This document shows, piece after piece, positions 1 through 64,000 of a stretch of 64,000 bases of DNA. Position numbers and translations under genes: made by a program. The number at the start of each line of letters is the position of its first letter. The first letter of the stretch is position 1. Source of the DNA: Ceratodon purpureus (Eukaryota; Streptophyta; Bryopsida; Pseudoditrichales; Ditrichaceae); NCBI GenBank assembly GCA_014871385.1, contig CM026433.1:15379985-15443984 (forward strand), written 5' to 3'. The notes beneath the pieces are model-generated. The model saw nothing but the letters and a program-made list of their open reading frames with translations. It ran no database searches and was not told the DNA's origin.

Positions 1-228
1 CTCAAGAATGCTCTCATCGACTGCTTTACACAGCAGCGATGTACATTGATTATCTTTCTTAACCCACTCCAGCTCAGCGGCTGGATCACCAGTGGGTTTT
101 GGGACAGAACCATCAACAATTCCCATCAGATCTTGGCCCAAAAGGATGGCCCGGATCTGGAACTTCCATAGGTGGAAGTTGTGACCATTGTAAACCTTTA
201 CGTTACGCAGTTCAGCAGTGGAGTCCAT
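1..228 (-). mobile_element. Ty1-copia retrotransposon fossil, N-terminal gag part (runs off the window)
   Basis: Read on the minus strand, a 76-codon open frame starts at an ATG at 228 and runs off the left edge. It has the usual opening of plant copia Gag proteins: a short leader, then a segment reading NGHNFHLWKFQIRAILLGQD, which is the aromatic 'Y/F-x-W-k-x-x-I/M-x-x-x-L' pattern of the gag N-terminus. The rest of the element lies outside the window, so completeness and age cannot be judged. The upstream long terminal repeat should lie to the right of 228; a TG dinucleotide near 254 could be its edge, but no second repeat is available to prove this. Confidence 0.7.
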
Positions 229-1192
229 GGCGTGACTTCGACAAGGGACCAATGCTAAACGACTGGAGTTTCGTAGGCACGACACTCAGCAAGAACTGTG
301 GGCACAGTGCTTTTGACAACGACTTTAACTATTACTGTGGGAGCGTTTTAGTGGGCCCATAACCTATTGGAGTATGCAAAAAGAACTTTGATTTCTAATA
401 TTCAGCCTAACTGTGAACAAAAGAGAGTAGCTCAAGATGACAAACAGGTTGACCAATACTCTGTTCACTACGATCAGCACATGCCAGGAAGAAACACTTT
501 CATTGCAAAAGGCGATTCTCACGCTTGTACATACTCTGGCTCTACTGACAAGGGATCTTGGAGCACATAAGCCCGCTAGTTACTACTCAGATCACCCTGT
601 ACCAAGAGAGCTAGGAATCCTGTTGTTCTCTTACTTAACGTAGCTCAGTCACCCTAACGGCAGGAATTGGGGGGAATATCTTCTTGGAGTTTGAAGTGGT
701 GATGACGTGTGTTTTCCTGGTAACAGTTAACCAGTACCGTAGCGTAGGTAAAGTGAGTCATCGTGGGGTAATTCCAACATCATCGGACTAATCACAATGC
801 ATCTCTCGAAGGTCATCGAAGGAAGCAAGAGTAAAAAGAACTTCAGCTGGTCCAGGACGGTTTTCTATCCCCTTCGCACCAGAACGAAACCATATTGGTA
901 AAAGAAGGTGATGTCTATCAAGAGTATGCCAATGATGCAGGAGATTTACTGCACACGCCCCAGCCATGGAGTACTGTACACTGGTGAAGGGAAGGAACAG
1001 GGCTTAACTTGAAGTCCGTAACTCTTGTAGGAGGTTCCCAATTAGGTCGAAGTGCAGAACAACAGAATGAAGGTCGGGCCTTCAAGTGGTTGATCATATG
1101 TCTCGCCATGGACAACAAAGTCCGGATCATTCTCCTGATCACCTTTCACCACGATGAAGTCGTCGGAGGTTTCCATTTTGAAACCCGCTCCG
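229..1192. other. Unassigned stretch next to the copia fragment
   Basis: This probably includes leader and LTR sequence of the minus-strand copia fossil, but its boundary cannot be set from one copy. A 44-codon minus-strand frame (1176 to 1042, starting METSDDFIVV) is open and acidic at its N-terminus. I do not recognise it and it is too short to support a gene call. Confidence 0.3.
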
Positions 1193-1431
1193 TTAACCCT
1201 TAAACGTCAGACCCAGCCCGAGGCTGGGTTTTTTTTGAGAGAATCTTGCTCATGACTTACACTCCATTATACCAAATTGGATTTTTAGAATGTCAAAATG
1301 AGCACCTTAAAGAGATCTATACTTTCTTATAATAGAGCTCAAGAAAATTAAAAATAGAATAATGCTTAAAATAGAGTTTAAAAGAGATTTTGGGAGTGGT
1401 ATCAGGAAAGCATATGACGTTTAAGGGTTAA
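1193..1431. mobile_element. piggyBac-like MITE with TTAA target duplications
   Basis: A perfect 17-bp inverted pair, TTAACCCTTAAACGTCA at 1193-1209 and its reverse complement at 1415-1431, encloses AT-rich DNA. Taking TTAA as the duplicated target leaves an element of 231 bp (1197-1427) with 13-bp perfect terminal inverted repeats beginning CCCTTAAA. A TTAA target and ends beginning CCC are hallmarks of the piggyBac superfamily. There is no coding capacity, so it would be a non-autonomous derivative. The perfect ends suggest a fairly young insertion. No other copy is visible in the window, so the family assignment rests on the ends alone. Confidence 0.6.
1211..1236 (+). other. GC-rich hairpin followed by a T-tract inside the MITE
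   Basis: CCCAGCC (1212-1218) pairs with GGCTGGG (1222-1228) around a CGA loop and is followed by eight T (1229-1236). The shape matches a bacterial intrinsic terminator. Here it lies just inside the left end of the TTAA-flanked element, so it is more likely a subterminal hairpin of the transposon than a terminator. Confidence 0.5.
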
Positions 1432-3059
1432 TGCTATTAAGTCCAACTGTTCGCACTTCATGTTCCTTTGCCAATTAGTCCACATGCAAGGTGATATTGG
1501 AGCCACATCTCTATTGGGCAAGGAAAGGGTTTATACTTACACCCGTCATTTTCATGCTTTTCAACCTCGGTCTGCTTTAATCCCTAAAAGACAATCTTCC
1601 ACATTTGGGCTTTTTTAGAATTTGGACATGTACCTACGAATTCAATTTAAATCGAGATTTTTTGAAATTTAAAATGGAGATGTGCCGTCCCGAGAGCTCC
1701 CTGTGCATATTTTTATTTTTCAATTCCAACATTGGGATCAAAAGTAATGAAGGTTTAAGTGTCAAACGCTGCTCGTTGGGCAGCTGCTGAAATTTTCCAA
1801 GCCATTGTGAATGCAGCAAATTCTGCTCAAAACTGCCCAAAACTGCCCAAATCTGCCAAAATCTGCCCAAAGACGAAACTTTGAAATTCCACCAAAAATT
1901 GAAATTTTGATATTTTTCAAAAAAAAAAAAATCTGTTTATAGAGAAGGCAGTAGAGCATGTTTCCACCGTTCGGATTTTCAATCCAAGAACTTTTCATGT
2001 GCTATTTTTATTGTCAAAAAACGGCCTTTGTATGTGAATTTCAGCATACCCCCTAGCAGAAAATGATTAATTTGGAAACCTTCCACAACGTTTTTGAATA
2101 TGATATTTTTTAGACATGTACCTAACTCACTTAGGAACGAGAATATGGAGAGACTCATCCCATATCTACTTTTAAAAATGGTTGCTTGGGCCTTTAAAAC
2201 TCTGCTGTCCCCTTTTTTTGCAGGGAAGAAAAACTTGTTTTTTTGCTTTGAACGTTATTATCTTGCAATTGGTGAGGAATGAGTGTGTGAGATTTGGTGG
2301 ACATGTAGAGATAGAAGTTAGCTATAAGATCTTATGGTTAGATGTACTAAAAAAGACCCCAAGTTTGCAAAATCCACCTTGCTTTGAAGAGGGGCTGTTT
2401 TGAGGCAGTTTTGATGGAAAATACCCTCAGAACTTTAGGGGTTAACATCTGCTTGCAACCGTTTGAGGCATACCTGCAGCTAGCACACCGTCAAGGACTC
2501 CAACATTTTTTCCACAGCAATGCATGATGGTAGCACTCGATGGTAGCAGGTGTTCCATTTTACTGCAGAATATTTGTTTGTGAGTAAGACATATTGTAAA
2601 CTTCATATCATATAGCTTTGTAATGATACCTAATTTGACATTATCAGATCAAATTTTGATTTGATATATGAGTTTGATTTCCTTAGCCTAAAATATGAAT
2701 GAATGGAAACTATGAAAATACTTTAGAGCCACAAAGAAAAGAAATTTACCTACATAGTTTGCATCTTTGTAATACCAAGAATGTGAACAATGATATATCC
2801 TATAAATTGGGGCAATCAAATTTTAAAAAAACATCATTTATATTTCTTGATTTTTTTTAAAGAAATTAAGTGACTAAGATAAAATAATTCACCAAAAATA
2901 GAGATTTCATTTTTTGACATTAACATTTTAAGACCACGTGAAGGGTCTGTAACACAAAAGATTTGATAAGATAAATTTGATAAAATCCTCCCATATAAAA
3001 ATGAATGAGAGAATTTCAAGAGTTCACAAGATGGTTGCAAGACATGTTAAAGGATACTC
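1432..3059. other. AT-rich intergenic DNA
   Basis: I see no gene. There are short repetitive phrases such as a run of CTGCCCAAA-type units near 1830-1870. An isolated transposon-like end (TTTAGGGG followed by TTAA) lies near 2430-2437 with no partner found. Confidence 0.5.
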
Positions 3060-4757
3060 TACAATTTAACACCCTCCGACTCCAAGTGTTGGATCATGTA
3101 CACAAATTCACAATCTGCCTCTTCGTTTTCCACACTAATAGTCAATTACAACATTTTCTATCAAATTTCAAGCGATAGTCTAAATTACTTTTCACCCACA
3201 TAAAACAGAATCCACATCACCACAGTACTATCCGAAGATGACGCAACATGATCTCTGTTAATGAAAAGGAAAACTGATCCTGAAATGAAAAGCCTATCCC
3301 GGCACCCAAATCCAGACATCTGGAACTCGTGAGCTCCAAGTCCCAAGCCCCAAGTCCCAAGTCACGTTACAGGAAGATCGGACAGCACCTCAGAGCATAC
3401 GGTCTCGGCAGCACGCAGTGCGTACGTCGCTGGCATACGAATACGGGCATGCACACTATCGAGGCTGGTCTCGACGTCGGCGTGCACACAACCAAATAAA
3501 ATGGGCCGATTGATTCCCGATCCGCCTAGTCGCCAGATTTGCACTCTCTCAGCTCCCTCCGCGCCGTGGCTCCCGAACTCGTTTCATTTCAGGACGTTGC
3601 TCTCTTCGATCATACTCATCCCCTTCATACGTTTGGAGGTCAGTAATCGACGTTCATGAGAAGTTTTGTTGCCTGCAGCAGTTCTGGAATGCGTTCGCGT
3701 AGGGGTGCACCAATTCGTCACGTCGAGGGTTTCGTTTCACGAGCAGTAGATTTCGGGGGGTTTTTGCTCCCTTCCTGCATTCTGTGAGTCGATGTTTAGG
3801 ATGTTCGAATTAGTGATTGAGCGAGGTGAGCGAGGAACTTGAATTGGGGCCATGATTGTTGTAGGAACCTGAGGTTGCGCATCATCGCTGACCACAGGTT
3901 CGGCGATTCCTGGTGTGTGTATGTGTGTGTGTATGTTTGTGCAGGTGCTGCTCCAGCGATCGTTACTGGCGTTTGAGTCCGGGAGTTGCTGATTGCCGCG
4001 CGCCGGCGTTCGCGACCCACGTCTGTGCAGGTTTGTCGTCTGGTTGTGTTTTGTGTATCACATTGGTTTTCTCAATGATTCTGGGACGAGTGCAAAGCGT
4101 CGCCTTTCTAGTGCTCGATGTCTGCGCGAGGGAATCGTGTTTACACAAGTTAGGAAAGAGATTCTGGAATGACCTGATCCTCCTTGCGGTGATCAGAAAG
4201 TTCTCACGCCGAAGTTGCGAGCTGGTGCGCATATCTGTGTGTTGCGCGGTTGAAACTGGTTTTGGACGTTTAGGGTTTTGTGTTTGTAGATTCGTGCAAT
4301 GAAAGTGTAGGTTTCGATGACCAGCAAGTGTCCGTAAACATTGACGTGTAGAACTTGAACACCCTGGGTCCAGATTGTACTTGTTCGTTTGCAGGAGTGC
4401 TGGAATTAGAGGAATCCGGTATGGTTGTTGTTTGCGTCGATGTGCTTCTTGGTTTTGGGAATGCAAAGTGTAGTAGCTAAGGTTTGAAGAAGGTTATGGT
4501 ACCCGTCAATCAGACAATTGGATTTCACAAGTTTTAGGGTAGTTGAATGTGGTAGCTCGTAGCCTAAGGCATTAGGCAAATGAATATCACCCTTGTAATT
4601 ATCACTGTTAGGCATTGATCGGTGGATTAGGGACATGATTAACGCTTGCTTAATCCTGATTAATATTGAATTAAGACGTTGCGATTAGTGGATTGTAATG
4701 CATTTCAGAAACGTTGCAGATACCGCAATAGGCATTTCTGAAGACTTTCGCATTTTA

Positions 4758-4780
4758 TGATACTAGACTCTCTAGTATCA
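4758..4780. repeat. Perfect palindrome, 10-bp arms, 3-bp loop
   Basis: TGATACTAGA (4758-4767) and its exact complement (4771-4780) flank CTC. The same palindrome is in copy B at 25537-25559. It lies about 75 bp upstream of the G-box cluster and could be a factor-binding site or an RNA hairpin. Confidence 0.6.
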
Positions 4781-4852
4781 TTGGAGTTTGGATCATTGTA
4801 GGCTCTCGTAAGGTGTTTCAGACCCTCTTAAGGTATTTCAGACTTCTAGAGT

Positions 4853-4925
4853 CACGTGAGGCGGCGCACTTGGAGGGTCATGTGACAATCTCAAGCTCAC
4901 GGCCTGGGACCACCAAGCTCACGTG
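4853..4925. promoter_or_regulatory. G-box/E-box cluster upstream of the duplicated ORF
   Basis: CACGTG occurs at 4853-4858 and 4920-4925, with the related CATGTG at 4879-4884, all within 75 bp. CACGTG is the G-box bound by plant bZIP and bHLH factors. The cluster is 250-320 bp before the first ATG of the ORF at 5175, which suggests a promoter or a regulated intronic element. It is identical in copy B. Confidence 0.5.
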
Positions 4926-5174
4926 ACAGTTTTGCTAGTGATACACATTCTCGAACTAGGTCATTAACCACCCTCTCCATCTGTTCGTTCAGTTTTCTTA
5001 TCACCGTTTTTGGTTATTGATGTCAATGTGCACCGTTGTCCTCAAGTGCGCTCTTCAAGATTGCAATCCTCCATCGGAAGCACATCGTGCCATATTTCTT
5101 CTTCAAGTGTTGATCGATCCACGGACTTGGATGTTGTGCTTGCAGGAAGGAGAGAATTTGGGAAGCCGATCTTC

Positions 5175-5591
5175 ATGGACGCTGCAAAGGCGAGGACCCA
5201 TTCCCCCAGCTCCGGTCTCCCGGCTGTGGAGCTTGAAGCACACGTCGAGGAGGCAGACGCCGCCGTTCCAGCCCCCCTTCGCTGGTCAGGCAAGAGAGCT
5301 CGCACGAAGAAATTGGAGTCGAAGAAGCACAAGGAGCAGGACCTGGACGTGGAAATCGATTTGGAGGTCGTGGTCCAGAAGGTGAAGAAGTTGAAAATCA
5401 CCGGACCGAAGTTGAAGACAACTGCGCTGGTGTCGGTGGATTTGGAGCCGACGACGTTGAAGGCCTTGGAAATTGATAGTACCGTGGATGAGGACACAAG
5501 CAGGATGAGCGCGCTGGCCGATGTTTATTACAGCCATCTCCTCGCGTTAGCAGATGTTGCTCAACCCAGCGACAAAGTCGTGAATCCTTGA
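5175..5591 (+). CDS. Hypothetical charged 138-aa protein, copy A
   Basis: I do not recognise this protein. The frame is open further upstream, but the first in-frame ATG is at 5175, 29 bases after a good acceptor site (TGCAG at 5141-5145), so the ATG is probably in the last exon after one or more 5'-UTR introns. The N-terminus is Ala/Ser/Pro-rich. The middle (about residues 35-85) is strongly charged and Lys-rich, with alternating D/E-V/L pairs (DLDVEIDLEVVVQKVKK), which suggests a short amphipathic helix and nuclear or nucleic-acid association. The last 24 residues (ADVYYSHLLALADVAQPSDK...) are well kept between copies. Between them is a patch of about 20 residues that differs strongly from copy B. 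Intact ORFs in both copies support a real gene, though recent sequence conversion weakens that argument. Confidence 0.5.
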   Translation: MDAAKARTHSPSSGLPAVELEAHVEEADAAVPAPLRWSGKRARTKKLESKKHKEQDLDVEIDLEVVVQKVKKLKITGPKLKTTALVSVDLEPTTLKALEIDSTVDEDTSRMSALADVYYSHLLALADVAQPSDKVVNP

Positions 5592-6425
5592 AGCGGACTT
5601 GGTGATTCCCTCGATCCTGTGACGCAGGGAAGTAGTACGTAATATTCTAGGACCAACACGGAAATGGCGTTCTTGAGAGTGGATAATGTATAATTGTGTG
5701 ATCGATTGTGGATGTGAATATGGCAGTTTGTTTCCGGAGAATTGCAGGTCATGTTCAATTACACTTTCAATGATACTTTGTAATTTTGTATCTGTGCAAA
5801 TTGATCACCAGTGAGCAACCATTCATCATCAGAATGCATTCTTTACATTTCTTTCCAAATTGAATGTTAGCAACCGGGGTCTCTCAACTTCTGAAGTATG
5901 CGCGCATGAATGTTTGAGTATCCCAGTTGGGTTCCATAATCTTCTTAATCTTCGTGACGTTCCCAGAATGTAGATAACAACTGTAAAAATTGCATTTTCA
6001 GAAGTTGGCAAGTTGTGTCATCATCATTGTTAAGTTGCACATTTGAAATAGTAACTATGAATAATTTTTGTTTGTTTAGAGATTGAGTGCTTTGATTCTG
6101 GTACAGATCTCATGATGTGTTGTCTTGTGAATGGAAATTTGTGGAGATTGGAGCTATGTATATTAGATGCAAGCAGCGAAATGTATCATTGAGGATGTTT
6201 TCTCCTTGAGTCAAATCATGTTCTTATTAGTTTTGAAAACATACATTTTATTTTTTATTTATGAGAAAACATGAGTTAAATAGGGCCGTATATGCTAGTA
6301 GAATGTAAAGCATAGTTCTTGGTTTCACCACAATTGTTCTTTAGCAAATGAGAGAGGCATTTGTTCGAAACCTCATTATTTAGGCACTTGGCACCATCAT
6401 TTTAGTGCTAGTACTCAAACTCAGG

Positions 6426-9240
6426 ACTCCCCTCAATGAATCGCAGCTTCCTTGAGCTTATTACGTATTCTACCCTCCAACTCTAAATAATCAATGAAGG
6501 ATGTAAATTTGTTTGAATCTCAAATTGATGAATATATCATGAAGCAAGAGAAAGGTGGGCAAACTGGCTACTGTATGCAACAGTTATACTTTTGTTTTAT
6601 AATCTCTTTCCCGTCAACAACAGATAAATTGTTAAAAGACCAAGTTTGCTCAGAGAGTCAGAGTGGCATCCTGTGTGTAAATGTTCGACATAGTTTGTGT
6701 TATATTTCGTGCACTCTAATAATGATTCTTGACTACTAATTGTCTGAGTTAATTGTTGCACAATTTTCTTGTCAATTACAAAGGATGTGGCCTTCCGTTT
6801 ATGCCCACAAGTTGACAATTATTCCATACATAACTGAAGCGTGAGTTAGTTCTGAAAACAGAACCTTGAAAGAACCCATTTAAACGACGTGATTCGAATA
6901 ACCAAAGAGTGCCGACAGAACGAGGGAAACATGATCAGAAGCCAAATTTCTTGGAATGATAGATATTGTGCGAACGATAATATATATAAAAAGATAACAA
7001 ATTAGATCGTCATCATTGACAACTTCGTGACTCTGAGCAACACTGTTCAAGAATGGGAAGATTGGTGCAGAAAAGAAGCAGCTACCGGTAGCTAGACTTA
7101 AGTTAGCAAAGTAGAGTCTGTCCAGATGTCATTCCACATGCAGGGAACAATTAGATGTCTTCGTGGACGAGGGCATGAAGTCACTAGTTTTGTCTGAACC
7201 TGGAGGTATTCTTCATCCGGAGTCACCGAAGCTTACTCCAAGACTTGTTCCACGTCCAGTTAGAGCCGCCACCATCCCCATTGGCGTTGCCTTTGCCTGC
7301 CATTGCCAATACCACTGCTCCACTGCTTCTATTATACAGACTCATTGACAGTCAATAGAAACTGAAACAACAATGATAATTTCTACTAATAATTCTCTAG
7401 CATACGAAATTGCGCAAAGTATCAAAAAGCCTGCAGAGATTGCGAGCGGATAATTATCGCTTCCAAGGACGCTGGCGTAAGATCACCACTCAAGAACATT
7501 CAGCATTGGGAAGTGTATGAGGGTGGGCAAGTGAAGCAGCTGGGATATTTGGAAACGGAAAAGATGTGCAGTACTGATGAAATGAGAGACTCATTTGCGG
7601 TGATCTATTTCATCGATGGTCCAGTATAAATAAGTCTACTAGTACAAAACACAATCACATTCATGTGAGGCGTATTCTGCAGCAGAAGCAGTAAGGGTGT
7701 GTGTAATTGGGTGACAATAGATCGCATCCACAGCTTCATCGGTGCATGGCCGATTTGGGATACACTGAATGTGGAACACAGTGTCCAGGTGGTGAGCTTT
7801 TCTAAGCCTTCATGGGGTGGGATCAGTGGAATGATCACAAGAGAGTAAAGCCGACAGCGCATGTAGACCACTAGCACACTAATTTATGTGCAACTTGCAA
7901 GAATGCAGTTGTACACAAGTACTACAGTACATACCATCAGTTCTGCAACGCGCAGGAGGATCCAATATCGTTGGGAATGAGGACTTGTGTCACAGTAAGA
8001 AATTCCGACTCTCTGCAGATCATTGGACTGCATTGGCAGGCTTTGTACTGTGAAGCTGGAAGTAAGTGCAGGCCCACCCAGTGGAATGTGGCTTCAAACG
8101 AAGGACCTCTAGTGAGCGCTTTCTGACCCTCGAACCCAGGCATTCAAGTGCATGGTCGGTAATCGTTTTCAAAGTAGTAACTTTACTTTGGTTTTATTAA
8201 TGCTTTAGGACTGCCAGCCCACTTCCTTACTGCATGGGGAGGTGCTCCTGCTCCCATCTCTACAACCCACTGCGATTGGCGTACAGTACTGTACAATCTA
8301 AGTTATCAACTTGCACTGGACAGTCCTCTCGAGACGTTCCTGCATTTAATTAAATGGTCTGCAATTAACAAAATGGTTATATGTAGAATAGTCACGATCG
8401 TAATTTAAAAGTAACTTGTGCCAGACCGACATCAAGAGTTGGAGCACTAGATCATATATACTAGTTACTTTAGATTTACCGAGAAACAATAAGTAGAGCT
8501 CGATGATAGGAACATGAAAGATAAGAAACCTCCCATTTCTCACTTCCATCGATTCCCTGCTAACTTAAATTCTCTAACTTCTTTGCTAAGCAAAACTCGC
8601 AGACTCGAAAGTCAGAGTGAACTAGCTAAGAAGCTGAAGCAGCTTTTTGCCAAACGGCACTGACGACCATGGCCATTTGAAATTACTGGACGATCAGCTC
8701 GTTGGACCTCTCCACAGAACTGTCAAGAACACTAACCGACTCTGACCTTCCACAGAGTGTGCCCTCCCTTGAAACTCACAGACTCTATTCCAAGAACAAC
8801 TGTGGTAAATTTTAAGTCCAAGTTCGAGGATAATTGAAATGCAAATATGTCACAATATAAACTGTAATTTATTGTAATTTATTTCCTGGCAAAGAGACTA
8901 TCTAGACGCCCACGAGAATCGAAGGAGACAATCGTGAAGTCTGGAATCATCTGTAAGTCAAATTCAAGCACGATGGTGATTAGGAGAGGGCCCTGAATCT
9001 ACAGGTACCCAACTACAGTTATGATTCACATTTTTGCTACCCAATTTGCAGTGAGGATATGTTAGGGACTTGGATGGGTAGGCCCGCCAATATTTCAACT
9101 CGTAATCACCTCAGGCTGCATATTTTCAAATGAAATTCACTTATTGTAATCCGGTTCTGATCAAATTCGTTTGAGATTCATATCACCATTTGACTAGAAT
9201 TATATACGTGGTGCTGAGAAGGTGCTGTCTTCATAAGTTG
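6426..9240. other. Intergenic DNA, no gene recognised
   Basis: Only short frames without family resemblance were found. Base composition is mixed and no clear transposon ends were seen. Confidence 0.5.
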
Positions 9241-9453
9241 CTAATTTTTCTTTGAACCGGATCCAGCCGGCCAATTCCAGTCAAACTTGGAGGATCCGCC
9301 ATCGCCCTCCAGACCATGCATGGCGACCTTTACACCGGTTATATTAAATTTTGGACCAGCTTGATCAGTTTTCGCAGAGATGATTAATACAAGAGGTATG
9401 GTATAATCCTTACGGTCCCCAAACAATTCATCTACAGCTCCAGCGAACTTCAA
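9241..9453 (-). CDS. Possible exon or gene remnant, unknown
   Basis: A 70-codon minus-strand frame (beginning LKFAGAVDELFGDRKDYTIP and ending in a Gly/Ser/Lys-rich tail) has a protein-like composition: alternating hydrophobic beta-strand-like segments, few Cys, and a Gly/Ser linker. There is no ATG at its start, so if real it is a 3' exon or a remnant. I could not assign a family and saw no neighbouring exon. Confidence 0.2.
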   Translation of the reverse strand: MKFAGAVDELFGDRKDYTIPLVLIISAKTDQAGPKFNITGVKVAMHGLEGDGGSSKFDWNWPAGSGSKKN

Positions 9454-9896
9454 GGTTAGGCCAATTAAAACTCTTCAACCCTATGCTGTTTGAAATGCTG
9501 CTTATAGCTGCAATTACTGGAGTGCTGAAGGATTATTTCTGAATTAAGCTGAGACAGACCTGATACTGCAGGCTCTGAGTCCAGACGTCCAGACTTCGTC
9601 ACGACTTGACCCCGATCGTACCAATTGAATTATTTCGTCAGTGAAGATCAAGCAAGAAAAGAACAAGGATGAAAAACTAGTTCTGCCATGGTTGGTGAGC
9701 TTGAAATGAAGTGGGATAGTCCTCTTCTCTGCTCCAATATTAGGAGCTCAATGCTCATTATATATGGTACGCATGACGTCGGCCATACGTGAGCTAGCAA
9801 GGCCCAATAGTAGGGCATGACGACTAATTTCGACAGAGACGGAGGACTGCCTCACCGTACTAGTAACATAGAGTAAATCAGAAGGAAGAAAATATA
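9454..9896. other. Short intergenic stretch
   Basis: No ORF, RNA gene or repeat could be supported here. It ends at the TA target of the MITE that follows. Confidence 0.5.
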
Positions 9897-10189
9897 AGGT
9901 ACAATGCTCTTAAACCGTCCGGCACCCCAAAACCGATCAGGCCCCATTCCTAGATTGTAAAAGAACAGAAGTACCTCATTTGTACATTTGAGTAAGTGAG
10001 TGGTTTAAGGTCATGTACACTTTTGACTTCAGAAATTTCTAGCAAATTCAGCTTTTGCTATTTAATTGTGGAAATTTTTGCACTCACTCTCCCTCCTGTT
10101 TCCGCATCCAAGAAAAATTTCAAATAATAGACACGAAGTCGACAACAATGCTGAATCGCTTATTCGGACGGTTTAAGAGCATTGTACCT
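9897..10189. mobile_element. MITE with 25-bp perfect inverted ends and TA duplication
   Basis: The ends, starting AGGTACAATGCTCTTAAACC, are perfect inverted copies over 25 bp (9897-9921 and 10165-10189). The element is 293 bp and is flanked by TA on each side (9895-9896 and 10190-10191). It has no coding capacity. A TA duplication points to Tc1/mariner-type mobilisation, though the ends are not the classic Stowaway sequence; a longer TWA-type target cannot be excluded. Undiverged ends suggest recent insertion. Confidence 0.75.
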
Positions 10190-10191
10190 TA

Positions 10192-11328
10192 TTACATTTA
10201 ACCAATATATACAGTGTGGTAGTCGGCAGGCAGGTCAGCCAGCTGCTGCGGACGTGGAGCTTGTGAGCCTGGAGGGGTACTTGCAAGTCGACCAGTCGGC
10301 CCAGGTCGGCCATGGCCCCGGCCCCATAGCCTGCGTGCCGCTTCATTCTAATTGGCTTCAGTGTGTAGCTTATATATAATTATGGTTAAAGATACAATAT
10401 GGTCATTGAGCGTGTCACTAAAATTCCATTTCAACTCAAATTCATGACAACTGTTACAATAATACATTGAATATCGCGCTTCCAGCTCCAGATAAACACT
10501 AGTAACCATGAACAACGCTCGTCAAAGACTTACGTTGCAGAACTTGCTCCCCTGTAAAATTCAACCTGAGCTTCGTGCTCGTATATATATTTCCTAACAA
10601 CGCCATGATTGAATCATATTTCTTAATTTCTCAACAAGCATTTGAAGCTTGGCTAAATTTTTCTGCATTGTTGACTTACTGATCCCCATCTTTGAATACT
10701 GCCACCACAGAATCGGTCGTCGTCGGCAGGCAGTACTTACCGACTGTGTGCCCCGTTTCTCAAACGTCTTACTTACTTAATAAACTGAGCTGCAGCGCAT
10801 GCAAGCTCTTGATTACGATTCACCAGTCACTCCGCTCTTACCCTTAGCACGCACCAATACAACTGCTCAGCTTGCCCAAGTCACGAGCTGTACTTAATTA
10901 TCATCCATAACTAACTTACACCGTGCTCCAATTTTCTCCCTCCCTCGCTCCATTTTTCTCCCTCCCTCGCTTCAGCTATGTGCTATCGACGACGTCATTA
11001 CTGACTGTCCCGGGACCAGGGTCAAATTGCTACGACGTCTCTTTGAGCGACTCACTCCTCAAGGACATGCAAATTGACATTTGTGAGGATTCTAATTTAA
11101 TCAATGGAGTTAATTACTACAAAGCACGGCACAACAGTGCAGAACAGTAGGCTGAAGAAGGGACGAGGCACTTTTTTCTCCACAGCCTTATAATTTACTG
11201 AATCTCAATGTCGAAGGCTCGCTTCATCGTTCTGTTCTACCATTATCCCTGTCAAGGTCTGTTCACACTATGGCCGCTCAAATTCCACCAATCAGGTTGT
11301 GAGAAAGTCCAAAGTCCAATAGTAGTCT
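10192..11328. other. Intergenic DNA with a short direct repeat
   Basis: An 18-bp pyrimidine-rich phrase (TTTTCTCCCTCCCTCGCT) occurs at 10932-10949 and again at 10954-10971. No gene could be supported. Confidence 0.5.
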
Positions 11329-11754
11329 CTAAGGTGGATGCACCCATAGCCGACCAGGTACCCATACCTAATCAGTAGACTTCTCCATTTCCAACCTCCA
11401 TTTCCACCCACTTACTGTTCAAAATCTTGGGAGATCTAGAAGAAAGTATCAAGCATGATTGGTAGAAAGGAATCAAAAGGAATCATACGGGAATATTTTG
11501 GTAGTAACACAGTGATCAAGTTTTGGTGTCATGGTGGTCAATTTTAGGTGGGCCTACATATCGGTTATATGTATTACAAAAAAATTGTCTTTCAAAATTC
11601 ATAGTAAATTAAATATTGAAGTAAACATGACATTTAAAGTTGCATTCCTCCTTGAACCTATTTCCCCTTCAAGGAAAAATCTCCCTCAACTTATACACCT
11701 CCAATCTTAGTGGCAAATCTCTTAACTGGTCGGTTATAGGTGGCTCCACCTTAG
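11329..11754. mobile_element. MITE, CTAAGGT family, member 1
   Basis: The terminal inverted repeats are about 28 bp, CTAAGGTGGATGCACCCATA... at 11329-11356 and the inverse at 11727-11754, with 24 of 28 positions matching. The 426-bp body is non-coding. The flanks GTAGTCTC and GTAGAATC may be a degraded 8-bp target duplication, which would fit hAT-type mobilisation, but this is weak. Its ends share a pattern with the element at 15314-15709. Confidence 0.6.
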
Positions 11755-14700
11755 TAGAATCTGGCACAAATAGGACAGCCAGAATGACCTATAAATAATC
11801 ACTTTGGATAGGTAGGATCCATTGTAAGTTATTATTAACAAAGATGTGAATTATGCTTTGACTTAAACAAATTTTATTAAATAGATTGAAGCTTCAAAAA
11901 TCTTGGTTCTTAACATTAGCACTCATTTTCTTTTGTGATATTTACAATGTCAAAATTGTTGGTAATGGATTCTACTATTTTATCTTTATGCACCCCTTTC
12001 TCTCCCTTCTCCCTTGTCAAAAAATTACACAACCATTAGCAAATTTTAAAGGATGTAATGATGAAACAATACTTTGGAGCCACATTTCAATATTTAATAA
12101 CAACCAACATTGTGGAAATAGTAGTTTGGATTGAATTTTTTACTAAATTAATTGAAAGGGTTCTAATTTTCTTTAGAGTCATTCGAAAAGTCATCCTAGG
12201 TTTTACATTGAACATCCATTTTTGATAAGCATCATTTTAGCAAGCACAAGTTTTATTTAAGCACATACAATTTTCATTGAATAAATGTTTTATAGAGTTG
12301 ATTATAGTAGTCATCAAAGAAACCTTATTTAAGAATTTAACTATTTTATTTTTATGAAAATTCAACCTATAGTCATAGATAAATTTGGAAAATTCATACT
12401 TGATTTGACCAATGTAAAAAAGGTAAAATCCAACTTTGTACATGTAGTAAATGAAGGAAAGGTTTTGTTAAAACCAAAAAAATAATGATAATTGTATTGA
12501 AATATGGACATTAAAAAAAACATAAATTTTAGTAATAAATTGGAATTATTAGTTTAGGAATTTTATTAAGCTAAACTTTTGTGAGAAGGGATTGAAATTG
12601 CCAAGAGTCTACAAATCATGTTTTGTCCTAATACTATCATATTGCTAGCTTTGCAAGCATTAATAGTACATGCTTTGTAAGTTTATTTGCAGCCGTGGTC
12701 TTCCAATGTAAATTTAATTGCTTTGGAGTTTGGATATATAAAGTAGAGATAGCTTTTAATCATTTAAAACTCTATTTTGTGAATCCTCTCCACCTCTCAC
12801 CACTCTCCCCCTCTAAAAAATTCAAGTCAAACTAATTTGACCTATCACTTACTACATTGAATACTTCTATCTACTCTATAGGCATTTGAATTCAAAACTA
12901 TTGGTTTAAGTTATTCCAAGTATGCATTTATCACGCCTACGAAGCTTCATGATTTGCAATGGATAAGATGGTGGTGGGCGACCGGCCCATAATTAGATGA
13001 TTCAAATCTCACACAATGTTAATGGGCCATGGTATGCTATTCTTTTGTTTACCCCCTCAAAGCCTTAGAGGCTTAAAATTAGCTCTTATGTGGTCGAATT
13101 TAGTTTTCATATTGGAATTTTTTTTATTTTTTTTATTTTTTTTCATTTAAGCTGAACTAAGAAAGTCAAAATAATCAAGTCTAATATCTATTCCATCCAA
13201 CAATTCAAAAAAATTCTAATTCTTAAATCTTTTACGTCAATTATCAAAACCATTGATTAACAACAATTTTTTTGTTTTTCAACATAGATTTTTTATCCAA
13301 TTTTTCAACATAGAAATTGTGTGACTATATAATATATTAAAGTGTTTTAATTTGAAATTTATAACCAATGTAACTTTTGGATAATTATTGTAATTAATAT
13401 GATTTTTCTAAGACATAAGTTAAAGAAAATCATAATTATTTCAATTTCCGAAAGAATATCATGGAAAATTCAGGAGTCTTAGTAAACATAGGTTCATGTA
13501 AAAAATAAATTTCAAAATGAATTTCTCATATTTGAAACAAGAAATTCACAGTTATACATTGAAGTTTGACTACACTGAAAGGACTCAGGAGGATGGGCTT
13601 AGAGGGGTTAAATCAGCATCCACCTCTTGATTCAAGCGCTACAACTTATAAGGCTTTAAAATTTGAGTAAAAGGCGGCTTTCAGAATTGAATAAAAGGAC
13701 TGCTCAGCTCAAATTAAATCCAAGGTCCATGCATAAGAGCCCCTTTAAGCCAGTGGTAACCACCCACAAAACAGTTGAACAGACTCAGTTAACCCCTAAA
13801 CGCCTAAACGACCAAAAGCTGGTCGATCTCATTCTTTCAAGTTTCACAAGTGTCATCTATAGTAGAGCGTCCAAAAATGGCGCAGTGCCAAAAATGGAGC
13901 TCTAGTCATCTTCTATCAGAGGTACATAATAGCTTCCCCACCCAACAGTACCATGTACTGATGGAAAACATTATAGGGTGTGCGCCATTTTAGAAACACC
14001 TATGAATCCATCTTCAAAATTCATAACTAATTGTAGAAGAATCCAAAAATGATGATTCCACTTGCTCCAACTTTTTAATTAGTTTCCCCATGCATGAAAA
14101 ATATTTGCACTGCTAATTTCGCAGTAGATTCCCCAGGCTGAAATAAAATCATAGCTTGTAGATAACATGTCTATCTAACTATGAAATATTAAAAAATAAT
14201 ATTTTACATTATTTATAGTAGAAAAATAGAGCATCCAAAGTCAAAGTCTATTTTTGTGGTCATAGGCTCAAGCATTTGGAGGTTAAAATAATCAAAATTT
14301 TCATGATACTTGACTTATTCTTAAAGTTACCTCCACTTTTAAAAAGACACCAAGAGTTTTTTTTTAATGCATCATATTCATCAAATTGGAAATTTGGTTC
14401 AGTCTTGGAAGTTTTAGAAATTTTTAAATATTATTTTTAAAATTTATGTAATTCATGTTTTTGTGTTGAAAATTTGCATAGTATTGTATTATTGTTTTTT
14501 TATTTCAAATAGTTGAGGGGCCCAGAAGTTCTTGGTGGACTCTCTATTTTGGGTGCGTAAGAGTTTGATAGTCTTTAAATTCAAAAAAGAAAAAAAAAGC
14601 CATTCCCCAAAACTAGTTATACTTAAAATTTAGAGACCACCAGGGTTGTCATAAGCTATTAGGCACCAAATATAGAGAGACCACCAAGTTTTTCCATGTT

Positions 14701-15313
14701 CATTTATTTTTTTAAATGAACAAATAATTTGATGTTTAATCAAAGATTCAAAGTTCATGGTATTTAAGTTAAATACCAGATAATTTTACAAGTAACTCTA
14801 TTAAACTCAAATTCAACAATTAAACATAATATCTTGAATACTTTTTCAAAATCTATCTATAGACACTAAATCACGGTCTTGATTTTACTGTACCTTACAA
14901 ATTATAGCATTAGATTGATTTCGACTTTCTTTTTACTCATAATTCATCTTCTTTAACAAATTACATATTGATGGATAAAACCTTGAGAATGTGAATCCAT
15001 GAACATCAAGATGAGCTCTAAACTTCCAAAATTTCAATTAAGTATTTAAAGATTATATGAATTCTTGTTATTTAGATGCTAGCCTCTAGGGTTGGGAAAC
15101 AGTGAGGCCGTGGACCAATGGCTATGCTCCACCCATGAAATGGGTACCCAGGCCTACATCTGCTTTGTTATACCCGGACTCTGGGTTGAATACTGGGCAA
15201 CGCCATTGATCGATACTTACACCAACACCGAAGCTGACAATAGAAAATTCATCAACTGATCCGTTTCATTACAGCAGTAATTTCTTGTACTCGTATTTGA
15301 TTTCAAGTTATGA
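11755..15313. other. Long AT-rich intergenic tract
   Basis: The tract is very AT-rich with many homopolymer runs (for example T-rich DNA near 13120-13142). No gene was found. It includes the possible SINE at 12950-13142 and an unpaired TTAACCCC-type transposon-like end near 13786. Confidence 0.6.
12950..13142 (+). repeat. Possible tRNA-derived SINE
   Basis: A box-A-like stretch (TGGATAAGATGG near 12958-12969) is followed about 40 bp later by a box-B-like stretch (GATTCAAATCTC near 13003-13014), and the region ends in a T-rich tail with A interruptions. This is the order and spacing of an internal Pol III promoter. The B box deviates from consensus and no second copy is in the window, so this is tentative. 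Confidence 0.25.
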
Positions 15314-15709
15314 CTAAGGTATACACACCTATGACCGATAACTTAAGCATTTCAGCATAGTAGAGTTTGGGTTTTCAATAAGGAGTTATTTTTCGTGCGT
15401 AGTATCATAAGGTTCATGAAGAATGAGCATTTTTCCAAAATTAATTCAGTAAAATTTAAATTACTACAAATTTTTTTGTCTAAAAGTTAGGTTTACCCAT
15501 AACCGACATATAGGTGTACCAGTGACCGATAACAACAAGAGTAGTGAACAACAACATGTCCATAACCCTCACAGAGGCATTCTATTGGAGGATGCATCCT
15601 AAATCTACTGTTCATCAATTATCGGTTACTGGTTTTGCTTTGCTCTGCAATGGGGAAGCCTACGAATCAGTCATGGGTTCATTAACCCTCATGGGTGTGT
15701 ATACCTTAG
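15314..15709. mobile_element. MITE, CTAAGGT family, member 2
   Basis: The ends CTAAGGTATACACACCTATG at 15314-15333 and the inverse at 15690-15709 match with one mismatch. The 396-bp body is non-coding apart from short chance frames. The pattern CTAAGGT-n-A-n-n-CACC-n-AT is shared with the element at 11329-11754, so the two look like one diverged family. No clean target duplication was found. Confidence 0.6.
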
Positions 15710-18092
15710 GTACAAGTGAGTCGCCATGAGCCTACCCAATTGTGAATTGCACCTGATTGAGAAGCTTTCCTTGGAGAGTAAGTTATGCAGTCAACAAGGC
15801 CGTCGCCAAGGCTCTGAAACTAATTATTAATAGTTCCAATTGAATAGACTGGGATGTTGTGCACTGTCACAGTCTCTCTGGTCAATTCACGGGAGTACCA
15901 GGGCGTCACGGTGCTGGAAGTGGCCCGAGGCAGAGCATCCAGAGCATCCAGAGCATCCAGAGCATCCAGAGCAGCGATGTCGGAGTCTCAATTCGATGAT
16001 TCGCTTGTGCGGTAATTAGAAGTCAATTGTGTTGATCCCTTGGTGAACTTTGCAGGTTTCGTTAGGGTTTCCTAAGCAGCCTCCAACACATTCATGCAAA
16101 GACGTCACCTAGGCAACAGATTACGTACACATACAATCTAATACTCTGGATGAACCAGGGGACTAACGACAACATCGTCACTGACGCCAGTGGTCGAATT
16201 TCTCTAATCCAGTAGACGTCGAGGTTTGAGTCAAAGCGTAGGCCCCGGGCCCGCTCCTTGTTCCCCCTGCTCCTGCGCTCCATGAACTTTGTCTTCTCAT
16301 TTGTGCTAGTAAAACCCGGTGGGTTCTGAGAGGCTAGGAACATGATCAATATTGTTGTCATCGACTCATCAAGCAATCGGAGTCCGAACATGTGAACCAG
16401 GATAATAAGTTGCCCGCCGTGAGTGTTCTATCTAAAAGGCCAGGCCCTATTACCTACGGATAATCACATCTTTGATACAGCGCGCCTTGCGAGAAACCTG
16501 ATTAGATTCAGGATATATAGCACACGAAGCTGCCCCTCCTTCATTCCCTCCCTTGCCTGCACACAAGGAAGATTCATGTTGTGACCCGGGAATTGATAAT
16601 TGCTTCCTCCATTCCGCCGACACAATACTGTACCACACATTCCAGAATGCTGACTCCTTGATGGCCCACAGTGCAACTCTTTGTCTGAGTCCAGCTAATC
16701 ATCAGCTCCAGTTGCGCCCCTGATTCAAACACGCCAGGTGCTACCTACCAGTGGTTCTCAACAACGATTGATCCCACTCATGTCGCCATCAGTGTTTACA
16801 GACACCTGCTATGTGTTTGATAAAATTTATAATATATCTTTGATCGACGTTCAGTGAGAAGGAATCAAATCGGTCGGACGCATACTTTCAATTAGGCTCG
16901 TGACCTAGCCAAGTGGCAAGATCAAGTGATGAGCATTGGGATCGGAGTAGAACAGGTAGTACTGAGCCCCTGAGCCCTGCTGCAAGCCTGGTCAAATACG
17001 ATTATTCAAGCTTGTGCACGAGGCTCCTGGGTAACCGACACCAAATTCTGCAGCAACTGTATGTAGTTGTTTCCTGATTCCTTACAACTTGGAAAGTCGT
17101 CGTCGCAAAATATGAGCTTTGCGGCGGGACCCGGAACCGGAGAACCGGAGGGCTATCACTGTCATGGACCCCGCACCACTGAAGTCGTCGGACGTCTCTC
17201 TGAGCTCTGTGCACAAACGTTGGACACGGCCGGACGTCTAATTGTAGGTCGTTCTTACGACGAACAACTACCGTTTGAACAATCTAGCCGGTAGCTCAAT
17301 CGAGGTTGCATCCTTCCTCCATGACAACTTCCAGCTGAATTTCATCCCGCCTGCACCATCATTCAGCTAAGCCGCCAATTTGATCAGCTTTTCTGCGCAA
17401 GCCTCTAATCCAGACAGCAGTCCGTGCGCACAGAGTCGAGTCCTTGCGCGCGGATCTCGGACCCACATGGTAGCATCTCAGTTTATGCTCTAAATCTATT
17501 TGCAATTTGTTGCTTGCGTCTCGCAATATGGGTCGCAGCAAAGCCAGCAGTGCTCGTGAGTCGGGTCTCTCTCAGAGAATGGAAGCTGGGTCGTCGAAGA
17601 ACAGCACCAGATCGCGTTGTTATCGCGTTTTCAAACCTAAATTTTCGTCAAGCTTACCACCAATTGAGAGATCTCTCTTTCTCTTTCTTGTGGAGGAGCA
17701 CCTTGAGAGGACTCTACTTGTCTGCCAAGTCATGGAAGCAGGAGCGCAAGTGGTTTCAAGAATTCAAACGGCAATGTCTGAATTAATTCTCGTGAAGGAA
17801 GTTGTCATGTATTCTCTATAACGCTGCACAGCAACTGTATTTAAGATGGTCTCCATTGCAGGTGAATGACAACATTCCATAGTAACGGGCAATACTTCCT
17901 CTAGCATTATTGCTGATCATCAACGTTAATAAGAATACCACATTAGGAGCTCAGCAATCTAACTGAATTTGCACTGTGAGATTATCTGGAGTTTGATCCA
18001 ATTCGTTGGTAGTTTGTGGATTTAGTCTGCAGGTGTAATTACGTACCGAGAGTCAAGTGGTTAGAACACTCCTCTGAGGAACGAGGAGAGTC
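15710..18092. other. Intergenic DNA, weak ORFs only
   Basis: Base composition is higher in GC than the surroundings, with several 60-120 codon frames on both strands around 16.1-17.8 kb. None resembles a known family or joins to neighbours through clear splice sites. A plus-strand frame near 17.5-17.8 kb (MGRSKASSAR...) is Ser/Arg-rich at its start and is the best of these, but I would not call it a gene. Confidence 0.4.
15933..15974. repeat. 9-bp minisatellite
   Basis: AGAGCATCC is repeated four full times in tandem, with a partial fifth copy. Confidence 0.9.
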
Positions 18093-18242
18093 ATGGCTGC
18101 CACGGGTGATGGTGGATCATCGAAGTGGAATCCTCCTCCACAGCCCAAGCAATCCATGGGGGACGGTGGATCATCGAAGTGGACTCCTCCGCCTTCCAAA
18201 CGAGAATTGGGTTTTTTGGGGAACATCGACAATATCAACTGA
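18093..18242 (+). CDS. Small ORF with a duplicated GDGGSSKW-PPP motif
   Basis: A 49-codon frame from ATG to TGA contains two copies of the motif G-D-G-G-S-S-K-W-N/T-P-P-P, separated by a short Gln/Pro linker, followed by SKRELGFLGNIDNIN. At the DNA level a phrase of about 19 bp (GGTGGATCATCGAAGTGGA) is repeated about 57 bp apart. A Gly/Ser/Pro-rich peptide of this type could be a small secreted or disordered protein or the first exon of a longer gene. I saw no signal peptide and no clear downstream exon. I do not recognise it, and a chance frame is possible. Confidence 0.3.
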   Translation: MAATGDGGSSKWNPPPQPKQSMGDGGSSKWTPPPSKRELGFLGNIDNIN

Positions 18243-19520
18243 TACCCGTATTCAAGCTCGAATTCTGAAGACCTATTCATCATTAGCTCGATTAGTTGTC
18301 GCCAGCTCCAAGTTCATGCGACAGCCTCCAAAGTCATTCTCTTTTGCAACGGCGTTCAACTGGATTTCTAAAACAAGAAGCTTGGAATGACTCATTAAAC
18401 TGGGCGTAGATTACCAACTAGAATTCTACATTTCTCTCCAGTATTGGAGATTGATAGCATGCGTTCCAAGTTAAGTTTTCACCAGAACGACGACTTCGGA
18501 AGCCATGTTCCAGATTGACTTTTTTTTGTTCCTCCCATTTGAAGGACAAATAGCCGTACATATATATTATTGTTAGGTCAATTTATTAATACGACAGGCT
18601 CGAAGCTGATAAGTTGTAAAGTCTATTTGAACAGTTCATGTTAAAAGATCGTTTTAGTACTTGATAAATGAATTGGTGTCCAGCAGCAGCTGTTCGTGAT
18701 TGTGTAACTAGCTTTGTAGCGTGACAGTGATCGCTCTAAAAATCTTCCTGAACCTGCATATTCAACATATTCAAATCAATAAAACTAGAATCAGGGCATC
18801 CTCAAAGGCTCGGAGCAGTATTATGCACAAATGAAGTTCGCTTCTACATCGTTTCGGAAATTCGCCCAGCCCTTCCACTTTTTTGGAAATACTTTCAAAG
18901 CTTTGTGAACTGTCCGAGAGCAGTGCAATTGATCGAGCTGGGGCTCGCTAATTGGCTCACCAGCCATATTTCTCTGCTAATCCAATTTCATGCTATGAGG
19001 AGTCGAGGACCTAACAGTCTTCTATGTGACAATCTTGTAAGTAGCTACCAACAATCTTATTGGTAGCAGAATATACTACGTGGAATTAAGTAGCTGAATC
19101 ATAGTTGGAAGTGAATAAAGAGCGATGTATGAAACGTGTGCATAATTATTGCAGCAAGAAATTCCGATCGCTCCAACCGTTGGTGATGGCATTGGTGAAT
19201 CTAACCTTACACATGGAATCTAAAATTCAAAATCTATAAATTCATTTATACACTAATTCCAAAATATTCTTCCAAATAATGGCATATAAGGATTTTTCTC
19301 AAATTGTCAATCCTAGTGACACCTTGTGATATTTAGCAGTTAAGTATGAGGATATTATTGGAAAATTATCTTTTATATAAGTGTGTTTTAATTTTTAATT
19401 TTTAATTTTCTTATTTGAATACAACAGTTAATATGACTCACTCAGTTTGCTTTAGCCTGGCTGCATCCAAGTTTCCATGTATTCCCTAGGGCCCAAATCA
19501 AGTGTGGTTGCTAGGAGAAA
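18243..19520. other. Intergenic DNA
   Basis: No gene or clear repeat was seen before the transposon that begins at 19521. Confidence 0.5.
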
Positions 19521-21139
19521 GGGGAGAGCACAATAAAGTAGACCACAAAGTGCAACATGTGATCACTAGGAAGTGAAATTGTGAATATGAAGTGTGCTGT
19601 TTTTCAAAGCTCAAAGCTAATTTTGAGCATTTTGGTGTAGTTTTTGAGCATTCTAATAATCAATTTTTAGGGTCTCATGAGGTATCTCCTACGCATCAAC
19701 GTTAAAAAAACATCTTCAATTGAAACTGAATTTGACCACTAGTTCTAAATCATGAAAATCAACTTTTCCAAAGTCTTAATTTCTTCATTTGGTGCCCTCT
19801 ATTGTCTTTAAAGGATGTTTTTTTCAATTTGAAAAACAACATTAGATGAAAAAAAACTCCCAAAAAGTACCACTGAAGTGACCATAAAAAAAACATCCTC
19901 GCGGTACTTTTAAACCAATAGATGAGTATATGAATTGACTATTTTAGAATACCTTTTAAACAAACAGAAGGCATCACTTCATCAAAAGTGATTTTTAGAT
20001 AATTTTTTATTCTTTTCTAGCCACTTTTTCAAAATAACTGCATTCACTTTGCTCGGATTTAAAGCCTTCGTACAATAACTTTAAAGTGTCTACTTTGCTC
20101 AAAACTTTTGCAAGTTGTAAAAAACCAAGTTGAGAATCTATATTAGCAAAAAAAAATTAAATTAACCCTAAAGGTTGAAGCCGTTTTTGGGCCTCCAAAA
20201 CAAAAAACTGTGATTTATCACAACCTTGTAGAAGTTGAAGTATAATTCTTAATTTTTTAATTTTTTGATACATCCAACCGTAAGATCTTAAACCTAACCA
20301 CCTGCACTTATACCATGTCAAATTTCAACGGTTGGATCTTTATCTCAAACATTGTGAGATTATAACGTTCAAGTTTAGTGTTTTTTTTTTTTTTTGGGCT
20401 TTGCGCAAAAGGCATACTCTAAATGGTGCCAAAGGAGACTTGATTATTGTTACCTCAAACATTTTGCTCATATTTTTTCCACAAAGGTAACTAAGTTGAG
20501 CACCTCTATGGAGAAATTTAGAGTCTCATTACACTTTTTTGGCCTTCATGCAAATTATTTTCCAGAAGAAGGTACAAAAAACACAATATGATAAAAGTTA
20601 AATAACATGAAATGCTTTTTGTTTTTAAAAAAAACTCAAATTTTGACAAATTTTGAAAGAAAAAATTGTAAAATTACCAAAAACTATGAAGGTTGTTTCT
20701 GTGATTTTTGGAGGCTGCCATTGTAAAATCGGTAAGCTTTTTGACTTAGGCCACTTTAGATTTTGAGTAATGAATTGGTTATGAACACATTTCCAAAAAA
20801 ACAATTCTAAAAAAACCTAATTTTAAACTGCCCGTTTTGGACTTGAAACCTAAAAATTCTAGATGAAGGTTCTAAAAGTAAAATTTGGCTTTGAAAATTT
20901 TACCAAATACACTTTGCGGTATTGCGTTATAAGGAGCATCCAGTAAAATTCTTAGGCAAAAATATTACTTTTAACTCCTTCATCTAAGCTGCCCAAAACA
21001 ATCGAGAGCCATTTTGGATTTCTAGAATCTTTAGGGATTAAATTACATCTTTCCATAACTTTTGTGCAATTTCTGCAGAAGGGCTGAAACTGATATATAG
21101 TTAAGCACTTTTTTGGTCCATTTTATTGCGCTCCTCTCC
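19521..21139 (+). mobile_element. DNA transposon with GGGGAG...CACAATAAAG ends, copy 1
   Basis: The left end (19521-19553, GGGGAGAGCACAATAAAGTA then GACCACAAAGTGC) is the approximate inverse of the right end (21105-21139, beginning GCACTTTTTTGG and ending GCTCCTCTCC). The 1.6-kb body is AT-rich and has no transposase frame. The first roughly 330-370 bp, read inward from the left end, match in inverse the right arm of copy 2 (22460-23193) with perhaps one difference in eight or nine bases. The flanks are A-rich and a 9-bp target duplication is only suggested. The superfamily is unassigned; MULE-like is possible. Confidence 0.6.
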
Positions 21140-22459
21140 AAAAAGAAAAGGAAACAGTGAACAAAGCCTATCAATTTGAGAAGTTAGCTAGAGTGTGTAA
21201 TGGACAAAGATAACTATATCTAAGTATAATGGATTGTGAGATTTATTATATAAATGAAACTAGAAAGAAAATAGATCATTAACAACCTTTCAAAGCATAG
21301 CCAATAGATTCAATCCATAACCTGATAAGAATTTCTCTCCAATCTCTCAACTCCCGAGTCCCCAATGATTGAAGCCATCTTTATTGGTTTAATTTCCAAT
21401 TTGGTAAAAATACTAGTCTAATTTTTACATTGTTTTGGCATTTTGTTAGAACTATTTTGTAGCTGATACGAAGGTATCTTCTCTGTATTGTGCTATTCAA
21501 TATTAATTCTAGTCTTATGTTAATAGGTTGAGTTGTACAACGACCTTTTATGTTTATAATCTAGGCCTAAAGTATTGGGTTGAGAATAGAAGTGTTAACC
21601 TTATAAGAATATTGTAAGAAGAAGTAGTTTTATACAAATGAAAAGTAAGAAAGTGTGATTTTGGAGCCTGCTGTCAAAATTGTGTGATAAATTAGAAGTA
21701 TGTTCTCCTAAATCTTTAGCATAAATGAGGTATTGCAGTAGGATTGTATGTTTTGAATGATTCATATGTGAATGCTTATTTAGATGAACAATTTTTTCAA
21801 ATGATTATTTAGATAGATGAATACTTGGCAAAGCTGAAAACATACCCCTATCTACACAAACATACGTCTACAAAATTCATACAACTCCAAATTTTAATTG
21901 TACTACTCAATTTGGAATATGATGTTAAGTTTCAACAAATGGATGAAAACAAACTCAATATATTTCATCAAGGATGTGGTTATTCTGTAGACTTGTTCCG
22001 CGTTTTTGAAAATGTCCATTGCAACACTTTCACAAATACCCAATTTGTTATAAAAGTACCTCCATGGCCCATGTGTATTTCACATGGTGTTTAATGTATT
22101 GAGTTTTACATCGCTACAATAGTGTTGATGTAAGTGTTTCATAGATAAAGTACAACAAATGATAATCATAAGAAGATAATTATAAACAAGTACAAAATTT
22201 CAAATTCCCTAAAGGAAAGACCTTCTGCTATGTCATGTACTTTACAAACATATGATTGCTAGTTGTACTCACACAAAAATATGGAATAAGGTAGATGGAT
22301 TTAAACATATCTTTCATTGGTTTCATAGTCTTCTTTGACTTCAAAACAAGCTCATACGATTACCTGTAACTTGAAGGCTAGGGCCATTCCTAGAGAGAGC
22401 CTTGGATTCTATCCACGTGATTACAAGGTTGTTTGTCTAGAGTCTAAGGTGGCATATAG
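21140..22459. other. AT-rich spacer between two related transposons
   Basis: No gene was supported. A 89-codon plus-strand frame near 21.8-22.1 kb has no recognisable features. Confidence 0.4.
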
Positions 22460-23193
22460 GGGGAAGCACAATAAAGTGTACCACAAAAGTGCTTAGCTCA
22501 TTGCCAATTTCAGCCATTGTTGTAAACACTAAGAAAAGTGACATATAATTTGATGATATATTGGAAGGGGCTTCAGGTATAGAAAATAGACTCGGTCATC
22601 TTGAGTCTACGAAATTTTGGATCCGATGTGTGCCTTTTACAAAGCCTTACGAGTCACGGCAAGTGATCCAAAGTGAATGCTGTCATTTGAAGAAGTGGAC
22701 AAAAAAGAGTGCACAAATGTTAGAAATCACTTTTGACTGCGTTGTACCCTCCGATTGTAAATTGCGGTTTCAAAAATGGACCTAAGCAATTCCTTTGGAA
22801 GTTTGTACAACCGAAAAGTTTCGTTGGAACGTTTTTGGGGAGCTGTTTTCGACGAAACTTTTTGTGAGGTTTTTTTCACCGAACATTGTTTTTTAAATTG
22901 GAAAAAACATCCTCTAAAGACAATAGAGGGCTCCAAATGAAGAAATTAAAACTTTGAAAAAGTTCATTTTCATGATTTAGAACTAGCGGTCAAATTAAGT
23001 TTCAATTGAAGATGTTATTTTTATGGAGATTCCTGTAAGATACCTTGTGACACCTTAGAAAGTGACTAAAATGCTCAAAAACTACACCAAAATGCTCAAA
23101 ATCAGCTTTGAGCAATAAAAAACAGCACACTTCATATTCACTTCCTAGTGATCACATGTTGCACTTTGTGGTACACTTTATTGTGCCCTCCCC
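22460..23193 (-). mobile_element. DNA transposon with GGGGAG...CACAATAAAG ends, copy 2
   Basis: The left end GGGGAAGCACAATAAAGTGT (22460 onward) and right end (23161-23193, GCACTTTGTGGTACACTTTA then TTGTGCCCTCCCC) are inverse copies of each other and belong to the same family as copy 1. The element is 734 bp, non-coding, and lies in the opposite orientation to copy 1, so the two together form a long imperfect inverted repeat with arms about 3 kb apart. Confidence 0.65.
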
Positions 23194-23577
23194 AATATGC
23201 TAAGCAATTATCTTATGCGTGCGTCACCGCGGAAGTGCATTTGTAAATCACAGTTGCACCCTACCCGCTGCATGGGTTCCATCATATTAGTAAATAGATT
23301 GCTCCAACTTTCAATGGCAATGAAGTCCTATGTGCCAGAAATTAAATAAAAATTAGAAAAATGAATACATGATGAAGTTGTATGTGCCAAAATATAAATA
23401 AAAAATGGAAATACAAAGATATGATGACTATTGCAATTTTCTACTATCAATGTACAATTTAACACCCTCCGATTCCAAGTGTTGGATCATATACACAAAT
23501 TCACAACCTGCCTCTTCATTTGGCACCCTAATGGCTAATACTCAATTACAACATTTTATGTCAACTGTCAAGCGATA

Positions 23578-23966
23578 AGGTCGGTTGTTCTAAAACCACC
23601 ACCTTCCCCATTTCTAACATGTAGACCTTTCTTTGGCCACCACAGTTAAGACCCAAAACTACCAATTTCACAATTCAAATTGACCAATCATCCCAAACAA
23701 AAACCTGGTGGTTTTAGTATTAACATCATGAGTGATAATTAGTACAACATGGTATGAACATGGGAAAACCTGTAGATCAAATTTTGGTCACGAAGTACTT
23801 TTACCTTCAAAAATTTGTATCTATTTCAGTATTGGCAAGAAAATTCCGGAAAAAAATACATTAGATTAGAAAACAACTTTTCTACATGGGAGAAATATAC
23901 CCCAAAAATAACCCTACAAATAAAAGCTCAGAATCCATAAGTTGGTGGTTTTAGGACATCCGACCT
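23578..23966. mobile_element. MITE inserted in copy B only
   Basis: The ends AGGTCGGTTGTTCTAAAACC... (left) and the inverse of AGGTCGGATGTCCTAAAACC... (right) match over about 24 bp with two differences. The 389-bp body is non-coding. Copy A of the duplication lacks it, so insertion came after duplication, or the element was excised from or converted away in A. The exact target duplication is unclear because the flanks of the two copies have diverged. Confidence 0.8.
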
Positions 23967-25536
23967 TGCTCTAAACTACTTTTCACCCACATAAAACAGA
24001 ATCCACATCACCACAGTACTATCCGAAGATGACGCAACATGATCTCTGTTAATGAAAAGGAAAACTGATCCTGAAATGAAAAGCCTATCCCGGCACCCAA
24101 ATCCAGACATCTGGAACTCGTGAGCTCCAAGTCCCAAGCCCCAAGTCCCAAGTCACGTTACAGGAAGATCGGACAGCACCTCAGAGCATACGGTCTCGGC
24201 AGCACGCAGTGCGTACGTCGCTGGCATACGAATACGGGCATGCACACTATCGAGGCTGGTCTCGACGTCGGCGTGCACACAACCAAATAAAATGGGCCGA
24301 TTGATTCCCGATCCGCCTAGTCGCCAGATTTGCACTCTCTCAGCTCCCTCCGCGCCGTGGCTCCCGAACTCGTTTCATTTCAGGACGTTGCTCTCTTCGA
24401 TCATACTCATCCCCTTCATACGTTTGGAGGTCAGTAATCGACGTTCATGAGAAGTTTTGTTGCCTGCAGCAGTTCTGGAATGCGTTCGCGTAGGGGTGCA
24501 CCAATTCGTCACGTCGAGGGTTTCGTTTCACGAGCAGTAGATTTCGGGGGGTTTTTGCTCCCTTCCTGCATTCTGTGAGTCGATGTTTAGGATGTTCGAA
24601 TTAGTGATTGAGCGAGGTGAGCGAGGAACTTGAATTGGGGCCATGATTGTTGTAGGAACCTGAGGTTGCGCATCATCGCTGACCACAGGTTCGGCGATTC
24701 CTGGTGTGTGTATGTTTGTGCAGGTGCTGCTCCAGCGATCGTTCGTGGCGTTTGAATCTGGGAGTTGCTGATTTCCGCGTGCCGGCGTTCGCGACCCACG
24801 TCTGTGCAGGTTTGTCGTCTGGTTGTGTTTTGTGTTATCACATTGGTTTTCTCAATGATTAAGTGTTACGAGTGCAAAGCGTCACCTTTCTAGTGTTCGA
24901 TGTCTGCGCGAGGGAATCGTGTTTACACAAGTTAGGAAAGAGATTCTGGAATGACCTGATCCTCCTTGCGGTGATAAGAAAGTTCTCACCCCGAAGTTGC
25001 GAGCTGGTGCGCATGTCTATGTGTTGCGCGATTGAAACTGGTTTTGGACGTTTAGGGTTTTGTGTTTGTAGATTCGTGCAATGAAAGTGTAGGTTTCGAT
25101 GACCAGCAAGTGTCCGTAAACATTGACGTGTAGAACTTGAACACCCTGGGCCCAGATTGTGCTTGTTCGTTTGCAGGAGTGCTGAATTTAGAGGAATCCG
25201 GTATGGTTGTTGTTTGCGTCGATGTGCTTCTTGGTTTTGGGAATGCAAAGTGTAGTAGCTAAGGTTTGAAGAAGGTTATGGTACCCGTCAATCAGACAAT
25301 TGGATTTCACAAGTTTTAGGGTAGTTGAATGTGGTAGCTCGTAGCCTTAGGCATTAGGCATATGAATATCACCCTTGTTATCACTGTTAGGCATTGATCG
25401 GTGGAGTAGGGACATGATTAACGCTTGCTTAATCCTGATTAATATTGAATTAAGACGTTGCGATTAGTGGATTGTAATGCATTTCAGAAACGTTGCAGAT
25501 ACCGCAATAGGCATTTCTGAAGACTTTCGCATTTTA

Positions 25537-25559
25537 TGATACTAGACTCTCTAGTATCA
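25537..25559. repeat. Perfect palindrome, copy B
   Basis: Same 10-bp arms and CTC loop as at 4758-4780 in copy A. Confidence 0.6.
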
Positions 25560-25631
25560 TTGGAGTTTGGATCATTGTAGGCTCTCGTAAGGTGTTTCAG
25601 ACCCTCTTAAGGTATTTCAGACTTCTAGAGT

Positions 25632-25704
25632 CACGTGAGGCGGCGCACTTGGAGGGTCATGTGACAATCTCAAGCTCACGGCCTGGGACCACCAAGCTCA
25701 CGTG
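25632..25704. promoter_or_regulatory. G-box/E-box cluster, copy B
   Basis: CACGTG at 25632-25637 and 25699-25704 and CATGTG at 25658-25663, identical in arrangement to copy A. Confidence 0.5.
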
Positions 25705-25953
25705 ACAGTTTTGCTAGTGATACACATTCTCGAACTAGGTCATTAACCACCCTCTCCATCTGTTCGTTCAGTTTTCTTATCACCGTTTTTGGTTATTGAT
25801 GTCAATGTGCACCGTTGTCCTCAAGTGCGCTCTTCAAGATTGCAATCCTCCATCGGAAGCACATCGTGCCATATTTCTTCTTCAAGTGTTGATCGATCCA
25901 CGGACTTGGATGTTGTGCTTGCAGGAAGGAGAGAATTTGGGAAGCCGATCTTC

Positions 25954-26370
25954 ATGGACGCTGCAAAGGCGAGGACCCATTCCCCCAGCTCCGGTCTCCC
26001 GGCTGTGGAGCTTGAAGCACACGTCGAGGAGGCAGACGCCGCCGTTCCAGCCCCCCTTCGCTGGTCAGGCAAGAGAGCTCGCACGAAGAAATTGGAGTCG
26101 AAGAAGCACAAGGAGCAGGACCTGGACGTGGAAATCGATTTGGAGGTCGTGGTCCAGAAGGTGAAGAAGTTGAAAATCACCGGACCGAAGTTGAAGACAA
26201 CTGCGCCGGTGTCGGTGGATTTGGAGCCGAAGACGTTAAAGGCCAAGGAAACCGATACCGCGAATCAGGACACAGGCAGCTGGATCCGCGCGGTGGCCGA
26301 TGTTTGTTATAGCCATCTCCTCGCGTTAGCAGATATTGCTCAACCCAGCGACAAAGTCGTGAATCCTTGA
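25954..26370 (+). CDS. Hypothetical charged 138-aa protein, copy B
   Basis: This is the paralogue of the ORF at 5175-5591, of the same length, with the same acceptor site before the ATG and an identical first ~90 residues apart from one or two changes. Residues of about 92-113 differ sharply (KETDTANQDTGSWIRAV here against LEIDSTVDEDTSRMSAL in copy A), while the last 24 residues return to near identity (VADVCYSHLLALADIAQPSD...). The reading frame is kept through the diverged patch, including small compensating length changes, which argues for a translated product. Function is unknown. Confidence 0.5.
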   Translation: MDAAKARTHSPSSGLPAVELEAHVEEADAAVPAPLRWSGKRARTKKLESKKHKEQDLDVEIDLEVVVQKVKKLKITGPKLKTTAPVSVDLEPKTLKAKETDTANQDTGSWIRAVADVCYSHLLALADIAQPSDKVVNP

Positions 26371-27245
26371 AGCGGACTTGGTGATTCCGGCCTCGATTCT
26401 GTGACACAGGAAAGTAATAATCTAGCACACTTAAGAAAACACTTTACAGAGAGTAGATACTATAATTAGAGTACGTATGATTTTGTGAACGATTGTTGAT
26501 GCGAATATATACGGCAATTTGCTGCCGGGGAACTGCAGCTGGACCATGATATTCAATTGTACGTACTGTCAATGATACCTTGGGATGTGTTCTCTGCGCC
26601 AATTACAAATGAGCAACTTTGCTGATTCCATACTTTGAAATTGTTACCATAATCACCTGAATCGTTTAAATTCTGAAGTTTGCTTGAATGGTATCGTTTT
26701 GTTTGTACTTGTGTGTACATTGTCACGTTGTTTGTGTATCCGAAATTGGTTCTACAATATTCTTGATCACATTCTTGGAGTACTTATAAGTCTTCTAGAA
26801 TCAGACCTTATTGCAATTTCAGGAGTAACTTGGCACGTTGTGTCATAATTATTGTTAAGCTTGCACATTTGAACCAGTATGTTTTTAATGTATCTTTTAG
26901 GATTTGAGTATTCTGATTTTTCAATGGATTCAATGTTGTACATTGTCAACAGTTGAATGTGGAAATTAAAGATTTGTATGTATAAATAAATGTATCACTC
27001 AGTTGGACTTTTTATTCTTGTGTATAATCATTTTCTTTATAGGTTTGAAAACATACATTTTATTTCTTGTTTTTTGAAAAAATATGAATTTTAGTTATAT
27101 GCTAATAGAATGTGGAGCATAGTTCTTGGTTTTACCATAATTATTGAATCTTTAGCGAATGAGGCAAATAATTTTTATTTTCATTGTATTCTTGTAATTA
27201 TCATTTATTATTGAGCTTCATTACTTAAGCATTTGATATCAATGT

Positions 27246-29320
27246 TGAACAATGTATAATAGAACCTATACAAATGATGTTATTTTAAACTTTGAAAGAA
27301 CATCATGAAAATGTGTTTGAAATTATTGTAGATATTTGTGGTGAAAAATCAAACTCTTCAATTGTGGATGATAGACCAATGTTCATCCATTAATTTAATT
27401 TTTGTCAATTTACTACCTTTGTGCATTGCACAGTTATATACTTGAGCAAAGGCATTATGTTCATGTCACTTTAATGTATTCAAATCTTTTATAGAAGAAG
27501 CACAATAATCTTCTAATTTTTTAAAGTATTTTATCTTATTGTAGTTTTTAGGAGAAAATACTCATGATTACTTCTTGTGGTAATATGTAATGTTTAGAGT
27601 GGTATATTATTATAATAAGAAATTGTACTTTATCACCATTTTAAAGATTTAGAATAATTCATTTAAATGTTTTTTTGAATAGCCATGTAATAATATTGTG
27701 AATTGAATCATAAAATGATTTAAAGAAATTAAAATATTTATTTTTCTAAATTTGAAAATTCAAATAATCAATTTGCGTAAAGACCAACCATCTTTTTAAC
27801 ATCATGATGGATTTTCAAGCTAGATATAGTCTTTTTCACAAATTTTGAATGAATATTAATTGGTCTGAAGAAAAGGATTTTATTTTTTATCCATGAATTT
27901 AAATTCAAAGAAGATGTAGACTTAGAGAATTACAAGAGCTTTGCTAAGATTTATTGTTTTGTACAATAGACATTGAAAAAAAAATTAAAAAACATATAAA
28001 GCTAGAATTTTTATTTCTTTTAATACAAGGTAAATTTTACTTCATGAGTTTTATAATGATCAAGGTTATTGTCAAAAAAACAATGATAACGACCCTTTGT
28101 CTAAAACAATTGATATGGTTTTATTTAAACATCAATAAAAACTATTATCATTATTAATTTATTACTATTATAATTATTATTATATAATTTATTAAACTCC
28201 ACTTAATTGGGAGAAACCAAAAAATTATGAAATTGTAAAATATTGGTTGCAAGGATAATTGAACATTGAAAATCGACTGATTTTTTTGTATAACAAATAG
28301 GTTTTTAGAAAATTTTAAATCTTTGTTTGACCAAAAAAATAAAAAAATGTATATAAATGGTTTATTCAGTAGTATCTATGTGTTTTATACTTATTGGTGC
28401 ACTTCTATTTCTTTTTCTTTTCAAGTCTTCACATAAAATATACCTCATCGTAAGATAAAAGCACTTAAATTTATTATTATTACTTTGAGAATTCTACATG
28501 TATTGCGTCTCTTCTAATATGCTTGAGTTGATTTTTTCCATTGTTTAGTTAATAAAATACTTTAATTGAGTAAATTTGATCTATTTAAAAATAATTCATA
28601 CTCTTTTCACAAATTCATCAAGTTTTTATTGATCAAGGAAAAACCAATTACAAAAAAATAAAATTTAAATATAAACGTATGCACATTCTTAGAGTGCAAT
28701 AAGCACTCAAACAACAAGTTTAATTGTTCACTTCAGGTAAAACAAAGATATTTTTTTGGTAAAATAAAGATCATGAATACATGACAAGTATAAGAGGCTT
28801 GGCTAATTAAATCAAAAGTTTGTCTATAAAGTAGCAATAGCCTTTTTTCATTTCTAGTCCTAATTCCGTGACTCCTCTTCACCTTTATTGGAGCTCTCTT
28901 CTACCAATCAACTACTTTTGACCTATAAATGGACTACCTCCAAAGTAACTCATGTTTGATGACCCGAGATTCCAAATACTGATTATAAGATTATATGAAG
29001 GCGCATTGTCCCTTATTGACATACCTAAGGTCTTAAATTCAACCCATTCTACAATTTTCCAATGATAAAAGACCATAATGTACCATTGCTACCAAACTTT
29101 GAATTTCTTACCTCGCGTTCAACATTTTCTAATTCTTGTAATTCCCGATCGCAACTTCCAATTACAAGATCATCTATTACTTTCAGCCCGGGTGGTGATT
29201 CCACACCCTTGTATAGATATACCCATAGTGGGGGTTGAAGGGAACTTGTGTTGGTTGAGCGTACGGCAATGGGGTGTGGGAGCAGTGACGGGTTTAGGCA
29301 TGCCTGCAGAGTCCAGACTT
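27246..29320. other. Very AT-rich intergenic DNA
   Basis: No gene, RNA or repeat boundary was seen. GC content rises sharply only from about 29.1 kb as the helicase promoter is reached. Confidence 0.6.
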
Positions 29321-29323
29321 GTT

Positions 29324-29457
29324 AAACCCTAAACCCCTGAGGCACTGAAGTGGGCAGTGCTGGCTGGAAGCACACTGAAGGGGAGTGTGTGAGTGTGCAC
29401 AGGAGAGGAGTTACTCCATTTGCTCGCTTAGGGCTCAGGGCCCAGGGTTTAGGGTTT
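29324..29457. promoter_or_regulatory. Telo-box motifs upstream of the RH29 gene
   Basis: AAACCCTAAACCCC lies at 29324-29337 and GGGTTTAGGGTTT at 29445-29457, 100-235 bp before the start codon. Telo boxes (AAACCCTAA) are typical of plant promoters for translation and ribosome-biogenesis genes, which fits the function of this helicase. Confidence 0.6.
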
Positions 29458-29556
29458 AAGGACCTTGGTCGGAGGGAGGGACAAGGGGTTTGGGTTTCTT
29501 CCCGCAGCAGAGCAGGCCAGGGCAAGGCAGGGCAGGGCAGGGGTGGTGCAGGTGCG

Positions 29557-32500
29557 ATGGCGGACGAGGAGATGGACTACGAGGGCTTTCCCGAGGCGGG
29601 AGTGCAGGAGTTCGACATGGAGGAGAGCCTGTCCGCCACGCAGCTCAAGCGCCAGAAGAAGGAGCGGAAGAAGGCCAAGTCCGGGGGGTTCGAGACGCTG
29701 GGCTTGAGCTTGCCGGTGTACCGAGCGGTCAAGCGCAAGGGCTACAGGATTCCTACTCCAATTCAGAGGAAGACGCTGCCGATGATTCTGGCGGGGTATG
29801 ATGTGGTGGCCATGGCGAGGACTGGGTCTGGGAAGACCGCTGCGTTTCTCATTCCCATGCTGGAGAAGCTCAAAGAGCATTCGACGAAAGTGGGGGCGAG
29901 GGCTGTGATTCTGTCGCCTTCCAGAGAGCTTGCATTGCAGACCTTCAAGTTTTGTAAAGAGCTTGGGCGGTATACAGGTGTGAAATTTTTGGATGACAAG
30001 GTGGAATTGAGGGTTGTATGTGGATCGGAGACCCAGTTTGATTCGCTGGAGTTCACCTCGTTTGTGACATTGCGTGTGATTTTGTGCAGATTTGAAATTT
30101 GCTGTTCTGGTGGGAGGTGATAGCATGGAGGGGCAGTTTGAGCAGCTAGCGAGTAATCCTGATGTTATTGTTGCCACGCCTGGGCGTCTTATGCACCATC
30201 TTTCGGAGGTAGAAGGAATGTCTTTGCGGACTGTAGAATATGCAGTGTTTGATGAGGCTGACCGGCTCTTTGAAATGGGGTTTGCTGAGCAGCTTCGGCA
30301 GATTATGTCTCATCTGGGAGAGACTAGGCAGACGCTTTTGTTTAGTGCCACTCTTCCTCGATTATTGGCCGATTTCGCCAAAGCAGGTCTTAGAGATCCC
30401 CAGTTAGTGCGTCTGGATGTGGAAAGCAGAATTAGCCCTAATTTGAGCCTGGCCTTCTACACAGTCCGCCATGATGAGAAGCCAGCTGCTCTGATTCATT
30501 TGGTGCGGGAGATCATTCCAGCTGATCAACAGACAATTGTGTTTGTTTCCACAAAACATCACGTCGAGTTTCTGTACGAGTTGATGAAAAGTGAAGGCAT
30601 TGATCTCTCGGTAAGATTTAATTTGGACACACCTTTGTGCCTTGAGCTGTTTGTCAAAGATGCAATTGATTGTGATGAACCCGGTCTGGTTGTCCGAGAG
30701 GAACTTCGTCTCTTGTGATGCACATGGCCTTTTCATCAAGGATGCTAAGCTAGAAAGAGTAAGTCTCTTGCAAACACTTCAAATGGTTAGGTTCCAAGTC
30801 CCATTGTATTCTGGCAATCATGGGTCATCTGTTGCTCTTGTTTCTCACTCTCTGGGCTTCCTGGTTGAGTGTTCTATTCGTGTCCTTTGTATGCTGATCC
30901 TGGAGTGCACCTGGTTTTCCTGGTTGGAAGGTTGTGTACGGTTCTATGGATCAAGCTGCCCGAAAAATACACATTGCAAAGTTTCGGGCCCGGAAGACCA
31001 TGTTGTTACTGGTTACTGATGTTGCTGCTCGAGGAATTGATATTCCGTTGTTAGACAATGTCATCAACTACGACTTTCCTCCAAAGCCGAAACTTTTTGT
31101 ACACAGGTAACTTCCACATCCCTTGCCGTGCCCGCAATGTTTTGGAGGATCGCATTTTCTGGTGCCTAAACATTCTCAAAGTGGACCTCCGCGTGGCCTT
31201 GGTTTTGGATTACTTTATATATTTTTTTATCATACTCAACTTCAACCTTTCTGCCCTACTACTGTTTACTGTAGAGGTTCTCTGAAATTGAAGCCAAGTA
31301 TGTCTAACGGAACGTCGCAGTTTAGGCAGCATGATTATTGACTTCTCTGGATTGTCGTGCAGGGTGGGTCGTGCCGCACGTGCAGGACGCACTGGTACAT
31401 CATACTCATTCATCACACCAGATGAGATGCCTTTTGTTTTAGATTTGCATCTCTTTTTGTCCAAGGGCATACGACCTGCACCATTAGAGGAAGACATTGA
31501 GGCCGATCGGGAGAAAGTGCTGGCTGAGGTGAATGCCGCTATCGAAAGGGGAGAAACTGTGTTTGGCCGCATGCCTCAGTCGGTGTTGGACTTTGGGATG
31601 GACAGGTAGCACACATTATATACATGCGTCCATAGGGACTCATCAGGATGTGAAGGGAGGTCTTGGAACAAATTACTGCTTACTTATCGCTGCTCTAATG
31701 TCGCTCATTATTCAGTCCCGAATATTCTAATTATGTACTCAATCCTGTTATTGTTGAGGTTTTATGGTGGCAAATTAATCCTGAGAGGTCTAACCAGTCG
31801 CTACATTCCTGCCACAACCTTGTTTATCTGTTTTCTTGAATCTATTCCCTGTGAACTCTTATCTTTGACAATCAGTGTACACTTCCATATGCTAGAGCTT
31901 TCCTACTGCTTTACCTTGGTATGTGTTAACTCGATAGAGGTTGCATGGACTAACAGATTTGCCCCAAGGATGGTCTGTTCTGGGTTGCTAACCCGCACGT
32001 GGTTTACATGAAACGCTTGTCCTCAGGTTGCGGGAAGTAATTGCTGGCAGTGACGATCTCACTTCTTTGCAAAAGGCAGCTGCCAATGCATTTAGGCTCT
32101 ACACAAAAACTAGACCGCCACCTGCTGTAGAATCTACTAAGCGAGCTAAGGGCTTTTCTCGTGAAGGCCTCCATCCTTCTCTGCGAAATACGGTGGAAAG
32201 TCCAGAGGCACAACTTGCAGCTTTTACGGAGCGGCTGAAGCACATCAGGTTGAACTCAATGCTCATCTTCTTCTAATCTTCATGAATGCATGCTCTGCTT
32301 TATCTAGAAGTTGAATGCTTTGCTTTTCTATGTGCAGATTGGTTAGGTGGTACATCATGTGTAGTATGGAATCAGTTGTTAATCTTCTATTTCTTTGCTT
32401 GGTGAGGTCTATGCATTCTGCTTTTGTGCAGATTTAGCAGTTACATTCAAGAAAATTTGAAAGAAATGGATGTCCACTCTTTATTAGGTGATGTCTAATG

Positions 32501-35402
32501 CTTTTGATGTGGTTGTCTGTATGTCAGGCCAAAGCAAACGGTGCTGGAAGCTGAAGCAGAAGCAGCCAAAGGGAAAAACAAAAATGTGTGAAACCTTTTC
32601 TTTCACCCAATCTATGTTAATCTGAAATGTTTGTGATCTCTTGGGAATCGCTATTTTTCTCAAGGTTTACCGAAATTCAACGTTTGTACAGCACATTTGG
32701 TAGCTTGAGAATACGTAAGAAATAATTACAAAGTCATGCTACATTCTAACTGTGCTTGGGTTCGGTGTTCTGAACCCAATGCAAAATATTTTTGGGTTAC
32801 CTTGGATTGTAAGTATGGAGATCTCCTGTTACTCATGAAGAATACTTGGTGTATGTGATTACGTAAAAGAGCAGGTGCCTATAGCTCAAGTTGTGGAGAT
32901 TATGAAGCGCAAAAGAGAAATACATGAACATGTCATTGCTGCCGCTTCCCAACAACGTGCAGCTGCGAAAGCATTTGAGAAGGTATAGTTGCTCATAACA
33001 CATCTTGCTTTAGTTGTTTAACTAGAAGCGTTGATTAGAAAGTCTGCTATTCTGATTGGTTTATGTTCTAAATGCGCAGCATAGATAAATTGATCACCTT
33101 TCAGTTTAATTTAAATGCTTGTTTGTCCTATTTTGTTTCGAAAGTATCTTTCTATTCAGAGTTCTGTCATGTTTTCTTTGGGGTGAACAATGTTTGGAAA
33201 TGTTTAATCATACCATCTCACCTCCATCCAGAGCCGGGGAGAAGACGTTTCTGCCGCAGTTGAGGAGCCATTGGAAAAGCGGAGACGAAAGGGCCAAAAG
33301 GATACCACTGGTAATGCATTGTTCTCTCTATGTTTCTGTCTGTGTCTCATAGTGGGTGGAGGATCTTTTGTGTAATGTATTGTTGAGATTATAGCCTATA
33401 ACGGGGCATTTGTCTGAGTTTCATTACTTATTTCCAATCTATTTGCAGATGTGAAACCAAAGCAGCTGCCCAAGAGCTTCAGAGATGAGGAGTTCTACAT
33501 CGAGGCAGTCCCAACTAATCGAGTAAGTCAACTGCCACATGCTGGATCTTCACGTCAATACCGAGTAGAAGTGATTTTGATGTTGATGGCATTTTTATCG
33601 AGAGTAATATGCTCAACCTTGAAGCAATTTATGTTTTGCAGCATATGGAGGCGGGTCTAACAGTAAAAGGCGGTGAAGCTGGTTTTGGCCCCAGCAGGTT
33701 TGTGTCCTAATCTTTGCGCCACGATATGAAACTGACAGTTGTATGTTCATGTTCAATGCTTGGTAGTGAAGGTTCTGTTAGCCTATTAACATTGTCACCC
33801 CTTCAAATGTAGTTTCTTTTAGGCATCAAGTGGAAAAGTTTTACTTTGTTTGGTCCTCTGAGGGCAATGTGAGCTGATGACCTGATAGTGATGAAGATGG
33901 ATTATTTTGTAAGAGGGTGGTGCGTGATTTTTCTCTCCATTTCTTTTGTACTTGCCTACTTCTCTCCACTTTCCACTCAGAGAACACTACCTGATGTGCA
34001 GAATGGACACTGAAGTTTTGGATCTCATAGCGGATGATGGAGCGGGAGTGCAGAAGCAAAAGGCCACATATCACTGGGATAGGGCAAGAAATCAACCTGA
34101 ACCAAATATTTTGTTGCTGATTCCGAAATGACGAGCCTTGATTGCTACCTCTTTACACACTAATGTAAGGAAGATGTTTGGTGCAGCTTACTATGTGTTT
34201 AGTATTCTAAACCCTGTTTTTTCCATCTTGCAGAAGAACAAGAAGTTCATAAAACTTGGGAAAGGAGAGACGGTTTCAGCCTCTGGAAAGGTATGGCACA
34301 TCGTGTTGGGTCAGTGGTTGAAAAATAAGTGAACCTGTCGCTTGAATTGGTACTTGTATTTCAAGTCAGGCTTTCAGAGATGCTGACGAGGAGTGAGGAC
34401 CTCTCTTGTGTGCATTGATGAGTTTCCTCTCGTAACAATCATGCTAGCATGTAGAGAGATTCAGAAATGACTGCCTCTGGACTTCGTTGGTCTTCTCTAA
34501 TGATTATGTGAGAGAAGGTTTGCTTCTCAGGGTTAGCAGGCCTCAACCAAGACTGCTTGGAAGGCAGTTGACTTTGTCATGAAGGTTCTCAGAAAATAGG
34601 TTCTGAATTCTTAGGTGTCGTGATTCTTGAGTAATGTTGTGCATGAAACCTCTGTCAGCTTCTTCAACTGTAAACATCGATACTCTTTAATGCACGTCTA
34701 GGAACAACAGTTGTACTGAACATGGATCTATTCTGCGAACTTGCAGGTAAAGACAGAAAGTGGAGCCAAGGTCAATGCAGGCAACAAAGGGATTTACAAG
34801 AAATGGAAGGAGCGTTCACATATGCGTGTCTCCACAAATGCGGAGGAACATGACTCTGGTGGCTTCAACCAGGGTGAAACAGGTGCTGTACCTATCTCTG
34901 TTTTGTCGAGCAAACAATATCAGTATTGACAGGAGTCTGCTGTAGTTTGACCTAAAGAGCATCTTAGTTTCCTTCATTATAATCTGTGTGGGCTACTCTT
35001 ATTAAATACACTCCCTCTGACATTTAATATGAAGTACTAATCTCATTTTCTCGGACAGTAGATGGGGCATCTACAAGCCGCGGTGGCAGGGGACGTAACA
35101 GAGGAGGTCGTGGAGGTGGTCGTGGAAGTATTCCAAATGCTAATGTGCGTGATGAACTTCGCGGAGTAGAGGAAGTACGGAAAGAAAGACAAAAGAAAGC
35201 AATGAAGTCTCGTGGTGGTAGAGGTGGGGGTAGAGGCAGCTCCAGTGGTGGAAGAGGCAGCTCTAGTAGTGGAAGGGGAGGAGGAAGAGGGCACTCTAGT
35301 AGTGGACGTGGAGGAAGCAGAGGAGGCAGTAGGGGAGGAAGGGGAGGTGGAAGGGGAGGTGGAAGGGGAGGTGGAAGGGGAGGTGGAAGGGGAAGGAAGT
35401 AG
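29557..35402 (+). CDS. RH29: DEAD-box ATP-dependent RNA helicase 29 (DDX54/Dbp10 type)
   Basis: This is a nucleolar RNA helicase expected to act in 60S ribosome assembly, as yeast Dbp10 does. Fourteen exons close in frame: 29557-29977, 30090-30610, 30931-31106, 31363-31605, 32027-32248, 32528-32585, 32875-32982, 33232-33310, 33449-33522, 33642-33697, 33981-34083, 34234-34290, 34747-34882, 35059-35402. That gives 865 residues, close to plant and animal orthologues. Visible motifs: Q motif (about 44-70), ARTGSGKT (87-94), PSREL (121-125), TPGR (170-173), DEAD (195-198), SAT (226-228), then ARGID and [11 protein letters not shown] in the second RecA lobe. The C-terminal part has the [10 protein letters not shown]...[11 protein letters not shown] block typical of the DBP10 C-terminal domain, then an Arg/Gly-rich RNA-binding tail built partly from 12-bp tandem repeats. 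Intron 11 appears to use a GC donor. The start was chosen because it is the first ATG and gives the usual acidic N-terminus. Confidence 0.93.
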
Positions 35403-37435
35403 ACAGTATAGAACTGGTTGGGCAACATATATTTATTTGGTCAAGGTGCTCAATAGGTTTATTTTTTCGACTACCTATCCTACCTTCTCACCAAGTTTGA
35501 AAACTCTAGATAAGCACCAAGTTTTGTTTTAGATCACAATGTGCTGCTTCACAAGCCTTGGAAGCCGACTTGTGGACTGGCACTGCGGGTTGGTAGGTTG
35601 TATTCTAGTGCAAAGAGGTTCCCGAGGAATGGGAGCTTGGAGAGTTGCAATAACTGAAGTTTTTCCCATGAATGATACGTATCCATTAATCATCTATGAA
35701 GTATTCTTTTAAACTTGTGAGTAGCTTTATGGGCTGTATTTCAATATTGAAACTGTTAATCTTAATCCAAACAATTGGATGTAGTTGGCAATTTCATCCT
35801 TCAGATTACGTTTGGTATTTTGTAGTATGCAATTTGGTGTTTTTTTGACTAAGTTGGTTTACACGTGGGAGACAATAATGTACCGCCTTATCTGCACGCA
35901 TACAGCGAGGCGGAGATCCATCAGGCAGATTGTGAACCGAAGTCTCGTGGTGCTGTAACTGCAGAAATTAGAAATTTTAGATCTGTAACTTAATTGGGCT
36001 AGCAGAACTTGCTCATGCACCTTAACAGGTTAGTTTGAGGTTGCGCGGGCTTGTTCAGAACCAGGTTTTCAGAAAACAATTGCTGGAAGCTGCTATCAAG
36101 AAGTGGAATAGCACCATTTGAGTATCACGACTTTGACGCTCTGGAAAAGAAATTGGGCTGGGATCGTGAATTGGCTTCAACGAATATGAAGGAAGCTGCA
36201 CGAATTGCATGAACTTAATGAGCCGATGGTGAGTAAGCGAGGAACTGCTTCAAGTGGCTCATTCATTGATCAGTTCGGTGGCTAGTGAGGAGGTGATACA
36301 AGTGAACAGTCGATCATGGATACACGAGAAGAATGCTTGTCGCAGCGGGAGCAACTGTATGATTGCGAATTTGCGAGTTCCTCGCAATTAGATTCGACGC
36401 GGCACTTCGAACGACAATGTATGTAATAGTGAATCATATTGCTAAACCTTAAACCCCTGCACGCACGACCACCACTACTGCAATCGTATTCCAAATTTTA
36501 CAATAATGATCAAAAACCCTGTGCAGAGCCATAACAATGGGGAGGATGGTGGAACAATGAAATGGCTAACTCGCCGGCACTGCAGGTACCTGCGTTCCCA
36601 GAATGAAGAGGATGAAGAGAATGGTGGAACATGAGATCTTTGACGTCTGTATACTTCATGTAATTTACAAAAGTTACACAACCTACTCAACTTCTGAAAT
36701 TCAGAAATCACCATTCCCTACAAAAAGCATAATGGTAGAAGCACAAGCATGTTGCTATTACCTTATCTTTGTCTACCAACTCCCTCGCAACAAATTTGCT
36801 GTCCACCCCAAGTTATTATCAATATAAATACATTCAACATAAGTTAGACCCACATTCTTCATACACAGTGAATCCGAAGATCATACTAAACCTTCAACTA
36901 GTCATCTGATGCGCATAGCAGCTTGTTGACAGCAAACTGCACCACATTCACGAATATACTCGCACAATTCGCATCGACAATGAGGAATTCGTTCAAGGTC
37001 TCTCCCAGTTACCGAGCTCCAATTCAAACAGCAATTCCCAACTAAGACCTACCTCTCAGCGACAGAAACTAAATCCGAAATCTTCTTTAATAAATACACT
37101 TGTCTCATAGCAACTTTGTAAGTCACCGATTTACAATTAAGCTACACTGCATAAACCCTAATTAGCTCTTGTATCTTTTCTTTGATCTACATCATGCGCT
37201 TTTTGTAAAGAAATTTAATCAGCAATAGCTATTGCCACCAAAGACCTTCCTCTCAGCGAAAGAAGAAGCCTCATTCCGACAATGCTGAACCCGAAGCATT
37301 AATTGATGGAAAAGCTCATCTCAAAGCAATTTTCAAAAGTCACCAATATACAATTAAGCGTAGCTATTGTCTCTTTTCTCTAGTCTACATCTTGCGCGTT
37401 TTATGAAGGAAGTATATGATTAATGATTCAGCACC
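35403..37435. other. Intergenic DNA between RH29 and the DsbA-like gene
   Basis: Contains the 3' UTR of the helicase gene on the left and, on the right, the 3' side of the minus-strand gene. No further gene was supported. Confidence 0.6.
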
Positions 37436-38134
37436 TCATTGGCATCCATCCCTCGTACAGGCGCCGGTGGGCGCGGCGGCAGCGGCGGCCTGCTGGCTCT
37501 CGGCAGCGGCATCAAAAGCCTTGAGAAAAGCTTCGGGAGGCTGAGCACCCGAAATTTGGTAGCGTCCATCAATAACAAAATGGGGCACACCGGAAACGCC
37601 CCTATGGAACTGGCGCTCGGAGGTGAGAACTTCCTTCAACCCGGCCTGCGGATCCTCCAGGAAAGCCCGGGCGCCGTCCACGCCCACCTTGTCCGCGGCC
37701 GCCACCAGCACCTCCCGGTCACCAATATACTTCTCCTGCGTGAAGAAATTGAGAAAGAGCTCCTCCACGAGCGCGTTCTGCTTCGCCAAGCTCTGCCGCC
37801 CCGCGAACTCGATGAGCCGGTGACTGTCCAACGTGCTGCCCGTCTTGCCCCCCATGGAGTACTTGTACCCTAACTGCGCGAACGCGCCCCCCACCCGGTC
37901 GAGGATCATCTGCATCCGCCCTGCGCCGAACTTGGCCTTGTAATGCTCCATCTTGTTGACCCCCTCCACCGGCGCATCGGGGTTCAAGAAGAACGGATGC
38001 CACCGCACCTCGACGGAGTACTTGTCCGTGGTGTTTGCGATCGCTTGCTCCAAATGCTTCTTCCCGATGAAGCACCAGGGGCAGATGGTGTCCGAGGTCA
38101 CGTCCACCCGTATCATGACCTTGTTCGTCGCCAT
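37436..38134 (-). CDS. DsbA-family thiol oxidoreductase (FrnE/AT5G38900-like)
   Basis: An intronless 232-residue protein of the thioredoxin-fold DsbA family. After a short N-terminus it has a beta strand (VMIRVDVTSDTICPWC) with the active-site CPWC at residues 18-21, the helical insertion typical of the family, and the cis-proline loop GVPHF (Pro at about 184), followed by the usual VIDGRYQISGAQ segment. The Ala/Gln-rich tail ends in a CxxxxC pair (ACTRDGCQ). Plant members are predicted to be soluble cytosolic or organellar thiol-disulfide enzymes; the substrate is not known. The frame is open nine codons upstream, but the first ATG (MATNK) is at 38134. No signal peptide is seen. The coding region is markedly GC-richer than its surroundings. 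Confidence 0.9.
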   Translation of the reverse strand: MATNKVMIRVDVTSDTICPWCFIGKKHLEQAIANTTDKYSVEVRWHPFFLNPDAPVEGVNKMEHYKAKFGAGRMQMILDRVGGAFAQLGYKYSMGGKTGSTLDSHRLIEFAGRQSLAKQNALVEELFLNFFTQEKYIGDREVLVAAADKVGVDGARAFLEDPQAGLKEVLTSERQFHRGVSGVPHFVIDGRYQISGAQPPEAFLKAFDAAAESQQAAAAAAPTGACTRDGCQ

Positions 38135-39068
38135 GGCTGCTGCTATGAATCTGCGCCCCAAGGCGGCAATTGTGAGAAATTGGCTGAGCCTTGAGTGTAG
38201 TGTTGCAGTGGAAGTGAGAATTCAGTGTGGGAATTGTGTTCCACAATTGACTCAATTGCAATCTGCTAAGTTAAGTTAGCGACGTGAAGGAATTTATAAG
38301 TTGTGGCGGGTGGGTGTCGGAAAGCGTCCTCGAAAGGTACGTCGCAATGCAATGTGCCATTGTGCGGGGACTCGGGAGAGCTTCGCCCGAACCATCCTCC
38401 TTTTCAATGACTGCGCAATGACTCAGGTTACTTCCTGCTGCATCCGATAATTGGATGATATTCATCCAGTGCTTCCCTCCAATCGAGAAAATGAACTCTC
38501 GACATGGGGGCCAACATGATGGTATCCCGTATCTGTATCTGGATGCACTTCATCGGCATATATATGATACCTGTGAAAACCCTCCTACCGCAGTCCCGCA
38601 TGGATAAATTTTTGCCCAATTGGATCCCAAATTCTGGCAACTCGCTTCGTTTTTCAAGATCGGAAAATCGCTCTTTTCTGCCGAATTTTTAACTTGTTGC
38701 ACCTCATTTTAACCCCCACAGCGACTTCAAAGATGTTTTTGAAATAAGACAAAGTAAACCAGGTTTGCAGAGTTACCTTTCGGAAGAGTCTCCGGTGGGA
38801 AACTCGCTTCGGGATTTGGAAAACAGGAAAGGTGTCATTTGCGGGGAGGATGCCCTTAGAAGTTAGGTCTAAGGCGCCGGCTCCTATGGTATTTCCTGCA
38901 TTACGAAAATGGATTACGTCTCAAGAGCCTGCTGCTTGTGTTACTCTACAAGTCTACATCTCCAAAACATGCACTCAAAAACAGACAGCACTAAGTGCTT
39001 CATTTGGCAGCAGTAAGTATTTTAGAGGTCCAGTCAACTGTAAAATACTTCAAGCAATAAAAAGTAAT

Positions 39069-39102
<34 letters not shown>

Positions 39103-39486
39103 TTCCTATGAGAAGCTACAGCAAGTATGAATTGTAGGAATCTATTTGTTCGATAAACTGATTTCCACGTAAGCAGCATCGTGTGCCAAGTAAGGTCCAC
39201 ATCCCAGATCCTCGAATAAAATAACCTCGCTTGCATCCTCAATACCAAAGACGAGTTTCCATCTTCTCTCTCGTAGTGTAGTACCTTCCATCGCGCGCTC
39301 AGTTGTCTGTGTGCTTCATTGCTTCAATTCGGCGATCTATCCTTGACCTGAGAAAGACATAGATGCAGCCCTGCCAAAGAGAAAGAGGCGGCTGCACCAG
39401 CCAATTAAGTAGATCAAGTGCCACAGCTATGATAATTCTGACCCGATCGAAGCAAACAATATCGATCGAGGAGCTGCCAAGACTCA
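38135..39486. other. Intergenic DNA up to the CACTA insertion
   Basis: Contains the promoter side of the minus-strand DsbA-like gene and an AAT microsatellite. The last three bases (TCA, 39484-39486) are the target duplication of the CACTA element. Confidence 0.6.
39071..39103. repeat. (AAT)n microsatellite
   Basis: About eleven uninterrupted TAA/AAT triplets. Confidence 0.95.
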
Positions 39487-39514
39487 CACTACCAGCAACC
39501 GTGTCGCCCGTTAC
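39487..39514 (+). repeat. CACTA left terminal inverted repeat
   Basis: 28 bp starting CACTAC; pairs with 59243-59270 with four mismatches. Confidence 0.9.
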
Positions 39515-40528
39515 TCCGGATCCCTAGGAGGGTGTCGCCTTTGACTCGTCGCTCCTACTCGCGTTGGTTTGCGAGACTGAGATGCCGGTTTCCTTGGTTC
39601 GAGTGGACCCTCTTCAAAGCGCAGCGAATCACGTAACTGCTGGTCCCTGAAGTAAACCAAGAGTAATCCACGTAGGAGTTCCAATGAGGAGATCATTCCA
39701 CGTCGGAAGAGCCGTGAGTTTCATCGTGGTGTTTGTAATCGAGTTTTTAGGGATTGGGGAGTGGGAGGGTGGGGTTTGGGTTTAGGCTCTTCATGGCCAT
39801 TTCCAGGTGACGTTCGAGGTGCGTTTACGCAGTGGACCCGGATGAAGAGCTTAGCCCGCCTGTTCTCATGAAATATGGACACAGGAAATACTCCAACTTA
39901 TGTACACGTGAGACTGGTTTATCCTTGTCAGATATGAAATAGTCTTCTTTTTTACCGTCCATCCATTCAAGTGGAAACAAAACAAAATGCACGAATGTTT
40001 CATGGAGCCAGCGTTGTGTCTTAGGTTCAGTCGAACAACAACCGGTAGGGCAGTAGGAGCAGAGAGACACTGAAATAGCATCATCACAAAGTTCTTATGC
40101 AAACGAATTGTCTTTATGTGCAAAAACTATACAAGGATTTCAGATTTTCCTACGTGGGCTATACTCTGAGCAAATATCCGCGCTGTATATACAGTAAGAA
40201 AAAATCAAATGTGGAGTACATAAGTGATTTGATTATGCTGCTCCTATGTTCATATGCTCTGTCACCAGAACGCCTCCCTCATTCCGTCGTCATACTCTAG
40301 GGTTCAGGGAGCTTGTCTCAAAATGTAACTTCGACTTCAGCCCGTGTCGTTCCCCGTTGTGTTGTAGCCGGCCACCTTCCCTTTTGGATTGAGCCCCTGG
40401 AATGAACCACCTGTATCTGCGGCAGTCACAGCACATGTGTCCGTCAGCCTTCGCAACATGATATACAATGCAGTTAGTTGGAATTGTTTCAGTCAGAAGT
40501 CATTATCCAAATTAACGACCCTATGAAT
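39515..40528. other. CACTA left subterminal region
   Basis: About 1 kb without a supported gene between the left terminal repeat and the 3' end of the 539-aa gene. Subterminal TNPA-binding repeats would be expected here, but I could not define a repeated unit by eye. Confidence 0.5.
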
Positions 40529-42753
40529 TTAGCTATAGGAATGTCTAATGGTTAAACAATATTCCGTACCTAGGGGAATCTCCACCCGGCGGTGGTTGAA
40601 TCGGTACGGCGACATAATCTCCAGGTCTGCGAACACAGCAAGCGAGTCTTTGTCTTCCAAATTCGGGTTTTGAAGCCCCATTGGCGCACCTGCAACCCGA
40701 ACGAGTTCATCTAGGCTGACAGAATCTGATGCGTCCGAATGGCTTGCTTTCTGTCTACATTCGACCAGTCCTACAAGATCTGCATTCGTAAACAAACCTG
40801 TCAGCCAGTGACACTTTACGTTGTATGCATGGGATTCACGAATAAGACTATGTGTTTCTCAAAAGAAAGGGTGGACTTACTAGTGGGTTCCTGCTCTGCG
40901 TCTTCGTGGAAGCAATCCTCTGAATTTGGGGTAATCCTTGACGGGACTCCTTCCTCAGAACGAGGCGATTCCGGATAATGAGCCCTCCAACGCTTAGCAG
41001 CAATCCACTGCGCTCTTGCATCGTCCTCAGCTTTCCGTTTCCGAGTGATCCCTTCGAACTCGACCTCCCACTCCTTGAGATAAGCGAGCTTTAGTACCGC
41101 GGGTAATGCTTCGAAGCCGTTCCGGGTTGCTCGTTGTTCCACTGGCCAAAACCGGTTTCAACGTCAATCACCCACTTCGTACGGGTACCGATACTCCCAT
41201 TACCAAATATCATCTTTAAAACAAGAGTGACGCACTACATAAAGTACACTGAAATGCTGGGCTGAAAAACGAACTCACTTTCTTGGTGGACTGAGTCGTA
41301 TACATCTCGCATAGTTTGTGATAGTATCAGAGGGTCACTCGAAGTACTTCCGGGAAATGCCACTCCAGTCGAGTTGTGTGTCCTCCGTTTGATGTCGGGA
41401 GATGCCTTCCGTGCAGCGCTGTCGGATGCAGGGTTCGCTCCATAGCTGTCATCGCTGTCGCTGAAGGCTTCAATTTGCCGAGCACCATCCGGAAAGCCTA
41501 GTAACGATCACAAGGTTTTTAAGCAATGTCAGTAGCGCCAAGGAAGTGACTCTACATAATTAATTACCTTGATTCAATAATCTGAGTTTTTTTTGTTGAT
41601 TACACTCCTCATGGCAGACACGGAAATATATATTTAATGCAAGTATCGGGTCAATGTGCATACCTGGACTTGGCGACATGGGGCAGGCACTCCACTTGTT
41701 CGCGGCCTCAACTGTCCGGCGTACGCCTGGACGAGTGTCCCTATGTCCCAATGAGTTGTTATTGACGTCCCCACTATTCTCTGCAAGTTACAAGTACATG
41801 TGGTCAGCGCAGGCGACAAAGTTCTGAGACAGAATTAGGAAATTCAGCGGGGCATTGCAACTGACTCTGATTCGGAAAAGAGAAACACTGTTGCGGAGAT
41901 AACACAATCGTGGAAGATAGCGTACCTCCGGAACCATCTTCGTCACTGGATTCATCATCCCCTGATGTACGCCCATCACCCCCGTCTCTCCCGGAGCTGC
42001 GTTTATGGATTACCACGGATAGCTTAGAATTCCCTCCACATTTTCAGCCAATTGACAAATACCCATGTTAAGACAGCGTATACTAGGGCGAGGTAGGGTT
42101 CACATACCTCCGGTGTTTCGTAGTCCTCCATACATGGGAGGGGCGATGATGGAGTCGTGTCCGATACCAAGGGCATCCTTCAGATTGTAGCCATTCACTA
42201 GTCGAGCGTTCATCTGGTGTACCATGCGGTTAATCTCCCAGTCGTCTGCAGATCCCTCCAATTCCCCCTCGTCCTTGTCAAATACTTTGTTTTCGCGCCA
42301 GCTTCCGTTCTCCGCAAGAGTCCTGGCTTTTAACTCCTCCAGGGTCTCAAATGGGCGGCGTCCTCTTCTGCACTGCTTGGCGGCGAACGACGCCCAATTG
42401 ACTGCATAGCCCTGCTTCTCCGCAATGAGACCTCGTGCAAATCCCAGACCTATGGCACGCTGCTTGCCAATGGGTCGCTGATGGGTGACCTGGTAGAGTT
42501 TTTCAACTCGGTATCGCATCCTTGGACTCTCGGAAAATGCCTTGCTTGCATACCAGAACTTCCCCCCACGCTTCGGCCCCCATCGAAGCACGCACTTTTC
42601 CTCGTCCGAGATGTTGTCCGGGAGTGCGTCACGAGCCAGTCTTGGAGCGCCCGGTATGTATCCGTAGTTGTTGAGTTTCATCTCAACGAAAAACCACGTC
42701 GGCGACCCTCGATCATCACTGCGCGCTCTAAGCTGTCCTCCAAGAGAAGCCAT
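40529..42753 (-). CDS. Uncharacterised 539-aa protein carried by the CACTA element
   Basis: Six exons on the minus strand close exactly in frame, all introns in phase 1: 42753-42108, 42033-41926, 41780-41664, 41497-41279, 41141-40881, 40797-40529. The product is 539 residues. The exon 2 acceptor (GGAG) is the least certain; the others are good GT-AG sites. The first 215 residues form the most structured part, aromatic and basic (LRWGPKRGGKFWYASKAF, then FARGLIAEKQGYAVNWASFA). Exons 2-4 are Ser/Asp-rich and probably disordered (SGDDESSDEDGSG). Exon 5 has a Trp/Lys/Arg-rich helix (KEWEVEFEGITRKRKAEDD). I do not recognise a family. Its place in the transposon and its regular structure suggest an accessory transposition protein, perhaps DNA-binding, or a captured host gene. 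Constant phase and an unbroken frame argue that it was recently functional. Confidence 0.65.
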
Positions 42754-44560
42754 ATTCTTCAAACAATACCGTCGCTAGAACGGTGCTTGACGCGTCTTCC
42801 GGCTCTGCGTTTACCAAGATATCATCGCGGTATGTTAGAAAGTGATCAGCGACAAGCGGTACACATGTGGAAAACCGAGACGCCTCTCGACAGCAACACT
42901 CAGCAGCGAAGCTACGACACAAAAGGAGTACTCGGAACGCAACACGTGAGAGAAACTCTATGGCGCAAACGGAGCGATGGTTCGTTACCCGCCACACATA
43001 GGAGATGAACAGAGTGCTATGCTGAGGGGGGGAAGATAGAGAAACGACAAGAAGAAGGTGACAAATGTATCTGGTTCTGTTCTCTGCTGTCCGAGACGGT
43101 GCAACGCCCAGCGCCCCCGATTCCTTCGAAAGCAGTATGAGTCTTCGTGTTGTGAAAGCGTTCTCTTAGCTAATAGTCCAGGCACCAACTACGAGGTACA
43201 GAATGATATGTTAAGACAGCAGAGGTGCACCGGAACGCTACAGCCCACGGAGAACATAGAGAGCAAAGAGGGTGTGGTCGGGGAGGGGCGAGGGATTTAT
43301 AGGTAGAGATTAAGGTTCCCGCGTCTCAAAAGTGGCCTACTGAGGCCGAGTTTCGTGACAGCGAACTTTAATCCTGGGCAACTGAAAGTGCTGATTGCCA
43401 CGTCTTGAAGGCATTCATTTCAGCGTCACTGAAATGATGATATTGGGTTATGTTCTTCAGCACCATCCTGTCCAATCGGTCACGATCTCCACTGATGGCC
43501 CACCCATCTGTCACACCGGGAAGTCCTGACCGGGGTTGTCACATACGCGGGTCAGATAAATTCATCTTGACTCATCATGGTTTATGTTGAAGTGAGACCT
43601 TTCGTGGGGGGATGGGAGGGAGTGGGATTTGGTGAGAAGACAGGCTGCTCCTTGTCATGAAGCATTACTCATGGGCCTGGATGGCTGTTAAATCAATGCA
43701 CGCCTCCACCACCACCTTTCCTGGACCAGAACGTCACAAGTCAGAATGACATTCAGAGCAATCTTATTTCTAATCGAGAATCAGCAGGTAGATGGCGCTG
43801 AGTGACCTGGTAAACCTCTAGGGCTAACATGGATCCTACCATGTCTATGATGTCTCACATCTCTTCTCTAATATGAAGTTCTTGCTGGATTTGGATATCA
43901 TGATTTTCTGACATCTGTCAAAATGGATTGGATGTAGGAGGAGTCATCAACGTGCACGGGAGTGGGGGTTGAACTGTAGGCACACGAACAATAGGTACTG
44001 AGGGGATTGGCGCTTCATGAAAGGTGTTGGACACAAGCTCACACAGGGAGGCAAGTATCACATACCTCGCCCGGGGTGGAGAGACGAGAACGTTGAACTG
44101 CTTCAACGTCAAAGCAATTTTGGAGACGACATGGAACGTGAGGACTCAATGTCAGGCTGATTGACCATGTGGCATCGCTCCCGAGAGCACAGTTTCTTCC
44201 AGTACTCCGGTCTCTGCTGCATAGCAAACCATGCTAAGAAAACGGGTGTTGATGTCTCTACGAAGACATCGTACTCTTACTCTGGATCACAGGATGAACG
44301 GTAAAAAACTGGCACGTTTCTTGTCCAGCATATAGGATGGCGCAGAAGGTTAGCAAGAAGTACTTCAATCAGAACGTGAGCACAAGGTACCATTGCAGGG
44401 GAACTTACCCGTAGAGGTGTTCCTGGAACAGTAGGACTCATGTTTCCTCCTGATTCTTGGCAGTTTAGGGAAGTGGTGGTGTATCGTCCCCTTCGTCCAG
44501 CAACCCCAAGATGCAGACATTGGACTAGGCTGACACCTCGCCCGTGTCAGAAGCGATAGG
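42754..44560. other. CACTA internal spacer (promoter side of the 539-aa gene)
   Basis: 1.8 kb between the 3' end of TNP2 and the 539-aa gene start. No supported gene; presumably holds the promoter of the 539-aa gene. Confidence 0.5.
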
Positions 44561-47500
44561 TTAATTATCGTCTATGACATCCCGGACATGGACAGGCTCT
44601 TCCGCGTCTCCAGCATTAGCGGAAGCAGCTCCCCCCACGGGTCCGGTGTCGTCATCCGATTCTGGCTCCACGTGGTCTTCTTCCATGTATGCAGCCTCTT
44701 CATCCATCTCTTCGTGCGCCACGACGTGGACGACGTCTGCTTCTAACACTGGCTCGTGTGGACGATCTCCACTGCCGTCGTCTTCGTAGGAGGACTGCCC
44801 GATGTGAGTGGCATCTTCGCGGCCGGGGGCGCTAAGCGTAGCTTCTGTCACTCCTCCTGTTACACGCGCTGAGCGGGGGTCCTTATACCTCACAACCTTC
44901 CAATCTGGATCAAGGGGGTCGTCGACAAAATAGACCTGCATCGTTCACGACAACGCTTAACCTTTCAAATTCTCTCGGAACTATGCGAAAGGAAGAGTAG
45001 CACATAGAACGTTGAACTCGGAAAAGCAATACAATGAACCGTGAAATAAGTGGTACGGATGAAAGAACACATGTGTCTGAACAAGCCAGACCTGTCGAGC
45101 ATGAGCTGGCATTAGGTATGGCTCCACTTCCGGGCTTTGACGTGCACCGTACTTGACGAGCCAGAACCCATCCCTGTCTTGTTTGATTGTTGGCTCTCCA
45201 GCCAAGTCTGGCTTCATCCAAGAACATCTTAGAACTTTGAAATCGAGATGCCCGTAGTCCACATGCACGATGTCCTTTATGATACCAACGTACTGCAAAT
45301 CCGCCTCCACTGGGTTCATGTCTGCTGTCGAAGACCTGCAAGTCTGGGTGATGATGGCTGCAACACCAGCATCGAAGGAGATATTCTGCCGTCCATTCTC
45401 ACTGTCCGTTCGAAAATGGTAACCATAGGCCCACATAGAATTGTGGTGCTTCACGTATGGCGAGGGTAGTCGTGACATTGCCACGAGGTCTGCGGAGGGG
45501 TTTTCCCCGTCAATGCCCATTTGCCGTACCCGATCCTCTATCCAGTCTGCGAGGGGGGCTATTCGCCGGGGGTTGTGACGTCTCAAGGCTCTGCGTTCTT
45601 CAGAGTATTCGCTGCTTGGAATAAGAACCCACGGGAATCGTCAGTTCTGTGCCTGTAGCACGTCTGCAAGTACGCCTACGATTTAGCCCCGTCAACTGCT
45701 GAGTCCAGGCTACTCATACTCCATGGTGAAGTTCATAGACCGAGATGGGTACAGAAGCGTTGGTGAAATTAGAAGCACTCTCGTGTGTCGTATCCTAAGC
45801 TTTCGTTCATTAAGGATGGCAGGGATTCTCGAAATGCGGCGTACCAGCAGTTATTCGAGAACACGCTATTGAACGGACAATACAGACCAAAGGATAGGAA
45901 TCTCACCGGTACAAGTTGTCTGTGATGTCTGAATTTCGCAGAATGTGTTCGTGTATCTCCTTCAACTTATTGTCGCCCCAAAAAACTTCTCGTGGGCGCC
46001 CCTCTAGAACCTCTCCCGTGTCCTGCTCGTGCTCTTCCATATCCCACAACACCCTCGCGATCCCGGGATAAAGCTGGAAGTGCTCTGTGGCGAAGCCGAT
46101 TGCCTCTTCGTACATGTACCCCTGGGCGATGGAACCTTTGGGCCTAGCCTTGTTTCTAACCAAGCCCTTTAGATGCCCTAGGTAACGCTCTACACTGTAC
46201 ATCCAGCGTGCATGTACTGGGCCGCACCAGTACAGCTCGCGTGGCAGATGCAAGGGCAAATGTTCCATGGCGTTCCAGAAAGCTGGGGGGAAAATAAATC
46301 TCTATCAGACTACATGTTTCAGCAACGTAGGTGGTTAGCACCTGGAGGTCACTTACGAGGATCCTCTTCTCGCATATCCGCTTGAAGCAGTGTCCTAGTC
46401 GGATCACGGCTAATCGGGGTCCATCCGGCAAGGAACCTCTCAACGCTGCGGGCAGGATTTCCTCAAGGAACACGTGCCAATCATGAGATTTCATGAATTG
46501 CATTTTGCCTTTCTCAATATTCACCAATTTCGAGAAATTGGCGCAGTGACCGGAGGGGGTCTGCACTGCACTGACAGTTTCCAATACCCTGCGCTTTTCA
46601 CCTGGGCGGAGGACATAGGGCGCGTGGGGCTTGATATAGCCATCTCCGTCGTCCTCGCGTACCAAGTGCAGGTCGCGCATGATTCCTTGGTCCTCTAGAT
46701 CCTTCTTCACAGCGATGGTATCCTCGTCTCCCAAGAGAAATCCAGTTACTTGGGCGGCCACGTTTTTTTCAATGTGCATTACGTCAAGCGTATGCCTCAC
46801 TAGAAGTTCCTGCATCAACATCAAGTGACAACCGTGGTAACTGTTGTAAGATTTCTAGCTCGCTCAGCAAGATAGAATACAAAGACGTAGCAAGGTAGTA
46901 CTTACTGTGTGCACCACTCGAGCTGCCTCTTTGAAGGTTAAATGTTTCTAATCGAGTTTACAGTATACAGTACTAATTGAATGCTTGAAATCGACCGCCG
47001 GTGCGACTGTCTGTATTTGGAGCCAACAAGTCCATCATCTTGGAGTCGACATGGGACTAGACAACATATATATGGTCTAGGAAAACATCTAACGAGGCTA
47101 CGCTACAGTTTTAGTTCCGAGAATAATATTACGACAATGTTTGGCAACTGAGCAACATCGGGTAAGGAGATTCAAGGGACGGGCACGGTTGCAACAGTGA
47201 ATGCCAGTGAATACAACAGTTTCGACCATGGACCACATGCAAGTTCACGGAATGAATCGAGGGGACGAGCTAGTACCTTCCAGTACGGCAGCCTGAACAA
47301 CGATGTCACTCGTTTCATTCCGTGACGCCGAACAGGGTCGTTCTGGAATGGGGCGCCGTGCTGGCGAACCCAACGTACGCGCTCCTCTGCTCTTTGCAAG
47401 GCCTCCTCTCCGGTAACAGGAACCGGGGCAAGACGGAACTCGACGTCCTCAAAATTCGTTGTGTCGCTCCTCAAATGGTGATCTTCATCCAGCAGAAATC

Positions 47501-49526
47501 TCCGCGCGCATCCACAAAAAACATTCTTGTGGAGGACCTTTGACCTCCGGGACCTGAACCCCTCTCCGCAAACCGGGCACCCAACAAAACCATTGGTGGT
47601 GCAGCCTGCGAGTACGTCGTATGCCGGGAAGTCTCCGATGGTCCACAAAATCATTGCTTTCAGGACGAAGTGGGTTGACTCCTTGTAACGTGCCACATCC
47701 CGGCAATACACTCCGTGTGTCCAGAGATCCAACAATTCATTGATCACTGGCGCCATGAACACATCGAAGAACTCGGATGTGACGGACTTGGGCCCAGGAA
47801 TCAAGATGGACAGCATAATGAAATAGGTCTTAGTAGTCAGCCATGGTGCAATGTTGTAATTAAGTAGTAATATGGGCCAGATAGAATACGTACTCCTTTT
47901 GTCAGAGTGAGGGTTAAAGCTATCTGTGACAAGCGCCATCCTCACGTTCCGATCATCGTACCCAAACTCCTCTGCAAACCTCTCCGAAATCCACCTCCAC
48001 TGTGCCGAATCAGAGACATGTGTCATTACACCTTCTGGGTTGTTCAGAAGAGCCCACCATGTCATAGCTGCGGCCTGAAGCGGGCTGCGAAACATTCGCT
48101 TCAGCCGTGGAATGATAGGAAAAAATCTGCATACCTTGTAGGGAACTTCAGATCTACCTGAACGTCTTTTCCGAGGTGCCCTACAGACGGGACATACCGT
48201 GGCATCCTTCAAACCTTCACGAAAAAGACAGCAATTATTAGGGCATGAATCGTATGATTTATAAGTGTGCCCCAGCTGTCGAAGGTAGCCAACAGCCTCA
48301 CGGTAAGATTTCGGCAGTGAGTTTGGCTGCGGGAAGAGGGTTGTGCTCAGCGTGCGGAATAACTCGTCCACGTATGTATCCGTACAACCATGTAATTTAC
48401 ACCCACTTAGAAGTATATAGGTTGTCTCCATAGCGGAATACTCTGATCCTGCAAATAATGGAGTCGCCGCGGCCTCCTCCAGGGCCTGAACGGCTTCGTC
48501 GGTTTCATCATCGGAGTCGCCCCACTCATCACCTTCTTCCTCGTCGGAGGATTCAGCTGAGTTTGCGACAGGCTGGCTTCCTTGCTGATGATCGTTTCCG
48601 CTTCTATCCATGTCCTCCTCCATACCGAAAGCTGGTACTGAATTTCCAACATCGGGACCCCCATGATCATGCGAACTCCCTTCAGGAGGCGCCGCAGGAA
48701 CCCCTCCATGTGCCATGAACTCTGGGACTTGAGCCTGTGCTTCGTCTGCGACAGGAACCTCCTCTCTAATAGGTACAGGCCGCCCTTCCCCTCTTGCGTC
48801 GGCACACTCCTCTCTGATTCGATCGGCTACGTCGAATGCCTCGATGACCATGTGTGTCGTATCCACACCAGGATCAAGGTCACGCTACCGAAGTGCGTTT
48901 GGACGGGCTATAGCTTGGGCCCCGTTGTACCACGATATGTGGTCATCCCATTCCGAATCCGAGTCGTCCGCATCGAACCCCTGGATCAGTGAGAGAGAAG
49001 GATTACATACAGGACTTCATTTGCGAGGTTTGTGGAGTATAAGGTTCGACCTAGGTAAAAAGTGACAGTTGTGAGTTCAGACTAGCGTAATTAATTTCAG
49101 AAACTCGAACTACATTTGCTAAGCCCGGGAATTAACAATGGAGGAAGGGATTTAAGACATTGTCTAGGGCTGCGTCAATGCTCGCCCATATTGACACCGC
49201 TTCGAGGAGAGGATAAAACATCACGAAAGTGAACCCTAAACCTAATTTGGAACACGATCGCAGTGACAAGTGAAATCACGCGTCCTCCGAACAATGCAAC
49301 GTACCTCTGTTGCACCAAAAAACCATGGATGTCTCATGTTCGCTTTGAGGCATCTCCTGTAAGACAGCGGTGTCAACTCTGTTTCTCTCATATGGATTCT
49401 GCACGGACAAGGCATTTTCGTTAAACCCATTTGTCTCGCTGTCTCGAGTTCCCGCTGGAGAAGTTTCGCTTCGCGGGCGCGAATCCGGCGTTCGCTGGGT
49501 GCCTGGAGGCGTATTCCGGGGTCCAT
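44561..49526 (-). CDS. TNP2: CACTA transposase TNP2 (Transposase_21), damaged
   Basis: Exons on the minus strand: 49526-49305, 48980-47277, 46809-45907, 45614-45092, 44935-44561, about 1,240 residues. Order of parts: a Cys-rich transposase-associated segment (MPCPCRIHM); an acidic linker; a zinc-binding pair CPNNC...CPVC; the catalytic core with VTDSFNPHSD, YSIWPILLLNYNIAPW and LSILIPGPKS; ILWTIGDFPAYDVLAG; then HTLDVMHIEKN; the DUF4218 region (GPVHARWMYSVERYLGHLKG); the DUF4216 region (WAYGYHFRTDS, VYFVDDP); and an acidic tail. It would cut and join the element ends. Two lesions are visible: an in-frame TAG at 48887-48885 early in exon 2, and one extra base in a run of six G (plus strand 46285-46290), where the frame shifts inside the FPPAFWNAMEHL block. 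An assembly error in the homopolymer is possible. The start of exon 4 (after CCAAG) is inferred from frame. Confidence 0.88.
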
Positions 49527-51353
49527 GGCGCACCTCGACGGAATACTGCTTCACCTTCCTTGATGAACCCTGCTCCGAGTAGTCCGCCCTGCCAGTAGCG
49601 AAAACGAAATCAATCAGGGCAGGAAGCAAAACGAAAAGCACGAGAAGGGGTATGAATCGCGAACCTTGGTTCATACGGCATATAAAAATGCAAGAACAAA
49701 TTCCACACTACCTAATTTCGATATTACAGACTGCTTAGCATAACCGCTGGTACAATGTATGAACGTCTGGGGAAGCACAAATTTGTAGCAAAATGACCTA
49801 ACTACATTGTCCGGTCCAAGTATATACTCACACTGAACGGATGGACTTCGTCTTCTTCCAAGTTCCCGTAGGTCATACGTCTCCAGAAACGATACTATTT
49901 TCGTCTATTCTGTAATCCTGATCGCTGCGCACTTATCTATTATTTAATCCTTAGCGAACCCAGGTGGAGCGAAGTTAATGTCTTCGTGCGAGGCACAGAC
50001 TGCATGACTAGCTTGGTTCCAGCGAAACACAGCACACAACTATTCCTTGAAGAGGGGCTTCTGAAAAGGCTGCCAACGGCATGCGAACCATTTGTTTCTT
50101 GAAACTTCGTTCAGAGTTACAAAATAGCGCAAGTGCTTCCCGAGTCTTCAACCTGAAATGTGCGTCCGAAGATAAGCTCACTTTCGGCCATGGACACAGT
50201 CGCATATCTAAAAGCAATTACGCTTGGTGACATAAGGTCCTTACTCCTGTTTCTGAATGTAGAACACTGTCTATCCATCTAGGTTTCCAGCCGAACCGGA
50301 CGAAATGGCATCGTTGCACCCTACGACATAGGACTCTAGAACCCTATGAGGAGGCCTGCTCCAAAACGATGCCACGGCGCTAACATGGAGTAAGAGGAAA
50401 GCCTGCAAGTATGATATACATTTTGGGAGGGTGGGCAATGGTTACTCACCATAAACCCTGAAAAGTTAACCCGCTCGTGAATAACCCAATACCTAATTCG
50501 GAACCCGGATCAGAGAGGTAGGACAATGGACAGAGGAAAAAGGAGTGGATAGAAGGGTTTCGCTAGAGTAAAAAGATACAATGGAGAGGGGAGGGGGGGA
50601 TTTGGGGGGGGGGGGGTGGGGGGGATGGTTTTTCTGGAAGGTGTGGTCCTGTTCTCGACCGCTGCCACAGTCCCTCGATCGGTTGCGAGAGTCCCCCACT
50701 CCAAGTCCCCAACCATCACCTGCAGGGAGTTATGGCTCCCTGCATGTCAGGCCAAAAGCTGATTAGGCTCCCTAAAGATTTTCATGTGACGACAAAAAAT
50801 CAGTTACAGCTCGGCCCTTTTGCGCGAAGCGTGGCCATCACTTTCCTACGATTTAGCCTGAGAGGAAATAGACTGCAACTAACCCTCCAGGGCTTCCACG
50901 AAGACATCTCCTAGAGATTGCGATTTGCAAGACTGAACTCCACCCATCCCTACATGTCCCACGACTGCGGTGAGTTCGGTGCTTTGAGGGGCACAACGTG
51001 TGATTTCCGATTTTAGCGTCCGCCAGGAGTAATTGTCATGCCCATGTCGCCGGGGAGAATGCGGGCTAGTTTGTCTTACCTGAGTTCTGATATCGCTTTT
51101 GATGATCCTGCTAGGGTTTGGATGAAACAACCGTGACGATGGCGCACCTCGACGGCGGCTTCGAATGGGCACCTTCACCATATGTAAAGAGTTATGGCGT
51201 CGATCTTTGCAGAAGCGGACATCCCCACTGTTGCTGCTCTTCAATATCTCACAAGGTGTGTTCAGACATCTCCCCCCCCCCTGCTTCTGCCTGCGAGGTC
51301 ACTCTGAATTGTTGTGTACGAATTAGCAGCGTTGATAGCAGTAGTAGTGGTTT
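49527..51353. promoter_or_regulatory. Divergent control region of the CACTA element
   Basis: Lies between the start of TNP2 (minus) and the F-box-like ORF (plus). It holds a G-rich tract at 50588-50624 with several runs of three to thirteen G, capable of forming G-quadruplexes. No gene of its own is supported. Confidence 0.4.
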
Positions 51354-51908
51354 ATGGATCACTCAATGGTACGCCCGAGCAGAATGTCGGAGAGGAGGTG
51401 GCTCGAGGGTCCTGAGGGTCTCCATCAGACTATGTTGGACGTTTCAGAGATGGCATGCTTCCGTCTTGAAAGGTTTCAAAAAAGGCATAGACTGCATGTG
51501 CCTGAATGGACTCATCAATGGTCCTCGGAAACCGACAGGGAGATTCTCAGTTCCCGGAGAGATCGTACCCGAGTTGTGGCAGAAACCTTCATGGACTTCC
51601 TGCCTGTTGATTTAGTAAAGGACAAACTATGGCCATGCCTCATGGACGGTCCCAGTCTTCACGATAATTTCAAGACATTATGTCTGCTGAGGTGTGTGTG
51701 TAAGGCATGGATGTTCTACGCAGAAGGCAGCAAAGAGTGGCAGCCTTGCTTCGAGTCTTGGAAAAAAGGGGCTCATCGGTACATCGCAGAGTACGATGAA
51801 AACCCCTTCCTCGACACTGATTCCGAGTCGGACCCGTCTTGGGGCTACGAAGAGTTCGAAGAAGACTCCGAAGAAGTCAGTACGGCTGTAGACTCCGTGG
51901 ACGGGTAG
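51354..51908 (+). CDS. F-box-like 184-aa ORF inside the CACTA element
   Basis: An unbroken frame from ATG to stop. Residues of about 80-130 (FLPVDLVKDKLWPCLMDGPS, then LCLLRCVCKAWMFYAEGSKEW) have the pattern of an F-box: a Leu-Pro start, hydrophobic spacing, and the 'L-R-x-V-C-K-x-W' core. It is followed by a very acidic tail (DTDSESDPSWGYEEFEEDSE). No leucine-rich or Kelch repeats follow, so if real it is a short F-box protein, perhaps captured from the host to link the transposon to SCF ubiquitin ligase. An upstream exon near 51.1 kb is possible. The F-box assignment is by pattern only. Confidence 0.4.
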   Translation: MDHSMVRPSRMSERRWLEGPEGLHQTMLDVSEMACFRLERFQKRHRLHVPEWTHQWSSETDREILSSRRDRTRVVAETFMDFLPVDLVKDKLWPCLMDGPSLHDNFKTLCLLRCVCKAWMFYAEGSKEWQPCFESWKKGAHRYIAEYDENPFLDTDSESDPSWGYEEFEEDSEEVSTAVDSVDG

Positions 51909-52494
51909 CAATAGGGCCGTTTATAGGATTTTTTAGTGCCCGGTTTCGTACTGTTCGCTCGATGTCCTGAATGGACTTATCCAGATGTAGTTAGCTGCGT
52001 CAAACTCTGTATCGGGCTATGCCCCCATAATATTGGTAAAGGGGCGTACATTTTTAGAAGCAACCTCAGGGTCTTCTGGAATGAGCGTCGCAAGTTCTCT
52101 CCTTACTGTTTGATTCCATGTGTAGTTGGCCATGAGGAATTACAGTCGTGTGTGCTTGAATAACGAGGTTCGAATCATATCCATTCTGACCCGATGCCCG
52201 TTCACACATGTCAGGAACATTTTTCAGGATCAGAATTGGCAAGACTACAGTGCATTCCTCAACTGTTCGGCCCGGCGGTGGACATGACGACGAATTCAGC
52301 TGGGGCTTCGTTGAACGCCACACAGGTGTAGTACAAACACATCCCTCCTTCCCCCAGTCCATCTTCCGCCATAGAATGTCTTTGTTTTATATCAAAACCA
52401 TTGGTACGATCGTTGCATCAAGCAACGGAGCTTTCCTAGATTTATAGTAACCTCAAAATCTCAATGCGTACTACAGGCAACTTCAACCGGGCAC
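51909..52494. other. Spacer before the TNPA-like gene
   Basis: About 0.6 kb without a supported ORF; probably the promoter and 5' UTR of the gene that starts at 52495. A CTACAG acceptor-like site at about 52471-52476 suggests a 5'-UTR intron. Confidence 0.4.
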
Positions 52495-55400
52495 ATGCCA
52501 GTAATGACAACTTATCCACAACGTCCACCGTACATGCATCCATGGGGGGGTCAAATGATGTACGGTGGAGGGGTTTTGCCAATGATGGATTCGGAATCAC
52601 AAATGCAGTACCTCTTCAACGGATATCCAAATCCTCGAATGAATCCGCGCCAGACGACATTGAACGCCGTCAACAATTCTGCAACACGTGTGCTGTCGTC
52701 GGGCATGTCACTCGACCGCCGTGGCACTGACGATGTCACTGGCAGTACAAGGCAGTCACTGTCGACACATTCGCAATCGCTGAGCTCGCCGATTACGAGC
52801 CATTACTCTGCGTCCCTTGAACGAGACATGAGGATGAGGAACACAGCATATGATTTCCACTCGCCGAGACAGGGATCAGATTCAAGTAACCCAGACATGG
52901 CTGCGAACTACCAACCTTACATTCCGCAGTTGCCAACCTTCTCTGCTCCCGGAGGTCCATGGCCGGCATGGCGCGGTGGATCTGTGTTGTCCCCCTTTGA
53001 CATCGCACCGTCCACGTTGGACATGCCTTTAGGAACCGATGGTCCGGAAACGCACCGCAGTACACATATTCCTAACAACAACGACATCGCGATTGCGGGA
53101 GAGTCGAAGAGGACTGCTCAACGCAGAGTCCAACGACATCGGAAGAAAGACTTCAAGGTAAAGTCAATGCAGTGGCCAATGAAGATTGCGTGCAACCAGA
53201 ATGGAGAGCCTCCGAAAGAGGTGCGATTGTACGTACACGCACAATTCAGGGCAACGGCGAGGAAGTTCCTGAACTTCTCAGTGGTACATTTCCGAGATCA
53301 TCCAGACTCCGACATCAAAGTGGTGAGAGAAGACCTGGATAGACGATTTCTCTTTGATCCTCCACTGAGAGAAGGTTACATCCTAGGGTACATAGAGACG
53401 TCCATGCGCACATCACGATATCTATGGCGGAAGTTCTGGGTGACCACCGGCAAAGGGGCTAAGCACAGATTTTGTCCTGCTAGGTACTTTCCTGCGCTTG
53501 TCACTTACTGGAAGACCGCTGCGGCCGAAGAGGAGAGTAAGCGCATGAAGGAGGCGCGAAATGCTGCAAAGAAAAAAAAGGCAGAGCGTCTTGCCGCACG
53601 CGAGGGAGACGCCGATGAGTCAGAAGACTTATGGGATGTAAGTGAACGACATCATGGTTTCTATATGTAGAATGTTCAAAGATCTATTCCACACGCAACA
53701 TCTAATCACCGAAACAAAGAAATGCGAAATCATTGGTTGAGGCCAGTATACAAGTTAATCTGTACAGTTCTGCGTGTTGGATTACTGAGCCTCTCATCTT
53801 ATGCCACTTCAGAGTTGATTTTAAAACGTGACAATCTTGCAGCCACTGGTGGATGAGGACTCGTATAACATTCTGTGGGACGAACCCGACGACACTGAGG
53901 TCACTGACCTCAGCGAGGACTTGACCACATCAACGGATAATATCGACGCGGACACATATGTACGTAACGTAAATCCCTGCGAGATTCATTATCTTGTTTG
54001 CTTCTACTTACCTCCATTTTCTTGCTCTGAGGGAAGTGGTACCCTGACTGCATTGCTGCCTGCCAATCAATCTGAAACGTTACCCTTTTCCGTGTGTTCT
54101 AACACCGTTAGGTCCCCAGCACCGCCACACCGGCATCAGGAGAGGGAGATACGTCTGTTGAGGTAATGCAAATGAATTTGAACTCGTTATTGTCAGGGCA
54201 TGAATTCCATATACTAACCCTGGACCCTTGAAGACCCGATTCACATGAAGCATGTGGCATGTACAGGTCGTCGCTGACGTGGAAGCCCGACAACAAACAG
54301 GCACTCCCAATCACGCCACAGAGAGCGTTGTCCGATCTTCGAAGACGGACATGCTTGTTCGTTCCATCGGGCGGGAGCTCCTCGCAGTCCGGAAAACTGT
54401 GGACGGATTGTCGTCATGGCGTGACGGTGTAGATAAGCACATGGAGCAAAGTAAGGAAGACATGAATTACGTGAAACAGAAACTGGACCTGCTACTAAGT
54501 GCAATGTTGTCTTCAGGGCGAAATCCAGTAATGGTAACGACAGAGGGCCAACAAGATGTGCAGCGCCAAGGTAATGACGGGTCGGATGCAGGAGCCGAGT
54601 CCAACCTCGAAGACCGAGATGGGCACTTGTCATCGGATGCGACCGTTGCCGAAAGAACGGGGTCGGCATCCGTCATGACGACGGAAATGTCCAGGCGGAA
54701 CCTGGCATTCCCTGCGCCAGGTACGTGACGCTGACACCTAGTTAGCCTCTTATGCCACGCTTTTTGCAACCTTGAATCACAGCTCATTGTGTAAGGTCGT
54801 TCTATGTTGACTCCTACAACATTGACTTTTGCCGTGATGTCTTTCGCCAGTCCCGGCCTTTTGTGTATATAAGTCTAGCTATTGAATTGCACAATGTTTG
54901 TCCGATGTTATTGCAATCCGTGGTATGATGTGCAGAGGAGGCAGCGGGATGGGAGACCGCTAATGAGAGTACGGATCATGCATGTGTTATCGGACGTGAG
55001 GACATCGAAAAGAACACTTCCCCGAACGACACCGCCAGCAACCCAGCTACAGGGCACGTACAACTTGCGGAGAAAGGAAGTGCTGTCATGGCTGCGTTTG
55101 GGCTGCCCTGCCCAGACAGATTGCTAGTACCAACGAAACGTCCGGTAGAGGGAGGTACGTACAGTCGCGATTGCTCCCCTCCGACCTGGCATCACCAGTC
55201 ATATACTTATCAACGGAACAAATCACTTGCACGTGCTTCATATTGACCGTAATACCGTATATTTCCTCGAAGCTGCAGGTGAATGTGAACGGGGATCTAG
55301 TGGACCGGCACTGAAGCGAGGCAAATTAGCTTTAGGAAAACCGAAGATGGTTCCTCTTCCGGTGCAGTCAGGACGGGCTCCATGTACTGTTGTGGAATCC

Positions 55401-55930
55401 GGAACGACAGATCGACCAAAACGAGCAAGGAAAAGGCCGTCAAAATTCATTGACTATGTCCCCCCTGCTGAGAACAAGCCCCGGGCCGAGATGGTAAGTT
55501 ATATCGACGTTGAAAAGCTTATCCGAGAGAGAAGATGTCTCATTGAAAGTTGCTAACCACTTGGTTCTTAATGCCATTTGCCTTTACTGTGCAGTGTGAG
55601 CCTCTGAAACCTTCCAAAGCAGTGTGGATTCTACATCCAGAACACCAGAATAAAACGATAGCGCTCGGTCGTTGTGGGCAACACTGGAGGTACAAAACGA
55701 AAAAACTTGTTCCAAACATCGACGGCGTATCGTGGGAGCATGGAATGCAATTGGTCACGATCGAACATATCTATCCAGAATGGTCACAGGCGAAGGTGCT
55801 GTATCCGGATTCGCAGCGCCAGGGCATCACAACTATAGGAGATGCTCTGAAAGGGGATTTCTCAGAGGACGCTACCATCCTGTGGCAAACAAGATACTTG
55901 AATTTAGTGGAGGTCAGCAAAGTGAACTGA
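52495..55930 (+). CDS. TNPA-like accessory protein of the CACTA element (Ptta/En/Spm family), intact
   Basis: Seven exons close in frame: 52495-53637, 53843-53959, 54112-54162, 54267-54720, 54936-55154, 55279-55493, 55595-55930, giving 844 residues. The first ~190 residues are Met/Gln/Ser/Pro-rich and probably disordered. A basic segment (KRTAQRRVQRHRKKDFK) leads into a region resembling the plant transposase Ptta/En/Spm domain (PF03004): VREDLDRRFLF, WRKFWVTTGKG, PALVTYWKTAAAEE, then a Lys/Arg-rich helix. Exon 4 has a likely coiled coil (LVRSIGRELLAVRKTVDGLS... to KQKLDLLLSAML). The last exon resembles the TNP1/EN/SPM domain (PF03017), with VWILHPEHQNKTIALGR and TTIGDAL near residue 812. In En/Spm, TNPA binds subterminal repeats and brings the ends together; this protein is inferred to do the same. 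No break is visible. Confidence 0.75.
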
Positions 55931-58900
55931 CGGGTAAGGTAGTCATTTTGATAGTTTCCGACCTTTTTTGTAATTGATGTTTTCTATAATGCCCTTCATA
56001 TTCCACGCAATAAAGCACCGAGCTGTTTAGGGAAATTGACACACACACAGTTGGTTCGGAATCATTGAAGTACAGGCCTGGACGTTGCGAGAGAATACCT
56101 TGAGGAGGATTTGAAGCTCGAACCTGACAATCTCCGCGGCGGCGGCCAACAGTGCGTTCCGCAAGGCTCAGCACCATGGTCTTGCGTAAGAGGCTTGTTC
56201 AGAAAATGCAGCAGTTTCAGAGTAGAATACCCCCACGCAGACCTCTGACTGAGTCGCAGTATGTAAATGTGATTAGCTCTCTCGGGGCAATCGTTTTCTT
56301 GAATGACAGAACGCTACAGTACACACAACACCGTGCTCTAGCATGTGCTGTGTGTTCGTCTTGTTCCTTTTCATTCATGTGCGTACGGGTATATTGTTCG
56401 TATGTCTCCAGCAAATATTCAATGGACTTCCTGTTGTATCATCATTGATATTTTAAAGTAGAACCGATTCTTATAAGAAGTTACTCACCCCAGTTGCCAA
56501 TACAGCGAAATGTCCACAGAGTAACCCGTGCACTAATCATGACGAAGCGAGCATCGGCGCCCCACTTGACTGAGATAAGCGCAGTAACATCCACCTTGGT
56601 CATATCCAGTAAGAGGAGGTTGGCCGGAGGGTGGAGAATGTGCAACAGAGAATATGTATAGGAGGCTCAGACAGCAGACCCCTTTAACGTTTTGCAACCA
56701 ACGGAAGAAGTGGTGCCGGATGCACCACTTGACGGTTAAATCTGAACGCAGCATGTACGCCTTCCGGGTTTCACTAATGTGCGATATGGTTGATTTTTTG
56801 CAGAACAAAATGAGAAGAGACGCCGACGACCCTCGGTTACTACTCTCATCGATTGGAAGGAGTAGAAGTTGTAAATGGCAGTTTTGATCATCTCCGAGAG
56901 AAGTCAGGCTGGAGGAGTTGTAAGTGGAGCCAGTTATCGTCTATGGGGATCACGGTAAGCAGCACTCCACCAGAAAGTTCCTCATCAGTTCCATGGATTT
57001 TTACAAACGTATGTCAATGATGAATCGCATCGACGTGGTCACATATATTGTCCCGTCTGTGCATACCTATGGAGAGTATTCCATGCTGTCCCGAATGGCC
57101 CCGCTTTAGTAATTTTTTTTGCATTTCGATATGAAGCGCCGACTAGTAGTGTGGAAGAGAAGATGTCGGGTCTGGAGTCCCCCCTGCCAACCGTTTTTCC
57201 TCATGTCTGATTTCTCTCTTTCTCTGCACATACATATTCTGATATCCCCGCGCTTAACAGGTCTCCCCCCCTCCCTCCCCCCCCCCCCCCCCCCCCCCCT
57301 CCCCCTTTTCCTTTTCCTTCTTCCTTTTCTTTTTTGAAATGTCGCGGTTGACAATGGGACATTTCCTCTTCAAATTTCCCTTCACCTCCAATCCAGAACT
57401 ACATTGGTGGCGCCTAGTTCGGGATGTTTTTTTTTTTTTTTCCTACTTTGTCTTCGGGAATGGGTTCTGCATACGGGACAGTATGAATGGAAGTACAACT
57501 GCAAAGGTATTTCTGAGACTCTCCTTGTCACTTGTCTAAGTGTCTCCGTTGCTCATAACTAGGACATTGTGTTTGCTTTGTTTCTTCCTTCTAGACTAAG
57601 GGTGTCGTCACAGGAAGAAATGTTTTCGCAGGAGACGGAGACCGTATAGCACGCCTCATCCCTCACTGTGCCACCTGACCGTCTCAGCCCTCCTATGGCA
57701 GTATAGATGACTGATCCATCCCCACTACCGAGCACCTCCTCGACAATGATGGGTGTACATGGTAAGGGCCGTCTCTAGCGCTATTCTAACATTACTGTCC
57801 ACGTCAATTTTTATTTTCCACTCCCATTGCAGTAACAATTGGCTTTTTGTGTACAGATACACCTCAGAGAAATCTCCTTGAAAACAGTAGCCGAAACAGT
57901 ATTCTTCCAGGTAGTGTCAATATGAAACCTTTGGACCCGTTGCTCAACCTCAACTCTTTCTCCGTGGAGACAAGTGCCTGGTTTTTGTCAACTACTTGTA
58001 ATCGGTCACTCACACTTCCTTATCTCTATGCTGTTATAAAGTAGGGATTCCATATTATTGGCTGTCATTTTCGCAGTGACTCGGGGACAGGTTCAGTGCA
58101 AAACTTGGCTCAGGGATGGCTCGATTTTGTCCAACGTTTAAAGGTATGTGATTGTTTACGTATTTTCATGCTCAAATGCTTCATCAGCAATGGGACGAAG
58201 TAAGTCATTACTTGTCACTTATAGGGCTTCCACAGCAATGTAGGTGACGTCAATTACTTATTTTTCTTTTCGATTCATTGCTAACCCGGCTTTAGCCTGT
58301 TGCTTCTGTGAAACATGACATCTCGCATAGTGTCACCATTATTCACGTGCCGTCTCCGTGTATGAGTGTACAGACTCACAGGGAAACAAATTCTGCTTCT
58401 CAATGGCGTTACCCTCCACCATCCGCTACAGACAGCGCTCCAGAGTAATTGACAAGAGGGGAATCAGGATAAACCGACAACTCCTCAAACCTGTACAAAA
58501 TCAAGCAAACCGGGAGCCTCAAAATCCAGGGATGTCACACATGACAAAGAAGATAGATGGATACATGCTTCCTATAAAGCGGAGGGATTTTAGTTAAATC
58601 CAAAAGCTTATACCATCGTATAAGCGACCTGTAACTAATAAAAAATTATTAATCATACAAGGTTTTTGTATCACAATGGCGTACATGTATTCCAGTCCAC
58701 GCAATACAGTGTGAATATGGCGGCGGAGAAAGTCTCCACGTCGTCAATTGCAGTTTCATCGTAGCAACCGAAAATATACAGGAATTTCCATCCGAGAATA
58801 TTCATCCACTCTGACGATATTGTCGGCAAATAGATGCGATGCACGCGTCGTCACCATATGCCACCATCCAGATCCTCCGCGACGTACCCAAATACTTCGA

Positions 58901-59242
58901 CATCTCGGCGAAATCCATCGAACCGTCCACTCTGCCCAGAATCCAACGGCCACTCAGACGAACGGTAAAAATGAGAGCTCAGTTACTCCACGAGCATAGT
59001 CAGCATATGCTCCATTCCACGTCACCGAAGGGCAGTCCAACCTGGCACCGAGGGCTCGATTGAACCCAGGATGAGCGCCTGGAGCGTCGAGAATCAGTTT
59101 CATATGGGGCAATGTCGTGGGCCCTCCTCTTGTTTTTTGTGACGCGGATGACTCAGGAACTCGCTAGTTCCTCGGGAGACTCCGGCACCCTTCGCAGAGT
59201 CAGTTCTGTGTCGCCGGAGCCCACTTTATACTATATATTACC
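55931..59242. other. CACTA right arm, no supported gene
   Basis: 3.3 kb with only short frames (for example a 79-codon frame at 58358-58597) that I cannot link to a family. It includes a run of 23 C at 57277-57299 in a pyrimidine-rich stretch and subterminal sequence near the right end. Confidence 0.5.
59155..59172. repeat. Subterminal palindrome in the CACTA right end
   Basis: AGGAACT and its complement AGTTCCT flank CGCT, about 100 bp from the right terminus. Subterminal short repeats are where TNPA-type proteins bind. Confidence 0.5.
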
Positions 59243-59270
59243 GTCACGGGCGACACGGATTCTAGTAGTG
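59243..59270 (-). repeat. CACTA right terminal inverted repeat
   Basis: Ends in TAGTAGTG, the inverse of CACTACTA; followed directly by the TCA target duplication at 59271-59273. Confidence 0.9.
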
Positions 59271-59273
59271 TCA

Positions 59274-63097
<3,824 letters not shown>

Positions 63098-64000
63098 AAG
63101 CCAGTCTTAAACGAGGGTGCTGACTAGAGCCGTACTGAAATCAGACATTCGAAGAGTATTCAAGTATTTTCAGTGGGCCTCTAGTGGTCTTACCATCTTC
63201 TTGTATACATCTTGTTCATTGTGCTCCCATTGAGAACACCTTGAATGAGTCCTTTCTTTTCTTCTCTTGCGTTCTACGTAGGCTTCATTTTCACAGCGAG
63301 TGGGTTGCGTTATTTTCGACTTGTGATTGTCCAAATGTGTTTTCTTCTCAAGGAAGGTGCCACATGGTTTTTGTTACAAACACTAACAAGGTCAGGTGGC
63401 CTATTTTGTAGCACAACTTGAAGCTTGACAAACAAATTTGGATGCACACCAAACCAAGTGGATCTCCCATGGGTTTCTATTGCATCAACAAGGCAATCAG
63501 TTTACATATTTTTCATGGCAAACTGAGTCTTGCTCAAATATTGTTAAGTGTTAGATTAGGACTTTCTTTGAACATCTTCAAGCACTGAAATTTGGAAAAA
63601 TGACTTCTTTCAAATGTTGCTAGAACAAGATTAAAAATTACCACTGATAACTTGATATCAAAGGTTATAATTTCTTACCATGATTTTATTTTGTATGCCA
63701 TTGACATAAGTTTTTGTATACATTTCAAAAGATATAATTATAATATTGTAATTGTAATACTTTGAAAATGATCATATGTTTTAAATTAAAAGACCTTAAA
63801 TTTTTAAAGTCTAAGGAATGGATACACTTCAAAGATGTATTATTAAGGTTGGATGGATTGCAAATTTGAAGCTTTGATATAAATAAACTTGTAAATGTTT
63901 TTATACAGATTATATCTAGATTATATTCCCTAAAATCATTCTTAATATTTATAGATACATTTTCAAAGCATTATCATTGAAATGCATTAACAAATCAAAA
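63098..64000. other. 3' UTR and AT-rich intergenic DNA
   Basis: No further gene seen before the window edge. Confidence 0.6.

Follow-up and report, generated by a model that had tools for sequence, protein, structure and literature searches.

Organization of the locus

Positions 39487-59270 of the window, by which we mean the whole 64,000-nucleotide stretch of Ceratodon purpureus DNA analysed here (G000:C13:15379985-15443984, from a searched genome of 362.5 Mb in 151 contigs), are occupied by one fully bounded CACTA (En/Spm) element of 19.8 kb. Its four gene regions form two divergent blocks, with a TNP2 transposase gene and a further gene, here called gene X, on the minus strand, and an F-box-like and a TNPA-like gene on the plus strand. 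The limits of the element are given by the following features:

39484-39486, no strand: left target-site duplication TCA, read from the sequence
39487-39514, plus: left terminal inverted repeat, 24/28 identical to the right one
59243-59270, minus: right terminal inverted repeat, from sequence comparison with the left end and from end matches elsewhere
59271-59273, no strand: right target-site duplication TCA, read from the sequence

The terminal inverted repeats are of the CACTA type, the left end opening with CACTAC. Read from position 39487 the left end is CACTACCAGCAACCGTGTCGCCCGTTAC and the right end, as inverse complement, is CACTACTAGAATCCGTGTCGCCCGTGAC, the two agreeing at 24 of 28 positions; among 20,000 random pairs of 28-mers from the window none reached 24, the top score being 18. 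An earlier, sequence-only reading of this DNA had proposed a bounded element on the strength of these ends and of the TCA on both sides, and the sequence together with the random-pair control bears this out. The sequence GTGTCGCC, counted on both strands, occurs twice in each 350-bp end (four copies in total, two of them inside the terminal inverted repeats) and nowhere in the interior. The first 1 kb of the element finds matches at six other places in the genome, five of which begin from exactly base 1, and further genome matches to the last 1 kb begin partly from the terminal base. When the flanks of the element were used to search this assembly for a paralogous empty site, with very common words skipped, just the two flanks themselves matched.

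Two other repeats were observed in the window. A direct repeat of about 2.46 kb (3179-5634 and 23970-26416; 97% identical, 20.8 kb apart) could represent a pair of LTRs or a repeat of some other kind present twice, and an inverted repeat of about 350 bp (19521-19868 and 22857-23193) is 86% identical.

Relatives sharing both ends

A search for other copies with the same ends, suggested by the sequence-only reading as a check on its proposal, identified two relatives possessing both ends and their own 3-bp duplications. The shorter (C6:67864426-67867731; 3,306 bp, duplication GCT) retains, at 82-87% identity, roughly 330 bp from the left end and roughly 700 bp from the right. The longer (C8:16762666-16774204; 11,539 bp, duplication ACT), in which both ends are good, lacks any blastn match to element bases 1420-9808 (gene X, and TNP2 beyond its first exon), but does align with the F-box-like and TNPA-like genes. 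In a third copy, of about 2.9 kb (C6:102506986 to about 102509871), the right terminus is damaged and a duplication was not observed. The large size of the element (19.8 kb) might suggest that two elements, nested or adjacent, were taken for a single one, a reading that had been named at the outset as fatal to the proposal. Since both ends recur jointly on the 3.3-kb and 11.5-kb relatives, each with its own duplication, they do not stem from two nested elements, and the collinearity of the genes with those of a 17.6-kb sister element (below) likewise argues against such an origin, which we regard as extremely improbable and have rejected. One element therefore accounts for both ends, and derivatives of it carrying deletions have moved.

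Gene content and the sister element

The genes and related features of the element are as follows:

40816-41157, minus: possible last exon of gene X (tblastx, 36% amino acid identity over 53 residues to the sister; weakly conserved)
42100-42753, minus: gene X main ORF, 224 aa (62% amino acid identity over 206 residues to the 17.6-kb sister)
44561-49526, minus: TNP2/TNPD-type transposase gene (PF02992, DUF4218; collinear with the sister)
about 49305-49526, 47268-48980, 46357-46809, 45907-46282, about 45090-45614 and about 44561-44937, minus: inferred TNP2 exons (conserved blocks and GT/AG)
48885-48887, minus: in-frame TAG in TNP2 exon 2, with no stop at that place in 28 other comparable TNP2 loci
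49527-51353, no strand: central region of 1.8 kb between the divergent blocks, from the gene limits; presumed control region
51354-51908, plus: F-box-like gene, an open frame of 184 aa from the ATG common to its relatives (family alignment and Pfam/hhalign profile comparison)
52375-53670, plus: main ORF of the TNPA-like gene (weak Transposase_24 match, below cut-off)
53834-55936, plus: further conserved TNPA-like blocks (tblastx; the last, 55589-55936, has 74% amino acid identity over 116 residues to the sister)

The sister element (C2:10263027-10280642) is 17,616 bp long, with the target-site duplication TGT and terminal inverted repeats matching at 24 of 28 positions. A tblastx comparison found all four genes to be collinear between the two elements, whereas toward the ends (the outermost 2.6 kb at left, about 3.3 kb at right) matches were short and weak only. 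A plasmid protein search gave no match. The proposal of at least four genes in two blocks transcribed away from the centre is therefore upheld by ORFs, Pfam matches and this collinearity. Other parts of the sequence-only reading did not survive. A 539-aa gene had been reported, and no such ORF is present among 64 stop-to-stop ORFs, the longest measuring 570 aa (a TNP2 exon) and 431 aa (TNPA-like). The element had also been described as larger and richer in genes than usual. The sister carries all four genes in matching order within 17.6 kb, and its ends are paired at that length in at least 15 places, so an exceptional size for the family is rejected and an exceptional gene number is unsupported. 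Taken as a whole, with its inferred steps included, the reading of the locus as a structurally complete CACTA element, in which the standard gene set of the lineage comprises TNP2 with gene X on one strand and, opposite them, the F-box-like and TNPA-like genes, is one in which we have high confidence.

The TNP2 product matches PF02992, the TNP2 domain, at E 4.2e-55 (186.7 bits, cut-off 28.6), followed downstream by DUF4218 at E 1.2e-25 (90 bits, cut-off 27) and by a DUF4216 match at E 0.0091 that stays below its cut-off (17 bits against 30.6). The motifs TDSFNPH, DFPAYD, CPVC and DVMHIEKNV, which we take to be catalytic-site landmarks of this type of transposase, are readable in the frames of the window. 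Splice sites and exon limits come from visual inspection of conserved blocks and GT/AG. Nine TNP2 pairs were compared for selection, of which five were saturated and four gave dN/dS values of 0.11-0.20. The in-frame TAG was compared across 30 TNP2 loci, comprising the window's own, which has the stop, 28 without it (17 of these being near-identical burst copies), and one (L026) that is unaligned there. Stops also lie inside many other TNP2 matches listed for the genome, and a TGA in the burst copies may be intronic. As a consequence of the in-frame stop the window copy is now probably non-autonomous; the description of this element as complete thus stands for its structure, but not for its coding capacity.

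Gene X gave no Pfam match, either for the window ORFs or for the sister ORF, despite 150 relatives scored in the genome, and is apparently an undescribed conserved CACTA protein. In the TNPA-like proteins, Transposase_24 was matched at corresponding residues in three of three, with E values of 0.025-0.081 (0.025 in the window), all below cut-off. For gene X and two TNPA-like blocks compared with the sister, synonymous sites were saturated and pN was 0.17-0.24.

Copies of the sister element

The 400-bp ends of the sister are found, identical to the query and about 17.6 kb apart, at C2:10263027-10280642 and in at least 14 more places. Among the ends listed (40 left of 72 candidates and 40 right of 75), 18 same-strand pairs lie within 15-30 kb of each other, 15 of them at 17,593-17,622 bp and three at 24.6-26.9 kb. 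When 17 sister copies were compared over about 4.65 kb, 105 of the 136 pairs showed no substitution, gaps not being counted; the largest difference amounted to 1,312 sites and involved a copy in which the flank probably runs past the element's edge. The sister family represents either a very recent burst or, in part, an assembly effect.

In raw numbers, many of the diverged single copies among the listed TNP2 and F-box matches fall on the 110.5-Mb contig C6, and most listed burst copies on other contigs. C6 is probably a sex chromosome; sex chromosomes of 110.5 and 112.2 Mb are given for C. purpureus in PMC9273592.

The F-box-like gene

The F-box-like ORF singled out by the sequence-only reading is real and recurs across the family, with a weak Pfam signal and clear profile similarity to other F-boxes encoded in this genome. 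The window copy scores 13.2 bits with Pfam F-box (E 0.092), below the gathering score of 20.5. Family members were aligned as the window protein plus 23 of 36 other F-box loci, leaving out the window itself (1), loci with internal stops (5), duplicates (4), near-duplicates (2) and one with no ORF by the filter used. Among these 24 members, at E values up to 1, Pfam F-box was matched in nine (best 3.6e-4) and Pfam F-box-like in seven (best 0.0096); seven other Pfam families each matched just one to three members, and two members re-scanned singly with Pfam gave no match. Aligned by hhalign to same-genome F-boxes (16 presumed host genes, hand-picked from 150 scored loci of 920 candidates), the family profile reached 91.3% (E 9.7e-7) over LPxDxV...CxLRxVCKxW, whereas none of 40 column shuffles exceeded 1.2%, and the gap in this alignment places the spacing inside the domain at nine residues longer than in the compared F-boxes. 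The protein further comprises a conserved N-terminal stretch and an acidic tail, with no LRR, Kelch or WD repeats recognised. A profile search of the PDB with the family gave no hits, and a single-sequence AlphaFold2 model of the window protein was unusable (pLDDT 46.6).

These data bear on whether the conserved protein is an SCF adaptor at all, since its core could instead be a helical domain, derived from or resembling an F-box, that binds DNA or the transposase. The weak Pfam scores, the longer spacing within the domain and the lack of recognised substrate-binding repeats all point in that direction, whereas the profile match lies far above the shuffled controls and no other Pfam family is matched by as many members as are the two F-box models. 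On balance a non-SCF helical domain is a serious possibility, albeit one we would not bet on.

The association of the F-box-like gene with the element was followed across the genome using 76 scored TNP2 matches (the window's own included) of 2,381 candidates, so that the counts are lower bounds. These were compared with 139 listed F-box places, of 165 matches in total, and 97 of 108 TNPA-like hits, second fragments being left out of both, and with all 150 of 150 scored gene X matches. An opposite-strand F-box lies 0.5-15 kb upstream in 69 of the 76, a TNPA-like gene 0.5-20 kb upstream in 59, gene X 0.5-15 kb downstream in 59, and all three are present in 42, counts that are not independent, many of the 76 being near-identical copies from one burst. 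Four TNP2 hits also have an F-box in another orientation within 20 kb; on C3 and C105, these hits form two pairs in which the copies lie close together. Viewed from the TNPA-like gene, a same-strand F-box is found 0.3-4 kb upstream in 86 of 97 hits and is absent in 11.

Nei-Gojobori counting over 18 F-box pairs, of which four were saturated at synonymous sites, left 14 usable. Their dN/dS values were 0.09-0.18 in six, 0.28-0.39 in five, and 0.52, 0.53 and 0.85 in the remaining three, pairs of low divergence (dS 0.29, 0.11 and 0.06) with the pattern expected of decaying copies. Judged by these substitution counts, the gene is mostly under purifying selection. Moreover, in eight elements with both proteins, which differ by 14-36% in TNP2, TNP2 and F-box distances are correlated (r 0.77), a value as high being reached in six of 40,320 permutations.

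CACTA elements are known to capture host genes, and this genome is rich in F-box sequences (920 candidates, 150 of them scored), so that a host fragment captured once and carried as a passenger had to be considered. Such an origin fits poorly with the consistent position and orientation of the gene (69 of 76 TNP2 matches), with the sequence constraint, or with the co-divergence from element to element, and was rejected as very unlikely. Instead, purifying selection together with co-divergence with TNP2 implies that the F-box-like gene is an established component of the element and was not acquired by this copy in an isolated event.

Possible mechanism

The locus holds one structurally complete CACTA (En/Spm) DNA transposon with a gene set of F-box-like and TNPA-like genes on one side and TNP2 and gene X on the other. 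Judging from CACTA biology, it would move by cut and paste, with transposase from an intact relative cutting at the CACTA ends and the TNPA-like protein presumably helping; the central 1.8-kb region would drive both gene blocks, and the window copy could still supply F-box-like and TNPA-like proteins.

For the F-box-like protein, domain similarity, constraint and position suggest a role in which it would dock on host SKP1 and turn the SCF ubiquitin ligase on a protein that limits the element, such as a silencing or repair factor, or on a protein of the element itself. We put this forward tentatively, at slightly below an even chance. The recruiting surface would then be formed by the conserved N-terminal stretch and acidic tail instead of by LRR, Kelch or WD repeats. 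In a different version the protein would serve to regulate the element, degrading the TNPA-like or TNP2 protein and so limiting self-damage, and would have no part in countering host defence. The F-box-like gene usually adjoins the TNPA-like gene (86 of 97 hits), as such a function might lead one to expect, and yet we consider it unlikely. The furthest-reaching form of the SCF reading, in which a moss DNA transposon lineage carries its own SCF adaptor as a core gene and destroys a host silencing or genome-surveillance protein, would offer a route for the recent near-identical spread of the 17.6-kb sister, and is at present a doubtful proposition.

Relation to known systems and significance

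Descriptions of known CACTA/En/Spm elements usually include TNPA and TNPD alone. With members of this group such as maize En/Spm, Antirrhinum Tam1 and Arabidopsis CAC1, the moss element has in common the CACTA ends, the 3-bp duplication, TNP2 with DUF4218, deletion derivatives and a presumed TNPA-like partner. Unlike them, it has divergent blocks, an F-box-like gene and a conserved gene X that matches nothing in Pfam. Ends and transposase are those of an ordinary CACTA element; what sets this one apart is the conserved F-box-like core gene. VANCs are sequence-specific anti-silencing proteins, not F-box-like, and the VANDAL elements that encode them are of the MULE type. These elements (PMC10398659, PMC5735166) offer an analogy as plant transposons with a conserved accessory protein. 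Fungal DNA transposons including EnSpm carry a TET/JBP dioxygenase, proposed in PMC12730594 to aid escape from methylation, and are again analogous as EnSpm-type elements with an accessory gene, although enzyme and hosts differ. Polerovirus P0 silencing suppressors (PMC6593998, PMC7582759) resemble the present case by analogy only, in being proteins of a parasite, here viral, with an F-box-like motif. Among the papers listed by full-text term searches, judged by titles and the starts of abstracts, none describes an F-box gene within a CACTA element, which does not prove that such a description is missing from the literature, and passages of a review of land-plant transposable elements (PMC9033089) do not contain the term 'F-box'.

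Going by its sequence relationships, this transposon may tag other proteins for destruction by means of its F-box-like gene. If the F-box-like protein is an SCF adaptor, a transposon would be commandeering host protein degradation, in parallel to VANC anti-silencing proteins and to the viral F-box-like silencing suppressors. In a haploid moss whose sister family has recently amplified, the role of the F-box-like gene could be tested directly.
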